From Planococcus plakortidis (GTDB lineage Bacteria > Bacillota > Bacilli > Bacillales_A > Planococcaceae), in NCBI RefSeq assembly GCF_001687605.2, contig NZ_CP016539.2:2262501-2326500 (forward strand): 64,000 nucleotides of DNA, written 5' to 3'. Below the pieces are notes generated by a model. That model ran no database searches. It was not told where the DNA came from and saw only the letters and a list, made by a program, of their open reading frames with translations. Both the position numbers and the translations under genes were made by a program. Numbering within the stretch: the first letter of the stretch is position 1; every line of letters starts with the position of its first letter. This document shows, piece by piece, positions 1-64,000 of the stretch.

Positions 1-6
1 AGCATT

Positions 7-36
7 AAAAAAAGCCGCAAGCTTCCGCTTACGGCT
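7..36 (-). terminator. Rho-independent terminator of the PAS-GGDEF gene
   Basis: The stem AGCCGCAAGC / GCTTACGGCT (one mismatch) is followed on the minus strand by a run of T. The stop codon of the upstream gene (29-31) lies inside the 3' half of the stem. Confidence 0.75.
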
Positions 37-1765
37 GCAATACCTTATTTTCGTTCGCGGCGCTCCCTTTCGCTTTATACATCGCTTCATCCGCACGCCT
101 TAAAATCGAGGAAATACTTTCTTCAGCAGAAGAAGCTACAGCGGCGCCCAGACTGAAATTGGCCGGGACGGAAATGCCGTCGACGACCAAGCCGCTTGAG
201 AGCGCTGAACGGATTTTTCCTGCAGCTGCATGTGCCGCTGCATCCGTCGTCACCCCTTCCAGAACGACGAGAAATTCATCTCCGCCCATCCTCACAGGAA
301 TGTAACCTTCTTCATCCAATTTGGCTAATCGTTTTGCGAATTCCTGCAATACCATATCACCGAAATCGTGCCCGTACTTATCGTTGATACCCTTGAAATC
401 ATCGAGGTCCAATAATGCCAGGGCCACCCTGCCATCCGTCCGCTCCTGGGCTTCCAATTTGCGCTGGCTGTATTCCTGAAAATAGCGACGGTTCGGCAAT
501 CCCGTCAATGAATCATGGAATGCATAATATTCCAGTTGGGCTTCGTATTTCTTCTGCACTGAAATATCCCGCACGATCATGACCATATGGGAAAATTCGC
601 CTTTCTCATCATAGACAGGTGTCCCATTCATCTCTGCCCAAATCCATCCGCGCCCCGGATGATCGAGGCGCAGCTGCAAGGAATAAGGCCCTGCCTTTTG
701 TACAGCCTCCTGAAACTGCCGATCCACAAGTTCCAGATCATCCGAATGAACATTGAAGAACGGTTCCCGCCCAACTGCTTCTTCAGATGCAATGCCGAAA
801 ATCTTCTGGCTCGACGGAGAGACGTATAAATACTCCTTTTGTTTGTTCATCAAGACGACCACATCGTAAACATTTTCTGCCATCACCCGGAAATTCTTCT
901 CGCTTTCCAAATATTTACTGACCAGGAGGTCCAGCTCGGTCATATTTTTCGCCATCAAATAATAGCCTGTGACCTCCCCCCGCACACTGATCGGGATGAA
1001 TTTCACCAAACATCCGATAGCCTCGCCATCTTTCGGTTGGAGGCTTAGGCGATGGTCTTTATAAAGACCAAAGGCCGCTTCCTCGAATATTTCCTTTGAC
1101 TTCACCCGTTCGTTTTCCTCGACCAGCCCGCAGAAATCCCTTCCGGCCAATTCACTGATCGGCCGTTTCACAAGCGCCCTGGCCATCCGGTTCCCGCCAT
1201 TGACCTGCCCACTCAATGTCAGGGTGAAGACGGCATCCCCATTGCTTTCGAACAATGATCGGTATTTCGCATTACTCTCTTCTAAACGGGTCAACGCCTC
1301 TTCACGCGCAAGTTTTGCCAGCTTTTCTTCCGTCACATCATTGACCACACTGACGATGTGGCTGCAACGGCCGGACCCGTCCAGCATCGGCGTCAAGCGC
1401 GACTTGGAGTAACGCAGCTCCCCATCCGGGGCATAATAGGAATCTTCATAGAAAATACTCTCCCCTCCAGCCAGGGCCAATTCATAAAAATGAATCAGCT
1501 GTTGCGCAATTTTGGGTTCATGCACTTCCCGGAAAGACTTACCGAGGGCGGAGTCATCCATCTGTGTATTGGCTTTGACCGCTTCGTTGATGAATTCGTA
1601 AACACAAGCTTCCGGTTCGACCCTGACAATGAAAACCATCTCTTCTATTCCTTCAAGCAATACACGTTCCAACGCCAATCGTTCAGGCCTGCTCCCCATC
1701 TCCAAATCCCCCAATTCCGCGTGATGCCATCGACTTATTTTCATTTGTTTTGACTTCTTTAACAT
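29..1765 (-). CDS. PAS-PAS-PAS-GGDEF diguanylate cyclase
   Basis: A 578-aa soluble signalling protein expected to make c-di-GMP from two GTP. Three PAS-like segments can be read at about residues 30-150, 165-280 and 290-400, the last ending in the typical DIS..KKYEAQLEYYAFHD linker. It is followed by a GGDEF domain with DSLTGLPNRRYF and an intact MGGDEF signature near residue 494. No RxxD inhibitory site is visible before the signature, so product feedback may be absent. There are no membrane segments, so the PAS domains probably sense a cytoplasmic cue. The first ATG is used, but later ATGs are possible because no strong ribosome site stands out. It is divergent from the NRDE gene. Confidence 0.9.
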   Translation of the reverse strand: MLKKSKQMKISRWHHAELGDLEMGSRPERLALERVLLEGIEEMVFIVRVEPEACVYEFINEAVKANTQMDDSALGKSFREVHEPKIAQQLIHFYELALAGGESIFYEDSYYAPDGELRYSKSRLTPMLDGSGRCSHIVSVVNDVTEEKLAKLAREEALTRLEESNAKYRSLFESNGDAVFTLTLSGQVNGGNRMARALVKRPISELAGRDFCGLVEENERVKSKEIFEEAAFGLYKDHRLSLQPKDGEAIGCLVKFIPISVRGEVTGYYLMAKNMTELDLLVSKYLESEKNFRVMAENVYDVVVLMNKQKEYLYVSPSSQKIFGIASEEAVGREPFFNVHSDDLELVDRQFQEAVQKAGPYSLQLRLDHPGRGWIWAEMNGTPVYDEKGEFSHMVMIVRDISVQKKYEAQLEYYAFHDSLTGLPNRRYFQEYSQRKLEAQERTDGRVALALLDLDDFKGINDKYGHDFGDMVLQEFAKRLAKLDEEGYIPVRMGGDEFLVVLEGVTTDAAAHAAAGKIRSALSSGLVVDGISVPANFSLGAAVASSAEESISSILRRADEAMYKAKGSAANENKVLQP

Positions 1766-1918
1766 CTTATCAGATTTTCAAACAAGCAGGAACTTCCGGC
1801 CCAGCCCCCAAACACGGCATAAGCCAATCATATCCGTATCCGTTATAATGGAATCAGCTTCAAACAGCCGGATCGTCTTGTGTTCATTCCCTGATCGGGA
1901 CGAGAAAGGAGAACCATT

Positions 1919-2677
1919 ATGTGCTTGATCAACCTGCAATACCAACAGCATCCCCGCTATAAATTAATTGTCGCCGCAAACCGCGATGAATTTTACGGCC
2001 GCCCCGCCGCGCCCGCCCATTTCTGGGAAGATGCGCCCGGGATTCTCGCAGGCCGTGACCTTAGCCAGATGGGAACCTGGCTCGGGGTGAACAAATCCGG
2101 ACGCTTCGCTGCACTGACCAATTACAGGAACCCTGGACATATGGTGGCCGGAGCCAAATCCCGCGGCGAACTGGTCACTCAATTTCTTGATGGCCATATT
2201 TCCCCGGAAGATTATCTGAAGGCTATCGACGACAAGGAATACGCAGGGTTCAATTTGATCGCGGGCGATGCCGAGGAGCTCTATTATTATAATAATATTC
2301 AAGGTGAACCGGTAAAGATCCCACCCGGCACGCACGGATTGAGCAATCATTTCCTGAACACGCCCTGGCCGAAAGTCGAGCGCGGAAAAGAAAGACTCGA
2401 GGCATATGTATCGGTGAATGAACACGTGGAACTCGACCGCCTGTTTGAAATTTTAGCGGATGCCGAACAAGCGCCCGACCACCTGCTCCCAAAAACCGGA
2501 GTCGGCCTGGACTTGGAACGGGCGCTGTCCCCCATGTTCATCAAAATGCCCGATTACGGGACACGATCGGCCACGGTGTTGCTCATCGGCCATGACGGGC
2601 TCGTCACTTTCGCCGAAAGAAGCTACGAAAACGGGGAGTTCCGCGAAGATCGCGAATATGAATTCCGGATACCCTAA
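1919..2677 (+). CDS. NRDE family protein (TANGO2-like)
   Basis: A 252-aa protein starting MCLIN, with the eponymous NRDE motif at about residues 21-24 (AANRDEFYGRP). The second residue is Cys, and in this Ntn-hydrolase-like family it is proposed to become the N-terminal nucleophile after Met removal. The family (eukaryotic TANGO2) has been linked to heme handling, but the bacterial role is not settled. GNYR/GTWLG-like segments (TWLGVNKSGRFAALTNYR) and a C-terminal TRSATVLLIGHDG strand complete the domain. A strong AAAGGAG ribosome site precedes the ATG. It stands alone as a transcription unit, divergent from the GGDEF gene. Confidence 0.88.
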   Translation: MCLINLQYQQHPRYKLIVAANRDEFYGRPAAPAHFWEDAPGILAGRDLSQMGTWLGVNKSGRFAALTNYRNPGHMVAGAKSRGELVTQFLDGHISPEDYLKAIDDKEYAGFNLIAGDAEELYYYNNIQGEPVKIPPGTHGLSNHFLNTPWPKVERGKERLEAYVSVNEHVELDRLFEILADAEQAPDHLLPKTGVGLDLERALSPMFIKMPDYGTRSATVLLIGHDGLVTFAERSYENGEFREDREYEFRIP

Positions 2678-2768
2678 CCAGCAGCTGGCGAGGTTTAAGC
2701 CTATCTCCGGAGAAGCAACTCAATACGTTTATTAGTACGGCTGGAAGCTTCAAGCTTATTAGCCCAAA

Positions 2769-2804
2769 ACGAACCCCAAGCGGATGGCCCGCTCGGGGTT
2801 CGTT
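2769..2804 (-). terminator. Terminator of the SRPBCC gene
   Basis: A long stem ACGAACCCCAAGCGG / CCGCTCGGGGTTCGT with one mismatch, followed on the minus strand by TTTTGGG. It sits between convergent genes and could serve both directions. Confidence 0.75.
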
Positions 2805-2811
2805 CATGCTT

Positions 2812-3297
2812 CTATGCGAAATCGACGCCCATGCTCTCGAACAGGCGCTTGTATTCAGGATACCAGCGCTCCCATTCAGACGTGCGTTCGATGCCATGGC
2901 CGTCTAAAATGGCTTCCATGATATCCAGCGCCACGTGCCATCCCGCTACGTCCTTTGGGGTCTGCCCTGTAATGTCCGGCAAGGTCTCGACCATCTTCAC
3001 CCTCGTTCCTTGGCCTTCCGGGGCCAGCTCGAAATGCACATGATCGTCTCCCCATTCAAAAGCGAGCACTTCACCTTTTTTATACTCGGTAATCGGGAAT
3101 TCCTTCTTTTGCCCGTGGCCCATTTCCAGTGACAGATGGCCTAATTCGCCTTCTTCCTCCATTTGGAGCCCTGAAAACCAGCGATGGATTTTGCGGTTGT
3201 CTGTCAGCATCGCCCAGACTTGTTCTGGGGAATGCTCGAAATACCTGTTGAATGTTGCATTGTAGCCGGTAGGATTTTTGGTGATTTCCGCTGTCAT
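2812..3297 (-). CDS. SRPBCC (AHSA1/START-like) domain protein
   Basis: A 161-aa protein of the polyketide-cyclase/AHSA1 fold. It contains FEHSPEQVWAMLTDN near the N terminus, IHRWFSG, a central EYKKGEVLAFEWGDD strand, and the C-terminal helix region DVAGWHVALDIMEAIL with a WERWYPEYKRLF end. The start is the ATG at 3297, preceded by AGGAGGAATTTCA; an upstream in-frame extension has no ribosome site and is hydrophobic by chance. The ligand is unknown. It is divergent from uvsE across about 100 bp. Confidence 0.88.
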   Translation of the reverse strand: MTAEITKNPTGYNATFNRYFEHSPEQVWAMLTDNRKIHRWFSGLQMEEEGELGHLSLEMGHGQKKEFPITEYKKGEVLAFEWGDDHVHFELAPEGQGTRVKMVETLPDITGQTPKDVAGWHVALDIMEAILDGHGIERTSEWERWYPEYKRLFESMGVDFA

Positions 3298-3394
3298 TGA
3301 AATTCCTCCTCCACTCGTCTTTATTACTAGTATACCCAAGTTCCGTGTGATTTCTATGTAAATCGGGTATATTGTGCGGGAGGAGCTGAAAACG

Positions 3395-4266
3395 ATGAGA
3401 TTGGGATATGCATGCATGAACACAGAACTTAAGACGGTTTTTCGCACATTGCGCTTAGCCACAGCTGAAAAAGAAGGAACCGAAAAAATAAAAGAATTGA
3501 CGATCCAGAATATGGAAACTACTTTGGAAGTGATTCGCTGGAATTTGGAACAAGGGATCCTATTTTACCGCGCATCCAGTTCCATCGTTCCTTTGTCTAC
3601 GCATCCCATCAACGATTGGCGCTGGTGGGAAGACGAAGATTTCCTGGCGATAGCTGGGGAGATCCGGCAATTAGTGGACGAGCATGGAATCCGGGTTTCT
3701 GTGCATCCGGGGCAGTATACGGTATTGAATTCGCCGAAGCCCGAAGTCGTGCGGAAATCGATCGAAGACCTTGAATACCACGATAAATTGATCCAATTGC
3801 TCGGGGTACGGATATCATCTTGCATACAGGCGGCGCTTACGGAGATAAGGAAACCGCCAAACGGCGTTTCGCCGAAAATTACTTGCAATTGTCCGGCAGC
3901 ATACGGCAGCGGTTGAGGCTGGAAAACGATGATAAAACATTCACATTGCGTGATGTGCTCGATGTGCACGCCATCTGCAAAGTCCCAATTTGTTTCGATA
4001 TCCATCACCATAATTGCAATAATGACGGCGAGCCGGTCGATTTTTCGGAAATCATGGCTACATGGGAGGGGTATGGAAGACCGAAGATCCATATCAGCAC
4101 CGGCCGCGAAGGGTTCACCGACCTGCGCCATCACGACCTCATTTCCGAAGAAGATTTTTCTGAATTATTGAAGCTGGTCGAAGGGTACGAAGTGGATATC
4201 ATGTTCGAAGCGAAATTGAAGGAACAGGCTGTGCTGCCATTTCTCCACAAACTCCAAAACCAATAG
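3395..4266 (+). pseudogene. uvsE: UV damage endonuclease UvsE/UvdE, interrupted by a -1 frameshift
   Basis: The product cuts DNA 5' to UV photoproducts. The first part (MRLGYACMN...VSVHPGQYTVLNSP...YHDKLIQLLGV) and the second part (LHTGGAYGDKETAK...CFDIHHHNC...HISTGREG) together form one complete UvdE TIM barrel with its metal-binding His/Glu residues. The frame breaks at about 3807-3810: the sequence reads GGGGTACGGAT, and restoring one C (GTACCGGAT) gives the expected V-P-D-I-I-L-H-T-G. The start ATG at 3395 has GGGAGGAG 9 nt upstream. As written, only a truncated protein would be made. A sequencing error is a real alternative because the rest is well conserved. Confidence 0.85.
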
Positions 4267-4267
4267 C

Positions 4268-4312
4268 AAACCGCCTGAATGGCCAAATGATGGCTGTCCA
4301 GGCGGTTTTTTT
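4268..4312. terminator. Bidirectional terminator between uvsE and the histidine kinase
   Basis: The stem AACCGCCTG / CAGGCGGTT is flanked by A-rich and T-rich tracts and lies between two convergent genes. Confidence 0.85.
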
Positions 4313-5579
4313 ATGCATCTAAGAGTTTTGGAAACTCCAACGTGAATTTTGTGCCTTTGCCGACTTCGGATTCGACTTCGATTTCCCCGCCCATCTGGTT
4401 GACAATGCTGTAAGTGACCATGAGCCCGAGCCCTGTCCCTTTCGACTTATTCGAAAAATAAGGTTCCCCGAGGCGTTTGAGCTGCTCTTTTGTCATGCCG
4501 ACGCCTTCATCTGTAATATGCACGCAGATCGACTGTGCAGACGTTTCCAGCTCGACTCCCAGCCTCCCCCCATCCGGCATCGCTTCGATCCCATTCCGGA
4601 TGACGTTCACAAGAGCTTGATGGAGTTTTTGCGAATCGCCCATAATGGGACTGGATGAATCTCCCGCCTGCACAAGGATCTCCACGTTCCTGGCATTGGC
4701 ATACGGCGTCATGATCTTGATGACGTGGGATAGTTCGGGTTCCACTTCAATGCGTTTCAGTTCACCATAAATCGGCTTGGCATAGACCAGGTAATCATCG
4801 ATCAGGTCCTCGGCTACTTTGATTTCCTCCAGGATGGTTTGCTGGAACTCCAACTGTTTCGCACGCGGGTACTCATATTCCTGAAGCAATTGGACAAACC
4901 CTTTCACGCTCTGCAGCGGATTGCGCAGTTCATGGGACACGGCCGCTGCGAAATGGCTGACCGTCTCCATCTTTTCATGGCGCATGAGCGACTGGTATAA
5001 ATACTCCTGCTTCTGGAGATGTTCGATGAGCAAAGCAGTCAATATGATAATGCCTCCCTGATTGAGCATCAGCATGAGCCAAATCCCAATCAAATCATGG
5101 ATCGGATCCCCGAAAAAGAAATAGCCTGCAAATAAATTGAATAACAGCGAGACGATCGAAATGGAGAACACGATCACAGCTTTCAACCAGCGATTGACTT
5201 TGCGGTACAGCGGCCCAAGGAAAGGAACGCCCGCTGCCACTAACAGCTGGTTCAAGATGGCGATATACATGCCGTCCCCGCCAATGGCGATGCGCCCCAC
5301 GGCCGATACGATGAACAATACCGCACTGACAAGCGGGCCCCCGTACAAGGCGCCGACAATCATCGGCACTTGCCGGAGATCGAATATATAATCTTCTGTA
5401 AGGAATTGGTACGGGAACACCATACATAGGATGATGGAGACCGAAAACAGGATCGTCATGGTAATCCGGTGGCTGACAAAGAAGTTTCGCTGCCCGGCAG
5501 TCACGAACATCTGATAGAGGATGATCGGAAAAATGATGAAGAAAATATTGTTGATCATGCCGGTCATCATCGCTTCCAT
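4311..5579 (-). CDS. Membrane sensor histidine kinase (5TM-LYT type, KinB-like)
   Basis: A 422-aa kinase. The first 190 or so residues carry about six hydrophobic segments with the PMIVGALYGGP motif of the 5TM-5TMR_LYT sensor domain. The kinase core follows: H-box VSHELRNPL (His near residue 215), N-box NVIRNGIEAMPDGG, G1 DEGVGM and G2 GTGLGLM. In Bacilli, orphan kinases of this kind (KinB-like) feed phosphate into the sporulation or stress phosphorelay; no response regulator gene is adjacent, so the partner here is unknown. Two other in-frame ATGs lie close to the chosen start. Confidence 0.9.
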   Translation of the reverse strand: MEAMMTGMINNIFFIIFPIILYQMFVTAGQRNFFVSHRITMTILFSVSIILCMVFPYQFLTEDYIFDLRQVPMIVGALYGGPLVSAVLFIVSAVGRIAIGGDGMYIAILNQLLVAAGVPFLGPLYRKVNRWLKAVIVFSISIVSLLFNLFAGYFFFGDPIHDLIGIWLMLMLNQGGIIILTALLIEHLQKQEYLYQSLMRHEKMETVSHFAAAVSHELRNPLQSVKGFVQLLQEYEYPRAKQLEFQQTILEEIKVAEDLIDDYLVYAKPIYGELKRIEVEPELSHVIKIMTPYANARNVEILVQAGDSSSPIMGDSQKLHQALVNVIRNGIEAMPDGGRLGVELETSAQSICVHITDEGVGMTKEQLKRLGEPYFSNKSKGTGLGLMVTYSIVNQMGGEIEVESEVGKGTKFTLEFPKLLDA

Positions 5580-5648
5580 GTGCGAACCCCCTTTTACCGT
5601 TTCAGATTACCATTATACCGAGAACTCCCCCCAAGCTTCCAGCTATTT

Positions 5649-6137
5649 TTAGCAATCTTTGTATGGATGGCCGATCGCCGCCCGTATTTTGGACAAGGTC
5701 CGTTCCCTGCGCTTCTTCATGCCGGATAAGCTAAGGCCATAAATCTTTCGCAATTCTGTCAGGCTGTATCCGTCTATATACATCTCCTCGAGCAGCTTCC
5801 GTTCTTTCGGGGTCAAGCCGGCCGCATCCAGCCAATCGGGCAACTTTTCAGCCACCCATTCCACCGCTTCTTCCTCTTCAAGGAATAAATCGGAATTCTT
5901 GACCTTTTTGCCTCCTTTTTGGCGCCTTGTCAATTCGTCTTTCATCGCGCCTTTGATGCTGCGGTAGGCAAACGGCGCAAAATGGCCGATTTCGGGATCG
6001 TGCTTTTCCCAGGCCTGCCACAATGCGATAAACCCCAATTGGCGGAATGCGTCATAGTCGGCATAAATATTCAATTTGCGGATAAGCGATGAGATCATTG
6101 GTGCATATTGTTCGGCCACTTGTGTAAAATCTTCCAT
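5649..6137 (-). CDS. Small sigma-70 family RNA polymerase sigma factor
   Basis: A 162-aa protein with a region-2-like half (YDAFRQLGFIALWQAWEKHDPEIGHFAPFAYRSIKGAM) and a region-4-like helix-turn-helix at the C terminus (LTPKERKLLEEMYIDGYSLTELRKIYGLS). The linker is short and there is no region 1 or 3, as in ECF or SigH-like alternative sigma factors. No anti-sigma gene is adjacent. AAGGAAAAGG precedes the ATG. The target promoters cannot be inferred from this window. It runs in the same direction as the kinase gene, 70 bp upstream of it. Confidence 0.82.
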   Translation of the reverse strand: MEDFTQVAEQYAPMISSLIRKLNIYADYDAFRQLGFIALWQAWEKHDPEIGHFAPFAYRSIKGAMKDELTRRQKGGKKVKNSDLFLEEEEAVEWVAEKLPDWLDAAGLTPKERKLLEEMYIDGYSLTELRKIYGLSLSGMKKRRERTLSKIRAAIGHPYKDC

Positions 6138-6357
6138 TTCCTTTTCCTTCTGGACGTCCTATTATTCCCGGGTGAATACAGCTTATGAAAGCTTGCCATC
6201 CGCGTCCAGTTCGGAATCTTCCTATAATTGGAATTTGGTTTGGATAAAAAAACCGTTTCTGTTTACTTATCCTTTAGCCGATTCCATATTTTTAACAATT
6301 TACACCTAGAAATTTTTTTCGACAGGGAGCGATTTTTATGTTCAGCCAATTAAAAAA

Positions 6358-6399
6358 ATGCCCTCCCGCTGCCGGCAATGATGAGCAACGGGAGGGCAT
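6358..6399 (-). terminator. Terminator of the effector-binding-domain gene
   Basis: An 11-bp stem ATGCCCTCCCG / CGGGAGGGCAT with T/A tracts on both sides, immediately downstream of the minus-strand gene ending at 6404. Confidence 0.85.
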
Positions 6400-6403
6400 T
6401 TTT

Positions 6404-6913
6404 TTATGCGGCGTGGTCAGCGAGCAATAGAATGAATAATTCAATCACCCAGGCGTCCCGGGTTTTCTTTTCAACGGGATCGGTCACAAAAAAAGCCATA
6501 TGGCCGTCCCATATTTTCGTTTCGCCCTCGTAGCGCAACGCTGCCGAAAGCCCTTCCCTTGCCAGCCAGTCCGCCAAACCGTCTGCAGAAGACCAGAAAT
6601 GTTCAGGCGGCCCCTTGTGGATAGCATGGGCAAAATCGCCGCCCGGCAAATACCCTGAAATGATTCGCTGATCTTCAGGCAGCAGTTTTTTTGTCGGGAT
6701 GCCTACTTCAATCAGCCGATCCTTATCTTCGTCCAGGCACCAGAAACGGATAAACGGCAGCCCCGCAGGCGATTCATTGCGCGCACTTAACCAGGCCAAT
6801 ACTTCGGCAGCGAGTTCAGGGGCTTCACCGATATGCCCTGAAACTTTCGCAGTGATGCCGACATAGGGCTGTTCACTACGCGCTTCAATCGTCGGTTCAT
6901 TCATATAATGCAT
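6404..6913 (-). CDS. GyrI-like / AraC effector-binding domain protein
   Basis: A 169-aa stand-alone protein of the SOUL/GyrI-like effector-binding fold. The pattern matches: an N-terminal QPYVGITAKVSG strand, a central PAGLPFIRFWCLDEDKDRLIEVGIPT, then GYLPGGDFAHAIHKGPPEHF, in which the ...G.YA...H.G.. region is typical. No DNA-binding domain is attached, so it probably binds a small molecule by itself. GGGAGGGG lies just upstream; the ATG three codons downstream (Met4) is an alternative start. Confidence 0.75.
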   Translation of the reverse strand: MHYMNEPTIEARSEQPYVGITAKVSGHIGEAPELAAEVLAWLSARNESPAGLPFIRFWCLDEDKDRLIEVGIPTKKLLPEDQRIISGYLPGGDFAHAIHKGPPEHFWSSADGLADWLAREGLSAALRYEGETKIWDGHMAFFVTDPVEKKTRDAWVIELFILLLADHAA

Positions 6914-7181
6914 GCATTCCCCTCCCGTTCGGTCATTTGCTATTCCATACCCGCCACTGGGCTTTTTCAGTCACGGATCTGATTCACTCCCGAATTCTTC
7001 GGCCGCAAACTTCAAGCCACTAATAAAGATTTCTTCTAGGCTTTCTTTATTTACTGAATTTTCAAACATAATAATAGTTTTTATAATGGAACATGATATA
7101 ATAAGACTATAAAAACCCTATATTTCAGAACGTTCAAGAAAGGCATAAGCCTTGATTCACACAGTTTTTTCCACATACATA

Positions 7182-7196
7182 AGCCGTCTGACGGCT
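7182..7196. promoter_or_regulatory. 15-bp palindrome before the polysaccharide deacetylase gene
   Basis: AGCCGTC-T-GACGGCT is a perfect dyad 23 bp upstream of the start codon. A TATAAT -10-like box lies at 7095-7100, so the dyad is in the expected 5' leader. It may be an operator or a leader hairpin; this is inference. Confidence 0.4.
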
Positions 7197-7219
7197 AATT
7201 CAAACAAGGGGTGAGCAGA

Positions 7220-8413
7220 ATGTTATCCAAATGGAGCAAGTTGCTGGCTGTTGCAGGGTTATTGCTCTTTTCACTGCTGTCGTTCACTGGTCAGGCTGAC
7301 GCAGCCTCCTCAACCTTCGTCACGAAAGGCAACACGACCAGTAAAGTCGTCGCCCTGACTTTCGATGATGGAGCGGACGGGACAAACATCAATAAAATCC
7401 TCGACATCCTGAAAACGAATAATGTCAAGGCCACTTTCTTTGTGACCGGAACCGGCCTCAATCATCACCCAAGCTGGATCCGCAATATCGCGAACGCCGG
7501 ACATCAAGTCGGCAACCATTCCTATACGCATCCCGATTTCACGAAAATCAGCATCGCTGCCATGCAAAGCGAACTGGCAAAAACGGAAGCTGCCTACAAA
7601 AATATCACCGGCAAATCCACCAAACCGATCTTCAGGGCACCATTCGGCGCTTATAACGCCACCGTCTTAAAAGGCGTTGGGGATGCAGGGTACACACACA
7701 CCATCCAGTGGAATATCGACACGGTCGACTGGAAAGGCATATCTTCAACCGAAATAACGAATAAAGTCATCAACAACATCGTGCCGGGCTCCATCGTGTT
7801 GATGCATACAGGAGCAGGCGCACCCGGAACGCCAATTGCTTTGCCTGGCATGATCAGCAAACTGAAAGCGAAAGGCTATAAATTCGTCACTGTATCCGAT
7901 CTATTGAAATTGCCGCCAACCGGCGGAACGACCTATACGGTCAAAGCTGGGGACACGCTTTACAGCATCGCCAAAAAATATAATGTCACTGTCGCAGCCA
8001 TTGCGAAAGCCAACAACATCACCAATTACAATTTGATCCGCGTCGGCCAAGTCCTCGTCATCCCGGGCACGACTCCACCGGCGCCACCGCCGGCAACGAC
8101 CGTAAAATACACTGTTAAGGCTGGGGACACGCTCTATAGCATCGCCAGCAAATATAATACGACGGTTGCAGCTATCGCATCCGCCAATAAAATCACCAAC
8201 GTCAACCTCATCAGCGTCGGCCAAGTCTTGATCATCCCGGTCAAACAAGCACCGCCGCCAGTGACGACGGTTAAGTATACGGTAAAAGCGGGGGATACAC
8301 TTTACAGCATCGCCAGAAAATACAACACGACCGTCACCGCCATCGCCAAAGCGAATAACATCACCAATGTCAACTCTATCCGCGTCGGTCAGGTCTTGAT
8401 CATCCCACGCTGA
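7220..8413 (+). CDS. Secreted polysaccharide deacetylase with three LysM domains
   Basis: A 397-aa exported enzyme. A signal peptide ends near AQADA-like GQADAASS at residue 28. The NodB domain (about 40-225) has TFDDGADG, the metal site HSYTHPDF, RAPFGAYN, DTVDWKG and the catalytic-side LMHTG. Three LysM repeats of about 44 residues follow (YTVKAGDTLYSIA...VGQVLIIP), separated by Pro-rich linkers. It probably removes N-acetyl groups from peptidoglycan or another wall glycan while held there by LysM. The ATG at 7220 is chosen over the upstream GTG at 7211 because AAGGGGTGAG spans that GTG. A terminator follows at 8427-8453. Confidence 0.92.
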   Translation: MLSKWSKLLAVAGLLLFSLLSFTGQADAASSTFVTKGNTTSKVVALTFDDGADGTNINKILDILKTNNVKATFFVTGTGLNHHPSWIRNIANAGHQVGNHSYTHPDFTKISIAAMQSELAKTEAAYKNITGKSTKPIFRAPFGAYNATVLKGVGDAGYTHTIQWNIDTVDWKGISSTEITNKVINNIVPGSIVLMHTGAGAPGTPIALPGMISKLKAKGYKFVTVSDLLKLPPTGGTTYTVKAGDTLYSIAKKYNVTVAAIAKANNITNYNLIRVGQVLVIPGTTPPAPPPATTVKYTVKAGDTLYSIASKYNTTVAAIASANKITNVNLISVGQVLIIPVKQAPPPVTTVKYTVKAGDTLYSIARKYNTTVTAIAKANNITNVNSIRVGQVLIIPR

Positions 8414-8426
8414 CATCGGATACAAG

Positions 8427-8453
8427 AAAAAGCCATCCTCGGATGGCTTTTTT
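8427..8453 (+). terminator. Terminator of the LysM deacetylase gene
   Basis: The stem AGCCATCC / GGATGGCT with a 2-nt loop, flanked by A and T tracts, lies between convergent genes. Confidence 0.8.
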
Positions 8454-8488
8454 CATGTCTTTACATAAACGCATATCGATTGGCTGAA

Positions 8489-9049
8489 TTATGGGCTTGG
8501 GCTTCTCTGGTACAAGAAACGTTTATACAAGCGAAAAATGATGGCCGCCATCCCCAATAAAAAGACGATGGCCAATAGAGGGACGATGAAAATCAATATC
8601 GGCGCAACCGTGGCGGTGAGGTCTTCTGCAACTGACACAGCAGGACCCATCAAGGCTGTATCACTCACTCCCTTGACCGCCGTCAAAGTGGAATGCGATG
8701 CGGTAGCTACACCACCCCCGCCTATGATGGCAATCGCCCATTCGAGAAATGGGTTCATGTCTCCGATAAACGAGGCTGTCAATAATATTCCCGCTAAAGC
8801 CGCGACCGGCGTGGAAATCAATTTCATGAACGAGCCGACCGCCGGAATATAATTGACCAGGATTTCGAATATCATGGCTGCACCAAATGCGATGAGCGCG
8901 GGTGTACTGCCAACCCAGCTGAAACCTTCAGATAAAGTGATCCAATCCACCCGTTCGAAAATCCCGGTAATCAATAATGGGGTGAAAATACGGAATCCGA
9001 CCGTCGCGCTTAACGCAAGGCCGATGAGTATCGCCATTAACGTCTCCAT
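8489..9049 (-). CDS. DUF4126 family membrane protein
   Basis: A 186-aa protein with about five hydrophobic segments and the family's features: SATVGFRIFTPLL near the N terminus, a central WVGSTPALIAFG, and GGGVATASHSTLTAVKGVSD. The function is not known. GGAGGTG is 5 nt from the ATG. It is monocistronic as far as can be seen. Confidence 0.85.
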   Translation of the reverse strand: METLMAILIGLALSATVGFRIFTPLLITGIFERVDWITLSEGFSWVGSTPALIAFGAAMIFEILVNYIPAVGSFMKLISTPVAALAGILLTASFIGDMNPFLEWAIAIIGGGGVATASHSTLTAVKGVSDTALMGPAVSVAEDLTATVAPILIFIVPLLAIVFLLGMAAIIFRLYKRFLYQRSPSP

Positions 9050-9146
9050 TCAAGCACCTCCAGAAGTCTTCTCTTTACCGATTCCATACCCTTCTGGAAA
9101 ATAAACTAACTATCCGTGCAGAAAACGCCATAACTGCATACCAAAA

Positions 9147-9173
9147 AGGATGGAAATGCCCCTTTCCATCCTT
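9147..9173 (-). terminator. Terminator of the distal YdaJ-like gene
   Basis: The stem AGGATGGAAA / TTTCCATCCT is followed on the minus strand by TTTTT, just downstream of the gene ending at 9192. Confidence 0.85.
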
Positions 9174-9191
9174 CTCTCCAAAACGGCGCGA

Positions 9192-10166
9192 TTATTGCTC
9201 TTGCATCATCATTTGATAGTGGATGTAATCAAAGAAATGCAGTTCACCCGGCAATTCCTCTCCTGCCAATGACTCCGCACGCTGCACTGCCTGTTTTGAA
9301 AATTCCGCTTGGCCGATGCGCTCGAAATACTGCCATACGTAATAATAGACCGCAAGTGATTCATAGTCGACAGCGGGCTTTCCGGTCTTCCGGTCATATC
9401 GCCCGGCCAATTGGCCACGGCTCTCCCACTCTTCAACTAGCCAGCTCTCGAATTCAGGTGATTCGAGGCCCTGGTCAAAGCGATTGGCCGCTATCAATAA
9501 TTGGTCGATCATATGGACTTCGCCGCTTTTCCTATAGGTGTTCTCATCAAAATCATAATACTCCGGGAAAAAAACTTCAGCTTCCCCTGTCTCCAATATT
9601 CCGAACGATTCGGGAAGCACTGTCAATTCCTCGATCAAGTAACTGAGCGTAATCCGGTTCCCCGCGAGCTCATAGGACCAGTCGTAATAATCGACCGCAG
9701 TTCCTTGCTGATGCTGCCGATCCTCGATCGCAGACATGATCTGGCGGGAGAGTTCCAAATAACCAGGGTCATCAAATTGCCGGGCCGCACCTTCCAAGGC
9801 AGCGGCAATGCGCACATCATCAATCAATGCATTCACATTTGCTTCCTCATACAGGCGCCAAGGGATAAATATTTGCCCCCCTGTTTCGACCAGGAAGCGA
9901 TTCTTCAATACCGCTGCCTGTTCCGCGAATTCGCCTTCATCTTCCACTTGAAGCAAGTATTCCATATACAGGCCGAGGCTTTCCGACAAATATTCAGATT
10001 TCCGGTTATCCGGATAGGCATGGATGACGCCCTCATCATTCATATAATGGGAATTGATTGTTTCCTGTACGGTCGTCCCTTGTCCGTTGACCATTCCGCA
10101 TCCTCCTACGCCCAAGCTTCCCATGACCGATAATGCCAATATTTTGAGTCCGTTTAATCGCTTCAA
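9192..10166 (-). CDS. YdaJ-like / GH8-like lipoprotein (copy 2)
   Basis: A 324-aa predicted lipoprotein (lipobox LGVGGC, Cys near 23) resembling family-8 glycoside hydrolases encoded beside bacterial exopolysaccharide synthases (B. subtilis YdaJ, Listeria PssZ). YLSESLGLYMEYL keeps the GH8 general-acid Glu position, and ALIDDVRIAAAL keeps the substrate-side Asp. It probably trims the polymer at the cell surface. The start is TTG, overlapping the stop of the upstream gene by 4 nt with GGGGAG ahead, so translation is coupled. It is clearly paralogous to the gene at 12718-13740 (shared HFFDYIHY/HFFDFIHY end). The family assignment is by eye; confidence in a hydrolase role is moderate. Confidence 0.75.
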   Translation of the reverse strand: MKRLNGLKILALSVMGSLGVGGCGMVNGQGTTVQETINSHYMNDEGVIHAYPDNRKSEYLSESLGLYMEYLLQVEDEGEFAEQAAVLKNRFLVETGGQIFIPWRLYEEANVNALIDDVRIAAALEGAARQFDDPGYLELSRQIMSAIEDRQHQQGTAVDYYDWSYELAGNRITLSYLIEELTVLPESFGILETGEAEVFFPEYYDFDENTYRKSGEVHMIDQLLIAANRFDQGLESPEFESWLVEEWESRGQLAGRYDRKTGKPAVDYESLAVYYYVWQYFERIGQAEFSKQAVQRAESLAGEELPGELHFFDYIHYQMMMQEQ

Positions 10167-10873
10167 CTGAGTAAGCTCCCCATTTCACCGACTGTAGTAA
10201 TTGCCGTTTTTTTGATTTCATATCGTGCAGGTTCGCTGGTTTCATCCATTATTTGTTCAAGCCGCTTCACTAAAGCCTGCACCGAATCTTCCCCTGTCCC
10301 CTTGATCAGCACATACACGGCCCCGTTCCTGCTTGTCACGAGATCCCGCTGACGGACGATCGACAAGAGGGCTGCCCGCTCCAATTCCGAAATCTGTGCA
10401 GGGCAATCGACGAAAGGCGTGACTTCCATCAGCCATGTGCGTTCCTTGCGTTTGCTTGTTTTCAACATCCACAAAGCCTGTTCGACAAATTCCTGTAATT
10501 CCAGCGCACGCAGTTCCCCGTGTTTTTGCAACAGGGATTGGCGTTGTTCTTCCAATCGCATCGTTTCCTCTTCCAATGACTTTAGTTGTTCAGAAACAGC
10601 CCAAAGTGAAAATTGAAAAACCGATAACAGGAAATAGGTTCCGATCGATGTCAATGCATCAGCCGGCTCCTGGACAGCCCGCCCAAGCGCTGCGATCAGC
10701 ACCAGAAACAGAAAAGCCGGAAGCCATTTCCTGGGCAATAATAAGATGAAAGGGACAGAAAGGAACGCAGCCGCTACAGCTTGTTCATACAACGGCCAAC
10801 GGAAATAAAGCAGTGCCACACCTGAGAGCAATGTTAGCGATATTAAAAATGGTAAAATTTTAACTTTATTCAT
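10163..10873 (-). CDS. YdaK-like membrane protein with degenerate GGDEF (copy 1, RxxD kept)
   Basis: A 236-aa protein with about four N-terminal membrane segments, a coiled linker (SLEEETMRLEEQRQSLLQK) and a GGDEF-like C-terminal domain. The catalytic signature reads NGAVY instead of GGDEF, so cyclase activity should be lost, but RQRD sits where the RxxD inhibitory site belongs. B. subtilis YdaK and Listeria PssE have this form and act as c-di-GMP receptors that switch on exopolysaccharide synthesis. The ATG at 10873 is preceded by GGAAGATAATATA. It lies downstream of its own leader hairpin (10898-10936) and is coupled to the YdaJ-like gene. Confidence 0.78.
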   Translation of the reverse strand: MNKVKILPFLISLTLLSGVALLYFRWPLYEQAVAAAFLSVPFILLLPRKWLPAFLFLVLIAALGRAVQEPADALTSIGTYFLLSVFQFSLWAVSEQLKSLEEETMRLEEQRQSLLQKHGELRALELQEFVEQALWMLKTSKRKERTWLMEVTPFVDCPAQISELERAALLSIVRQRDLVTSRNGAVYVLIKGTGEDSVQALVKRLEQIMDETSEPARYEIKKTAITTVGEMGSLLS

Positions 10874-10897
10874 TATATTATCTTCCCTGTAAAATAA

Positions 10898-10936
10898 TTG
10901 GTAAAAACTCAAAAAGATATTGAGTTTTATTACCAA
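10898..10936. promoter_or_regulatory. Bulged inverted repeat in the leader of the YdaK-YdaJ pair
   Basis: TTGGTAAAAACTCAA (10898-10912) pairs with TTGAGTTTTATTACCAA (10920-10936), leaving a 2-nt bulge and a 7-nt loop. It lies 25 bp before the start codon of the minus-strand gene. It is too A/T-rich and lacks a T tract, so it is not a normal terminator; an operator or an RNA leader structure is likelier. Confidence 0.5.
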
Positions 10937-10959
10937 AATCATCTTACACCAGCTCGGAC

Positions 10960-10999
10960 AAAAAAACTATGGGGCAGAGAAATTCTCTGCCCCTGGTTT
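10960..10999 (-). terminator. Terminator ending the main YdaKMJL operon
   Basis: The perfect stem GGGGCAGAG / CTCTGCCCC with a 5-nt loop is followed on the minus strand by ATAGTTTTTTT. It separates the upstream four-gene unit from the distal YdaK-YdaJ pair. Confidence 0.85.
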
Positions 11000-11015
11000 T
11001 ATTAGCCACCCCGCA

Positions 11016-12701
11016 TCATTGTTTTCCCCAGAACTCACCGTCCGTTTTGCGTTTGCGGAATTTCTGTGCAATCGCAGCTACCGCGATGAGCAAGAAAATG
11101 GCAAGCGGGATGGAAGCCCACCAAAGATCTTTTGTCGTCTGGGCCACAAGCACGCTCATCGGTCGCGACACATTGATGTCCCCATCCGCAGTTTCCACCA
11201 CCATCCCGTCCACTTCAGTTCTATGGTCCATTTCTTTCAAGTCGACCCATTCGTACTGATCGTATTTTTCCAATTTGATCATCACTTCATCGAATTTTTC
11301 GATCCCCAAGTATGGGTGATAGAAAAACGCCAAATAGCTGTCGCTGAACTGCGCAGCATAATCGGCTTGCTCAATCATTTCATCGACCGCCTTATCATTT
11401 TCCGGATCGATATAGCCCATCGTTTCCGGGATGACCTTCATCCCATGAAGGCCGGCGGGCGTGGATTCGTATAACGGGACAAACGTTCCATCGTAAGTAC
11501 GGTCGGAAATCTGGATTTGGCCGACATACGTCGTGAAATATTTGGACAGCTCCTTATAGCCGGTTTGCGACATGGAATAATGGGGCGCTTCGAAAGCGAT
11601 CGGATACAGTCCTTCAGCCGTCATTTCATAGACCCCGTTGACGATGGATTCGTAAATATGCTGTTGTTCGTATGGCAAACCGACGTTCCGGACGAAATCT
11701 TCATATTCTTCATCTGTAGCGAAATCCTCACGCAACTTCACTTCATCGGTATTCGACTGGAAAATCGGGCGGTCATTCTCCACATCCCAATATTCGAATC
11801 CTTCACCGGTTTCATCTTCCCTGTATTGATGGAGGTATCCGTGCTGAATCAGGCTGGCGCCATTTTTCTGCATTTCCTTCAAGACATCGACCAATTCGAT
11901 CGCCTGGGATAAATGGATCCGCTGGCCGGTTTCCGGGTTCGTGTAGACCGGGACAACCGTCACCGCATATGGAATATTCCGCTCCGCCAAATAATCACCG
12001 ACTTGCTTGACGAGCACCGGGTCGCTTCTCGGATGGATATCTTCCAGCCGAATTAGCTTTTTAGGTGGAGATTTTTCTTCATCGAAAAAGTCGAAAAGTG
12101 ATTCCCCTACAATGTCACTGATTCTGCCGGTAATTGAGTTGACGGCAACATAATATAAAGTACCATTTTTAAATATCAGCGGATATGACCCATCTGCTGC
12201 TTGTCCTTCAAAAAGAACCTCCATCTGTTCCGTGCCATTGATGAGCATCATATCCTTGTCTTCCTTTAAATCGAACATTTTACCTTCTCCGCTAACGGCA
12301 TCAATGTGCCGATAATCCCGGATGCTGAGATCAGGAGCTTCTTTGAAGTATTCAAAATAATTCCCAATGAACATTTTTTTCACGTCGTCGTATTGGTCGA
12401 CAATGAACAATTCTTCTTCAGTCAGTTGCCGCTTCCCAAGCCCGAAGTATATGACATGCGTGTAATCACCTTTGACGTATTCTGCTGCAGCTTCTTCAAT
12501 GGATTGTATGGTGATTTCAGAACTAAAATGCCCTGCCAGCATATCCAAAACCGGAACTTCTTCCTTTTGCGTCTGCTCTTCTGCATGGTAGAGGATCAAT
12601 ACTTTCGGCTCTTCACCCGATGTCCCGTCCGCTGCAGTGATTTGCCAGGGGCTTATGGCCAGAAAGGCGAGCAGCAATGCGAAAGACATGATTTGTTTCA
12701 T
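11016..12701 (-). CDS. DUF2334 deacetylase-like protein (YdaL-like)
   Basis: A 561-aa protein with a signal peptide (MKQIMSFALLLAFLAISPW...), a large extracellular part and one C-terminal membrane anchor (SIPLAIFLLIAVAAIA) with a basic tail. The middle holds the DUF2334 fold, a polysaccharide-deacetylase relative: LEDIHPRSDPVLV, YAVTVVPVYTNP, SLIQHGYLHQY (metal His), FEAPHYSMSQTGY and FYHPYLG. It probably deacetylates the exopolysaccharide outside the cell. The ATG at 12701 follows AGGAAGGGGG, which overlaps the end of the upstream YdaJ-like gene. Confidence 0.85.
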   Translation of the reverse strand: MKQIMSFALLLAFLAISPWQITAADGTSGEEPKVLILYHAEEQTQKEEVPVLDMLAGHFSSEITIQSIEEAAAEYVKGDYTHVIYFGLGKRQLTEEELFIVDQYDDVKKMFIGNYFEYFKEAPDLSIRDYRHIDAVSGEGKMFDLKEDKDMMLINGTEQMEVLFEGQAADGSYPLIFKNGTLYYVAVNSITGRISDIVGESLFDFFDEEKSPPKKLIRLEDIHPRSDPVLVKQVGDYLAERNIPYAVTVVPVYTNPETGQRIHLSQAIELVDVLKEMQKNGASLIQHGYLHQYREDETGEGFEYWDVENDRPIFQSNTDEVKLREDFATDEEYEDFVRNVGLPYEQQHIYESIVNGVYEMTAEGLYPIAFEAPHYSMSQTGYKELSKYFTTYVGQIQISDRTYDGTFVPLYESTPAGLHGMKVIPETMGYIDPENDKAVDEMIEQADYAAQFSDSYLAFFYHPYLGIEKFDEVMIKLEKYDQYEWVDLKEMDHRTEVDGMVVETADGDINVSRPMSVLVAQTTKDLWWASIPLAIFLLIAVAAIAQKFRKRKTDGEFWGKQ

Positions 12702-12717
12702 CGACAGCGCCCCCTTC

Positions 12718-13740
12718 CTATTTCGATTCATCTTCCATCATGAGATGGTAATGGATGAAGTCGAAGAAATGCGTTTCGCCTTCACCGTTTTCTTCAATCA
12801 TTTCAGTTGCGCGAACCTTCACTTCTTCAGCGGCTTCCTCTTCACCGATGATCAGAAAATATTCATTCATGAAAAAGTACATGGCCAGCGATTCATAAGT
12901 GACTGCCGGTTGCAGGGTCTCGCGGTCGTATCTTCCGTATAACCGGCCCTCTTCTTCCCATTCCGTTTTCAGCCATTCTTCAAAACGCCCTGACGATAAC
13001 CCGATCCGCTCACGGTTGATCGCTATGAGCAATTGGTCGATCGGGTGGATGACATCGCCCTTTACGTATACTTCTTCCACAACATCAAAGTATTCCGGAA
13101 AGAATACTTCATCTGTGTCGACATTTTCCAGCACCCGGTCGGCGTTCATGTCTTTCGGGACATCATCGATCAAATAACTCAAAGTCACCCGTTGCGCGGG
13201 AAATTCCACTTCCCAGTCATAATAATCGACTGTGTAGCCGTTATTCGTCTGGATGCGGGAAATGGTTTCGATAATCCGGTCCGCAGTCTCTGAGTACTTA
13301 GGCTGGCCGAACAATCGGTCCGCCTCCCTGAGCGCAGCCGCAATCCGGATATCATCGATCAGCGCATTGACTGTCGCATCCTCAAAGATCAGCCAATTGA
13401 TGAAGAAGTTGTCCCCTTCTTCGACGACAAATTCATCCATGAGATTTTCATATTGTTCGGCGAATTTCTCTTCATCTTCCATCATGACCAAATATTCCAT
13501 GTACAAACCGATGCTCTCGGATAGGTATTGAGAATCGGGTGCCGATGGATAGGCATGGATAAACCCGTTTTCATCAAAATAAGCTTCCCCGAAATCCTCG
13601 GGCACCGCTTTTTGCTCCATCGGCTGTTGTTGTTCGTCTGGCGCCTCCTGTTCCTCAGGCTGTGGGGAGGGTTCGCTTGCTTCCTCGCTGCAGGCAGCGA
13701 GCATCATTACACCGATTACCGGCAAGAGCCATTCCATCAT
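12718..13740 (-). CDS. YdaJ-like / GH8-like lipoprotein (copy 1)
   Basis: A 340-aa predicted lipoprotein (lipobox VMMLAAC) with a Glu/Pro/Gln-rich spacer after the cysteine, then the same GH8-like domain as the gene at 9192: YLSESIGLYMEYL, ALIDDIRIAAAL, NGYTVDYYDWE and HFFDFIHYHLMM. The candidate acid Glu and the Asp are present. It overlaps the glycosyltransferase stop by 4 nt (ATGA) and so belongs to the same operon. The two paralogues differ mostly in the spacer and in acidic content. Confidence 0.75.
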   Translation of the reverse strand: MMEWLLPVIGVMMLAACSEEASEPSPQPEEQEAPDEQQQPMEQKAVPEDFGEAYFDENGFIHAYPSAPDSQYLSESIGLYMEYLVMMEDEEKFAEQYENLMDEFVVEEGDNFFINWLIFEDATVNALIDDIRIAAALREADRLFGQPKYSETADRIIETISRIQTNNGYTVDYYDWEVEFPAQRVTLSYLIDDVPKDMNADRVLENVDTDEVFFPEYFDVVEEVYVKGDVIHPIDQLLIAINRERIGLSSGRFEEWLKTEWEEEGRLYGRYDRETLQPAVTYESLAMYFFMNEYFLIIGEEEAAEEVKVRATEMIEENGEGETHFFDFIHYHLMMEDESK

Positions 13741-14968
13741 GAATCAACCCTCCCTTTGAAACGCTGGGTTTTGTCCCAGGCAATCGTTTTTTTGCGCAAT
13801 TTGCTCCATGTGTAAGTTGCTACACTGCGGATCAGCAACAAGATGAACAATTGGGCGTAGGTGAAATACATGATCAATACATACAGCACATTGGTCAGCG
13901 AGACGTTCCGGTCAATGACGAGCGCGCTCAACAGCTGGGCAGTATAGACGATATAAGTCATAAACCACAGCATCATGAGCGGTGCTCCAATGTTCGGGAT
14001 ATCGACTCCAGAAATGCTCAAAATGAAGAAAATGTCCGAAATCAACAGCATCAGCACAAAAATCAGGTACGTGAAGAGATGCTGTAAGCTGAGCACGAAG
14101 GTTTTACCCTTCCAATGCGACCAATCCTTCACCGATTTCTCCAGGAGATACAAATTCCCCGTCAGCCAGCGCGTCCGTTGCTTGATGAACGCTTTCAAAG
14201 TTTCCGGCTCCTGCTCCCATGTGCGGGAAGTCGGGATGACCGGCAGGACGTAACCGGCAGCCGTCAGCCGGACCGTCAATTCTGCATCCTCAGCCAAGGC
14301 ATATACGTCATACCCCCCAGCTTCTCGATGACCGAACGCCGCAACAGCATGTTTGTGCCAGCGAGTGACCCAAGTCTGAAAAGTGCCCATCGGCCACATT
14401 GCATGAGCAGCTGGAACACCTGGAATTCGAGTGCGATCATGCGGGTCAACACATTGGTATCGACGTTCTTCGTTTTGACATACCCGACAGCTCCGGCAGC
14501 GTTCTGCACTGTTTCGGCCGCCTGGACTAGTTTCTCCAAAGCATTAGGCTCGGGTTCATTGTCCGCGTCGTAGACGACAAAATAATCCGAATTCGTGACA
14601 CTCAAACCGTAGTTGAGGACTCTTGATTTTCCTTTCGGATTACCGGGCGGCACGGGGATGTAATGGATACGGGAAAAGACTTCCGCGAATTCCTGGACGA
14701 TGGCCGCTGTCCCATCCGTGGAACTGTCATCCAGAAGATAGATGTCGAGCTTGCCTTCGTATTTCAGGCGCGCCATGGCACGCAATGTATTTTCAATGAC
14801 GATTTCCTCATTATGGGCAGGGATCAACACGGCCACGCTCGGGTAATGTTCGATTTTCGGCGGATTGCGGAACCGCAGCCGATACCAAACACCGCCGATC
14901 GTCACCGCGGAATAGAACAGCAGCAAAATCCAGAACAGGACGACTGTGGCTGTGATGAGTATGCTCAT
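13737..14968 (-). pseudogene. YdaM/BcsA-like family 2 glycosyltransferase, frameshifted
   Basis: The catalytic subunit of the exopolysaccharide synthase, read in two frames. The N-terminal part (14968 down to about 14313) has a membrane segment, VAVLIPAHNEE, DDSSTDGT, YDADNEPEPNALEKL and GTNMLLRRSVIEKLGG. The C-terminal part continues YDVYALAEDAELTVRL (ED motif), QRTRWLTGN (Q.RW motif) and four or so membrane helices. All processive GT2 motifs survive. The frame breaks in a run of six G (plus-strand C at 14313-14318), and seven would restore the gene. It may be a true pseudogene, a slippery or phase-variable tract, or a read error. The start ATG overlaps the upstream stop by 4 nt. Confidence 0.88.
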
Positions 14969-15726
14969 ATCGCTTTACCCAAAGCACGTGACAATTCATT
15001 CAGATTGGACACCTGCTCCTTCCTGATTTCATACGGCGAATCGAGTAGATTCAATTCCTGTTTCACTTTGTAGCGATACCGCTCGAGCATTTGGCGCACG
15101 CCTTCTTCGTCTATATCCTTAAGCAGCAAGTAAATCGACTGGCCCGTCGAGGTCGCCAAGTCGAATTTCTGGCGGATCGTCGACAAAGTCGCCCGCTCCA
15201 GGGATTCCTTGATATTCTGCTGAGTGCGCTTGTTTTTCGTGTTGATCGTAATTTCCACGAACCATGCTTCTTCCTGGCGCCTTTCTGTCGTCTTGAGCAC
15301 CCATTGCGCCTGTTCCGTGAACTCATTGACGGTTAGGATGTCCGTTTCGCCATGGTATTTTTGGAGAAGCTGCACTTGACGGCGCAATTCGCTCGCTTCG
15401 TAACCGATCTGCTTGATCTGGTTCAGCAATAGCCAAAAAGACAAGATGAAACCGGTGAACAGCAAATGGCTGTAGACATACATGAGCTCCAGGTCCGGCC
15501 GCTGCGTGAAGAAAAAGGCAAATACGGTCAAGAACACCCCATAGCTCAAAATGATGCTTATGCCGTACAGGAATACATAGCGTTCATGGATCAAGGTCAT
15601 GAACAAGATGGATAGCCCTGCCACGATCAGCATTTCGGTGGAAAAAGGCAGAACCAGCGAGAATAACGCCCAACCGAATCCAAGCACCATCAAAATCAAA
15701 ATCCCAAGCTTCAAATTGTTCTTCAT
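14965..15726 (-). CDS. YdaK-like membrane protein with degenerate GGDEF (copy 2, RxxD altered)
   Basis: A 253-aa protein, first gene of the operon. It has about four membrane helices, a coiled linker (ELRRQVQLLQKYHG) and a GGDEF-like domain whose signature reads GQSIY, so no cyclase activity is expected. Where copy 1 has RQRD, this one has RQKFD, one residue longer, so canonical c-di-GMP binding is doubtful. The ATG at 15726 with GGGGTGG just upstream is preferred to the GTG at 15735. It is coupled to the glycosyltransferase by a 4-nt overlap. A perfect palindrome lies at 15766-15792. Confidence 0.72.
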   Translation of the reverse strand: MKNNLKLGILILMVLGFGWALFSLVLPFSTEMLIVAGLSILFMTLIHERYVFLYGISIILSYGVFLTVFAFFFTQRPDLELMYVYSHLLFTGFILSFWLLLNQIKQIGYEASELRRQVQLLQKYHGETDILTVNEFTEQAQWVLKTTERRQEEAWFVEITINTKNKRTQQNIKESLERATLSTIRQKFDLATSTGQSIYLLLKDIDEEGVRQMLERYRYKVKQELNLLDSPYEIRKEQVSNLNELSRALGKAI

Positions 15727-15765
15727 TCCGCCCACCCCATCGCATAGGTTAAAATACCCGTTATT

Positions 15766-15792
15766 TATTTCAATATTATAAATATTGAAATA
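15766..15792. promoter_or_regulatory. Perfect 27-bp palindrome upstream of the exopolysaccharide operon
   Basis: TATTTCAATATT-ATA-AATATTGAAATA has 12-bp arms and a 3-nt centre. On the minus strand it contains TATAAT, a possible -10, so a protein bound here would block the promoter. It is 40 bp from the start codon. The rest of the gap to the next gene (about 15793-16065) is very AT-rich and shows no open frame I can support. Confidence 0.55.
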
Positions 15793-16065
15793 TCATAAAC
15801 CTATACTACTACAATCTGATTATTTAAACTAGTATAAAATGTATTGTCAGTAATAAAATCCTGTGATATTTTTAATTTAATAGGTATATATAATTATAAA
15901 AACTAAATATTCAGATATCAAATCATGTGCACTAAAAGGCATGGCTCCCCTTGTCTATAAACAATGAAAGCGCATACATATTTTTACATCCATTTCCTTA
16001 TTTCACTGCGAAAAAAACTCCGGCAGTTTCCCTCCCCGCCATTACGCAGGTTCGATAGCCGGCAA

Positions 16066-16093
16066 AATAAAAAAACCGCCATTAAGGCAGCTT
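16066..16093 (-). terminator. Terminator of the GNAT-like gene
   Basis: The short stem AGCTGCC / GGCGGT on the minus strand is followed by TTTTTTTATT. Confidence 0.55.
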
Positions 16094-16103
16094 TTCATCT
16101 TAA

Positions 16104-16619
16104 CTATAGGTACGTGTACATGACTGGATTGTCCATGTTCTTCCTTAAGCGCTTGAAACCGTTCTTCTTATAGTAGGCACGGATTTTTTTATTATAGGCT
16201 TCATCCTGTTTGGATGTATTCGTATAATAGCCCGGAATGACGACCAGCAATTCTACATCCAGAAAACGCAATTCATCAAGCATCTTCTGCCCGAATGATT
16301 CCCCGATGCCTTTATTGCGCTCTTCTTTGGCGACTTGCAGATCGTCAAACACTGCGACCAGGCCAAAGACATCATCGATATCGGGAATATGCTTAAGATC
16401 CCGGTAGACATCCCCCAAGCCTTCGGAGATATCTTCCGCATACATCGCCAACGATTCCAGCGAACTGCGCTGCGGATTGAACAGATAGAAATGGGCATCC
16501 CCGACTTGCGGCTGTTCTTCTTGCCCCTTCAGCGTGCAATCTGCCTTACATGCAAAGATTTCAGTCCCGGACCGCATCTCCATCCGGTAGTCGACGTGGA
16601 TATCATCTTCTGTAATCAT
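16104..16619 (-). CDS. GNAT-like acetyltransferase
   Basis: A 171-aa protein with GNAT-like features in its second half: VFDDLQVAKEERNKGIGESFGQKML, fitting the acetyl-CoA loop R/Q-x-x-G-x-G/A as RNKGIG, then AYYKKNGFKRL near the end. The first half is not recognisable. The substrate is unknown. A strong GAGGAGGAGATTCA ribosome site precedes the ATG. Confidence 0.65.
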   Translation of the reverse strand: MITEDDIHVDYRMEMRSGTEIFACKADCTLKGQEEQPQVGDAHFYLFNPQRSSLESLAMYAEDISEGLGDVYRDLKHIPDIDDVFGLVAVFDDLQVAKEERNKGIGESFGQKMLDELRFLDVELLVVIPGYYTNTSKQDEAYNKKIRAYYKKNGFKRLRKNMDNPVMYTYL

Positions 16620-16705
16620 TGAATCTCCTCCTCCGCAATGTCTACCCTAGTGGATATAAATAAATTATGTCATTTGTTATCAGAAAATTCAATCACTTTC
16701 ACAAA

Positions 16706-17584
16706 CTATTCTTCCGCTTTATTTTCAGCCAGTTTATTTTCAAACAGGGCAAGTAACTGCGGTTTCAGTTCAGGGCGCTGCAGGGCGAATTCGATCGTCG
16801 TTTCGATAAACCCGTATTTCTCCCCCACATCGTAACGTTTGCCTTCAAACGCGAATGAGCGGACAGGGCGGATCGCATTCAGTTTTTCGATGGCATCGGT
16901 CAATTGGATTTCCCCGCCGGCCCCCGGCTCCTGCTCTGCCAGCAACCGGAAGATTTCGGGCGTCAGGACATAACGGCCCATAATGGCGAAATTGGACGGG
17001 GCATCCCCAGGGTCGGGCTTTTCGACAAAATGGTCGACCTTCATGAGCTGCCCGTCGGTTTCAGACGGGGCAATGATGCCGTAGCGATGGGTTTCATCAT
17101 CGCTTATTTCCTTAACCCCGATGATGGGGCTTTCCGTTTTTTCGAACTGCTCGATTAGCTGCAGGAGCGCCGGCGGATCATTTTGGACGATATCATCCCC
17201 AAGCAGCACCGCAAACGGCTCATTACCGATAAAATGGCGCGCTGACCAGATGGCGTGGCCAAGCCCGAGCGGCTGTTTTTGGCGGATATAGTGGATTTCC
17301 ACTTCCGAGGTCGCCAGCACCGAATCGAGCACATCGAGCTTCCCTTTTTCTTTCAGGATATGTTCGAGTTCGAAGGCATGATCGAAATGGTCTTCGATGG
17401 CACGCTTCCCTTTTCCCGTGACGATGATGATGCTTGTGATGCCCGACGCAATCGCTTCTTCGACGATATACTGGATCGTCGGCTTATCGACAATCGGCAG
17501 CATCTCTTTTGGCATCGCTTTGGTGGCCGGCAAAAACCGCGTGCCAAGCCCTGCCGCGGGGATGATCGCTTTTGTGATTTTCAT
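16706..17584 (-). CDS. galU: UTP--glucose-1-phosphate uridylyltransferase
   Basis: A 292-aa enzyme making UDP-glucose from UTP and glucose-1-phosphate, supplying wall teichoic acid, glycolipid and exopolysaccharide synthesis. The nucleotidyl-transfer signature [22 protein letters not shown] is at residues 9-30, with GLGHAIW, VLLGDDI, FVEKP and GEIQLTDAI following. The start at ATG 17584 has AAAGGTGAG 8 nt upstream. It stands alone between the GNAT gene and the sortase operon, with no clear terminator seen downstream. It is the only nucleotide-sugar supply gene in the window. Confidence 0.95.
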
Positions 17585-17688
17585 GGCTTGTCTCACCTTT
17601 CCAATTGTAATCCTCTATCTGTGAGTATAGCACTGTTAATTGAAAGTGGATAAATCTCACTTAATTTTGAAACAATAAATATTTTTAA

Positions 17689-17717
17689 TTGACTTAAGTC
17701 GTTATTAATTATATAGG
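17689..17717 (+). promoter_or_regulatory. Sigma-A-type promoter of the acidic protein / sortase operon
   Basis: A TTGACT -35 box, 17-bp spacer and TATAGG -10 box lie about 75 bp upstream of the start codon. Confidence 0.55.
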
Positions 17718-17791
17718 CCTATTCCAAAAGGCTCATTTCAAGACTATACTATTCTAGATATTCCATTTATTACACATATAGGAGGATTCAA

Positions 17792-18970
17792 ATGAAGGGC
17801 ATGTTAACAATTATCACTTCCCTCTTGTTGGCCATCGTGATCGGGGCTGTCCCGGCGTTCGCTATTTCAGAGGATGACCGTGGCTTTAACCGCTTGTTGG
17901 CTGAGATCGGCTGGGAAAAAGCGGATTATATCGACTATCTGCACAGCAAAGGCTGGGCTCTGGATGATTTTTATTCTTCCGCAGAGCTCGGAACTCCGCT
18001 AACAGAAGATGGCATTGCAAAAGTATTGGATACATACGAATTGACGCGGGCTGAATTGAACAGTTTGCTAGAAGAATTCGGCTATGTAGACGCGGGTGTA
18101 GACGTATCGGATGGGGAATTCATCATTTTTACTGAAGAATTGGAAGACACAATCGACTTCTATTTGAACTATCAAGAAGATTGGACACCGATCACCGAAG
18201 CGAATTTAGCTATATTACTGGAGGAATTTGGATTCACTTCAAAAGATGAACTCGAAGACTTCCTTAACCTATTTGATGATTCACTCGAAAATTACGAGTA
18301 TATCGAGGACTTGGAAAGCTCCATCCTGTTCTACCAGGAAGACTGGCTGTTCGATATGGATTTGGAAGGGATGTTCGCCGAATTCGGCTTGACCGAACAG
18401 GAACTCGAACGCCTTGCCGGGCATTTCGAAACGCTCGATTACACGAACCCGGAGTTCGAGGATCGCTTGATGGCACTCAGCGAGCGCATGATGGCGATCG
18501 AAGAATTCTCCACTGTGACCGAATTATCCGCCGAACAGATTGCGGAACTTTTGTCGATCTACGACGAATTCATGGGTATTTTTGAAATGGAAGCCAAATA
18601 TTATTTCGTTAAAGGCGATGAGAAAAAGGAGATGAACGTGCAATCCCTCATTTCCCTCGAGTCGACGGACGGCTACGACCTCTTGATCGAGCTGTACAAT
18701 CTGCAAGGCGATTTCTTGGCGAACATCCTGTTGACGGCTGATATGTTCGGGTCAGACTTGATCATCGACACCGGCAAAGAACTGGAAGAAAGCACACCGA
18801 CAGTCATTCCGCCACCTAAAAAGTCCCTGGACAATACGGATCAAACCGTTAAAGGTGGAAAATTGCCGAAAACGGCCAGTGATTTCGCGCAAAACGCAGC
18901 TGTCGGACTCGGCTTTATCGCATTCGGCGCTTTGTTGTTCAGACGCATTCGGGTAAAACCAGCCGCATGA
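17792..18970 (+). CDS. Processed acidic surface protein with LPKTA sorting signal
   Basis: A 392-aa very acidic secreted protein. It has a signal peptide ending near PAFA (residue 24), an Asp/Glu-rich body with repeated LLxEFGxxxxELxxL helical units, then a C-terminal sorting signal: LPKTA, a hydrophobic stretch (AAVGLGFIAFGALLF) and RRIRVK. This matches the 'processed acidic surface protein' family, known from Bacillus relatives to be encoded next to a class D sortase. It should be cut at LPKT-A and anchored in the wall. AGGAGG precedes the ATG. Its stop overlaps the sortase start (ATGA), which fixes the pairing. Confidence 0.9.
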   Translation: MKGMLTIITSLLLAIVIGAVPAFAISEDDRGFNRLLAEIGWEKADYIDYLHSKGWALDDFYSSAELGTPLTEDGIAKVLDTYELTRAELNSLLEEFGYVDAGVDVSDGEFIIFTEELEDTIDFYLNYQEDWTPITEANLAILLEEFGFTSKDELEDFLNLFDDSLENYEYIEDLESSILFYQEDWLFDMDLEGMFAEFGLTEQELERLAGHFETLDYTNPEFEDRLMALSERMMAIEEFSTVTELSAEQIAELLSIYDEFMGIFEMEAKYYFVKGDEKKEMNVQSLISLESTDGYDLLIELYNLQGDFLANILLTADMFGSDLIIDTGKELEESTPTVIPPPKKSLDNTDQTVKGGKLPKTASDFAQNAAVGLGFIAFGALLFRRIRVKPAA

Positions 18971-19650
18971 ACAAAAAGAAAACGTCCTGGCTGATAGGAG
19001 TCCTGGCAACCGGAATGATCATCTTCGGCTTATGGCTCAGCGGAACGCAAGCAGCGATTTTTGTAAAAGGGTATCTGCTCTATAAAGCGGATTCCGTCAC
19101 TGCAGAGGATTTTGCCCCGAAGCTGCAGACGACAGACGCCGAGGTTTCCTTGCCGGATGCCGAGCCCGCTCAGTATCCTGCAGCCCCAGTCGAAGAACCA
19201 GCGGAAACGGCCCAGCTACCGAAAGGCATAGACTATCCGTCAGATCCTGAAATCGGTGACTTGATGGGGGAACTGATCATTCCGGAACTGGGCGCAAGTT
19301 TACCGATCATCCACGGCACCGATGAAGACGAACTCGAAAAAGGCGTCGGCCATTATGCCGGAAGCGTCCTTCCGGGACAATCGGACAACTCCGTCCTGTC
19401 GGGGCATCGGGATACCGTATTCCGGGAGCTCGGCAAAGTCGGAAAAGGCGATGAACTGATCGTCACGACCGCTGAGGGAACATTCACTTACCGCGTCCGC
19501 CAAGTGCGCATTGTTGACGAAGACGACCGTACCGTCATCGTCCCGAAACCGCGGGCGACTTTGACCGTCTCCACTTGCTACCCGTTCGACTTTGTCGGCT
19601 ATGCGCCTGACCGCTACATTCTCGTAGCCGATCTCGTCTCGAGCAGCTAA
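18967..19650 (+). CDS. Class D sortase
   Basis: A 227-aa transpeptidase with an N-terminal membrane anchor (LIGVLATGMIIFGLWL), a Pro/Ala/Glu-rich linker, then the sortase barrel: LIIPELGASLPIIHG, GVGHYAGSVLPG, catalytic His in LSGHRDTVF, catalytic Cys in TVSTCYPF and Arg in APDRYILVADL. Class D sortases of Bacillus (YhcS) recognise LPXTA-type signals, and the preceding gene ends with LPKTA, so that protein is the obvious substrate. It is translationally coupled to it by a 4-nt overlap. Confidence 0.93.
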   Translation: MNKKKTSWLIGVLATGMIIFGLWLSGTQAAIFVKGYLLYKADSVTAEDFAPKLQTTDAEVSLPDAEPAQYPAAPVEEPAETAQLPKGIDYPSDPEIGDLMGELIIPELGASLPIIHGTDEDELEKGVGHYAGSVLPGQSDNSVLSGHRDTVFRELGKVGKGDELIVTTAEGTFTYRVRQVRIVDEDDRTVIVPKPRATLTVSTCYPFDFVGYAPDRYILVADLVSSS

Positions 19651-19684
19651 CCGAAAGACCGCAGCCTCCCCGGTCTTTTTGCAT

Positions 19685-19716
19685 GCAAAAAAGCCCTGAA
19701 TGCACATTCAGGGCTT
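19685..19716 (+). terminator. Terminator of the sortase operon (left copy of a duplicated hairpin)
   Basis: AAAAGCCCTGAAT / ATTCAGGGCTTTT stem. The same hairpin, differing only in the loop, recurs at about 20142-20172 on the other side of the repeat element. Confidence 0.85.
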
Positions 19717-19718
19717 TT

Positions 19719-20144
19719 CAGAGTGTTGAACAAATCTATGAACAGCTATAAATTAAAGCGAAAATTGTTTTTCTACATTTTATAAATCAAAGGTCTATCT
19801 AAGTATTTGGAGAAGCGTTTGATCGGAAAACATTCTGCTCAATAATGCTAGGCATTACTTCGCAAAGATAAGGTCTCCCGTAGGTCGATCTTATCTTTCC
19901 TGCGGGAATAGCGGGTTTGAGAGACCCCACAGGCAATGAATGAGCGAAGCTATGCTGAGCCTATTCATTTGCGACGCATCTGCTGGCAGATGTGGGAGCA
20001 AGCGGGTTTTCTGCGATGCTCGAACGTAGCGAGAGTTGAGCACAAGGGTTTTCGGTAGCGACCGAGGAGGCTCGATTCCCGCCCGCGGAAAGCGATCAAT
20101 AAGCTTCGGAAAATACAATTTCATAACTTTCTCGACAGCCTGAA
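19719..20144. repeat. MITE-like intergenic repeat, copy 1
   Basis: A non-coding element of about 425 bp, nearly identical to 48222-48648. Its ends are imperfect inverted repeats: CAGAGTGTTGAACAAA at the left and, as reverse complement, CAGGCTGTCGAGAAAG at the right. Terminator hairpins of the same sequence border it on both sides. It lies between the convergent sortase and protease genes. No open frame or transposase is present; the inside contains several GC-rich dyads. Confidence 0.8.
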
Positions 20145-20172
20145 AAGCCCTGAATGGAAATTCAGGGCTTTT
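20142..20172 (-). terminator. Terminator of the zinc-ribbon protease gene (right copy of the duplicated hairpin)
   Basis: AAAAGCCCTGAAT / ATTCAGGGCTTTT stem read on the minus strand, directly abutting the stop codon at 20175. Confidence 0.85.
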
Positions 20173-20174
20173 CA

Positions 20175-21602
20175 TTATTCCACGTTGACGATATCGGAAA
20201 TATAGAAGAATCCGTAATCGTCCATGACGATCGTATAGACTTTCGTGCGTTCCTGCACTGACCAATTGCCTTCTGCGTCCTTGAACTCAAATGCTTCTTC
20301 TGTGTAGACAAGTGCATGGTCTTCCTTGATCTCAATATTCGTGATATCGAGTTTAGTGAAGATATGCTCCATGTTTTTGCCGGCGATCTGATCGATGTAT
20401 TCAATCATGCTATTGTAGATATCGCTTTGATAGACCAGCAAGTTCTGGACATAATAGAAATCTTCTTCCTGCAAGGCCAGCTCGTAGAACTCCTGATAGC
20501 TCACGACAAATTCCGTTAACGATTCTTCGGTGAATTCGTGTGTCGTGCTGTAATCGAATTCGTAATCCTCGTCTTCGTAGTTGCTGTCGAAGTCATCATA
20601 GACAGGGAAAATCTCGGCGACCGCTTCACGGCTCATCGGATTTTTCGCCCATGCATCCAACTGGTCATACATGGAGTAAAGCGGAATGGAGAACCCGATT
20701 GAATCCCCTTCCGGGAACAATAGCGAGTTGATGCCGATGACTTTTCCAGTCCCTGCATCCAGGAGTGGCCCCCCGCTCGACCCAGGCGCCAGCGCTGCAT
20801 CGATTTGGTAAATGTTCTCATACGTGAATTCCTGGTAGAAGTCACGGTCGATGCCTGTCAAGTAACCCATCGAAGCGGTATTTTCAAAACCGGACGGGCT
20901 GCCGAGTGCGATCACTTCCGTGCCAACGTCGGTCGCTGCCATCTCCACTTCCAATGGTTCGATGCCAGTCAATGCCTCCACATGAATCAAGGCGATGTCG
21001 GATTCAGCAGAAATCCCGACAACGGTTCCTTCATGGTCCTGGCCATTGATATTGCGCACGATTACATCGGTATACCCTGACACAACGTGGGCGTTCGTTA
21101 CGACCATGCCGGTTTCCGTAAACAAGAATCCGGAACCTTGGCCGCCCTCAGTCAGAATGGTATAGACTCGTGATTGCGCGTCTTTGATGACGGCTGTCTT
21201 GTCTTTTTTCTTGGGTTCCACTTTTTCTTCCTGGTCGGAAGGATGAGTAATATTTTCCGCTTTTGTCACAGTGCCTTCTACCGGTTCTTCAGAAGACACT
21301 TGCGTTTCCGGCTCTTCAACCGGCATTTCTTCTTCTGCCGGCTCTGCTTCCACCGGCTCTTCCTCTGGCACTTCTTCAGAAGCTTCGGTATCTTCCTGCG
21401 GCAATGCCACTTCCGGTTCTTCCTCGCCCAGTAACTGCCCTAAGCCAAATCCAAGCCCCAATAATACGGCCAACAACACAAGCGCATACACGAACTTATT
21501 GCGCTTCGGTTTGCGTTGCTTCCTTGTGGCAAGTGGCGCTCCGCAATTATCACAGAACTTTGCAGACCCATCGTTCATCGTGCCACATTTTGTGCATTTC
21601 AT
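20175..21602 (-). CDS. Membrane-anchored zinc-ribbon / S1C trypsin-like serine protease
   Basis: A 475-aa protein. The N-terminal zinc ribbon has paired CxxC motifs (CTKCG...CDNCG). One membrane helix (FVYALVLLAVLLGLGFGLG) leads into an acidic Glu/Pro-rich spacer to about residue 140. The DegP-like protease domain has TNAHVV (His), ESDIALI (Asp) and APGSSGGPLL (Ser), and the C-terminal domain of about 110 residues (EFVVSYQEFYELALQ..., VYTIVMDDYGFFYISDI) resembles an NTF2-like fold as in TcaA-type proteins. The protease domain should face the outside. There is no PDZ domain. GCAGGAGGTACAG precedes the ATG. Confidence 0.88.
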   Translation of the reverse strand: MKCTKCGTMNDGSAKFCDNCGAPLATRKQRKPKRNKFVYALVLLAVLLGLGFGLGQLLGEEEPEVALPQEDTEASEEVPEEEPVEAEPAEEEMPVEEPETQVSSEEPVEGTVTKAENITHPSDQEEKVEPKKKDKTAVIKDAQSRVYTILTEGGQGSGFLFTETGMVVTNAHVVSGYTDVIVRNINGQDHEGTVVGISAESDIALIHVEALTGIEPLEVEMAATDVGTEVIALGSPSGFENTASMGYLTGIDRDFYQEFTYENIYQIDAALAPGSSGGPLLDAGTGKVIGINSLLFPEGDSIGFSIPLYSMYDQLDAWAKNPMSREAVAEIFPVYDDFDSNYEDEDYEFDYSTTHEFTEESLTEFVVSYQEFYELALQEEDFYYVQNLLVYQSDIYNSMIEYIDQIAGKNMEHIFTKLDITNIEIKEDHALVYTEEAFEFKDAEGNWSVQERTKVYTIVMDDYGFFYISDIVNVE

Positions 21603-22011
21603 AGCTGTACCTCCTGCCGGACATAAATCATCCCCGAATTTTCTTCATTATAAACCTTAGAACGCCAAACCTCCACCTTAGGTTGCCTTTGTAATATTTT
21701 GTCCTCAATTGGTAATAAATTTCAATATTCAGAACAGCTTTTTTTAGGACTTTGTATACATAAGAAATGCTTGACGCCTTGATTTCATTCATTTCGCCGA
21801 AATTCAAACAATATTGGCGTCTCGTTCTTTCGGGAATTGAATTTGAACTGACCGGGTAGGAAGTTTGAACTTATCGATTATCATTTAAAGTTCGGCCCAG
21901 CAGTTTCTTTCTGCCTGTGGTGTCCGCTGCTGAATTCGGCAGCGAGCCGGATAGCCGATGCATCTTTGGCGCATTTGGAGGCAGAGGTGGGACCTCCCTT
22001 TTAGGGCATAA
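21603..22011. other. Intergenic stretch of about 410 bp without a supported gene
   Basis: It contains the upstream region of the protease gene (AT-rich) and, toward 21895-22010, a GC-rich patch with small dyads that resembles decayed intergenic repeat. I see no open frame with a ribosome site and no recognisable RNA. Confidence 0.5.
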
Positions 22012-22036
22012 TAAAAAGCAATGCCTCAGCATCGCT
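22012..22036 (-). terminator. Terminator of the small secreted protein gene
   Basis: GCGATGC / GCATTGC stem with a TGAG loop and TTTTTATTA on the minus strand. Confidence 0.6.
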
Positions 22037-22069
22037 TCCCGTATAAGCATTCAATTCACTTCCATCGAT

Positions 22070-22435
22070 TCATCTGACGTCGATTCCGGTGACCGTTTCC
22101 TGCAGTTCCAGGACATCGCCGAATAATTCCGCATCCGCTTCCCCGCTTGCTTTCGCTTGTTCGTTCACACGTTGCAGCAATTCATCCAACTGGCCTTGGA
22201 TTTCCTGATACTCATCGATCGTCAATGTTTCTTTACTGTCTACCTGCTGTTCCAGCTGTTCTAATTCTTGTTCCACGCCGCCCGGGCCGAGGCGTTCGAT
22301 TACTACCCGCCCGGGCTCATGCTTTTTGGCGTACTGTGCATTCTCGTTCGCTAAAGCGAGGGGGGCGAAATGCGCCATGAATACCAGTCCAAAAGCGAAT
22401 GCAGAAAGTGAGAGGTCCAGAGCAGAAATCTTCAA
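22070..22435 (-). CDS. Small secreted protein of unknown function
   Basis: A 121-aa protein with a likely signal peptide or membrane anchor (LSLSAFAFGLVFMAHFAPLALA) and a charged, Glu/Gln-rich helical remainder (VEQELEQLEQQVDSKETLTIDEYQEIQGQ begins it) that looks coiled-coil. I do not recognise a family. The start is TTG, with AAGGAGGAAG 6 nt upstream, strong enough to support translation. Confidence 0.6.
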   Translation of the reverse strand: MKISALDLSLSAFAFGLVFMAHFAPLALANENAQYAKKHEPGRVVIERLGPGGVEQELEQLEQQVDSKETLTIDEYQEIQGQLDELLQRVNEQAKASGEADAELFGDVLELQETVTGIDVR

Positions 22436-22562
22436 ATGATCTTCCTCCTTCGAATGGGTCTGCTTTCACTAATAGGCTAACCGATTTCTGCGCTTCCGTA
22501 ACCCTTTTGCCCACAGTCTTCATCAACACTTAACAATCTTTACAGTATGTGCCCGGCGCAAA

Positions 22563-22590
22563 GAAAAAAACCGCTTCATCAGCGGCTTTT
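22563..22590 (-). terminator. Terminator of the PAP2-like gene
   Basis: AGCCGCT / AGCGGTT stem with a short loop and a T run on the minus strand. Confidence 0.75.
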
Positions 22591-22592
22591 CT

Positions 22593-23126
22593 TTATCTAC
22601 AATCTGCGCGGGTCATGCGCCCATTATATGGCAGGCGTTTTTGCTGCTCCAGGTCACGTTCGCGGTTCTCGACCTTCGCCGCAATGATGCCGAGCAAAGT
22701 GCCGAATGCAGCGCCTGCAAATACTTCAATCGGCTGGTGGCCGAGCAGCTCCTTCAATTCCTTATCGCGCTCCACGAATTCAAAACTTGGGAACTCTCCG
22801 GAAATTTTTGTGAAGCTGTCCTCGAGGTCGTTGACCAGGCGCGCAATCTCACCGGTGTGGCGGCGTATCCCTTGTGCATCGTACATGACGATCGCGCCGA
22901 AGACGACAGCGAGTGCCGTTTCCGTATGGCGCGCCCCTTTATTCGATGCGACATATGCTGCGAGTGCCGATACCCCTGCCGAGTGGGAACTTGGCATGCC
23001 GCCGGTCGTGAAGGCTTGCTGCCAATCCCATTTTCCTGCCACCACTTTATGCGTGACGATTTTCAATCCTTGCGCAATGCCGATCGCCCCGAGTGAGGTG
23101 ATCATTCCACGATTCATTTTTCTCAT
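22593..23126 (-). CDS. Divergent PAP2 family protein (DUF212, YuiD-like)
   Basis: A 177-aa membrane protein of the DUF212 branch of the PAP2 phosphatase/haloperoxidase superfamily. GGMPSSHSAGVSALAAY carries the SGH-like motif as PSSHS, and the C-terminal half has GHQPIEVFAGAAFGTLLG, where a second His motif is expected. Two or three hydrophobic segments are seen. The start is ATG 23126 with GGAGG 8 nt ahead rather than an upstream in-frame Met. Substrate unknown. Confidence 0.85.
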   Translation of the reverse strand: MRKMNRGMITSLGAIGIAQGLKIVTHKVVAGKWDWQQAFTTGGMPSSHSAGVSALAAYVASNKGARHTETALAVVFGAIVMYDAQGIRRHTGEIARLVNDLEDSFTKISGEFPSFEFVERDKELKELLGHQPIEVFAGAAFGTLLGIIAAKVENRERDLEQQKRLPYNGRMTRADCR

Positions 23127-23258
23127 CTTTTCATCCTCCAATACAGTAGCTGCTGCGGCTCGTGCCGCCCGATAATCCCCTTTACCCTGAAACTATTGAA
23201 GATATGTAAGGGCAGGAAATATTTTTGGAGGAAATGATCGAAACAGGAATATTGCGCC

Positions 23259-25286
23259 TCATTTCAACTGCAGGTCGACTTCGAATTTCACATCAGGTGT
23301 CACCGCGCCTTTGCTGCCGAAGATTGAATAGGCTGGATACACAGGAAGCAAGCTTCTTGTCGGGGATGGCACCGAGTTCGCGGCAGTCAATAAGATGGGC
23401 GCATCTTTTTTTGCAGCCAGCACCGACCCTGCTAAAGCATCCGGAAAGTTCGTTCCGGTTGCGATAAAGGCTTTCTGTTTCCCCATCGGAAAGTTCTGGT
23501 TGATCAATTTGCCGGTATCATAGCGGCTCGTGCCTCCATAGCGCTTGGCGCCCGGCAATTGCGCCATGACGGCATCGCTGATTGCGCCGGTCCCCCCGGT
23601 GACGATCGTCGAGGTTTTTCCGGACAAAGCGCTTTTCGTCTCAACGGGCAACGTGCCTGTACGCGTCAGCAAAATCGGGATGCCATTTTTCGCCGCATAA
23701 GGGGAGATCGAAAGGACATCCGGGAAATTCTGGCCGCTGGAGACGACTGCCCGGTTACCCGGGATTTTTTCTGCGATCAAGGCAGCTGTATCGTAGCGAT
23801 TTTTACCGCCGATGCGCTCGACATCAGCCACTAGCTGGCGCACTTGCATTTCAACAGTGGCCGACAGCGCCCCGCCGCTGCCGAGAAGAATGGCTTTACC
23901 GGGCTTCAACCGGCGAATTTCAGCGGCGGTTGCCGGATGGAGGCTATCGCCTTTCGTCAGCAGGATCGGCGCATTTTCCTGATAGGCAAGCGGGCCTCCC
24001 GCCAATGCATCCGGAAAGTCAGCGCCTGTCGCAATGACGACTGTCGAAGCAGCATTCCATCCCGCTTTGGAAATGGCCACCGCCGTATCGTAGCGGGTCT
24101 GCCCGGCCAGCCGGTTCGACCAATGGCTGGCATCGAGAGTGAGCGCACGGTCGATATTCAAGCGGCCATGGCCGTAGTAAACATCTTTCCCGGTTGTCCC
24201 GAGATCTTTCGCGGTCAGCATCAAGCGACCCGCGATATCCGTATTGCTGAGTTTCGGTTCATTCGCTTTCAACAGGGCAGCAGCGCCCGAGACGATCGGG
24301 GTCGACATGGAAGTCCCGTCCATGCCGCCGAATGACTTATCAGGAAAAATGGAAAAAACGCCAGAACCCGGTGCGGCGATGTCGATCGTTTTGCCATAAT
24401 TCGAAAATGCCGAACGCTTGTCTGCAGCATCGGTGGACGCGACCGACACCACTTCTTTATAGGCTGCCGGATAATAAGGGGAACTGATGCCGTCGTTTCC
24501 GGCTGCGGCTATGACGAGGACGTTTCTCGAATGCGCATATTCCACGGCCTCCCTCAATACATTTGTATCGGCATAGGCAACGAGGCTCATGTTGATGATG
24601 TCGGCCCCCTTATCGACCGCATGATACACGCCAGCGGCCACATCCGAGATAAAGCCATCCTCACCATCGAACACATCGATCGGCATGATGCTCGTCGACG
24701 GCGCCACTCCCACACCAAATAATTCATCGTCCATGTTGCCGGCGATCAGCCCTGCAACATGTGTCCCGTGAAATTCCACGCTCACATTCCCGCTTCCGGT
24801 GATGACATTGAACGGGGACACGATGCGCCCTTTCAGATCCGGATGCAGCAAATCAAATCCATCATCGATTACCGCCACAAGCACGTCCTTGTTTCCTGTC
24901 GTTTTATCCCAGGCCGCTTCTGAACCGATCAGACGATGATGGTATTGATACCCCGCATAATATGGGTCGCCAGGGATCACGGCCAATTCCACACGCCCGT
25001 CCGGTTCCACGTATGCAATATCGCCTTGCCCCGAAAGTTCCGCCATAAACGATTCCAGATTTTCGCCCTCCGGCACGTCGATCGTGACGATTTGGCCGCT
25101 TCCTGCAGTTGCTGTCGTGACATCCCCCGCAGCAGCCGCCCCTTCCATCACGCCTTGTTTCTGCAGTTTAACGATGACCCGCTCTGCAGTTTTTCCCATC
25201 GATCCCTGCGCTTGTGCCGTTGTGCCAATACCGATCAGAGAAAGGGCTAATGTCATAGCCGCCAATGCCGTAGTTGTCTTTTTCAT
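23259..25286 (-). CDS. Subtilisin-like S8 protease with three cell-wall-binding (CWB2) repeats
   Basis: A 675-aa exported protease: signal peptide, an I9-like propeptide ending about residue 100, then the S8 domain with the Asp motif VAVIDDGFDLLHPD, His motif FHGTHVAGLIAGN and Ser motif GTSMSTPIVSGAAALL. The last 280 residues hold three CWB2 repeats, each starting RxxGxxRYDTA/G and containing a GxxFPDAL/V element. These repeats hold proteins to wall polymers in Clostridia and Bacilli. The start ATG at 25286 has GAGGAGA 7 nt upstream. It probably processes surface proteins or digests external protein while wall-bound. Confidence 0.92.
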   Translation of the reverse strand: MKKTTTALAAMTLALSLIGIGTTAQAQGSMGKTAERVIVKLQKQGVMEGAAAAGDVTTATAGSGQIVTIDVPEGENLESFMAELSGQGDIAYVEPDGRVELAVIPGDPYYAGYQYHHRLIGSEAAWDKTTGNKDVLVAVIDDGFDLLHPDLKGRIVSPFNVITGSGNVSVEFHGTHVAGLIAGNMDDELFGVGVAPSTSIMPIDVFDGEDGFISDVAAGVYHAVDKGADIINMSLVAYADTNVLREAVEYAHSRNVLVIAAAGNDGISSPYYPAAYKEVVSVASTDAADKRSAFSNYGKTIDIAAPGSGVFSIFPDKSFGGMDGTSMSTPIVSGAAALLKANEPKLSNTDIAGRLMLTAKDLGTTGKDVYYGHGRLNIDRALTLDASHWSNRLAGQTRYDTAVAISKAGWNAASTVVIATGADFPDALAGGPLAYQENAPILLTKGDSLHPATAAEIRRLKPGKAILLGSGGALSATVEMQVRQLVADVERIGGKNRYDTAALIAEKIPGNRAVVSSGQNFPDVLSISPYAAKNGIPILLTRTGTLPVETKSALSGKTSTIVTGGTGAISDAVMAQLPGAKRYGGTSRYDTGKLINQNFPMGKQKAFIATGTNFPDALAGSVLAAKKDAPILLTAANSVPSPTRSLLPVYPAYSIFGSKGAVTPDVKFEVDLQLK

Positions 25287-25495
25287 GGTCATTCTCCTCA
25301 CCATCCCCCGTAGTCTTTCCACACTATATTTTCTGATAATTCAAATAGATATTTTACGAAAAGTATACGTTCTTTCGAGATAAATGCCTAGACTATGTAA
25401 AAATTCTTTTGGATTTCAATAAAAAATGGATATTATTCTCTACCCTCTAAAACCTGATGTTTAGCACTAATGACATGATTTTTGTAAATTTAATC

Positions 25496-25531
25496 AAAAA
25501 AATAACTCCCTATCAAATGAATGACAGGGAG
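25496..25531 (-). terminator. Terminator of the glp operon (after glpD)
   Basis: CTCCCTGTCA / TGATAGGGAG stem on the minus strand followed by TTATTTTTTT. Confidence 0.85.
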
Positions 25532-25550
25532 CATCCCGGTGAATCGTGAC

Positions 25551-27224
25551 TTATTTACTTAGTTCAGATACCGCAGTTGGAATAACCGCTTCATGGAGAA
25601 GGATTTCCAATTCTTCCATATAACGTGCCTTCTGTTGTGCCGTCCAGTTGAATACGCCTGCCATATATGCAGCAGCGGCTTCTTTATGGGCATGCACCCA
25701 TTCGATATCAAAATACAATGCGCCTGTACGGCGGATGAAGAAATCGACTGGCTTGCAGACAGCTTCCGATTCGATGCCATAGCGCAGCATCGCATAGACG
25801 AGCGGGTCGAGATCAAGCTCGGCGGCATCAGTCAATCCATCGGTATAATGGCGCAGCACTTGGTCGACATTCGCACCGTAGCGGTTGACGAGCAATTCCA
25901 TTGCATCCGCTGTAATGCCGAATTCGGATGCCCGTTTCATGCGGTCGGCCTTGAACGTTTTAAACCCTTTGGAACCGCCGACTTCACCGCCGGAAAGCGC
26001 CATTTTCTTCGTCGATACTTTCTTGAAGGAAACGCCATATTCCGCTTGAAGCTGCTCAGTGACCAAGTCCATGATGCTTTCGCCCATTTTACGGTAACCG
26101 GTGAGCTTGCCCCCAGCAATCGAAATCAAGCCGGAATCCGATACGAAAATTTCATCCTTGCGGGAAATCTCGGATGGGTCTTTTCCTTCTTCATGGATGA
26201 GCGGGCGCAGCCCTGCCCAGCTGGATTCGATGTCCGCAGCCGTGATCGCCACATCCGGGAACATGAAATTGACAGCTTTTAGGACGTAGTCACGGTCTTC
26301 GGTTGTCATCGTCGGGTGCGCGATGTCCTGTTTGTAGACCGTATCGGTCGTGCCTACGTAAACTTTGCCCTGGCGCGGGATGGCGAATGCCATGCGGCCA
26401 TCCGGCATGTCGAAATAGATCGCCTGCTTGAGCGGGAATCGTGCCTGGTCGAACACCAAATGGATCCCTTTCGTCAGCTGCAAAGTCTTGCCTTTTTTCG
26501 AGTTGTCTTCTTCGCGCAAGGTATCGACCCATGGGCCTGCCGCGTTGACGATTCTTTTCGCGAAAATCTCGTGGATGGTGCCGTCAAGCTGGTCTTCCGC
26601 TACCACGCCGACTACTTTGCCGTTGTCGTAAAGGAACCCTTTCACTTTTACGTAGTTCAGCGCAAGCGTTCCTTTTTCGACCGCTTTTTTCATCACTTCA
26701 ATCGTCAGGCGCGCATCATCCGTCTTGTATTCAACGTAGTAGCCAGCGCCTTTCAACCCTTGCTGTTTCACGAGCGGCTCGCGGCGGCTCGCTTCTTCGC
26801 GCGAGAACATCTGGCGGCGTTCACTTCTTTTGACGCCTGCCAGGAAATCGTAGACGCGTAGGCCGATGTTCGTGCTGAGTGGCCCGAATGTGCCGCCTTT
26901 ATGGAACGGCAGCATCATCCATTCAGGAGTTGTCACATGAGGCCCGTTTTCGTAGACGATTTCGCGTTCTTTGCCGACTTCCGCGACCATCTTCACTTCA
27001 AATTGCTTCAAGTAGCGCAATCCGCCGTGCACGAGTTTCGTCGAACGGCTCGAAGTCCCTGCCGCGAAATCCTGCATTTCCAGGACGACTGCGCGGACGC
27101 CGCGTGCTGCAGCGTCCAACGCGATGCCAGCTCCTGTGATCCCGCCGCCGATGATCAACACATCGAGCGGGGCTTGTTTCATCTGTCCATAAGTTTCTGT
27201 ACGTTTGAGGCTTGAGAATTTCAT
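25551..27224 (-). CDS. glpD: Aerobic glycerol-3-phosphate dehydrogenase
   Basis: A 557-aa FAD enzyme oxidising glycerol-3-phosphate to dihydroxyacetone phosphate and passing electrons to quinone at the membrane. The FAD-binding motif GGGITGAGIALDAAARG is near residue 26, with GTSSRSTKLVHGGLRYL, WAGLRPLI and GGKLTGYRKM further on. AAGGAGT precedes the ATG. It is separated from glpK by a long hairpin leader (27258-27318) typical of GlpP control, so full glpD expression should need glycerol-3-phosphate. Confidence 0.97.
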   Translation of the reverse strand: MKFSSLKRTETYGQMKQAPLDVLIIGGGITGAGIALDAAARGVRAVVLEMQDFAAGTSSRSTKLVHGGLRYLKQFEVKMVAEVGKEREIVYENGPHVTTPEWMMLPFHKGGTFGPLSTNIGLRVYDFLAGVKRSERRQMFSREEASRREPLVKQQGLKGAGYYVEYKTDDARLTIEVMKKAVEKGTLALNYVKVKGFLYDNGKVVGVVAEDQLDGTIHEIFAKRIVNAAGPWVDTLREEDNSKKGKTLQLTKGIHLVFDQARFPLKQAIYFDMPDGRMAFAIPRQGKVYVGTTDTVYKQDIAHPTMTTEDRDYVLKAVNFMFPDVAITAADIESSWAGLRPLIHEEGKDPSEISRKDEIFVSDSGLISIAGGKLTGYRKMGESIMDLVTEQLQAEYGVSFKKVSTKKMALSGGEVGGSKGFKTFKADRMKRASEFGITADAMELLVNRYGANVDQVLRHYTDGLTDAAELDLDPLVYAMLRYGIESEAVCKPVDFFIRRTGALYFDIEWVHAHKEAAAAYMAGVFNWTAQQKARYMEELEILLHEAVIPTAVSELSK

Positions 27225-27257
27225 TCTTAACCGACTCCTTATCCAATATTTTCCATA

Positions 27258-27327
27258 TTAAAAAGAGAGACCCGTACACAGCCGCAGATTTGCATCTGCT
27301 GTACTGGCATGGTCTCTCCTCGTCTCC
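27258..27327 (-). promoter_or_regulatory. GlpP-type terminator/antiterminator leader of glpD
   Basis: On the minus strand the stem GAGAGACC...GGTCTCTC, with inner arms around AGATGCAAATCTGC, is followed by TTTTTAATAT. This forms an intrinsic terminator between glpK and glpD. Just before it lies GGAGACGAGGAGA, nearly the same as the sequence before the glpF leader hairpin (29878-29890), a candidate GlpP recognition element. Control of glpD by GlpP antitermination is established in B. subtilis. Confidence 0.75.
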
Positions 27328-27361
27328 GGCCATTTATCTCTCGAATGATTAACTTGTATGT

Positions 27362-29717
<2,356 letters not shown>

Positions 29718-29822
29718 TTTCCATACACCCCTTTTTTAGACATCCCGCTTTCCCGAGACCCGCCATATTCGGCGGGATACGGATCCAATCAGGATTTCCA
29801 TGAATATTCAAGGCCCGAACAC

Positions 29823-29890
29823 AAAAAATCCGCATCGAACGAAGGCCCGATGAATTGGGGCCTTTGTCCGATGCGGATCTCCTGTTCTCC
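29823..29890 (-). promoter_or_regulatory. GlpP-type terminator/antiterminator leader of glpF
   Basis: On the minus strand ATCCGCATCG pairs with CGATGCGGAT, with inner arms AAAGGCCC / GGGCCTT, and the hairpin is followed by TTTTTTGTG. The preceding GGAGAACAGGAGA resembles the glpD leader element. Confidence 0.75.
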
Positions 29891-29916
29891 TGCACGGTCC
29901 TTAAACTTGTAAAATC

Positions 29917-29945
29917 AATTTAGCAGTTATTGAAAACGCTGTCAA
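29917..29945 (-). promoter_or_regulatory. Sigma-A promoter of glpFKD overlapped by a cre site
   Basis: On the minus strand TTGACA, a 17-bp spacer and TAAATT form the promoter. The pseudo-palindrome TGAAAACGCTGTCA at 29931-29944 fits the catabolite-responsive element consensus and overlaps the -35 box, so CcpA binding should repress the operon on preferred sugars. Confidence 0.8.
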
Positions 29946-30017
29946 CAATTAAATCGGCCGTTTCAGGGGAAGCTGTTGCTAAAAAACGCGTTACCCTTTG
30001 TTAAGGGCATTGAATCA

Positions 30018-30563
30018 TTACGCATCCCATAGTTCCGCCTGCGAGGTCGAAACGGCTTCCGCCCCTCCTTCGAAGGCAAGTTCGATGTCCTCTTTCGTGC
30101 GGATTAAGCCGCCCGCAATGATGGGGATACCGGTCCGTTCATGGACTTCCTTAATGATCGACGGGATGAGCCCTGGCAATAATTCGATGTAGTCGGGCTT
30201 TACCTGGTCGATCAAACTCAAATTATGTTCGAGCGCATGGCTGTCGAGCAGGAACAAGCGCTGGATCGTCATCAATTTATTTTTCTTCGCGAGGGCGATG
30301 ACATTGCTTCTTGTCGAGACGATGCCGTCCGGCTTTACTTCCCGGACCAAATATTCGATGCCGTAAGCATCCGTTTTCAAACCTTGGATCAAATCGGCAT
30401 GCAAGATGACTTTCTTGCCTGCTTTCTTGGCAGCCGCCACCAGCGGCTTGAGCTGGGCGAGCCTGACTTCCAGAAAAATGATAGTCTCCTGGTCGCTGGC
30501 AAGCAAACGTTCGAATTCCTTCAAGTTGCGCATGACAGGCACCACGCCTTTTAATTTAACCAA
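30018..30563 (-). CDS. glpP: Glycerol-3-phosphate-responsive antiterminator
   Basis: A 181-aa TIM-barrel protein that binds leader mRNA and, with glycerol-3-phosphate, prevents termination ahead of glp genes. It has LHADLIQGLKTDAYGIEYL, DGIVSTRSNVI, IQRLFLLDSHAL, DYIELLPGL and IIAGGLIRTKEDIE. The start is TTG at 30563 with GGAGGAGG 8 nt before it. It sits directly upstream of the glpF promoter, and its predicted targets are the two leader hairpins in this window. Confidence 0.95.
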   Translation of the reverse strand: MVKLKGVVPVMRNLKEFERLLASDQETIIFLEVRLAQLKPLVAAAKKAGKKVILHADLIQGLKTDAYGIEYLVREVKPDGIVSTRSNVIALAKKNKLMTIQRLFLLDSHALEHNLSLIDQVKPDYIELLPGLIPSIIKEVHERTGIPIIAGGLIRTKEDIELAFEGGAEAVSTSQAELWDA

Positions 30564-30705
30564 CAGCTTTTCCTCCTCCGGTTAAAAAACAATCTACGGA
30601 CATTATGCGCCAGCTTCGTTTCCTGCACAACTATTTGCTACCGGCTTCTTTTCGCCGGCCGATTGCGCTAAAATGGCAGTAATCATCCAAAAGGAGTTGG
30701 CGGCC

Positions 30706-31428
30706 ATGCGGGTCAAGAAAGTGCAGAATGTCTATCAACTGGCTTTTATGCCTACAGTGTTTCCGGTGAATTGTTATTTGGTTGAAGAACAGGAAGGCTT
30801 GACGCTCGTCGATTGCGCTTTGGGGTTTGCGGCAAGGGATATCACTTTAGCGGCGAAAACCATCGGTAAACCGATTACGCAAATCGCGCTGACGCATGCC
30901 CATGCCGACCATGTCGGCGCGCTTGACAACTTGAAGAAACAGTTTCCCGCCGCCCAGGTCTCTGTATCCGAACGGGAAGCGAAAATCCTGTCGGGAGACC
31001 CAGGCGCTTCGCCTGAAGATGGGGGCAGGCCAGTCAAAGGCGGGATCCCGAAAAATATCCAGACAACCCCCGACCGCCTGCTGCGAGAAGGCGACCATGT
31101 CGGCACGCTTGAAGTCGTGTCGTCCCCGGGGCATTCCCCGGGATCGATTTCCTTTTTCGATCGGCGCTCCGGCGTCCTTATCGCAGGAGATGCTTTCCAG
31201 ACGCGCGGCGGCACGGCAGTTTCCGGGACCTTCAAGCCGCTGTTCCCCTTTCCGGCCATGGCGACTTGGGACAAGCGCGCGGCACTCGACAGCGCGAAAA
31301 AATTGACTTTGCTGCAACCGGCCTATCTTGCCGTCGGACACGGCCGCATACTCGACCATCCTGTGCGCTTCATGGAACAGGCGATCCGCGATGCCGAGCA
31401 AAAATTAAACCCTAGCCGAAATGGCTAG
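30706..31428 (+). CDS. MBL-fold metallo-hydrolase
   Basis: A 240-aa metallo-beta-lactamase-fold enzyme. The metal motif THAHADHVGAL (HxHxDH), the later SSPGHSPGSISFF His, IAGDAFQ Asp and the final VGHGRILDHP His are all present. Substrate unknown; the family covers glyoxalase II-like and other thioester or phosphoester hydrolases. The start ATG at 30706 has AAGGAG 9 nt upstream. Its stop codon overlaps that of the convergent GNAT gene inside a shared hairpin. Confidence 0.9.
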   Translation: MRVKKVQNVYQLAFMPTVFPVNCYLVEEQEGLTLVDCALGFAARDITLAAKTIGKPITQIALTHAHADHVGALDNLKKQFPAAQVSVSEREAKILSGDPGASPEDGGRPVKGGIPKNIQTTPDRLLREGDHVGTLEVVSSPGHSPGSISFFDRRSGVLIAGDAFQTRGGTAVSGTFKPLFPFPAMATWDKRAALDSAKKLTLLQPAYLAVGHGRILDHPVRFMEQAIRDAEQKLNPSRNG

Positions 31429-31433
31429 GGTTT
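31408..31433. terminator. Shared terminator embedding two overlapping stop codons
   Basis: AACCCTAGCC / GGCTAGGGTT stem with a 5-nt loop. The plus-strand stop TAG (31426-31428) and the minus-strand stop TAG (31427-31425) are both inside the 3' arm. Confidence 0.7.
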
Positions 31434-31982
31434 CTTCTGTTCCAACTGCTTTCGCTCGACGCGCATGAACCATACCGGCCGCGTGATTTCCGAAACCTCC
31501 TCCACTCGCCGGACGATTTTAAACCCGACTTTTTCATAAGCCCGGATCGCTGGCTTATTGCGGATATCGGGATCGGTCACACAGCAAGTCACCGAGCCAT
31601 CGCGGAATACGACTTCCGCCAGAAAGCGGCGGATGACCGCTTGGCCGAAACCTTTGCCCCGGTAGGCAGGCGCCCCGATAAGAATATCCATGCCGGCTGC
31701 CTTCCGTAGTTCCGCAAACTGTTCGCTGCCGGGATAATCGCTCCAACGGAATGTCTGGATATAGCCGATCGGCTCTTCCAGATAATAAATAAGATACGGT
31801 TCTGTCGGGTCCCGTCCCTTGATGCTGCCGACAAATTCGTGCACGAATTCCCCATAGGTGCCGTTATAGCTATATCCCCAAAAACGGTTGATCTGCGGTT
31901 CCTTCGTGATCCATTCATATAGCTGCGGCAAATGTTCCCGCCGCAAGCGCTTGAAACTGATATTCTCGACCTGCAAGGCCAT
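31425..31982 (-). CDS. GNAT acetyltransferase (AAC(6')-like subgroup)
   Basis: A 185-aa GNAT protein with KRLRREHLPQLYEWI at the N terminus, a YLIYYLEEPIGYIQTFRW strand pair, acetyl-CoA motif APAYRGKGFGQAVIRRFL and the C-terminal NKPAIRAYEKVGFKIV. This layout is shared with aminoglycoside 6'-N-acetyltransferases and with siderophore-type N-acyltransferases; the sequence does not decide between them, and a resistance role should not be assumed. GGGAGGG precedes the ATG. Confidence 0.85.
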   Translation of the reverse strand: MALQVENISFKRLRREHLPQLYEWITKEPQINRFWGYSYNGTYGEFVHEFVGSIKGRDPTEPYLIYYLEEPIGYIQTFRWSDYPGSEQFAELRKAAGMDILIGAPAYRGKGFGQAVIRRFLAEVVFRDGSVTCCVTDPDIRNKPAIRAYEKVGFKIVRRVEEVSEITRPVWFMRVERKQLEQKKP

Positions 31983-32007
31983 GAAACATCCCTCCCCGTG
32001 GGCGCAG

Positions 32008-32649
32008 CTATTCCCGGTCCTTATCTACCGGCGGCCGCAAATAATTCTTCAAATGTTCGTTCGGCAATGAAAACATCGTTTCGACAGGCGAGTAATTCCC
32101 GGCAAGCCGCCCGATCGGTACAAGCTTTTTCGTGTCGATCCTGCCCTTATCGTACAATTCATCCTGGATGTGATAGCGCAGTACTTTGCCGATGATGAGA
32201 TGGTCATCCCCGAGCGGAATGGCCTGCACCAGCTCGCATTCCATGCTCACGGGTGATTCTTTCACGCGTGGGACTGAAACCACTTCAGATGATACAGGCG
32301 TCAGCCCCGCATAAACGAATTCATCGATTTCCGGTGCCAGATGCTCACCGGTTTTGGCCATTTCATTTGCCAGGGGGGCAGAAACGATATTGACGACAAA
32401 TTCGCCCCGTTCGCGGATATTCGCGAGTGTATCTTTTACTGTCCCCGCACGCGCTTCCACCCCTTCGCCGATCGAGAAAGCTAGCATCGGCGGATTGCGC
32501 GAGGCGACGGTAAAGAAACTGAAAGGCGCCAAATTCAACTCGCCGCTGGACGATACGGATGATACCCAGGCAATCGGCCGCGGCAATACGCTGCCGATCA
32601 GCAGTTTATAATTTTCCTTGGCCGTCTGTTGTGCTGGATCGATAATCAC
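32008..32649 (-). CDS. Flavin reductase family protein (FMN-binding split barrel)
   Basis: A 213-aa protein with the flavin-reductase-like pattern: LLIGSVLPRPIAWVSSVS, LNLAPFSFFTVASRNPPMLAFSI (start of it) and GEFVVNIVSAPLANEM. Such proteins bind FMN and often supply reduced flavin or act as small oxidoreductases. The start is GTG with AAAGGAG 9 nt upstream. It is followed at the 5' side by a small membrane protein gene in the same direction. Confidence 0.87.
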   Translation of the reverse strand: MIIDPAQQTAKENYKLLIGSVLPRPIAWVSSVSSSGELNLAPFSFFTVASRNPPMLAFSIGEGVEARAGTVKDTLANIRERGEFVVNIVSAPLANEMAKTGEHLAPEIDEFVYAGLTPVSSEVVSVPRVKESPVSMECELVQAIPLGDDHLIIGKVLRYHIQDELYDKGRIDTKKLVPIGRLAGNYSPVETMFSLPNEHLKNYLRPPVDKDRE

Positions 32650-32667
32650 AAATGACCACTCCTTTTT

Positions 32668-32955
32668 CTATTCCTCCGAACCGTTGTGCTCCGTGGGGCC
32701 GGCTGACTTTTGCAGTAAATAGCCGAACAGTGAAATCCCCGCCAAGTACGGCAGGATCATCATGCCGAAACCCGTTCCGTACTCTTCCATCGTTCCTGCA
32801 AACTGCAGATATAGCCCCCAGGCGATATAGAATAAATAACCGGCGGCGACAAAGCCAAGCCAGATATACCGCTTCAGCCACCAAGGTAATAATAGCGGCG
32901 CCAGCAGGAAGACCCCAAATTGGATGCGGCCCATCCATTCATACACGAATTCCAT
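32668..32955 (-). CDS. Small membrane protein of unknown function
   Basis: A 95-aa protein with three hydrophobic segments (QFGVFLLAPLLLPWWL, YIWLGFVAAGYLFYIAWGLYL in part, MMILPYLAGISLFGYLL) and a polar C-terminal tail. I do not recognise the family. The start at ATG 32955 has GGAG about 10 nt ahead; an in-frame ATG at 33024 would add 23 residues with no better site. Confidence 0.55.
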   Translation of the reverse strand: MEFVYEWMGRIQFGVFLLAPLLLPWWLKRYIWLGFVAAGYLFYIAWGLYLQFAGTMEEYGTGFGMMILPYLAGISLFGYLLQKSAGPTEHNGSEE

Positions 32956-33245
32956 CTCTCTCACACTCCGCCCTGCGAAATCACGAAGCCAAACCCCAAG
33001 CGCCGCTAAATGATAATTCTTCAATACTTTATATAAGTCTTAACTTTCGCCATTTGCCGGACCGAACCCTTTTTATATGATTTTTTTCCTGCCAAAAAAG
33101 ATAAATGGTTTTCATGGGACACTTCTTTTGATGTTGATCACCGGGCTGACGGATTACTGAAAAAGGCCTAGAAAACAAGAAAGTATTATATCATTTCTGA
33201 CAATATAGGTTTATAATACAGGTAATAATCAGGGAGGTGTCTTCT

Positions 33246-34418
33246 ATGGAATGGGAACGCAAACTCGCCCAGTGGCGCGCGGCAGGGCTCATCGATCAAG
33301 AAACGGCCGAGCGCATCCAGGCGTTTGAAACCCGCCAGCCGAAAAAGCGCAAGCTGCCTCTGTTGCTCATCATCGGCTTGATCTTTTTCGCCCTCGCCGT
33401 GTTCAGTTTCATCGCGGCCAACTGGCAAGCCATTCCCGCGATTGCAAAAGTCGTCATGGTCGTATTGCTTATGTGGATTTTCTATGTAATCGCTTATTTC
33501 TCCGAAAAGAAGCATTTTGGCCATCCGATCATTTTCCGGATACTCGGTTACTTGATGTTTGGGGCAAGTTTAGTCGTGACCGGCCAAACTTTCCATCTCG
33601 GCACGGGATCAAGCATCGTGCCATGGGCCATGTTCATCGCCGCCATCGCGCATTTCTTCATCTGGCACCACGCTGCGTTTACTGTGCTGGGATTCATTAG
33701 CGGTATCAGCATCCTGGTATCGGCTGCGCCAGGCCTCGGCTTGATCGAATGGCTGCTGTTCATCGCTGTCACGCTCGTTTGGTTCTTCCTGGCCAAAGAT
33801 GGGCCGGTGATGATCTTCAGCTGGCTCCTGCTCCTCGGTTCGGGGTTCCTCGTCTGGAGCATCTGGGACATCGACAGCCCGCTCGTGCCGATCTGGACCT
33901 TGTTTGCGCTCGTCTTGCTGTTGCTGCTGATCCCAAAGGACAAACAGAAGCTATTGGCGCCGCTCTACCTGATCGTAGGCGGGATCCAATTGATCGTCTT
34001 CCTGGCGATACGCGGGGAAAGCGATATGGCTTTTGTGGAATTGACGATGCCTGAATCGATCGCCCTTGCGGTTGCGGGCATCGCCGTCCTTGCACTCGCG
34101 TACTTCAGGGAACGCCGCTTGATGTGGCTTGGCGTGCTCGGATTCGTCGGCTTCATGCTGTTCGATGAAACAGCGATCGCCCTGGCCATCGTCGCGGAAT
34201 TGACCGCGCTCGCCTATTTGATCATCGCCCAGCGCCAAGATCAGCCACTCACTTTGGGCTTCGTCTATTTCATCGTCGTCCAATTCGTTATCTACGTGAT
34301 CTACGCATGGGAACGGCTCGACATGTCGCTGTTCTTCCTGATCGGCGCCATCCTGCTGTTCGTGCTGTCAGGCATCGCCTGGTGGCTTAACCGCAAGAAA
34401 GAAGGTGCAGTGACATGA
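33246..34418 (+). CDS. DUF2157 polytopic membrane protein
   Basis: A 390-aa protein with a short cytoplasmic N-terminal DUF2157 segment (WERKLAQWRAAGLIDQETAERI) followed by about 11 hydrophobic helices, including FFALAVFSFIAANW and ILGYLMFGASLVVTGQTFHLG, a well-conserved patch of the family. Function unknown. The start ATG has GGGAGGTG 6 nt upstream. It overlaps the next gene by 4 nt (ATGA). Confidence 0.88.
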   Translation: MEWERKLAQWRAAGLIDQETAERIQAFETRQPKKRKLPLLLIIGLIFFALAVFSFIAANWQAIPAIAKVVMVVLLMWIFYVIAYFSEKKHFGHPIIFRILGYLMFGASLVVTGQTFHLGTGSSIVPWAMFIAAIAHFFIWHHAAFTVLGFISGISILVSAAPGLGLIEWLLFIAVTLVWFFLAKDGPVMIFSWLLLLGSGFLVWSIWDIDSPLVPIWTLFALVLLLLLIPKDKQKLLAPLYLIVGGIQLIVFLAIRGESDMAFVELTMPESIALAVAGIAVLALAYFRERRLMWLGVLGFVGFMLFDETAIALAIVAELTALAYLIIAQRQDQPLTLGFVYFIVVQFVIYVIYAWERLDMSLFFLIGAILLFVLSGIAWWLNRKKEGAVT

Positions 34419-34861
34419 AGAAATGGCTAATGCCTGCCCTGCAGACCGCTTTTGTCGCATTGCTCGTCGTCAGCTTCTACGCCACTTCGTGGTTTGGGGA
34501 CCAATACGTATTGCGCGCTGAACCTTACGACCCATTCGACCCGTTCTACGGGGAATACGTCATGCTGCAGTACCCGGACCTTGACGCGCCCGCTAGCATT
34601 TCCGATGGCGCCGTCTACTTCACCTTGACGGAAGGCGAAGATGGCTACGCCGTCATCGACCGCATCGAAGAGCGCCCGTTCTTCGGCGCCATCAATGGCA
34701 GCAAATACGACCGCCGCGTCGTCGCCCCGCAGCTTGAGAATTTCTATGTCGAGCAAGGCCGCGGCCCTGAACTTGAAGATGCGGTCGATCTCCAAGTGAC
34801 CATCGACGTTGCACCATGGGGTTCCATACGGCCAATCAGCATCGCCCCAAGGGAAGAATGA
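34415..34861 (+). CDS. GDYXXLXY family membrane-anchored protein
   Basis: A 148-aa protein with one N-terminal membrane helix and the family motif near residue 45, here YGEYVMLQY. The rest is a beta-rich extracytoplasmic domain. It is commonly encoded directly after a DUF2157 gene, as here with a 4-nt overlap, so the two probably form one complex. The role is unknown. Confidence 0.82.
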   Translation: MKKWLMPALQTAFVALLVVSFYATSWFGDQYVLRAEPYDPFDPFYGEYVMLQYPDLDAPASISDGAVYFTLTEGEDGYAVIDRIEERPFFGAINGSKYDRRVVAPQLENFYVEQGRGPELEDAVDLQVTIDVAPWGSIRPISIAPREE

Positions 34862-34871
34862 AGGCATAAAC

Positions 34872-34902
34872 AAAACCCGGCATACAAAATGCCGGGTTTT
34901 TT
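34872..34902 (+). terminator. Terminator after the DUF2157/GDYXXLXY operon
   Basis: ACCCGGCAT / ATGCCGGGT stem followed by TTTTTT. The T run is contiguous with the end of the repeat element copy 3. Confidence 0.85.
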
Positions 34903-35207
34903 CAGGCTGTCGAGAAAGGTAAGAAGTCGTATTTTCCGAAGCTTATCGCTCGCTTTCCGTGGGGCGGGAATCGAGCCTCCTCAGCCGCTATCGCGACCTG
35001 CGGGGTCTCTCAAACCCGCTAGCCCCACAGGAAAGATAAGGCCGAACTACGTGAGACCTTATCTTTGCGAAGTAATGCGCAGCATTATTGAGCAGAAGGG
35101 TTTACGAGCAAACGCTTCTCCAAATACTAAGCTAGATTTTTAATTTTTAAATGCCAAAACGCAGTCACTTTTTTAAAAGTTTAGTAGATTTTAGACTTAT
35201 TCAACAC
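34901..35207. repeat. MITE-like intergenic repeat, copy 3 (inverted, internally deleted)
   Basis: About 305 bp in the opposite orientation to copies 1 and 2. It begins TTCAGGCTGTCGAGAAAGG and ends CTTATTCAACACTC, matching the two ends of the other copies, but lacks roughly 120 bp of the centre. Its right end abuts the stop codon of the glycosyltransferase gene at 35208; only the left side has a terminator hairpin. Confidence 0.75.
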
Positions 35208-36386
35208 TCACTGCGCTTCCCCGAGCACACTCGACCGCTCCAGTAAACAATTCCGGTAATAATTGTCCATCTCTTCCCATAAAACTTCATTGCTGAAATT
35301 CTGGCGGACCCATTCCCTGCCGGCTGCTCCCAGCGCTTCGCGCAATTCAGGATCGCTGATCAACTTATCCAGCTTCTCCAAGACATCCCGGTGGCTGTCG
35401 GGATCGACCAAAAAGCCGGTCTTCCCATCCAGTAAGGTGTCGCGCGCGCCCGTCACATCTGCTGCGATGACCGGAATGCCCGCCAGCGCCGCTTCCGCAG
35501 ACACATTGCCGAACCCTTCGCGCTTTGTGAGGAATAAAAACAGATCCATCAGATGGTAAAACGGCACGGGGTCCAATTGGTAATCTTCGTGGACGATAGC
35601 GGGGTGATCGGTGATCGTCTCACGCGTCCACTCCGAAACCGCATCCGCCGATTCGTAATCCCCGACGATGAGCAGCCTTAAATTCGGGTGCTGCGCGTGC
35701 AGCTCGGTGAACGCGCGCACCGTTTCATCGATGCCTTTATCTTTCGTGATCCGCCCCATCGACCCGATAACCAGCTCTTCGCCGGTCCATCCATACGCTT
35801 GGCGTTTTTTCTCCACCTTCCCCTTCATGTCCTCGTTCCATTCAAAGCGCTCCAGATCGAAGCCGTTGACGCTGCCGTGGCCGAGAATCCTGATTTTCTC
35901 GGCTGGCGCGATTCCCAACTCCACAATCTGCTGCTTTAAGCTCGGCGAGACTGCAAGCAGATGTGTCGCCGAAGCGGCGGCGATTTTCTCGGCCATCAGC
36001 AGGATTTGCCGCTTGATGCCATCCGTAGTCTCCAGGCGCAAGCCGAGCACATTATAAATGCGCACCGGCACCCTGCAGAAATAAGCGGCAAGCGAGACGA
36101 TCAATCCGGCTTTCGGCGTCCCCGCATTGACGATATCCGGTTTTTCGGCACGGATGACACGGATGCAGGCAAAGAGCGAGTCCAGATCTCTCTTCAAGGC
36201 GATTTCGCGTTCCATATTGACGTGCAGCACTTTCACGCCTTCTTCTTGTTCAAAGATCTCCGCGTAGCTGCCTTCCGAAGTCAAGGCTTTCACTTCAAAG
36301 CCGCGCGATTCCAATGTCTTTAACTGCCCCCTTACCAATTGCAAGCTTTGGGCAATGGTCATGGCGTGCAATACTTTCGCTGTCAT
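35208..36386 (-). CDS. Glycosyltransferase family 4 (last gene of the surface-glycan operon)
   Basis: A 392-aa GT-B enzyme. The N-terminal acceptor domain has IVNAGTPKAGLIVSLAAYFC, and the donor domain has VIGSMGRITKDKGIDE, LLIVGDYES and the C-terminal E(x7)E site in KREGFGNVSAEAALAGIPVIA, followed by DTLLDGKTGFLVDPD. It should add one sugar to the lipid-linked repeat unit on the cytoplasmic face. It is paralogous to the GT at 37527 (shared layout throughout). The start at ATG 36386 has AAGGAG 9 nt upstream. The 16-bp gap to the HprK-like gene indicates one operon. Confidence 0.92.
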   Translation of the reverse strand: MTAKVLHAMTIAQSLQLVRGQLKTLESRGFEVKALTSEGSYAEIFEQEEGVKVLHVNMEREIALKRDLDSLFACIRVIRAEKPDIVNAGTPKAGLIVSLAAYFCRVPVRIYNVLGLRLETTDGIKRQILLMAEKIAAASATHLLAVSPSLKQQIVELGIAPAEKIRILGHGSVNGFDLERFEWNEDMKGKVEKKRQAYGWTGEELVIGSMGRITKDKGIDETVRAFTELHAQHPNLRLLIVGDYESADAVSEWTRETITDHPAIVHEDYQLDPVPFYHLMDLFLFLTKREGFGNVSAEAALAGIPVIAADVTGARDTLLDGKTGFLVDPDSHRDVLEKLDKLISDPELREALGAAGREWVRQNFSNEVLWEEMDNYYRNCLLERSSVLGEAQ

Positions 36387-36402
36387 GGCGGACCGCTCCT
36401 TT

Positions 36403-37479
36403 TCAGGCCCCTCGCACTGCACGGGCAGATGCAACCGGGCTGCCGATTTGTTCCAACAATTCCTCTGCGTAATGAGTGGCGTTATTCTTTTTCACCGAGA
36501 ATACCTTCTCGCTGCCGCGGATCAATTTCGTTAAAATATCACGTTCATTGGCGAGTGCTTCGTCAATTTTTAATCCAGGGTTGAAGAATTCATAGGCCGT
36601 GAGCAACGGCGAACGTAAATAATTGAATTCATAGCGGTTCAAGTTCATCAGTTTCTGGAGCGCCACCGCCTCCGCCTGTTCTGCGACATAGTCTTCCCCT
36701 CGTTCAAGAATCGCGACATGTGTCACCACCTGTTGGTCGAGCAGGGCCTGTTCGCCGACATACTCCGTAATCGGGTCCGGCTTTTTGAAGCTGATGTATT
36801 CCATGACCGGCAATAGTTTATCGACACGGTTCTTGATTTTTGCGCCCATCCCCTGCTCGACAGTGGAGTAATAGCGGAATGTGCTGGTCCACGGAACGGA
36901 ATGGATCGTTCTGCCGTCCGTGATGGCCAGATCTTCCGCGATGAATTCGGCGCCATGCTCCATGCAAGCCGTCATGCTGCTCAAGGTCTTGCCGGTATCC
37001 GGCGGAGCGAAGACCGTCAACGTCGATTCATCCTTCTTGAACGCGGAACAATGGATCGGTGCATAGCCTTTTTTCAATAACAGAAGCGTCGCAAGGTCGG
37101 TCATGATGTAACCGATGGAATGAAGGTTCATGATCCGGTGGGTGATGAGTTTATAGTAAGCGCGGTTGACGGTGATTTTCGGCTCATCCGTCAAGAAGCC
37201 TTCCGCGCGGATGCGCATGCGCCCTTTTCCTGCATAGTTGCGCGTGTAATAGATCTTGTCCGCCCCAGGCTTACCGCTGAAATAATGGTATTTACCCATT
37301 GCCTCATGTTCGGCATCGTCATTGAATTCCTTCAACTCCACCTGCATGCGGACCGCGCAACGTTCGTATTGTTCACGGCTGCCTTCCGGAACGTTATGGC
37401 CGTATGACCAGCCGAAATTCTTGATATTCGTCTTGACCCCAAGCACTCCTGCAGATGCAATATAATAATATGTTTTCAA
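36403..37479 (-). CDS. HprK-like P-loop protein of the glycan operon
   Basis: A 358-aa protein with a Walker A-like motif FAPPDTGKTLSS near residue 180 and, about 25 residues on, EFIAEDLAITDG, which matches the metal-binding acidic strand of HPr-kinase/PEPCK-type P-loop proteins. A conserved-looking YAPIHCSAF precedes the P-loop, as in HprK-related proteins of other polysaccharide clusters. The substrate is unknown; phosphorylation of a sugar, lipid intermediate or protein are all open. The TTG at 37479 with AAAGGGGAG 6 nt ahead is preferred; an ATG at 37515 is possible. Confidence 0.7.
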   Translation of the reverse strand: MKTYYYIASAGVLGVKTNIKNFGWSYGHNVPEGSREQYERCAVRMQVELKEFNDDAEHEAMGKYHYFSGKPGADKIYYTRNYAGKGRMRIRAEGFLTDEPKITVNRAYYKLITHRIMNLHSIGYIMTDLATLLLLKKGYAPIHCSAFKKDESTLTVFAPPDTGKTLSSMTACMEHGAEFIAEDLAITDGRTIHSVPWTSTFRYYSTVEQGMGAKIKNRVDKLLPVMEYISFKKPDPITEYVGEQALLDQQVVTHVAILERGEDYVAEQAEAVALQKLMNLNRYEFNYLRSPLLTAYEFFNPGLKIDEALANERDILTKLIRGSEKVFSVKKNNATHYAEELLEQIGSPVASARAVRGA

Positions 37480-37526
37480 ATGAAACTCCCCTTTGTTTTT
37501 GATTTTTCCCCGCATGACCCGGACCT

Positions 37527-38705
37527 TTAGTTCAGTTCGCCGGCTGGCACCAGCGATTCGCTGAGGCAGTTTCTATAGAAACTGTCCAGTTCTTTCCATA
37601 GCACCTCGTTGCTGAAATGGGTGCTTGCCCATTCCCGTCCGGCTTCCCCAAACCGCACGCGCAAACTTTCGGATGCTATCAACCTGCCAATCGTTTCCGT
37701 GATTTCCGGAAGGTTTTCAGAATCCACCAGCAAGCCTGTTTTTCCGTCCACAATCGTATTGCGTGCCCCCGTGACATTGGATGCGACGACAGGCATGCCG
37801 CATAAAGCCGCTTCGATCGACACATTGCCAAAACCCTCACGCTTCGTCAGGAATACGAAGATATCCATCAAATGATAATACGCCACCGGATCCGGAAGAA
37901 ATCCGGTCTTGATGATTTTCGGGTTATTCTCGATTTCCCATTTCACGCTCTGTTCCACCGGGTCATCGTCTTCGTAATCGCCGACGATGAGCAAGCGCAG
38001 CTGTTCGTTTCCCTGGCTTAGCGACTTGAAGGCCGCGACCAGTTCATTGACCCCTTTATCTTTGGTCAGCCGGCCGACAAACCCGAGAACGACATGCCCG
38101 GTTCGGATGCCATACCGTTCACGGATTTGTTCCTTGGCTGCTATGATGTCGGGATTCTCCTGGAATCTCGCAACATCAAAACCGTCACCGCTGCCTTTTC
38201 CGAGGACGCTGATTTTTTCTTCACTGGCGATGCCGAATTCGACCGCCCGATCCCGCAAGCTATCCGATACCGCCAAGCAATGCGTGGCGGAAGAGGCAGC
38301 GAGCTTTTCCATGTTCAACAATAGACTGCGCTTCCATCCGGCAGTCGTCTCCAGCCGCAAGCCCCGCATCGTGTACACACGGACGGGCACCCGGCAAATC
38401 CGAGCGGCAATCGTCACGACCAGTCCGGCTTTCGGTGTGCTCGCATTGACGATCGACGGGCGTTCCCTCCGGAATAGAGAGATGCAGCGGGCAAGCGATT
38501 GCACATCGTGAAGCGGGGAGATGCCCCTGTCCATCGATAGTTCGAGCATGTCCACTTGTTCGCTTGCACGAAACTCCTCGAACCCCGGCCCTTTGGAGCT
38601 CAATGCTTTCGGGTCGAACCCGCGGCCTTTCAAATAACGCAATTGGCCATCCATGAAGCTCAAACTTTCCGAAACAGTGACGGCATGGATCAATTTCGTT
38701 GTCAT
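37527..38705 (-). CDS. Glycosyltransferase family 4
   Basis: A 392-aa GT-B enzyme with IVNASTPKAGLVVTIAARIC, VLGFVGRLTKDKGVNEL, LLIVGDYEDDDP and KREGFGNVSIEAALCGMPVVAS. The whole chain aligns with the gene at 35208, so the two arose by duplication and probably transfer to different acceptors. GGAGGGA precedes the ATG by 6 nt. It lies 15 bp after the sugar transferase gene. Confidence 0.92.
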   Translation of the reverse strand: MTTKLIHAVTVSESLSFMDGQLRYLKGRGFDPKALSSKGPGFEEFRASEQVDMLELSMDRGISPLHDVQSLARCISLFRRERPSIVNASTPKAGLVVTIAARICRVPVRVYTMRGLRLETTAGWKRSLLLNMEKLAASSATHCLAVSDSLRDRAVEFGIASEEKISVLGKGSGDGFDVARFQENPDIIAAKEQIRERYGIRTGHVVLGFVGRLTKDKGVNELVAAFKSLSQGNEQLRLLIVGDYEDDDPVEQSVKWEIENNPKIIKTGFLPDPVAYYHLMDIFVFLTKREGFGNVSIEAALCGMPVVASNVTGARNTIVDGKTGLLVDSENLPEITETIGRLIASESLRVRFGEAGREWASTHFSNEVLWKELDSFYRNCLSESLVPAGELN

Positions 38706-38720
38706 GGCAGTTCCCTCCGC

Positions 38721-39341
38721 TCAGCTTTTTTCATAGATTTCTTCAGTCCGGAACACTTTGACCACCGTCTGCGCCAGGATATACAAATCGAGCCGCAAGC
38801 TTTTGCGGTTGATGTAATCGATGTCGATGTCGATCTTTTCATCCCAGCTCAAGCTGTTGCGCCCGCTCACTTGCGCAAGCCCCGTGACTCCCGGTTTCAC
38901 CATCAGCCGCTGCTTCTGGTAATCATTGTAATTATCCGTCTGGTCGGTGACAGTAGGGCGTGGGCCGATGAACGACATATCGCCTTTGACGATGTTGATC
39001 AGCTGGGGCAATTCATCGATGCTGGTCTTGCGGAGAATATTGCCGACTTTCGTGATGCTGGGATCTCCGTCGAACGGATCGATGCGGTTGCGCTTTTTAT
39101 CCCGCCCGTGCTCCATTGTCCGGAATTTATAGATGGTGAAATGCCGTCCGTAAAGGCCGCCACGCTGCTGCTTGAACATTGCAGGCCCTTTTGACTCGAG
39201 GCGGATCAATAAGGCAACTGTTAGCAATAATGGCGATAAGACCAATAACATCAAAGCGGCAATGACGATTTCGAGAAAGCGTATCACTGCATTCGAGCGC
39301 TTCGGCTGCTTTTTTTCTTCACTGAAATCTCCTATAATCAT
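38721..39341 (-). CDS. Initiating sugar (phosphoglycosyl) transferase
   Basis: A 206-aa PglC/WcaJ-type enzyme that moves a sugar-1-phosphate from a nucleotide sugar to undecaprenyl phosphate, starting the repeat unit. It has one hydrophobic re-entrant helix (FLEIVIAALMLLVLSPLLL), then KQQRGGLYGRHFTIYKFRTM, the catalytic-type KTSIDELPQLINIVKGDMSFIGPRP and LMVKPGVTGLAQVSGRN. It lacks the extra four-helix domain of WbaP-like forms. The start ATG at 39341 follows GAGGAGGGGG. The presence of this enzyme with Wzx and Wzy makes this a lipid-linked glycan pathway. Confidence 0.93.
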   Translation of the reverse strand: MIIGDFSEEKKQPKRSNAVIRFLEIVIAALMLLVLSPLLLTVALLIRLESKGPAMFKQQRGGLYGRHFTIYKFRTMEHGRDKKRNRIDPFDGDPSITKVGNILRKTSIDELPQLINIVKGDMSFIGPRPTVTDQTDNYNDYQKQRLMVKPGVTGLAQVSGRNSLSWDEKIDIDIDYINRKSLRLDLYILAQTVVKVFRTEEIYEKS

Positions 39342-39355
39342 GGGCTGCCCCCTCC

Positions 39356-40537
39356 TCACATTCTCCATAAGGTCACCTTCTCTGGCTTTTCATCCCGCTC
39401 TAGTATGCTTTTGACGTCAAATACGTAACCTGCCTTGCCTTCGAGCAAGCGCTCATATAACTTCCATCCCGCTTTCCGGTAAGCTTCATGCGGCACCGCG
39501 AGTATGACCGAAACCGCCGGAAGCAGTTCTTCCTGCTTCGTCAGCAAAACCCCGCCTGCGCATTCCGACTGGCCCAGTTCAAGCCTGGCATCTGCGACCT
39601 GGACGTCCATCCCGTATTCCCGAAGTTCTGACACGAGGTCGATCACCCCTGCTTCTGCCTCTTCGCTTGCCCCGTCCTCTCTCGTGACACCGAGCACCGT
39701 GATGCGCGCTTCATGGATGATGACTTCGTTCTGGATCAGTTTCTTAATGACCCGCTGTGCCACTTGCCTGCCTTTCTGTTCTCCTTTGCACCAGAATTGG
39801 TCCATGCCGTGCCATGGCACCGGATGGTCCCCGAGCGGATCCGGTTCGATTTTGATAAACCCCCGCCTGGTGTTGGCGGTTTCCAATACGTCATGCGTAT
39901 CGATTCCCTGCTGGTTCAAGGTGAGTGCCACTTCGTTCATCAAAGCGATATTCACTTCCTTTTGCGCAATTTCAAGCAATTGGGCAGCTTCGGCGACACG
40001 GATCGACTTCGCTTTGTAAATGCCCCCTTCGTGGATCGGGGCGAACAGGTCTGCAAGATAATCAGTAACCGGCCCACTTTGCCCTGCGATCACTTTGCGC
40101 ATTTTCGCAAGTTTCCCCTGCGCTTCACTGCTTTGCCACCTTGCCGGGACAAAGCCGACAAAGAATTCCTTCCCGGCAGCGAAACCGGAATGTTGCTCGA
40201 GCAGGGGGATGCAGATTTCCTCGGTTGTACCGGGGTAGACCGGGGCTTCGAAAATGAGTACCGACCCTTTTTTCATCTGCTTCCCAACGATCCGGCAGAG
40301 CTCCGACAGCGCATCCAGTGTATAAGCGGGGCGCTTCGAACCGGTGATCAGGAAGATTCCCGTCTCTGCCAGTTCACCGGCTTGATCGGTAAACACAATG
40401 CCCTTCTCATCGAACCTTGCCCTTTTGGAGCGATCCGGATCGAATACGATGACCGGATAAACGGCGCCGAATGCTGTTGCTGCCAGCAAGCTGTTTTCTC
40501 CGGCCCCAACTATTGTGATTTTCACGTTTTCCATCAT
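39356..40537 (-). CDS. Degenerate nucleotide-sugar dehydrogenase homologue
   Basis: A 393-aa protein with the UDP-glucose/GDP-mannose dehydrogenase layout: Rossmann start ITIVGAGENSLLAA, APVYPGTTEE, FVPARWQ, a central helix EAAQLLEIAQKEVNIALMNE, and a C-terminal UDP-binding-like domain (ITVLGVTREDGASE, VILAVPHEAY). By eye the catalytic residues are lost: the family Lys in AxxxKxxEN is Gln here, and the GGHCIPVDP cysteine loop reads GDHPVPWHG. It may bind a nucleotide sugar without oxidising it, or do another reaction. The start ATGATG overlaps the upstream stop. Confidence 0.78.
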   Translation of the reverse strand: MMENVKITIVGAGENSLLAATAFGAVYPVIVFDPDRSKRARFDEKGIVFTDQAGELAETGIFLITGSKRPAYTLDALSELCRIVGKQMKKGSVLIFEAPVYPGTTEEICIPLLEQHSGFAAGKEFFVGFVPARWQSSEAQGKLAKMRKVIAGQSGPVTDYLADLFAPIHEGGIYKAKSIRVAEAAQLLEIAQKEVNIALMNEVALTLNQQGIDTHDVLETANTRRGFIKIEPDPLGDHPVPWHGMDQFWCKGEQKGRQVAQRVIKKLIQNEVIIHEARITVLGVTREDGASEEAEAGVIDLVSELREYGMDVQVADARLELGQSECAGGVLLTKQEELLPAVSVILAVPHEAYRKAGWKLYERLLEGKAGYVFDVKSILERDEKPEKVTLWRM

Positions 40538-41817
40538 GAGCCCACCTTCTCCCCCTTTTTCCCCGACCATTTCATTTTGGTGAATTCGAGCAATTGCTTG
40601 CTATTCGCTGCAGCGTACGACAGCAATAAGAGCGGGATGATCTTATTGCGGTGGCGCATTGCCGTTCCCGCACTTTGCGTTCCATATGAATAGATGAAAA
40701 CGGTCATCCCGATCACCAGCAGGATGAATATTTTCGTCCTCACCGGCATTTCACTCCGGTAAAGGCCGTACAACGTCGCCCCGATCAAGAACAGGTAGAC
40801 GCTGGAATCAAACAGGAAACTGACGATATCCCCAGCCCCCCGCCAATCGAGCGGAAGCGGCGAAAAGAGGAAGTAGAACATTTTCAGCGGTGCAACGAGC
40901 AGCGCCGCGACACCCGACAGTCCACTGAAGCTTGCAAGATAGACCGACCCGCCTTCAGCGAATATCTCGTAGTCGACCGTGCCACCTTCTTCGGTGACGA
41001 ATTTACTCAAGAAGACATCGGCGTTCTGGAAGACGATGAACGAAATGCCGCCGACAAACAATAAGTACATGAGCGGGATCGAAATTTTCTTCCCCATCTT
41101 GCCACGCTCCAGCCAGACAAAGGACGCGATGTAGACGAGCAGCAAACCGATCATGCCGGTATGGAACAACATCGCAAGAACCGACAGCACGACGGCCCAG
41201 CCGAACTGGAGAAACGAGCGCTCCCCGATCCAGCGCAGGAAGTAATAAAGCGACACTGTCGTGAAGAAAATGATCAGCGCTTCCCGAAGCAGGATGCTCG
41301 ACATGAAAATACTGTTCGGCATGAGAGTGAAGATGAGCAAAGCGATAAAGCTCAATTTCTTCTCGATCTGCAAATAATTCAACGACTTGAAGAGGAATAC
41401 GGCCGAGAACACCCAGCAGGCGATGTTGAGGAATTGCGAGTAAGCCCGCTGTTCACCGATCATATAGTAGAGCCCTGATAAAAATGGCACGTAGACGGTA
41501 TGGGTCTGGTCAAGCGGATATTGGCCATTCGCCACCAGCACGGAAACTTCGTGGAAATATTCTGTATCCGTACCGCTCGAGAAAATCCCGATCGACGGGA
41601 CATACAAATCGATGAATAAAATGACCACCCGCACCGCGAACCCCGCAAAGATGACGAACAGCCATTCATTCTTCAACGTGCGGTATAGATACAAGGAGAT
41701 GGCGACGATACCGGTAAAGACAAGCAGCATCGCATAGCCATCACCCGGCGGAAGAAAATCCTTGATCAGGAACGTCGCGAGAATCTGTATGATAAAAAAG
41801 CCAAGTACATAAATCAT
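40534..41817 (-). CDS. Polytopic membrane protein, probable Wzy-type polymerase
   Basis: A 427-aa protein with about 11-12 hydrophobic helices and one larger loop (VFLSKFVTEEGGTVDYEIFAEGG region). The position between flippase and glycosyltransferase genes and the topology fit an O-antigen/EPS polymerase; GTAMRHRNKIIPLLLL near the C terminus resembles the Arg-rich segment of EpsG/Wzy-like proteins. An early GTDTEYFHEVSVLVANGQ loop also recalls GT-C transferases, so a C-type glycosyltransferase is the alternative. It overlaps the next gene by 4 nt. Confidence 0.68.
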   Translation of the reverse strand: MIYVLGFFIIQILATFLIKDFLPPGDGYAMLLVFTGIVAISLYLYRTLKNEWLFVIFAGFAVRVVILFIDLYVPSIGIFSSGTDTEYFHEVSVLVANGQYPLDQTHTVYVPFLSGLYYMIGEQRAYSQFLNIACWVFSAVFLFKSLNYLQIEKKLSFIALLIFTLMPNSIFMSSILLREALIIFFTTVSLYYFLRWIGERSFLQFGWAVVLSVLAMLFHTGMIGLLLVYIASFVWLERGKMGKKISIPLMYLLFVGGISFIVFQNADVFLSKFVTEEGGTVDYEIFAEGGSVYLASFSGLSGVAALLVAPLKMFYFLFSPLPLDWRGAGDIVSFLFDSSVYLFLIGATLYGLYRSEMPVRTKIFILLVIGMTVFIYSYGTQSAGTAMRHRNKIIPLLLLSYAAANSKQLLEFTKMKWSGKKGEKVGS

Positions 41818-41835
41818 GAATTTCCACCCCTCTTT

Positions 41836-43350
41836 TCAACGTCTGGCAAGCGCCATCAACCGTGCCTTGTAATAGGCGATATCGCTCAATTGCAGCATCC
41901 ACAGCATCGCTGCGTAAACAATGACTCCCGTGGCAACACCGATGAACAAGGCCGGAATATCACCCGTTGCCAGCAAGGAAACCGTATATGCCGTTCTGGC
42001 CGCGATGCCCATGACGATGGCGGCAACGATGCCTTTCGCCAAGTCGATCATCAACCGCCGGCTGTCGAGCGAACCGATTTTCCGTACCAGTGATGCGTAC
42101 AACAGCACCGTACTGACAATCGCGGCGATGCTCGTCGCAAGTGCCAAGCCGTTCAGCCCGATTACACGCGACAGCACCAGGTTTAACGCGACGTTCAAGA
42201 ACATGGCGCCGAATGCGTTGATCATCGGCGTCCGTGAATCTTCCAGGGAATAAAACACTTTCGACAGCACTTCCCTCAGCCCGAACCCAAGCAAGCCGAG
42301 TGCATAGAAGAACAATAAGCCCGTCGTCATCGCAACCGCCCGCTCCTCGAACGCCCCGCGCCCGAACAGGAGCTCCGTAATCTGCCGCGCAAAGATCATC
42401 ATGCCGACCGCGGCGGGAATGACGATCAATGAGACAGTCGTAATGATTTTCCCGACGACATCTTTCAATTCAGCCATATTCTTCCGGACGGCGAGCTTTG
42501 AGATTTTCGGGAACATGACTTTCACGACCGCCAGAACGAAAATCGCCTGGACGAAAAATACGATGCGATGTGCGTAGGTGAGTGCCGAAATCCCGCCCTC
42601 CGCCAGCTGCGAAGCGATGGTGCGGTCTACCAGGATGTTGATCTGGTCCGCCGACACCCCGATGATGACCGGGATGGCAAGCATCATCATCTGCTTCAGG
42701 TCGCGGTCTTTCAGGTTCAACACCAATTGGTGGCGATAGCCGCTTTTGCGGATCGCCGGCACCATGTACAGAAATTGCACGATGACGGCAATGACCGTTC
42801 CGATGGCGAGCATCATGATATCCATTTTCGAACTGACCACAATCGTTGTGATCAACAGCACATTCAGCGGCAAGCCGCTCAGCACCGTCGGCAGGAACCG
42901 GTCTTTTACTTCCAGGTAGCTGGTGAAAATGAAGATCAGGGCCGTGAAATAAAGCGTCAGCGAAATGATCCGCGTGAACAATACCGCGATGCGCAAGGTT
43001 TCGCCTTCGAACCCGTAGGCGAACAATTTGACGATCGGCACCGGGAACACCAAGAGCAGGATGACCAGCACAGTCGACAGCAGCAACACTGCATTCGTGA
43101 CGTTGGCGGTAAAGCGTTCTGCCGCTGCATCGCCCCGCTCTTCACGGATTTTCGTGTAAACCGGGATATAGCTCGCGGCGATGCCCATGCCGATAAACGC
43201 AAAGAACACCGTCGGGATATCGGTCGAGATCAAGTAGGCGTCGGTCAATCCATCGGCACCGTAGAAAAACGATAGGAAGATGTCCCGTGAAAAGCCGAGA
43301 ACTTTCGTGATGATGACGACGAACATGATGGCGATGACTGTTTTTTCCAT
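41836..43350 (-). CDS. MurJ/MviN-family (Wzx-type) lipid flippase
   Basis: A 504-aa protein of the MOP exporter superfamily with about 13-14 helices. It has TKVLGFSRDIFLSFFYGADGLTDAY at the start, RGAFEERAVAMTTGLLFFYALGLLGFG, and REVLSKVFYSLEDSRTPM, all MurJ hallmarks. As the first gene of a glycan operon with its own polymerase and initiating transferase, it probably flips the lipid-linked repeat unit rather than lipid II. The ATG at 43350 has AGAGGTTGA upstream. The operon promoter is at 43489-43520. Confidence 0.88.
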   Translation of the reverse strand: MEKTVIAIMFVVIITKVLGFSRDIFLSFFYGADGLTDAYLISTDIPTVFFAFIGMGIAASYIPVYTKIREERGDAAAERFTANVTNAVLLLSTVLVILLLVFPVPIVKLFAYGFEGETLRIAVLFTRIISLTLYFTALIFIFTSYLEVKDRFLPTVLSGLPLNVLLITTIVVSSKMDIMMLAIGTVIAVIVQFLYMVPAIRKSGYRHQLVLNLKDRDLKQMMMLAIPVIIGVSADQINILVDRTIASQLAEGGISALTYAHRIVFFVQAIFVLAVVKVMFPKISKLAVRKNMAELKDVVGKIITTVSLIVIPAAVGMMIFARQITELLFGRGAFEERAVAMTTGLLFFYALGLLGFGLREVLSKVFYSLEDSRTPMINAFGAMFLNVALNLVLSRVIGLNGLALATSIAAIVSTVLLYASLVRKIGSLDSRRLMIDLAKGIVAAIVMGIAARTAYTVSLLATGDIPALFIGVATGVIVYAAMLWMLQLSDIAYYKARLMALARR

Positions 43351-43488
43351 AGTTTCAACCTCTTTTGCATTCATTCTGGAAGCAACGATCCGCTCCCGAA
43401 GCGGTGGTGCAGCTTATGGCTTGATCCGGCCATCGATATAAAGCATCCTTCCTCAGAATTTGGCGCGGATGGAATCCTGTTGTTGTTA

Positions 43489-43520
43489 ATCCTAGGGGGC
43501 GGAGGTTAAAAGAGGGTTAA
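43489..43520 (-). promoter_or_regulatory. Promoter of the flippase-glycosyltransferase operon with TTAACC direct repeats
   Basis: On the minus strand: TTAACC, 5 nt, TTAACC, 9 nt, TAGGAT. The same arrangement precedes three other genes of this region (47451-47482, 54230-54261, 50094-50125). Repeats one helical turn apart suit an OmpR/PhoB-family activator. Confidence 0.65.
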
Positions 43521-43591
43521 ACTGTTTGAGCGTTTTGAAAAAGCTTTGGGGAATTCAAATATTTTTTAATGGAAGGGAATCTACAAAGATT

Positions 43592-43860
43592 GAGTGGTGG
43601 AGATTGCGCTCCAAGGGGCACGCTTGGGGCCTGCAGGATGCAGGTCATGCAGCTGAAATCGCGACAGGAAGTAGCGATTTTAAAAATAGATAGTGGAGAG
43701 AAGAGTGGGAGAGATTGCACTTCAAGGGGCACGCTTGCCGAGGGGCGGGTGTTGAGCCAATGTGCCGCAAAGAGCGCGACACATTTGTCTCGCCAGCCCG
43801 CTCAGTCCCTCAGGCTTCGGCCCCTTTCCGCTCCATCTCTAGTTTTAGAGAGAAAAGATA
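43592..43860. repeat. GC-rich intergenic repeat family 2 (one partial and one longer copy)
   Basis: The core GGGGCACGCTT occurs at 43615 and 43726 and again at 56082. Each is preceded by GAGATTGC..T or TGCGTTGCA-like sequence, and the longer copies end CGGCCCCTTTCC..CTCC followed by CTAGTTTTAGAG or TTTAGTTTTAGAG. No open frame with a ribosome site is present. Confidence 0.6.
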
Positions 43861-43965
43861 ATCATTTAGCTTTGAAATTAATGTGAATAGTTTTGTTCAA
43901 CCTTGATCATGTCCAGCTAAGCATCAGCACAAGTGGATGATCACGAGAAAATAACATACTTTGTC

Positions 43966-44110
43966 AATTACCAACTTCAGTGGAATGTAAAAGCCGAACC
44001 AAGCATACGGGTGAGCCGGAGTAACGAGACAAGTGTTCTTCTTGGCTCATTGCGGGAGGCCAGCCCCAAGCGGGAGGCGACTCGCTTGGGGAGCAATATA
44101 CAAAGAACAT
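43966..44110. repeat. Structured intergenic repeat family 3, copy A
   Basis: It begins AAGCCGAACC...GGGTGAGCCGG and holds a stem at 44021-44028 / 44046-44053 and a strong stem CCCCAAGCG / CGCTTGGGG (44064-44072 / 44083-44091). Related copies are at 56361-56560 and 58272-58475. Confidence 0.55.
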
Positions 44111-44227
44111 GCCATCTCGCCAGCTAGCCCAACTAAATTTCCCATTACACAAAGATTCCCAACAACAACAAGACATTAAAAAACGCCTGCCAAAAACTTG
44201 GCGGGCGCTTAGGGATTTCATGAAGTT

Positions 44228-45235
44228 TCATACGCTGCTCAATTGCTTGCTGGCATTCGCGCGGTACGCCGGGAAGAATGGTTCGCCCGCGGTGGCTCTG
44301 GACTTTTTGCATAGCTCTCCGTAGATCTCTGCGTTCCAGATTTTCCGGCCGGTGTAGAACCGGAAGCCGGTATGCTGGCCGAATTTCTTCTTGAATTTAT
44401 AAAGCGGATCTTCCGCATCATTCGTCCGGCCGCCACCCGTATGGATGAGCTTGACGCCATTCTCTTTGCCCCAGCGCACGGCGCCGTATTGCAAAACATA
44501 GATCGGCGACAGCTGATGGAAATCGTGGACGGTGCCGGAAAGATGGGTATGCATGATGCCCTCATAGAGAAAGTGCAGCTCTGCCGCAATGACCTGGCCT
44601 TCGTAAATCGCTTCAGCCAGGACGATTTTATCGGCGAATTTCAACAGACAATTATCGAAGTAATCATCGTCGAAGAAGTAATAGGCATCGGCATGGACCC
44701 GGCTCATCGTTTCATAGTAGATTTCCTTGAATCGTTGAAGATCGCCCGGCGCAACGGTGATTCGGCAAGTAACGCCTGCATTCAGCGCACGGCGCAATGT
44801 CTTCCTGGCAGATTTCGAAAATTCGGAAGCTACCGGATCGTCGAAGCCGGCAAGTGTCGTCCCGACAGTTTCACGCTGGAACGTGACCTCGTAGCAATTG
44901 GAAAAATCGCGGGCATTGTCGAAGATCGGATGAAAACGGACAAACTCGCTGACGATGCGCTGGTCCTTGCAGTATTCACGGAACGCAAGCTCAAAATCAG
45001 TGACCAAGTCGGAATGGCAGCCTGTCGCACAGCGGATGATCCGCGGCCCACCATAACCATACGGAGTGATGGCATCATACCACCTCTCCCCATGGATCAG
45101 CATCGGGATTTCCCGCTTGATAAACAGATGCCTCACTTCGCCGTATGCACTCTGGAAGACGAATTCCTCGCATACTCCATGCTCCATTCTTTCGTAGAGT
45201 TTGCCGTAGGCTTCTTCAAAAAATAAGTCATTCAA
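44228..45235 (-). CDS. FemAB-like GNAT aminoacyltransferase homologue (paralogue 3)
   Basis: A 335-aa protein of the FemAB/GNAT superfamily, members of which attach amino acids or acyl groups to wall precursors and sugars. Key parts: FVRFHP, EFSKSARKTLRRALNAGV, FKEIYYETMSRVHADAYYFF, THLSGTVHDFHQLSPIYVLQY, LIHTGGGRTNDAEDPLYKFKKKFG. The TTG start at 45235 (AAAGGA 10 nt upstream) gives exactly the length and first residues of its two neighbours; a GTG at 45244 is possible. It is the last of three tandem paralogues. Acceptor and donor are unknown. Confidence 0.82.
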   Translation of the reverse strand: MNDLFFEEAYGKLYERMEHGVCEEFVFQSAYGEVRHLFIKREIPMLIHGERWYDAITPYGYGGPRIIRCATGCHSDLVTDFELAFREYCKDQRIVSEFVRFHPIFDNARDFSNCYEVTFQRETVGTTLAGFDDPVASEFSKSARKTLRRALNAGVTCRITVAPGDLQRFKEIYYETMSRVHADAYYFFDDDYFDNCLLKFADKIVLAEAIYEGQVIAAELHFLYEGIMHTHLSGTVHDFHQLSPIYVLQYGAVRWGKENGVKLIHTGGGRTNDAEDPLYKFKKKFGQHTGFRFYTGRKIWNAEIYGELCKKSRATAGEPFFPAYRANASKQLSSV

Positions 45236-45264
45236 TGGGTCCACGTCCTTTCATCATACGCCGC

Positions 45265-46272
45265 TCAGACACGGCTCGCTTCCAAATGCTTTTTGCAGCG
45301 ATAGGCCGGGAAATAATCGGTCGCTGCATCCGCCGCGTTCAGTTCGCATAATTTCTTATAAACCGGCTTGTTCCATATTTTCTTCCCGATGTAGAAATCA
45401 AATCGGGTATTTTTCCCGAATTGCCTCTTGAACATCAACAAACTATCGTTCGGGTCGTTGGTCCTCCCGCCGCCGTCATGGATGAGCCGGTAGCCATTCG
45501 CTTTCCCCCAAACCGTCAGCGCGTATTGCAGCACATAGGCAGGATAAGCGTGGTTGTAATCACTTAACGTACCTGACAGATGGGTATGGATGCGATCGCC
45601 GTAAGTGAAGTTCAATCCCATCCCGATCACTTGCCCCTCGAAGATCGCTTTCGTCAACACGATGTGGTCAGCAAAATACTCCAGGCATTCCGTGAAATAA
45701 TCTTCTTCGAAATAATAATAGGCATCCGCATTATTGCGGTTCATCGTTTCATGGTAGATGTCCTTGAATTCGCCCAGGCTTCGCGGATTTTCGATGATCT
45801 CATAGCCCACGCCCGCCTCAAGCGCCTTGCGGATATTTTTGCGTGTCGACTTGGAGAACTCGCTTTGGACCGGGTCTTCGTAGGCCGCCAGATTGGTACC
45901 TACCGTCTCGCGCAAATAACGCACCTCATAGCAATCCTCGAAATCCAATGCATTGCCAATGACCGGATGGAAGCGGACGAATTCACTGATGATGCCGCGT
46001 TCTGCGCAATATTCCCCGAACGTTCGCTCAAATGCCTCCACCAAGTGGGCTTTTCTGCCTTCTGCACATTCTTTGATGATTGGCCCTCCATAGCCATACG
46101 GAGTGACGATGTCGAAATATGGTCCACCTGTTACGGACATCGGAATCTCACGGCGGATGAACTGGTGACGCACACGGCCCAACGGATGCTCAAACTCGAA
46201 CACCTCACACCGGCCATTCTCGATCACTTCGTATAATCGGCCGTAATTTTTTTCGAAAAACAAATCCTTCAC
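45265..46272 (-). CDS. FemAB-like GNAT aminoacyltransferase homologue (paralogue 2)
   Basis: 335 aa, the same fold and motifs as its neighbours: YDIVTPYGYGGP-type strand (FDIVTPYGYGGP), FVRFHPVIGNALDFEDCYEV, EFSKSTRKNIRKALEAGV, FKDIYHETMNRNNADAYYYF, THLSGTLSDYNHAYPAYVLQY, LIHDGGGRTNDPNDSLLMFKRQFG. The start is GTG with a weak ribosome site. It lies 59 bp downstream of paralogue 1 and 29 bp upstream of paralogue 3, so one transcript is likely. The tandem suggests sequential additions of different residues, as in FemX-FemA-FemB; this is inference. Confidence 0.82.
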   Translation of the reverse strand: MKDLFFEKNYGRLYEVIENGRCEVFEFEHPLGRVRHQFIRREIPMSVTGGPYFDIVTPYGYGGPIIKECAEGRKAHLVEAFERTFGEYCAERGIISEFVRFHPVIGNALDFEDCYEVRYLRETVGTNLAAYEDPVQSEFSKSTRKNIRKALEAGVGYEIIENPRSLGEFKDIYHETMNRNNADAYYYFEEDYFTECLEYFADHIVLTKAIFEGQVIGMGLNFTYGDRIHTHLSGTLSDYNHAYPAYVLQYALTVWGKANGYRLIHDGGGRTNDPNDSLLMFKRQFGKNTRFDFYIGKKIWNKPVYKKLCELNAADAATDYFPAYRCKKHLEASRV

Positions 46273-46331
46273 ATGCTAAACCCCATTTCTTCTTTGTGTT
46301 GTTTGTTTGCTCCCCCTCTGGTTTCTCTTTG

Positions 46332-47339
46332 TCAAACCTCGCTTACCTCTTTCGCCGGCCGCTTCCGGTATGCCGGGAAAAACTCATCCGTAACGGCAGT
46401 GTTCGCTTCCCGGCAAAGCCTTCTGTAGACTTCTTCATTCCATACTTTCTGGCCGCTATAAAATGAAAAACTCGTCTGGCGCGCGAATTGCTGCTTGAAC
46501 CGAAGCAAATTATCGTCGGGGCTATTAGTGCGCCCGCCCCCTCCATGGATCAGGCTGATGCCGTGTTCTTTAGCCCAGAGGACTGTTGCATACTGCATGA
46601 TATAAACCGGCGATAGATGATGGAACGCTTCATATGTTCCAGATAAATGCGTATGGATCAAATCATTGTAGGCAAATTGCAGTTCCATGCCGATCACTTC
46701 GCCCCCATAAAGCGCTTCGACGAGCAATAGCTTCTCGCCGAATGACTCGAGCAATTGACTGAAATACTTTTCGCTGAAGTAATAGAATGAATCGGCATGA
46801 TTGCGGTCCATCGTCGCAAAATAAATCCGCTGGAATTCCTTTAGGTCGCGCGGCCCGAGGGTCACACGGAATTCGACGCCATCGCGCAATGCTTTGCGGA
46901 TGTTCTTGCGTGCCGAAGCACTGAACTCCGCTTTTACCGGATCATCGTAAGCGGAAATCGCTGTACCGACCGTATCGCGTAAGTAGCGCACTTCGTAGCT
47001 CTTTTCGAAATCCTGCGCATTGCCGAGCACCGGATGGAAACGGATGAACTCACTGACCACCCTTTCCGATTCGCAATAAGCAGCGAATGCTTCCGTAAAA
47101 GCGGATGCCAGCTCTTCCCGATGTTCCGGTTCACACCCCGTCATCAACGGGCCACCGTATCCATATGGCGTCACGATGTCGAAGTAGCGTTCAGACCCGA
47201 GCAAAATCGGAATCTCCCTCTTGATAAACATATGCCGCACGTGCCCAAGCGGGTGATCGAACTCGAATACTTGGCACACGCCTTTCTCTATTTCTTCATA
47301 CAACTTTCCATAACGTTCATCGAAATAAAGATCCCCCAT
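46332..47339 (-). CDS. FemAB-like GNAT aminoacyltransferase homologue (paralogue 1)
   Basis: 335 aa from the ATG at 47339, the second of two adjacent ATGs behind AAGGAAAAG. It has FDIVTPYGYGGP, FIRFHPVLGNAQDFEKSYEV, EFSASARKNIRKALRDGV, FQRIYFATMDRNHADSFYYF, THLSGTYEAFHHLSPVYIMQY and LIHGGGGRTNSPDDNLLRFKQQF. It is the first gene of the tandem, 110 bp downstream of a promoter of the shared TTAACC type. It lacks the long coiled-coil arm of true FemA/B that contacts tRNA, so an acyl donor other than aminoacyl-tRNA is possible. Confidence 0.82.
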   Translation of the reverse strand: MGDLYFDERYGKLYEEIEKGVCQVFEFDHPLGHVRHMFIKREIPILLGSERYFDIVTPYGYGGPLMTGCEPEHREELASAFTEAFAAYCESERVVSEFIRFHPVLGNAQDFEKSYEVRYLRDTVGTAISAYDDPVKAEFSASARKNIRKALRDGVEFRVTLGPRDLKEFQRIYFATMDRNHADSFYYFSEKYFSQLLESFGEKLLLVEALYGGEVIGMELQFAYNDLIHTHLSGTYEAFHHLSPVYIMQYATVLWAKEHGISLIHGGGGRTNSPDDNLLRFKQQFARQTSFSFYSGQKVWNEEVYRRLCREANTAVTDEFFPAYRKRPAKEVSEV

Positions 47340-47450
47340 CATCTTTTCCTTCTTTCTCGTTGTAGGTTGCGGATGATTCCGCCCCACTGTATTGTGGAGC
47401 TCCTGGCATTGCATGCACTCCTTTCCGAATGGAAGCTTTCATTAGCACCT

Positions 47451-47482
47451 ATCCTAAAAGACCCAGGTTAAAGACAGGTTAA
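47451..47482 (-). promoter_or_regulatory. Promoter of the FemAB-like operon with TTAACC direct repeats
   Basis: On the minus strand: TTAACC, TGTCT, TTAACC, 9 nt, TAGGAT. Identical in spacing to 43489-43520. Confidence 0.65.
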
Positions 47483-47559
47483 ACGCGATGACATTTTTTA
47501 AAAGGCGTATATATAGACAAAAATGCCCGAAAAGGGGACAACATTCTTTGCGAAACTGA

Positions 47560-48096
<537 letters not shown>

Positions 48097-48100
48097 AAAA

Positions 48101-48130
48101 AGAGGCTTCCGGTTGGAGGCCTCTTTTTTC
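48101..48130 (+). terminator. Terminator of hmoB
   Basis: AGAGGC / GCCTCT stem followed by TTTTTT. Confidence 0.7.
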
Positions 48131-48192
48131 TATGGAGAACTATGTGAATACATCGATGTGTTTGAAGAGCACTCCCCCTCCAGATCAAAAAG

Positions 48193-48222
48193 AAAAAACC
48201 GCAGCAGCTGCTGCGGTTTAAC
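48193..48222. repeat. Left copy of a duplicated terminator hairpin
   Basis: AAACCGCAGCAG / CTGCTGCGGTTT followed by AAC. The same hairpin plus AAC is present at about 48647-48674, where the TTTAAC tail contains the stop codon of the ATP-grasp gene. The left copy therefore duplicates the end of a gene that is not there. Confidence 0.75.
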
Positions 48223-48648
48223 AGAGTGTTGAACAAGTCTATGAACAGCTATAAATTAGAGTGAAAATTATTTTTCTACATTTTATAAATCAAAGGTCTA
48301 TCTAAGTATTTGGAGAAGCGTTTGATCGGAAAACATTCTGCTCAATAATGCTACGCATTACTTCGCAAAGATAAGGTCTCCCGTAGGTCGATCTTATCTT
48401 TCCTGCGGGAATAGCGGGTTTGAGAGACCCCACAGGCAATGAATGAGCGAAGCTATGCTGAGCCTATTCATTTGCGACGCATCTGCTGGCAGATGTGGGA
48501 GCAAGCGGGTTTTCTGCGATGCTCGAACGTAGTGAGAGTTGAGCACAAGGGTTTTCGGTAGCGGCCGAGGAGGCTCGATTCCCGCCCGCGGAAAGCGATC
48601 AATAAGCTTCGGAAAATACGGCTTCTTACCTTTCTCGACAGCCTGAAA
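48222..48648. repeat. MITE-like intergenic repeat, copy 2
   Basis: About 427 bp, same orientation as copy 1 and nearly identical along its length (scattered substitutions only, mostly near the ends). It has the same imperfect terminal inverted repeats, and duplicated hairpins flank it. It lies between convergent hmoB and the ATP-grasp gene. The high identity implies recent spread or gene conversion. Confidence 0.8.
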
Positions 48649-48674
48649 AACCGCAGCAGCTGCTGCGGTTTAAC
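48646..48674 (-). terminator. Terminator of the first ATP-grasp gene (right copy of the duplicated hairpin)
   Basis: AAACCGCAGCAG / CTGCTGCGGTTT stem, T run on the minus strand. The outer arm includes the stop codon at 48670-48672. Confidence 0.8.
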
Positions 48675-49923
48675 TTACTTTCTCCCCGGCCAAATAGCGC
48701 GCAAGCACCATATCCTCGCCGCTTTCCGAGATGACTTCGAGCTTCCGGTTGATCTCGCGGATCGTCCCATTCAATTCCTCCATCGTCTGGCAGACGATAT
48801 TGAAACGGCCCAGCATCTGCGAGTAGGAGCCGGTTACAGTGATCTCATCGCCCACTTTACGCGTAGGCACCCAGGAAATGACGGGCGGCAAGTCCATGAT
48901 TTCTTCCAGCCCGCGGATCTCGCGGATCGTTCCCGGACCGAGCAGCACCGATAGATTGCATGACGGGTAGCGCATATAGCCATCATCGAAATTGCTTAGA
49001 TCGTACTGTGAGATGTCTTCCCCCACGGCAAAATCGAGCATCATTTCCAGCAAATTGACATCGGTCTGGCGCTTGATGATCTGGTAATGCTGTTCCCCGC
49101 TCAACCTGTAGCCCATCTCGTAAATGAAGAATTCCCCGTTGTCATAAAGCGACTGGATCAGCACAAGCCCGTTCTTCAGCCCCATGCCTCTCAGCATTTC
49201 ACGGAGATTGGCGTCATGTTGCGCGATGAATTCGGCGAGATGGCTGGACGGATAGATCGTCGCGATGGGCAGGGGCGGGCTTTGGTGTCCTTGGTTATAG
49301 ACAAACCGGTCAGTCACAGCGGATAAGATCACTTCCCCGTCTTGTAATGTGTAGTACATTTCGACACCATGGTTCGTATCGATGAACCGTTCGACAAGAA
49401 CACGGCCGTGGCGCGAAAAGCGTTTGGCTTTTTCGGCCGCTTCGTAGAGTTCCGCTTCATTTTGGCAGACAGTGATGCCTTTGCTGGCGTAGCTGTCGAC
49501 CGGTTTGACGATGACCGGATAGCGAACCGGCACCCCATCTCCTTTTTCGTACTGCTCGATGACCGGCACATCGAACCGCCGGCAGAACTCCTTGAACCGG
49601 TCTTTGTTGGAACTTATCTCCAAATGCTCTTTCGTGGCATAAAACGGCAATCCAAGCCGTTCAGTCAGTAATTGGGCATTCCACGTGTTGATGTCGTCAA
49701 AAGCCGTCAGGACGCCGTCCACTTGCTCTTTTCTTGCCATATTTTCAAGCGCATCAATATCTGCCGTGCTGATATGGTAAGCTTTGTCGGCATTTTTCTT
49801 TGCCGGCGACTCCTCATTATTATCCGTGACGATTGTGTACAGGCCCATGTTTTTAGCGGTTTCGACTACATCGACCATATGCGTGATGCCGCCGAGAATA
49901 AGCAGCTTCTTCTGTTTTCCCAC
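48670..49923 (-). CDS. ATP-grasp ligase, paralogue 1
   Basis: A 417-aa ATP-grasp enzyme; the superfamily joins a carboxylate (as acyl phosphate) to an amine or thiol. The N-terminal pre-ATP domain is KKLLILGGITHMVDVVETAK. The ATP-binding region has FPVIVKP-type YPVIVKPVDSYASKGI and RVLVERFID, and the metal-site end is FIYEMGYRLSGEQHY, where the usual Asn of E-x-N is Gly. A C-terminal domain of about 100 residues carries a VTGSYSQMLGRFNIV motif. The start is GTG at 49923 with AAGGGGGG 8 nt ahead. The closest relative in the window is 51250-52518. An aminoacyl ligation role is inferred from the FemAB neighbours. Confidence 0.85.
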   Translation of the reverse strand: MGKQKKLLILGGITHMVDVVETAKNMGLYTIVTDNNEESPAKKNADKAYHISTADIDALENMARKEQVDGVLTAFDDINTWNAQLLTERLGLPFYATKEHLEISSNKDRFKEFCRRFDVPVIEQYEKGDGVPVRYPVIVKPVDSYASKGITVCQNEAELYEAAEKAKRFSRHGRVLVERFIDTNHGVEMYYTLQDGEVILSAVTDRFVYNQGHQSPPLPIATIYPSSHLAEFIAQHDANLREMLRGMGLKNGLVLIQSLYDNGEFFIYEMGYRLSGEQHYQIIKRQTDVNLLEMMLDFAVGEDISQYDLSNFDDGYMRYPSCNLSVLLGPGTIREIRGLEEIMDLPPVISWVPTRKVGDEITVTGSYSQMLGRFNIVCQTMEELNGTIREINRKLEVISESGEDMVLARYLAGEKVS

Positions 49924-50093
49924 GGGAAACACCCCCCTTATCGATATCCAGGCATTATTGACTATAAACCTCAACATTCATTTGAAAAACATCCGTATAT
50001 CTTGTTCATTTGTAGAACAAATTTACCAACCGGGGTATCGTTTTGTCAATCTAATAATCAGAAAAAAATAATATTTCTTCCTATTTAATATGT

Positions 50094-50125
50094 TTTACTT
50101 CTTTTTAACCCGGAGAGCATAGGGT
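50094..50125 (+). promoter_or_regulatory. Promoter of the fourth FemAB-like gene, weak TTAACC-repeat type
   Basis: TTTACT, 5 nt, TTAACC, 9 nt, TAGGGT. The first repeat is degenerate, but the spacings equal those of the other three promoters of this region. Confidence 0.5.
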
Positions 50126-50168
50126 GAAGACAGACATCATCCCATTTATTCTAAGGAGGCAAAGACCC

Positions 50169-51158
50169 ATGGCAGTACCTACGAAGCAAGCGGTTCCCGA
50201 TATCTTCTTTACGCCCGAATGGAACACGGCATATGCCCGACACGAAGGAGGCGAATTTCACCAATTCGAATGGAAAAGCGCACGCGGGCATATCATCTAT
50301 CCTTTCATCAAACGGCCGGTACCGCTTTTGGAAGGGTGGTTCGATACGATCACCGCATTCGGCCAAAGCGGCCCTGTCATACTCCATGCCGAAGAGGGCC
50401 AGCGCAGCGCATTGGTCGACGAGTTCGATGCAGCATTCCAGGATTTTTGTGAACAGCAGCATATCGTTTCCGAATACATCCGTTTCAGTTCCTGGGTCAA
50501 GAATGCGGAAGATTTCTTTCCGTTATACGGTTTGGACATGCGCGGCATCGTCATGTACATCGATTTGACGGTCGACGATCCTTTCCGCTACGAATTTTCT
50601 TCCGCTGCCCGCCAGCAAGTGCGCCGGGCGTTAAAAAACGGCGTCACGGTGGAATATGATTTCACGGGAGAGACCTTGGACGATTTCTGCCGGCTATACG
50701 CCCTTACCGCTGACCGCAATGAGTTTCCGGATCATTACTTATTCGATCCCGACATGCTGAAGGAATCCTTCCGGCATCTCGAAGGCAAGCAATTCCTGCT
50801 CAACGCAAAATTCGACGGCAAGACCGTCTCGTCTGCATTGATCGTCCACCATGGCGATTATATGCATTATCACCTGGTCGCGAATGACCCCGAGTATTTC
50901 CGCTGTGCCGGCAATTCGTTGATCATGGCGGAAGCTTGCCGTTACGGAAAAGAACACGGTTTTTCCGAATTCCACTTGGGCGGCGCTTCGACCGAAGCCT
51001 TATACCGCTTCAAACGCCGCTTCACCAAGACCGAACCCCTTGAGATCCTCACCGGCAAGCGCATCCGCAATAGTGGCATATACGGCAGGCTGACCGAGCT
51101 GAAACGGCTCCAATGCGGCATCGAAAATACCGGCCACTTCCCTTTATACAGAGGATGA
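50169..51158 (+). CDS. FemAB-like GNAT protein, divergent fourth member
   Basis: A 329-aa protein of the same superfamily as the tandem at 44-47 kb but clearly more distant: FDTITAFGQSGPVILH, IVSEYIRFSSWVKNAEDF, YEFSSAARQQVRRALKNGV, FCRLYALTADRNEF, MHYHLVANDPEYFRCAGNSL (start of motif), FHLGGASTEALYRFKRRF. The GGGRT element of the paralogues is GGAST here. The start ATG at 50169 has AAGGAGG 9 nt upstream. It lies between and divergent from the two ATP-grasp genes, suggesting that it uses or supplies their product. Confidence 0.8.
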   Translation: MAVPTKQAVPDIFFTPEWNTAYARHEGGEFHQFEWKSARGHIIYPFIKRPVPLLEGWFDTITAFGQSGPVILHAEEGQRSALVDEFDAAFQDFCEQQHIVSEYIRFSSWVKNAEDFFPLYGLDMRGIVMYIDLTVDDPFRYEFSSAARQQVRRALKNGVTVEYDFTGETLDDFCRLYALTADRNEFPDHYLFDPDMLKESFRHLEGKQFLLNAKFDGKTVSSALIVHHGDYMHYHLVANDPEYFRCAGNSLIMAEACRYGKEHGFSEFHLGGASTEALYRFKRRFTKTEPLEILTGKRIRNSGIYGRLTELKRLQCGIENTGHFPLYRG

Positions 51159-51199
51159 AAAAAAGCGCCTGACCCGCATTTAGGGTCAGGCGTTTTTTT
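51159..51199 (+). terminator. Terminator of the fourth FemAB-like gene
   Basis: CGCCTGACCC / GGGTCAGGCG stem followed by TTTTTTT. Confidence 0.88.
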
Positions 51200-51209
51200 G
51201 TGACGCTAA

Positions 51210-51240
51210 AAAGCAGCGGGAATCATGCCCCGCTGCCTTC
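51210..51240 (-). terminator. Terminator of the second ATP-grasp gene
   Basis: GCAGCGGG / CCCGCTGC stem followed on the minus strand by TTTTTAGCG. Confidence 0.8.
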
Positions 51241-51249
51241 AGCCATATT

Positions 51250-52518
51250 TTACGGGATCTTCACTTTTGCCGGCTGGAACCGGGCCATGATCATATCGCT
51301 GCCGTCTTCAGAACGGATGTGCAGCGTCCTATAGATTTGTTCGATCGTTTCCAGGAGGGCTTGCTGGGATTCCGCGACCACATTAAAGCGGCCGAACATT
51401 TGCGAATAGGAGCCCGTCCGCTCGATCGTCTCGCCTTCAGACCTGTTAATGACGCAGGAAACGACTTCCGGCATCGCTTTCACTTCCTCCAATCCCCTGA
51501 TGTCCGCAATCCTTCCAGGGCCGAGCAAGATCGGCAAATTGGCGGAAGGATGGGGCATCGGGGCCCCGTCGAATTGTTCGATCGGATGCTTCGCCGTATC
51601 TTTGCCGACCGAAAAGTCGAGCATCATCTCCAGTAGATGGACGCCTGTCTGTTTCTCGATGATGTGATAATGCTGCTCGCCACTGAACCGGAAGCCCATT
51701 TCGTACACATAGATCTTGCCGCCATCGTACAGCGTCTGGATAAACACCAAGCCATTAGTGATGCCGATATTGCGGATCATGTCGCGCACCGCCGGATCGA
51801 CTTCTTCGATATATTTCTGTTGGTGCTGTGAAGGGAATAGCATCGCCACAGGGAGCGGCGGATGTTCTTTGGACTGTTTATGGGTAAAGCGGTCCGTGAC
51901 GGCAGTCAGGACGAGATGGCCATCCCGCGCGGTATAGAACGCCTGGACGCCGATCTCCGAATCAACAAAGCGCTCGAGAATGACCTTGCCCGACTTTGAT
52001 TCCCCGACTGCCTTTTCGACCCCCTTTGTAAGTTCTTCTTCCCGGTAACACACTGTAATCCCTTTGCTCGCGTAGCTATCGACCGGCTTGACGATAACCG
52101 GAAATTCCACCGGCGGAAGCTCGAGATCTTGTGCCGGGTCGCATTCGTATTCCTCGATGACCGGCACGCCGAATGTCCGGCAATAGTCCTTGAAACGGTC
52201 TTTATGCGAAGTGACTTCAAGCTGTGCAGGCGTCGCATAGAACGGCAAATGGAGCGTCTTGCACAGGGTGACTGCATGCCAGGTGTTGATATCGTCAAAA
52301 GCGGTAAACACCCCATCGACCTGTTCCTTCCTGCCGATTTCAGCAAGCTTCTGGATATCGGCAGTACTGATGTCATACGACTGGTCGGCAATTTTCTTCG
52401 CTGGCGAACCGGCCATATTATCGGTGACGATCGTATAATAGCCCATGCGTTTGGCCGTCTCGACTACATTGACCATATGGAATGTGCCGCCAAGGATCAA
52501 AATTTTCTTTTTATCCAT
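51250..52518 (-). CDS. ATP-grasp ligase, paralogue 2
   Basis: 422 aa, colinear with 48670-49923: KKILILGGTFHMVNVVETAK, FPVIVKPVDSYASKGI, KVILERFVDSEIGVQAFY, YVYEMGFRFSGEQHYHII, TGSYSQMFGRFNVV. Two intact paralogues argue for two different substrates or two successive ligations. GTGGAGGG is upstream of the ATG. Its upstream region has a sigma-A-like TTGACC-17-TATTTT but not the shared TTAACC repeat pair. Confidence 0.85.
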   Translation of the reverse strand: MDKKKILILGGTFHMVNVVETAKRMGYYTIVTDNMAGSPAKKIADQSYDISTADIQKLAEIGRKEQVDGVFTAFDDINTWHAVTLCKTLHLPFYATPAQLEVTSHKDRFKDYCRTFGVPVIEEYECDPAQDLELPPVEFPVIVKPVDSYASKGITVCYREEELTKGVEKAVGESKSGKVILERFVDSEIGVQAFYTARDGHLVLTAVTDRFTHKQSKEHPPLPVAMLFPSQHQQKYIEEVDPAVRDMIRNIGITNGLVFIQTLYDGGKIYVYEMGFRFSGEQHYHIIEKQTGVHLLEMMLDFSVGKDTAKHPIEQFDGAPMPHPSANLPILLGPGRIADIRGLEEVKAMPEVVSCVINRSEGETIERTGSYSQMFGRFNVVAESQQALLETIEQIYRTLHIRSEDGSDMIMARFQPAKVKIP

Positions 52519-52666
52519 CCTAAACCCTCCACTTCGCAGTATTTGTACGCAAAAAGCATAAGTCCTAATTCAAAATAACTAATTCACTCCATGACTGTAA
52601 TACAAAAATACCAACTAAAAACAGAAAGGTCAATAAAAATCTGAAAATTCAGGTATAAATTCTCCT

Positions 52667-54190
52667 TTAACTTAAAGGTGTCGTATGCGAAACCATCCAA
52701 CTTTTATCGCTTCTATTGTAGTAAGCGGTAATTTTATAGCCGATTCCCGCCGGTGCGAGCACGCCTTCGCTGCCCGGGCGGTTATTGACTTTGGCGTTAT
52801 CGCAGACAAGCCGCACTTCCTGGCCGCCGCTATGTTCGACGAAAATCTCCACTTCTTCGCTGAATTTATGTGTCGGTGCTGGCGGCAACTTGACGGTTTC
52901 CGTTTCTGATGCGCCGTTTTTCCTGTTGACAGTGATCCGCGGCTCGTCTTTCATATCGAGCGGCGAACGCCCTCCTTCCGGCACGTATTGATGCAGGCGG
53001 CCATTGTAAAGGATGCTCGTCGTATCATATTGGTATTCTTCGTTGTATAAAGACGTAATGGAAGCGAGCCCATCCCCCATGCCATCACGCGGTTTCGCAA
53101 GGAGCGGTTCGATGATGCTGAGCCCCGCTGCATAATCGAGCAAGACATTCGCGTAGCCGTTGTTCTCGAAGTAGCTATGATTGATGCTGCCGGAGTATGC
53201 AGGTGTCGTGTTGATCGCGCCGCTGCCGATGTGGATGCCTGCGATGCCGTTCGAATCGAAGTTGCCGCCCTGGATGTGGTGGCCATAAAGCCCGCGCACC
53301 ATCAGGCCGGTCGCTGCATTGCCGACGAAATGGCAATCATAAATCCCGTAGACGTTATTGTCGCTGCCGCGGTCCGTCTGCAAGCCACAGCCAAGATGGA
53401 TCTTATACGGCGTCCCCGGTGAAATCGTCTCTTTCAAAGGCGGCGACACGGTGATGCTGCGCGGGCCGACTTCATCGATATGGTAAACCGAGCCTTCGCC
53501 TTTTCCTACTTTAAAATAAGCGCCGACGTGGACGTCCCGTGCTGCGGGGTCGAGCTTCATGAATGAAATATTCGTCCCTCTCCCCGAAGCGCCACTGCCT
53601 TCGATCACCGAGCCGTTTTGGGAAAACTGGCACAGCCGGTCGAACACGCAAAGGTTATTATTGCCTTCTTCCAGGATCTGCAACCCGTGGACAGCCCCCC
53701 ACATGAATGCGGCTCCTGAGAATAATTTATCGCGGACGTCACTGGCGACCATACACACTTTCACGAGTTGTGTGTAGCCGTTTTCGGGATCGGTCCCCAT
53801 GAACTGGATGCCTTTGACCGACCCGCTGCCGCCGCGCATGCGCACCAGATAATCCATCGGCTCGGACGGTGCGATTCGCGTCGTCTCCGAACTATGCCCG
53901 ATCCATGAAACAGTCGCGCCCGCTCCCCATTCCGGCACCTCTATAGGTCCGCTGATGCGATACAAGCCCGGCGGAAAGAACAGATTGCCGCCTTTTAAAG
54001 TGCCATAGGCGGCATCAACCGCTTTTTGCAGCGCTTTCCGGTCATCGGCTTTGCCGTCTCCGATTGCCCCATACGCTTTCACGTTGAATAATTGGTCCGC
54101 CGTCTTTTTCGGGCTCCACATTTCGCGGACGATATCTTCTTTATTGCGCGGAGGCAATTCCTTGTCTCTCGCCTTTTTCCAAAATGCCAT
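52667..54190 (-). CDS. Right-handed beta-helix (pectate-lyase-3 superfamily) protein
   Basis: A 507-aa protein. FNVKAYGAIGDGKADDRKAL at about 35-55 is the classic start of the Pectate_lyase_3 fold, and the middle holds repeated coil-forming segments (GIYDCHFVGNAATGLMVRG, GGNFDSNGIAGIHIGSG, INHSYFENNGYANVLL), as in polysaccharide lyases, epimerases and tailspikes. No signal peptide is visible; the start MAFWKKARDKELPP is charged. A C-terminal beta domain follows residue 400. It may act on the cluster's glycan or be exported by another route. It has its own TTAACC-type promoter 40 bp upstream. Confidence 0.82.
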   Translation of the reverse strand: MAFWKKARDKELPPRNKEDIVREMWSPKKTADQLFNVKAYGAIGDGKADDRKALQKAVDAAYGTLKGGNLFFPPGLYRISGPIEVPEWGAGATVSWIGHSSETTRIAPSEPMDYLVRMRGGSGSVKGIQFMGTDPENGYTQLVKVCMVASDVRDKLFSGAAFMWGAVHGLQILEEGNNNLCVFDRLCQFSQNGSVIEGSGASGRGTNISFMKLDPAARDVHVGAYFKVGKGEGSVYHIDEVGPRSITVSPPLKETISPGTPYKIHLGCGLQTDRGSDNNVYGIYDCHFVGNAATGLMVRGLYGHHIQGGNFDSNGIAGIHIGSGAINTTPAYSGSINHSYFENNGYANVLLDYAAGLSIIEPLLAKPRDGMGDGLASITSLYNEEYQYDTTSILYNGRLHQYVPEGGRSPLDMKDEPRITVNRKNGASETETVKLPPAPTHKFSEEVEIFVEHSGGQEVRLVCDNAKVNNRPGSEGVLAPAGIGYKITAYYNRSDKSWMVSHTTPLS

Positions 54191-54229
54191 GATTGTGCCG
54201 CCCCTTTACTTACTGAATGTCGTACGACG

Positions 54230-54261
54230 ATTCTACCTGCTATATGTTAAAAATCGGTTAA
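54230..54261 (-). promoter_or_regulatory. Promoter of the beta-helix gene with TTAACC/TTAACA direct repeats
   Basis: On the minus strand: TTAACC, GATTT, TTAACA, 9 nt, TAGAAT. Same spacing as 43489-43520 and 47451-47482. Confidence 0.65.
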
Positions 54262-54279
54262 AAAGTTTCAAAAGAAAAA

Positions 54280-54316
54280 GCAGTCCCTTATCCGGCTGCC
54301 TGCCGGCGGGAACTGC
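54280..54316 (-). terminator. Terminator of the amidase operon
   Basis: GCAGTTCCC / GGGACTGC stem with one bulged base, followed on the minus strand by TTTTTCTTTT. Confidence 0.75.
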
Positions 54317-54325
54317 CCGATCCAC

Positions 54326-55741
54326 TCAATTTGTTTCAAGATTCGGCGCATGGCCTTTCATCAATTCCATCTGTTCGATGAGCGCCGCTGCCATTAGCAC
54401 TTTCTCTTCTTCGAACGCTGGCCCCATGATCTGCAAGCCAACCGGTAGGCCTTCCTTCACGCCCACCGGAATGCTGAGTGCCGGCAAGCCGGTCAGATTT
54501 CCAGGACCCGTAAAGCGGATCACTTCATCCAGGAAACTCAACTCCTGCCCGTTGACATCCACCGTCTGTGAACCGATCGGCGGCGACAGGAACGGCAAGG
54601 TCGGGCTGATCAGCACATCGACGCTTTCAAACGCCGCGGCAAATTCCAAATCGAGCTTGCGCCGGATTTGCTGCGACTGCACATAATCGACGCCGCTCAT
54701 CAATTCGCCGACTTCCAGCAAAAAGCGCACGTCTTCGCCGAACTTCTCCGGCGATTTCAATAAATTCGCATGATGCACGGCGCTCGCTTCCGTCGTGATC
54801 GTCACGAGCTCTGCGAATTCCGCCTGCTTCAAGGAGGGGATGCTGACAGGCTTGATCACCGCACCAGCCTCCTCCAATTGCTTCAACACGAGCCGCACTT
54901 GTTCGTCCACGCGGCTGTCGACGTTTTTGAAGAAATATTCCTCTTCGATGCCGATGGTTAAATCTTTCACATCACCTTCCAACAACCCTGAGAATTTTTT
55001 CGCCGGCCGGTCGACCGAAGTCGGGTCTTTCGGGTCGTAACCGCTCAATAATTCCAATAGCAATGCCGCATCGTACACCGTCTTCGTCATCGGCCCGATG
55101 TGATCGAGCGACCACGCGAGCGGAAAGCAGCCGTATTTCGAAATGCGCCCATGCGTCGGCTTGAGCCCGATGATGCCGCAGCTTGACGCCGGGATGCGGA
55201 TCGATCCGCCCGTATCCGTCCCGAGCGAGGCAATCGCCATATGCGATGCCACTGCAGCACCCGAGCCTCCGCTTGAGCCGCCTGGGATCTTCGTCAGGTC
55301 CCACGGGTTCTTGCACGGCCCGAAATGCGGATTGGTCGTCGTCGCGCCCCATGCATATTCGTGCATATTGAGCTTGCCGGTGAAGGTTACGCCTGCCATC
55401 TTCAGTTTCGAGACGACCGTCGCATCGAATCCTGCCACGAAATCGCCATGGATGCTCGACCCCATCGTCGCTTTCTCATCCTTAAAATAGAGAATGTCTT
55501 TCAGCGCCATCGGAATCCCGTGAAGCGCGCCGCGGTAATTGCCGCTCTGGATTTCCTGTTCAGCCTGCGCGGCAGCTTCAAGCGCTTGCTCTTTTTGCAC
55601 GGCAATATACGCATTAATCTCCCCGTCATACAAATCGACGTTCGCCAATACCTGTTCCGTCAACTCGACAGGCGACAGCTGTTTCGACTGGATAAGCGGC
55701 GCCAGTTCGCCGATGGACTTCTGTGCCAGTTCATTGCTCAT
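54326..55741 (-). CDS. Amidase-signature family hydrolase
   Basis: A 471-aa enzyme with the Ser-cisSer-Lys triad context: MALKDILYFKD (Lys, near 80), PGGSSGGSGAAVASHMA (Ser pair) and SLGTDTGGSIRIPAS (nucleophile Ser). It resembles GatA but is not in a gatCAB operon. It begins 4 nt inside the end of a 59-codon gene whose product looks like a GatC/AtzG-type small subunit, so it may be an AtzE-like heteromeric hydrolase. Substrate unknown; biuret- or carboxamide-type compounds are possible by analogy. Confidence 0.9.
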   Translation of the reverse strand: MSNELAQKSIGELAPLIQSKQLSPVELTEQVLANVDLYDGEINAYIAVQKEQALEAAAQAEQEIQSGNYRGALHGIPMALKDILYFKDEKATMGSSIHGDFVAGFDATVVSKLKMAGVTFTGKLNMHEYAWGATTTNPHFGPCKNPWDLTKIPGGSSGGSGAAVASHMAIASLGTDTGGSIRIPASSCGIIGLKPTHGRISKYGCFPLAWSLDHIGPMTKTVYDAALLLELLSGYDPKDPTSVDRPAKKFSGLLEGDVKDLTIGIEEEYFFKNVDSRVDEQVRLVLKQLEEAGAVIKPVSIPSLKQAEFAELVTITTEASAVHHANLLKSPEKFGEDVRFLLEVGELMSGVDYVQSQQIRRKLDLEFAAAFESVDVLISPTLPFLSPPIGSQTVDVNGQELSFLDEVIRFTGPGNLTGLPALSIPVGVKEGLPVGLQIMGPAFEEEKVLMAAALIEQMELMKGHAPNLETN

Positions 55742-55917
55742 TTCTGCTCACCTCCCGGCACATGCGTCAAAGCCATATCCAGGTCTTTCAATTGTTCCTG
55801 GTTCACCGTCTTGCGCAGCTCCTCGAATCCTGCCATTTGGCCGGCGAGCATTTCCTTATGATGTTCCGGGACGTCAATGCCTTTCCTCTCCAAAACTTCG
55901 TGAATGTCGAACGCCAC
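55738..55917 (-). CDS. Small GatC/AtzG-like partner of the amidase
   Basis: A 59-aa product beginning VAFDIHEVLERKGIDVPEHH. The start is GTG at 55917 with GGGGGA 5 nt upstream, and the stop TGA overlaps the amidase ATG by 4 nt, so the two are translationally coupled. A short helix, 'VPEHHKEMLAGQM', a second helix and a final 'LDMALTHVPGG' resemble GatC/AtzG (DUF4089-type) proteins, which stabilise AtzE-like amidases. The match is by pattern only. Confidence 0.6.
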   Translation of the reverse strand: MAFDIHEVLERKGIDVPEHHKEMLAGQMAGFEELRKTVNQEQLKDLDMALTHVPGGEQK

Positions 55918-56646
55918 ATGAATCCCCCATTCCTGAATTTTTTCTGAGGTGTAGGTCCTGCTGATTACCGACAGTTTACCATTCTTGGCGATTAATTAAC
56001 AGATTGTTCTGAAAGTTGATGGTTTGTATTTGGAATTAAAAGAAGCGATAGGAAAAGCTTTCGCTTTTCGACTGCGTTGCAGGGGCACGCTTTCCGGAGG
56101 GCTCGCATTGAGCCGCTTCGTCGCTGCGCTCCTGCAGGGTCACAATTGTCTCGTCGCTACGCTGCTCCTCCCGGAGTCGGCCCCTTCCACTCCGTCTTTA
56201 GTTTTAGAGTGGAAGATAAATTTTTCAATCCACTCAATACAGAATATAAAAAGGCATCATACTTTGTATCTCCAGACATCGTGACCGAAATATTTGTAAT
56301 TGCTAGTCCTAGGCCGCCAACAGATTTTTCGATTCAAGCCTCTATATGCCAGGTGGTATGGGCCGGGAAGCGATTTCCCCGCTAGCCGGCAACTCCATAT
56401 AGAAGTAGATTTAGTTAAACACACCCGAATTGACGAAGTCTTTTAGCCGACCGGCGTTAAGGGTGAGCCGATGCCGAAAGACAGGCGCTCTTACTGGCTT
56501 TCGGCAAGAGGCCAACCCAAAGCCAGGAGGCGACTACCAAAATGAAGCTTAAATGGCACTCAGGAACAATTCCACTATTAATACCCTGCATGCTTCCTTT
56601 AATTCTGCCCTGGAAAACCCTTCAGCAACCAGCCAGCAACAAAAAA
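55918..56646. repeat. Non-coding stretch with repeat family 2 (about 56050-56218) and family 3 copy B (56361-56560)
   Basis: The first part carries GGGGCACGCTT...CGGCCCCTTCC..CTCC, TTTAGTTTTAGAG, as at 43.7 kb. The second carries GGGAAGCGATTTCCCC, GCTAGCCGGCAACT, then GGGTGAGCCG and two stems: TGCCGAAAG / CTTTCGGCA (56472-56480 / 56498-56506) and CTGGCTTT / AAAGCCAG (56494-56501 / 56519-56526). No gene is supported here. Confidence 0.6.
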
Positions 56647-56672
56647 GAAGACACAGCCGAAGCCGCATCTTC
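56647..56672 (-). terminator. Terminator of the SDR gene
   Basis: GAAGATGCGGC / GCTGTGTCTTC stem with a TTCG loop and T run on the minus strand. Confidence 0.8.
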
Positions 56673-56685
56673 TACCAACTACTAT

Positions 56686-57435
56686 TTATTTCGCCGTCAC
56701 GCCGCCGTCTACCGGTAGCTCGATACCCGTGATGTGGCTCGCTTCGTCTGACGCAAGGAACAGCATCGCATTGGCGACTTCGACTGCATTCCCGAGTTCA
56801 GGAAGCGCGATCTGCGCGAGGAAATGCGGGCGGAACTTTTCGCTTTCCATGTATTCCGCACTCATCGGTGTCACGATATAGCCGGGATGCACCGAGTTGA
56901 CACGGATATTATGTTTCCCGTAATCGACAGCCGCCGCTTTCGTGATCGACCGCACTGCGCCTTTTGAAGCCGTATAGACGCCGGCCCCCGACATGCCCGT
57001 CAACGCCGCAATCGATGACACATTGACAATCGAGCCTCCGCCGTTTTCGATCATGTGGGGAATGGCCAATTGCATGCCATACATGACGCTGTTCGTATTG
57101 ACCGCAAATCCTTTCGAAAAATCGTCTTCTGTCTGTTCCATGAAATCTTTTGCGACCGAAATGCCTGCGTTGTTGATGAGGATATCGACTTTACCAAAGG
57201 ATTCCACGGTCTTCTCGATGACCGCTTCCCAATCCGATTTTTCGGCCACATTCTGCTTCAATGCCAACGCTTCAAAGCCCGCTTCGCTTACTTCCTGCGC
57301 CACTTTTTCCGCTGCTTCCAAATTGATGTCCGTGGCAACGACTTTCGCCCCCTCTTTGGCGAACAAGCGTACAGCCGCTTCGCCCATGCCAGATCCCCCG
57401 CCTGTGATGATGGCTACTTTGTTTTCCAATCTCAC
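56686..57435 (-). CDS. Short-chain dehydrogenase/reductase
   Basis: A 249-aa classical SDR: TGGGSGMGEAAVRLF (cofactor loop), NNAGIS, the catalytic Ser in NVSSIAALTG, YTASKGAV (YxxxK) and PGYIVTPM. ATDINLE after the second strand has an Asp, favouring NAD(H). The start is GTG at 57435 with GAGGTG 6 nt upstream. It is divergent from a TetR regulator with a palindrome between them, so it is probably repressed by that regulator until its substrate is present. Confidence 0.93.
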   Translation of the reverse strand: MRLENKVAIITGGGSGMGEAAVRLFAKEGAKVVATDINLEAAEKVAQEVSEAGFEALALKQNVAEKSDWEAVIEKTVESFGKVDILINNAGISVAKDFMEQTEDDFSKGFAVNTNSVMYGMQLAIPHMIENGGGSIVNVSSIAALTGMSGAGVYTASKGAVRSITKAAAVDYGKHNIRVNSVHPGYIVTPMSAEYMESEKFRPHFLAQIALPELGNAVEVANAMLFLASDEASHITGIELPVDGGVTAK

Positions 57436-57457
57436 TTTAATCACCTCAAATTAAATT

Positions 57458-57476
57458 TTGATAGTCTGACTATCAA
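57458..57476. promoter_or_regulatory. Palindromic operator between the SDR and TetR genes
   Basis: TTGATAGTC-T-GACTATCAA is a perfect 19-bp dyad in the 116-bp divergent gap, of the size usual for TetR-family operators. Confidence 0.75.
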
Positions 57477-57551
57477 TTTATTTCAAGTATACTCCCATGA
57501 CTTCATTTCATCAATTAAAGCGCTATACTAAAAGCAAGGAGTGAAACTGCC

Positions 57552-58184
57552 ATGCCATCAAAACGACAAGAAAACAAGCAATTGCAGACCGATAAAATCG
57601 TCGAAGCCGCCAAAGAATTGTTTACGGAACGCGGGCTGAACGACGTGCAAATGAAAGACATCGCCGAACGGGCAGGTGCCGGCGTGGCGACCGTCTTCCG
57701 CTATTTCCCGAAAAAGGACGAACTGATCGTCGAAGTCGCCATCCGCTCATTAGACGCCGTAGAAGCCGAATTCCGGCGCATCATTTCCTTGAAAGCAAGC
57801 GCATTCGAGCGGCTGGAACTATTGCTTGATACCTTGCTCGACGCACAAAAAGCCGAGCATTATAAATCCGCGCGTTTCCGGGAAGCGTTCGAGAGCTATG
57901 CCTCGTTCCGCACAGAACCGCTGCCTGCAATCGGCCGCTATCTTACAAGACAGCGCCAGATCATGGATTTGCTTGAACCGCTCATCGAGGACGGCCAGCA
58001 AGACGGCTCGATTAATGGCTCCATTCCCGCTAAACCGCTAATTGTCACCATCATCAACAGCTATTCGAGCTTCACGAACAACGTCGCACTCAAATCGTCT
58101 ATATCTTACCTGGACCGAGACATCCAACCCGAAACCCAACAGCAAGTATTGAAGAAAATCCTGCTCGACTATTGCAGAGCTTAA
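57552..58184 (+). CDS. TetR/AcrR family transcriptional regulator
   Basis: A 210-aa regulator with an N-terminal helix-turn-helix (IVEAAKELFTERGLNDVQMKDIAERAGAGVATVFRYFPKKDEL, in part) and an all-helical ligand domain. GAGTGAAACTGCC precedes the ATG. It most likely controls the divergent SDR gene and itself through the dyad at 57458-57476. The ligand is unknown. Confidence 0.92.
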   Translation: MPSKRQENKQLQTDKIVEAAKELFTERGLNDVQMKDIAERAGAGVATVFRYFPKKDELIVEVAIRSLDAVEAEFRRIISLKASAFERLELLLDTLLDAQKAEHYKSARFREAFESYASFRTEPLPAIGRYLTRQRQIMDLLEPLIEDGQQDGSINGSIPAKPLIVTIINSYSSFTNNVALKSSISYLDRDIQPETQQQVLKKILLDYCRA

Positions 58185-58271
58185 TAAGGAATCAAAATGG
58201 ACCTCTCCCTTTTTCCAGTCCAGCAATTAGGCCCACCTGCCATTTCCTAAACCAATCATTATTACATGCCA

Positions 58272-58475
58272 TCATAGGGAAGCGATTCCCCCGCTAGCCG
58301 GCAACTGGGTAAAGAAACAGATCTACTTAAACACACCTTGCCCAACGAAATCTTTCAGCCGCCGAGCGTAAAAGGGTGAGCCGACGCAGCAAGACAGACG
58401 GTCTTCCTGGCTTGCTGCCAAAGGCCAACCCAAAGCCAGGCGGCGGATACCAAGCTGAAGTACAGCCAAATCACT
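58272..58475. repeat. Structured intergenic repeat family 3, copy C
   Basis: It shares with copy B the block GGGAAGCGATTCCCCCGCTAGCCGGCAACT (first 20 bases and the rest similar), GGGTGAGCCG and two stems: GCAGCAAG / CTTGCTGC (58386-58393 / 58411-58418) and CTGGCTT / AAGCCAG (58407-58413 / 58433-58439). The first stem differs from copy B at several paired positions with pairing kept. Confidence 0.6.
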
Positions 58476-58560
58476 AAAACACTTCAACACGCCAACTCCC
58501 ACTCTCTGCTCCAAACACATCCCAGGAAGCGATTCCTCCGCCATCTTCATTCAAACAAAA

Positions 58561-58590
58561 AAAGACGCAGCCCAGTGCTGTGTCTTTTCG
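58561..58590 (-). terminator. Terminator of the GGDEF-EAL gene
   Basis: AAAGACACAGC / GCTGCGTCTTT stem followed by TTTT on the minus strand. Confidence 0.8.
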
Positions 58591-58593
58591 TAT

Positions 58594-60681
58594 TCAATAT
58601 AAAACCGGCGCATGGAAAAGCCCGTTCGGCTGCTCCAAGTACTTGTCCCATACCCTTGCCGCCTTGTCTCCAGGAAGCGGCCGGCTGAAATAATAACCTT
58701 GGCCGATGACTTCGTATTGCCGCATCAAGGTCACTTGCTCGATCGTCTCCAGCCCTTCCACGACCACTTCCGCGCCCAGGTTTTTCCCCAGTTCGATGAT
58801 GGTCGCCAGGATCGCCATGCTGCGGTCGCTGCCGAGCACTTCATCGACCAAGGATTTATCGATCTTCAACGTATCGATTTGGATATTCTTGATTGCGTTG
58901 AGCGAGGAATAGCCTGTGCCGAAATCATCGATTGCCAGCTTGACGCCGATCGCCTGCAATTCTTCGACCAACGCGGATGAGGCATCGAGGTCGATCATGA
59001 CACTTTCGGTGATTTCAATTTCCACATATTCGGCAGGCACATCCGTTTCCGCCAAAATGCGCGCTACTTTTTCAGCAAACTGGGTGTCCAGGAATTGCTT
59101 GGCCGACACATTGACCGAGACGCAAATAGCAGGGCGCCCCTCTTTCTGCCATGCTGCCAGTTGAAGGCACGCTTCACGCAGCACCCATTCCCCGATGGAA
59201 TGAATCGCCCCGCATTCCTCCGCCACGGGAATGAATTCGGATGGCGCAACAGCGCCGAGTGCGGAATTCCAGCGCAGCAAGGCTTCGAACCCGATGACGC
59301 GGCCGCTCACCAATTCCACTTGTGGCTGGTAATGGACCGAAAACTCGCCGTTTACCAAAGCCTGCTGTAAAGCTGCCGTGATTTCCTGCTTGCGGAGCGA
59401 ACTGTCCAAAAGCTCCGGGGAGAAAAATTCATAGTTCTCCTTGCCGGCGCTTTTCGCCATGAACAGCGCAAGATCGGCTTGCTTGATCAAACTTTCCTCA
59501 TTGAGTTCCGCAATGCTTTGGCAGCTGACGCCGAGGCTGATGCCGGAAGCGACCGATTGCTCCCCGATCTGGATCGGCTCATGCATCACCTGTAAAATGT
59601 TTTGGCATAACTGTTCTAGATAAGATTTTTTCGCATTCGGCACCGCAAAGACGAACTCGTCCCCGCCGAGCCTGGCGAGTGGGACGGTTTCCGGCAGCAC
59701 CGATTTCAAACGTTCGACAATCCTTTTCAGGAATTGGTCGCCCCCATCATGGCCGATCAATTCATTGATGGATTTAAAATCATCGAAATCGAGCAACACG
59801 ACACCGACCGACTCGATGTTCCCGTCCGCCGGGTCCATCAATTCGCGAAAATGGGCAAAGAACCAATGGCGATTCGGGACGCCCGTCAAGTGGTCGGTAT
59901 AGGCGAGTGTGCGGAATCGGCTTTCGCTGTCTTTCACTTGCCGCAACAGGCCGGCCTCTGTCTCGAACGCATTCAAATCGACCAATGCCAGATTCACCGC
60001 TGACAACAGCAGCAAAGTCACGGCGAAAGCCACAAACACTGCCGTACCGATGACCCAGACACCACCCGCTGCCGCTTCCGGAAGAGCCATATTTGTATAG
60101 AAGGTATTCGTGGACGTGTAATGAAGCAAGGTGAGCACGAGCCCCAAGAGAGCGGCGCTCCCGAAGCGCTGTTGCTCCGTCACTTGTTTTGCATTGGACT
60201 GCAATACGAAGCGGAAACCGAAATAGCAAATGCCCAGCACCATAACCGCCGACAATAGATAATAGCCTGTGGAAATCGCCCAGAAGCGCACGTCGAGTAC
60301 GCCCGCTAATCCCAGGAAATAGGCCGCCTTCACGAAAAACGCGGTAATCAGCACATGCTTCACCATGTCATGCCGGCTGTGAATGCCCTGCGGGAGGATC
60401 TTCAGGACGTAGGCCGCCAGTAAACACGCCGCAAGCAGCGACAAGGCAAGCAGCCAAAAACGCGGTAAGAACCGGTATTCTGCCATGAACGTCAGGATAC
60501 CGATCACTTGCATGGAAAAAAATCCGCTGCCAAGCGCCAGTATCGCAAGCAACCTGGAGCGTGTGTCGACAGCCGCTTTCCGCTTATTGACATATTCGAT
60601 CATAATGAGGACCGTATAGCTTGTCGCGACCGAAACGATGATGGATAAAATGGTTAAACTAATATGCGGAAGCATAGACAT
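58594..60681 (-). CDS. Membrane GGDEF-EAL c-di-GMP enzyme with MHYT-like sensor
   Basis: A 695-aa protein. About seven N-terminal helices hold degenerate MHYT-type motifs (FFSMQVIGILTF, TLLHYTSTNTF). A GGDEF domain with LARLGGDEFVFAV follows, and then a full EAL domain: FEALLRWN, NVSAKQF, EITESVMI, LAIDDFGTGYSSL and KIDKSLVDEV, with the metal-binding and catalytic Glu/Asp/Lys residues present. It may both make and degrade c-di-GMP, with phosphodiesterase activity likely dominant. It could oppose the cyclase at 29-1765 in controlling the YdaK-type receptors. No strong ribosome site distinguishes the two early ATGs. Confidence 0.9.
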   Translation of the reverse strand: MSMLPHISLTILSIIVSVATSYTVLIMIEYVNKRKAAVDTRSRLLAILALGSGFFSMQVIGILTFMAEYRFLPRFWLLALSLLAACLLAAYVLKILPQGIHSRHDMVKHVLITAFFVKAAYFLGLAGVLDVRFWAISTGYYLLSAVMVLGICYFGFRFVLQSNAKQVTEQQRFGSAALLGLVLTLLHYTSTNTFYTNMALPEAAAGGVWVIGTAVFVAFAVTLLLLSAVNLALVDLNAFETEAGLLRQVKDSESRFRTLAYTDHLTGVPNRHWFFAHFRELMDPADGNIESVGVVLLDFDDFKSINELIGHDGGDQFLKRIVERLKSVLPETVPLARLGGDEFVFAVPNAKKSYLEQLCQNILQVMHEPIQIGEQSVASGISLGVSCQSIAELNEESLIKQADLALFMAKSAGKENYEFFSPELLDSSLRKQEITAALQQALVNGEFSVHYQPQVELVSGRVIGFEALLRWNSALGAVAPSEFIPVAEECGAIHSIGEWVLREACLQLAAWQKEGRPAICVSVNVSAKQFLDTQFAEKVARILAETDVPAEYVEIEITESVMIDLDASSALVEELQAIGVKLAIDDFGTGYSSLNAIKNIQIDTLKIDKSLVDEVLGSDRSMAILATIIELGKNLGAEVVVEGLETIEQVTLMRQYEVIGQGYYFSRPLPGDKAARVWDKYLEQPNGLFHAPVLY

Positions 60682-60956
60682 GGATTCCCCCCTGACTTGG
60701 CAAAAGTATGTATGCCAGATGGCAGCAGCAACGCATATAAAACGAAAAACTTCATTTAAAGGACTTTTTAACCATCAATAAAACTAGTTAATGATTCTTA
60801 AAACTCTTTTTATTGGAATATAGTAAACATTATACCTGTGATTCCCTTCTTTTTACATAGACATTAATACCCGCCCATTGCCACAAATATTTATTACTTC
60901 AGCTCAAATCAGTACTTCCCCCCTGAAATATACCCATGTTTTTTCGCCAATTTAAA
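60682..60956. other. AT-rich gap without a supported gene
   Basis: This lies upstream of the GGDEF-EAL gene. I see no convincing open frame, RNA or repeat. Confidence 0.5.
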
Positions 60957-60980
60957 AACGCCGCTGCAGCAGCGACGTTT
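60957..60980 (-). terminator. Terminator of the small divergent gene
   Basis: CGTCGCTGC / GCAGCGGCG arms on the minus strand followed by TTTTTAAATT. Confidence 0.6.
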
Positions 60981-60987
60981 TCCTTTC

Positions 60988-61353
60988 CTATTTGTCGGCA
61001 TCATCCGTTTTCTTCTTCAATGTCACCGTCATCCCGGCTTCTGCTTTACCGGCGATGATGAATTGCAATGGCCCGCTCGTTTCAATGCCCCCGACCACAT
61101 TCAATTCGATCGTTTCGACTTCAAAGCCATCGAATCCAGAAATTAATTGTTCCAGGTTCTCCCTGGAAATCGGCTTATATTTGCCTTTTATACCGGTTGG
61201 CTTCGGACTGCCTTCCTGTTTTCTTTTGCTAGTGGCATCGGACCCGCGACTCTCTTGTGAACCAAAAATATAATTGTCCAAGACACTGGAATCAGGAATA
61301 TTGTTTTGCTGAAAAAAAGGGATCCAGATAAACGGCTCTTGTGCTTCGCCCAA
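60988..61353 (-). CDS. Small protein of unknown function, divergent from the HEPN-like gene
   Basis: A 121-aa product beginning LGEAQEPFIWIPFFQ. A TTG start at 61353 is chosen because AAAGGAGG lies 7 nt upstream; an ATG at 61437 would add 28 residues with a weaker site. The middle is a Lys/Ser/Gly-rich linker (ATSKRKQEGSPKPTGIKG), and the C-terminal 50 residues alternate as short strands (VETIELNVVGG, LQFIIAGKAEAGMTVTL). I do not recognise a family. The mixed linker-plus-small-domain shape is seen in adaptor-like proteins, but no function should be assigned. Confidence 0.55.
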   Translation of the reverse strand: MGEAQEPFIWIPFFQQNNIPDSSVLDNYIFGSQESRGSDATSKRKQEGSPKPTGIKGKYKPISRENLEQLISGFDGFEVETIELNVVGGIETSGPLQFIIAGKAEAGMTVTLKKKTDDADK

Positions 61354-61490
61354 AATCGCTCCTCCTTTCGCTTCGTTGCTTACTGATGTATTCCATATTT
61401 TCTGCCAATTTCCTGCCGCGGGGTGACCAATGGACATTTTTCCCTTAGAATGGAGAGAGACACATCAAAACGCATCAAGGAGGAAATGGG

Positions 61491-62891
61491 ATGGCAACTT
61501 TAAGCGATATCGCCCTAGCTGACGATTTAGGGCAATTTGAAATAAAGGAAATTTACGGGGCGACCCACCAGCTCCTGCAGGAAATGCAGCAAGCGAAAGC
61601 CGAAGCGTTCCCTGGCCGCATCAACGCCATGATCAATCATTTGAAGGAGCGCCTCCAGGGCAAAGCGGCTTATCCACTGGCCGTGCTGCTGGAGACTAGC
61701 TATTTGTCGATCCAGCACCAGCTGAAAAAAGACTGGAACTCCGACTTGAAACAGCGCCAATTGTATCTATACGACAACACGATCGAAACATACCGCGGGC
61801 GCATCCCGTCGAATGTCTGGAACCAGGTGTGCCTGAACTATGCGGAAACGCTCGTCCACACGGGACGCTCGATTGACGCACAAGCAGTGCTCAAAGAAAT
61901 GGTCAAAGACGAAAACGACCCGTCCTATCAGCGCCTGAACGGCGAATTCGGCTGGACCTTGATTTTCTATTCGACTTTCCTGCCGGTCAAAGCAGAGCGC
62001 CTCAGCGCACTCGAAAAAGCGCTCGATCTGTTCAAGACGGCCAAAAACGACATCAAAGACGAGAAAGGCCAAGCGCTTTACGATGAGCGCATCAAGCTCG
62101 CCGAAAACATGATCGAACAACTCGGCGATGTGGATCCCGTGAAACTCGCGCAGCAGCCGGAACCGACAGAGGACGAGCAACGCTACCTGGACTGGTGCGC
62201 CGAGCAGCAATTATTCCTCAACAGCGGCAACGATATCGAACCGGATACGATGGCGAAGCGCGATCTTCCGCTGCGCATCCAGAACAACGCGTTCCTCGGC
62301 AATTTCCTGGACTCGTTGACGCACGAATTCACGGCGATGCGCCGTTCGCTTTACCTCGCCCTGAACAGCGAAGAAGTCGCGGACGACCATAAGATGGACG
62401 GCGACAATACGCGCTACACAAAGCGCAATGAAGACCTGAAGCAAGTCTATCGCCAAGCCTATACTTTATTCGATAAAATGGCGTTGTTGCTGAACCAGAC
62501 GATGCAGCTCGGCGTCGAAGAGCCGCGCGTCAATTTCCAGCGCATCTGGTTCGAGGAGGAAGACTTGAAAAAACCGCTCAAGCCGTTTGTCCAGAACACG
62601 AAAAACGATGCCTTGAAAGCTTTGTACTGGCTGTCGAAAGAAGTATATGGCTATGAGAAATCGGATGAGCAAAGCCTGTTCGTGAAAAAAGCCTTGCACA
62701 TCCGCAACCGCATCGACAACAGCTATCTGCAAGTGGTCGAAAAAGCGGAGCCGTTCGAAAAGGAAAACGCCCGCGCCCAAAGCCACCACATCACGGAAGC
62801 CGAACTTGAGCGCATGACGCTCGCCATGAGCCAAAAAGCGCGCAATGGCATGATGTATTTGCAGTTCGCCTTGGCGATCGGCAAGAAATAA
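61491..62891 (+). CDS. Probable LA2681-like HEPN protein with TPR-like N-terminal half
   Basis: A 466-aa all-helical protein. The N-terminal 220 residues look TPR-like (WNQVCLNYAETLVHTGRSIDAQAVLKEM in part). The C-terminal half fits the LA2681-type HEPN domain: AYTLFDKMALLLNQTMQLG, VNFQRIWF, ALHIRNRIDNSYLQV and MSQKARNGMMYLQFAL. HEPN RNases use R-x4-6-H; here the Arg is present (IRNRIDN), but the expected His appears to be Asn. AAGGAGG precedes the ATG. The family has been proposed in biological-conflict systems; that role here is inference only. Confidence 0.6.
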   Translation: MATLSDIALADDLGQFEIKEIYGATHQLLQEMQQAKAEAFPGRINAMINHLKERLQGKAAYPLAVLLETSYLSIQHQLKKDWNSDLKQRQLYLYDNTIETYRGRIPSNVWNQVCLNYAETLVHTGRSIDAQAVLKEMVKDENDPSYQRLNGEFGWTLIFYSTFLPVKAERLSALEKALDLFKTAKNDIKDEKGQALYDERIKLAENMIEQLGDVDPVKLAQQPEPTEDEQRYLDWCAEQQLFLNSGNDIEPDTMAKRDLPLRIQNNAFLGNFLDSLTHEFTAMRRSLYLALNSEEVADDHKMDGDNTRYTKRNEDLKQVYRQAYTLFDKMALLLNQTMQLGVEEPRVNFQRIWFEEEDLKKPLKPFVQNTKNDALKALYWLSKEVYGYEKSDEQSLFVKKALHIRNRIDNSYLQVVEKAEPFEKENARAQSHHITEAELERMTLAMSQKARNGMMYLQFALAIGKK

Positions 62892-62899
62892 GCAAACGG

Positions 62900-62932
62900 A
62901 AAGCCGTGCAGTTGATGCTGCACGGCTTTTTA
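62900..62932. terminator. Bidirectional terminator between the HEPN-like and Lrp genes
   Basis: AAGCCGTGCAG / CTGCACGGCTT stem with a 6-nt loop and TTTTT. Confidence 0.88.
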
Positions 62933-62942
62933 TGTGTATAAA

Positions 62943-63359
62943 TTATTGCCCATATTGCTGGATGGCGATGGCGACTTTATAGCTTGCAAACTCGCTGATG
63001 TCGTTCAGGAACTCGTCCAGTTCCTGATGCGTCGGGAAATGGCATTCGATCAAATAGCAGCCTTCGCCGCTCGTCTTGAAATAACGGCTGACGGTTTCTG
63101 TCCGGCTGTCCAAGTCGTCGAGAAACTTCTGGTGGCGGGGTTCGTGCATCATGGCCGTCACAAAAGCGTGCACAGGATAGCCGAGTTTTTCTTTTGGCAC
63201 ACGGATCGTATAGCCATCGATAATCCCTGCTTCCTCCAATTTCAAGACGCGCGCAGCGGTCGCCTGGCCGGTCAAATGTACTTTTTCGCCAAGCTCCTTC
63301 ATCGTCATGCGGCCATTCTGGGAAAGTTCATGCAAAATAAGTTGATCTATCGAATCCAT
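62943..63359 (-). CDS. Lrp/AsnC family transcriptional regulator
   Basis: A 138-aa regulator: N-terminal winged helix (MDSIDQLILHELSQNGRMTMKELGEKVHLTG, in part; RVLKLEEAGIIDGYTIRV) and a C-terminal RAM/AsnC ligand domain (YPVHAFVTAMMHEP, CYLIECHFPTHQELDEFLNDI). Such regulators respond to amino acids. The start is set at ATG 63359, where the conserved domain begins, although AAAGGA is 12 nt away; a start at 63380 is possible. It is divergent from the metallo-hydrolase gene. Confidence 0.9.
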   Translation of the reverse strand: MDSIDQLILHELSQNGRMTMKELGEKVHLTGQATAARVLKLEEAGIIDGYTIRVPKEKLGYPVHAFVTAMMHEPRHQKFLDDLDSRTETVSRYFKTSGEGCYLIECHFPTHQELDEFLNDISEFASYKVAIAIQQYGQ

Positions 63360-63480
63360 TGCCAGGTCAATTCCTTTCATTAATCAAGTGAAAACGCCAA
63401 AAGACCTTCACGAGGCCATCGTCTCTATCGTGAATTTCAGTATATACTAGGGTCACACCTCATGAAAGGAGTTCGAATCA

Positions 63481-64000
63481 TGAAAATCGAACAAATCCGC
63501 AACGCCACTTTACGCATCCAATACGCAGGCAAGCATTTCCTCGTCGACCCATTTCTCGGCGACAAAGGAAGCTACCCGCCATTCCCGAATTCCGCACGCC
63601 AAGATCAAAACAATCCTTTGTCGGAATTACCGGTTTCAAAAGTACAGCTCGTCGAAGGCATCGATGCGCTAATCATCACCCATCTTCATATGGACCATTA
63701 CGATGAAGCGGCCAAAGAATTCCTGCCAAAACACTTGCCGCTCTTCAGCCAAAACGAGGAAGACGCACAAGTGCTCCGTAACGACGGCTTCACGAATGTC
63801 AATGTCCTCGGTGAAGATACGGGCTTCGAAGGCATTTCCTTAATCAAGACACAAGGCGAACACGGGCGCGGCGAAATCCTGAAAATGGCAGGACTAGTGT
63901 GCGGCGTTGTCTTTAAACACGAAGACGAAAAAACGCTTTATGTCGCAGGCGACACCGTTTGGTATGCGGGCGTCCAACAAGAAATTGACGCTCACCAGCC
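63481..64000 (+). CDS. MBL-fold metal-dependent hydrolase (5' part only)
   Basis: The gene runs off the window; 173 codons are visible. MKIEQIRNATLRIQYAGKHFLVDPFLG, in part, then the metal motif THLHMDHYDEAA (HxHxDH), a second His in GEHGRGEI and Asp in VAGDTVWYAG, mark the UlaG/YcbJ-like beta-lactamase-fold branch. GAAAGGAG lies 7 nt from the ATG. The gap to the divergent Lrp gene is short, so the Lrp protein may control it. Confidence 0.87.

Follow-up and report, generated by a model that had tools for sequence, protein, structure and literature searches.

Which regulator reads the sequence box that recurs in front of surface genes in this part of the Planococcus plakortidis chromosome? In the window, by which we mean the whole 64,000-nucleotide stretch of DNA analysed here, a first-pass annotation had described four promoters with a common box, and all four were found at the coordinates claimed (Table 1). 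Boxes 1, 2 and 4 match TTAACM-N5-TTAACM-N9-TAGRRT without mismatch and box 3 with two mismatches. These four matches in the window compare with a mean of 0.16 in dinucleotide shuffles, and none of 100 shuffles gave four.

Table 1. Promoter boxes, the genes behind them and the adjoining two-component genes (window positions, except where C1 or L006 is given)
Feature	Position	Strand	Remarks
Promoter box 1	43489-43520	-	TTAACC (43520-43515), N5, TTAACC (43509-43504), N9, -10 TAGGAT (43494-43489); upstream of flippase operon
Promoter box 2	47451-47482	-	layout as box 1; upstream of FemAB tandem
Promoter box 3 (weak)	50094-50125	+	TTTACT-N5-TTAACC-N9-TAGGGT; upstream of fourth FemAB-like gene
Promoter box 4	54230-54261	-	TTAACC-N5-TTAACA-N9-TAGAAT; upstream of beta-helix gene
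Flippase operon	35208-43374	-	operon structure predicted from gene spacing
MurJ-type flippase	41836-43374	-	flippase operon
PIG-V-like protein	40534-41817	-	flippase operon; score slightly below PIG-V cut-off
UDP-sugar dehydrogenase family	39356-40570	-	flippase operon
Sugar transferase	38721-39368	-	flippase operon
Glycosyltransferase	37527-38705	-	flippase operon
Gene without Pfam match	36403-37515	-	flippase operon
Glycosyltransferase	35208-36434	-	flippase operon
Three FemAB-family genes in tandem	44228-47414	-	
Fourth FemAB-family gene	50169-51158	+	start revised, most likely ATG 50169 rather than GTG within the -10
Pectate-lyase-like (right-handed beta-helix) gene	52667-54190	-	
Candidate OmpR/PhoB-family response regulator	C1:2258249-2258956 (L006:15249-15956)	-	a short way left of window; borders one site
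7TMR-DISM hybrid histidine kinase	C1:2258963-2262223		adjoins regulator gene

A tandem box shared by surface-gene promoters

A scan of the genome and of related genomes, as the first-pass annotation had proposed, showed that the box is clustered and commoner than the reversed-pattern control. The exact pattern TTAAC-N6-TTAAC-N10-TAGNNT gave five matches in the 3.26-Mb genome, all inside C1:2258072-2336516, and none when reversed. With up to three mismatches to TTAACC-N5-TTAACC-N9-TAGGAT we found seven matches in the genome (two for the reversed pattern), six of them within one 78-kb stretch. Two sites were thereby added to the cluster, one upstream of a Wzz-type polysaccharide operon and one upstream of a gene for a cell-wall-binding protein. 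The seventh match (L008), outside the cluster, has no correctly oriented gene behind it in a six-frame reading and looks like a chance match. Across the genus, 107 exact matches in 32 of 46 genomes were counted against five for the reversed pattern (summed from our table), where sites from related genomes are not independent of each other.

On a matrix built from relatives' sites, box 3 scored 13.3 bits, while the best of 30 mononucleotide shuffles reached 13.8 and the other five cluster sites scored 29-41 bits. Taken singly box 3 is weak, yet it is conserved upstream of FemAB orthologues: among 11 close relatives that were not selected for having it, 10 retain the pair of boxes at unchanged spacing in front of their FemAB orthologue, and in the eleventh (L295) the inter-box spacer is one base shorter. 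It was also found at two more distant FemAB orthologues (L115 and L116; proteins 56-57% identical). Box 2 is present in 11 relatives, which were chosen because they carried it, and box 4 in 11 relatives, most of which were known in advance to carry it.

The promoter architecture put forward earlier, a tandem OmpR/PhoB-type box with an 11-bp period, no -35 and nine nucleotides to a sigma-A-like -10, is supported in the window and by the sites of the genome and its relatives. In an alignment of 93 sites, several positions outside the search pattern are kept (T0 94%, T11 88%, C17 86%, T18 97% and A31 86%), position 6 of the half-site is C or T, and there are two repeats with no third box upstream. 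When we searched for a -35 at 16-18 nt, every one of the 93 sites matched TTGACA at three of six positions or fewer; four or more matches thus occurred at 0 of 93 sites compared to 791 of 5,000 shuffles, a difference that is partly forced because the boxes occupy the -35 place. The -10 begins with TAG in all six cluster sites, as found by a mismatch-tolerant search, and its third and fourth letters vary among the relatives, as in a sigma-A -10.

This common site links distinct operons on the two strands, as the first-pass annotation had suggested, in the window as well as in the genome and the relatives. The genome's own targets are a Wzz/AAA_31/Polysacc_synt_2 operon, the flippase/glycosyltransferase operon, four FemAB genes, the beta-helix gene and a gene for a secreted cell-wall-binding protein, and in relatives the genes downstream of the box are again mostly surface genes. 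We read the genes behind 19 distinct box-bearing stretches, 17 of them from other genera. In 10 of these 17 the box fronts a protein taken to be secreted or surface-bound (L102, L103, L105, L107, L108, L109, L111, L114, L117 and L118), the Pfam comparison having been run for L107 only. In L100 it fronts a giant kinase and in L101 a cupin-like protein, and the remaining five (L104, L106, L110, L112 and L113) have an unclear gene or none.

An adjoining regulator gene and its co-occurrence with the box

A short way outside the left end of the window lies a gene for a response regulator of the OmpR/PhoB family, with Response_reg (110.5 bits) and Trans_reg_C (95.3 bits) domains, both above cut-off. 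Eight of eight subfamily A proteins share, without change, the phosphoacceptor D59, K108 and the recognition-helix residues TVKVHIS-LR-K; the receiver of L097 has an altered acidic pair. The regulator was found in 44 of the 46 genus genomes. We scanned 42 of the 48 regulator loci found for the box, which lies within 1.5 kb of the regulator in 38 of them (29/30 and 9/12); the distance is 0.5 kb in L093 and 1.2 kb in L096, and no box lies nearby in L094, L095 and L097. A hybrid kinase adjoins the regulator in 40 of 42 loci, not counting L097 and L099, where the kinase match is the receiver domain alone. Among the papers listed from one open-licence literature library, none dealt with this regulator.

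Regulator and box also occur together across the family. Among 200 family genomes, at least two boxes were present in 37 of the 54 genomes with the regulator (subfamily A or B) compared to 2 of the 146 without it, and at least one exact box in 49 of 54 compared to 22 of 146, with regulator cut-offs that were chosen after the paralogue scores had been seen. The exact box is missing from five of the 54 genomes that carry the regulator. In the five genera that hold both kinds of genome, the box is present in 18 of 21 genomes with the regulator, where 8.4 were expected, and in 8 of 63 without it; none of 2,000,000 stratified draws matched the 18 of 21. The association is seen inside three of these five testable genera and absent in g9 (1/3 vs 2/5) and g6 (0/1 vs 0/2), and the result for g18 is partly by construction, because the subfamily B query came from a box-rich genome after the box had been seen near its gene. 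In g14, one family of sites turns up repeatedly in genomes that lack the regulator, and G018 has a site upstream of an aminotransferase gene with no regulator match at the cut-off.

We consider it likely that the shared box is the operator of the OmpR/PhoB-family regulator whose gene belongs to this cluster, and not a PhoP or WalR operator. Once phosphorylated, the regulator would occupy two half-sites TTTAACCT, 11 bp apart, as a head-to-tail dimer. If transcription starts some 7 nt downstream of the -10 hexamer, these half-sites would span roughly -38 to -22, the place of the -35; bound there, the regulator would bring sigma-A RNA polymerase to a TANNAT -10 that lacks a -35. As judged from sequence, this is probably a two-component regulon for exopolysaccharide and surface proteins that is activated, and that would here serve export and assembly of surface polysaccharide. 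An uncharacterised two-component pair thereby gains a specific and testable candidate operator, and surface-polysaccharide export, FemAB-type enzymes and a wall-binding protein are joined in a coherent putative regulon.

Other proteins that might read the box

The first-pass annotation had named PhoP as a possible regulator, in which case the boxes would be PHO boxes and the regulon would answer phosphate starvation. Direct repeats of 11 nt, arranged in tandem, are indeed also found in the PHO-box promoters of Bacillus PhoP and Escherichia coli PhoB, where an OmpR-family protein occupies them head to tail and touches the sigma subunit (PMC4415409). The pstS promoter of this genome shows the same geometry (TTTACA-N5-TTAACA-N5-TTCATA-N5-TCAACA-N9-TATAGT, with nine nucleotides to a likely -10 if TATAGT is read as such), and the recognition helices are similar, VHVSHLREKIE in PhoP and VHISNLRRKVE in the candidate regulator. 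However, this array, at the one pstS found in the genome, is a TTAACA array of four repeats, position 6 being A in three of the four readable boxes, whereas the surface-gene boxes consist of two repeats with C or T at that position. Moreover, the distribution of the box does not follow PhoP: a PhoP orthologue is present in 200 of 200 family genomes, yet the exact box is found in 71 and missing from 129, and 144 of the 146 genomes without the candidate regulator have fewer than two boxes. PhoP and subfamily A form separate clades (support 100), and the candidate regulator falls outside the PhoP and WalR clades at 100/99 or better. No phosphate genes were recognised behind the own sites or in the 19 stretches read, and we rejected the idea that the dispersed sites form a Pho regulon. 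We therefore regard PhoP as an improbable reader of these boxes and set the earlier proposal aside, which corrects an assignment to the phosphate regulon that had been plausible; since the box follows a different OmpR-family regulator, phosphate limitation is not the expected signal.

WalR, the other regulator suggested earlier, would bind the boxes on the opposite strand and link the genes to wall stress. FemAB genes could hint at wall metabolism, and the WalR (YycF) regulon has a cell-wall theme and half-sites separated by N5. WalR is also of the OmpR family, and the two families are close, since the solved DNA-binding domains nearest to the candidate are those of VicR, MtrA, an unnamed regulator and WalR. 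Nevertheless, WalR lies in a separate clade (support 100), and the candidate scores 202.5 bits against a YycF model cut-off of 340, compared to 449 bits for the genome's own WalR (L041). TTAACC does not follow from the WalR half-site TGTWAH, and to our knowledge WalR is near-universal in Bacillota, which would not explain a patchy box. On the grounds of its sequence, clade and half-site, WalR has hardly any probability left. An alternative sigma factor could instead read TTAACC as -35 and TAGGAT as -10, in line with the fixed distance to the -10 and the TAG start common to the cluster sites. However, two boxes are kept rather than one, as at box 3 in 10 of 11 relatives not selected for it, the distances N9 and N20 are shorter and longer, respectively, than the usual separation of -35 and -10, and the variable -10 letters are sigma-A-like, which makes this reading very improbable. 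The candidate regulator might also bind and repress, blocking polymerase from the -35 position that the boxes occupy. We think this unlikely: the 93 sites offer no alternative -35 for unaided transcription, even if this is partly forced, and a repressor would not need the distance from box to -10 that 10 of 11 relatives keep at box 3. Activation by the candidate regulator is thus the reading we prefer.

SaeR of Staphylococcus aureus was considered because its site, GTTAAN6GTTAA, is the exact reverse complement of TTAAC-N6-TTAAC; half-site and period agree only in that sense. SaeRS targets include many surface and secreted proteins. The box here is opposite in orientation to most Sae promoters; the review from which the site is taken (PMC5083920) names ssl8nm, fnbA and fnbB as the exceptions. 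The candidate's DNA-binding domain scores 57 bits with SaeR compared to 75 with VicR and 69 with WalR, MtrA and further solved domains being also ahead of SaeR, and the kinase here differs in being a 7TMR-DISM hybrid. Box orientation and DNA-binding-domain similarity thus do not favour SaeR.

The box beside a different kinase in other genera

In the tree using all rows, from which near-copies (11 rows of subfamily A) and rows with fewer than 190 aligned residues had been removed, subfamilies A and B are not joined. They are joined (96/92) only in a thinned 58-row tree that excluded six long own-genome paralogues and carries a long-branch warning.

Because this box occurs in other genera next to a related regulator and another kinase, it could serve for studying how bacteria replace the sensor of a regulon and retain its promoters. 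Tentatively, and with the balance slightly against it, we suggest that seven genera of this family have retained one regulator subfamily and its box, whereas the sensor was replaced and the targets shifted. Branch A would use the membrane 7TMR-DISM hybrid kinase, and branch B a giant Ser/Thr-kinase-like/AAA/GAF/histidine-kinase fusion that would itself be under the box. Among the targets, the emphasis would have passed from the export of exopolysaccharide to surface proteins of S-layer and adhesin-like type, and the input may be the state of surface or cell-cell contact. The subfamily B gene adjoins the giant kinase gene, and in four of six regions the box, with at most two mismatches, was found in the promoter of the kinase itself.

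Box-bearing promoters and their genes

The first-pass annotation had described four promoters in the window with the element TTAACC-N5-TTAACC-N9-TAGGAT or a close variant (two tandem half-sites with an 11-bp period, then the −10; here the box), and all four were present at exactly those positions and in that layout. Scanning the window with TTAACM-N5-TTAACM-N9-TAGRRT, we found three sites without mismatches, all on the minus strand, and the fourth on the plus strand with two mismatches, whereas dinucleotide shuffles of the window gave a mean of 0.16 matches. The genome-wide scan that had been proposed (3,261,818 bases, the window being C1:2262501-2326500) returned the exact core pattern five times, always inside C1:2258072-2336516. 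With up to three mismatches to the full consensus there were seven matches, six inside the same 78 kb, and two for the reversed pattern.

Box sites and other features in and beside the window (operon ends are predicted)
Feature	Position	Strand	Genes behind the site, or content
Box	43489	−	MurJ-type flippase, with sugar transferase, glycosyltransferases and UDP-sugar dehydrogenase
Box	47451	−	Three FemAB-family genes
Box	50094	+	Fourth FemAB-family gene
Box	54230	−	Pectate-lyase-like beta-helix protein
New site 5, outside window (genome scan)	L006:15072-15103 (C1:2258072)	−	DUF4870-like gene, Wzz, AAA_31 protein, Polysacc_synt_2, protein without Pfam match, DegT aminotransferase
New site 6, outside window (genome scan)	L007:10085-10116 (C1:2336485)	−	CWB2 wall-binding protein, VanZ
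Response regulator, OmpR family (subfamily A)	L006:15249-15956	−	In the gap from the Wzz operon to the left end of the window
ATP-grasp gene	48670-49977		L-amino-acid-ligase C-terminal domain
ATP-grasp gene	51250-52518		L-amino-acid-ligase C-terminal domain
c-di-GMP turnover gene	29-1765		PAS-GGDEF
c-di-GMP turnover gene	58594-60681		GGDEF-EAL
c-di-GMP turnover gene	L007:5888-7018		5TMR-GGDEF
Intergenic	43590-44110		Long, partly repeated sequence
Intergenic	48240-48640		Long, partly repeated sequence
Gene	61491-62891		LA2681-like HEPN domain

The DUF4870-like gene scored 22.1 bits, under the cut-off of 25, and genes for Cons_hypoth698, a VTC domain and DUF4956 follow the DegT aminotransferase on the same strand. 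The two ATP-grasp genes lie on either side of the fourth FemAB gene, and a matrix scan found no box of their own; together with the four nearby FemAB genes, they suggest amino-acid decoration of polysaccharide. The three c-di-GMP turnover genes share this stretch with the surface-polysaccharide operons. One of the intergenic repeats is GGGGCACGCTTG, at about 43620 with a second copy at about 43730.

In other species of the genus, sites were seen by eye before FemAB-like and flippase-like genes, and also before UDP-sugar dehydrogenases, an epimerase, a beta-helix and a Big_2 protein; no gene followed the site by our criterion in three regions (L158, L162 and L167). Ten of the relatives' target proteins were run against Pfam and the remainder judged by eye. 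In other genera, Pfam placed sites before SLH-domain proteins, a UDP-sugar dehydrogenase and a giant kinase, and by eye they preceded Wzz, lipoproteins, proteins that are secreted or carry repeats, and several genes without a known function; at others no gene was seen.

Regulators accompanying the box

Of the regulators considered for the box, PhoP or WalR had been proposed in the first-pass annotation; we favour the subfamily A regulator beside the window. Beside it, in the gap between the Wzz operon and the window, a hybrid kinase is encoded that combines 7TMR-DISMED2 and 7TM domains with a receiver and two histidine-kinase units. Counting the regulator, the genome has 13 full-length matches of this type; the regulator fell under every curated cut-off among the best 25 of 101 NCBIfam models. 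Its nearest paralogue (L040, 42% identical) was taken as PhoP from its neighbours, by eye a malate-dehydrogenase-like gene and one more gene upstream and a kinase-like gene downstream; the gene order in Bacillus is mdh-phoP-phoR. WalR is L041 (YycF model). In the tree, subfamily A and a second subfamily, B, each formed one clade with 100 support, separate from PhoP and WalR. They joined at 96/92 in a thinned set lacking the longest own paralogues, a grouping that carries a long-branch warning, and they are alike in the recognition helix and in the C-terminal strand (A, KVHISNLRRKVE ... YIQTVRGFGYKF; B, SVHMSTLRRKIE ... YIQTVRGFGYIF).

Among 200 genomes of the family, PhoP (E <= 1e-80) was found in all 200, subfamily A (E <= 1e-60) in 30 and subfamily B (E <= 1e-62) in 24, with none holding both at these cut-offs. 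A looser box (TANNAT) occurred in 71/200. At least two boxes were present in 37/54 genomes with A or B versus 2/146 without (16/28 versus 2/144 beyond the own genus), and at least one in 49/54 versus 22/146, counts that add up to the 71 box-bearing genomes. As a control for relatedness, genomes with and without a regulator were compared for at least one box inside genera holding both: g14 (9/9 versus 5/19), g13 (6/6 versus 1/10), g3 (2/2 versus 0/27), g9 (1/3 versus 2/5) and g6 (0/1 versus 0/2). Pooled, this gave 18/21 versus 8/63, and 0 of 2,000,000 stratified draws reached 18. The own genus was left out, as were g18 and g12, where every genome bears a regulator. The g18 association is partly by construction, since a g18 genome with many boxes supplied the B query; this does not apply to g13, g14 or g3. 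A recurring g14 site ending CTAGTAAAAT occurs in G076, G091, G123, G139, G160, G180, G198, G201 and G207; three of these (G123, G180 and G198) lack the subfamily B regulator that the others have, so another regulator may read it.

Within the genus, 32/46 genomes had at least one exact site (107 sites versus five of the reversed pattern) and 44/46 had the subfamily A regulator (64-100% identity). Its match in G037, G044 and G045 has one internal stop, which may reflect gene decay there or assembly error. One box (L164, G018:C6:1-7000) precedes an aminotransferase-like gene in a genome without a regulator match at the cut-off used. The genus and family searches gave 48 subfamily A genes, and we scanned the loci of 42. 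A box lay within 1.5 kb of the regulator in 38/42 (29/30 in one set, 9/12 in the other), the exceptions being L081, which is cut by a contig end, L094, L095 and L097. The hybrid kinase search gave 42 matches, but two (L097 and L099) were to the receiver domain only, leaving the kinase adjoining the regulator in 40/42. Some loci carried TAANAT, TACGAT, TATTAT or CAAAAT (L079) in place of TAGNAT, as expected for an ordinary −10.

In all six regions fetched, the subfamily B regulator adjoins a gene for a protein of ~1,700 residues, in L149 with protein-kinase-like, AAA, GAF and histidine-kinase domains. The promoter of this giant gene has a box with up to two mismatches in four regions (L149, L150, L152 and L153); in L154 the box is at the next gene instead, and in L151 none was found. 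The giant kinase lay within 1.5 kb of B in 18/21 locus rows, or 17/20 genomes (G106 twice; four of the 24 B genes, without a locus, are excluded), and was absent within that distance in the three g13 loci.

Architecture of the box and likeness to PhoP and SaeR sites

The weak fourth site keeps both boxes, the N5 spacing and TANNGT 5′ of FemAB orthologues in 10/11 close relatives, while most bases between these elements vary. The FemAB-tandem and beta-helix boxes occur in 11/11, which is no test because these relatives were chosen for already known boxes. The box was further described from 93 distinct sites (own-paralogue loci, L008, the regulator-less G203 and loci from a wider contig search left out). 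Positions outside the search pattern extended the half-site to TTTAACCT (T0 94%, C6 58%, T7 71%, T11 88%, C17 86% and T18 97%), and A31 in the −10 was conserved at 86%. No third box was seen upstream of these sites, and none of the 93 exceeded 3/6 matches to TTGACA at 16-18 nt, whereas 791/5,000 shuffles reached at least four; this absence is partly forced. Were transcription to begin ~7 nt after the −10, the two half-sites would fall at about −38 to −33 and −27 to −22, on the position of sigma region 4.

The own pstS promoter reads TTTACA-N5-TTAACA-N5-TTCATA-N5-TCAACA-N9-TATAGT, four boxes with the same N9 before the likely −10. By this comparison of promoters, the box would operate like PhoP's but is probably not PhoP's own site. 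We infer both the direction of regulation by the subfamily A regulator and its signal. PHO boxes are described as 11-nt tandem units bound head-to-tail with contact to sigma (PMC4415409). The SaeR site GTTAAN6GTTAA (PMC5083920) is the reverse complement of the box and runs in the opposite direction in most Sae promoters.
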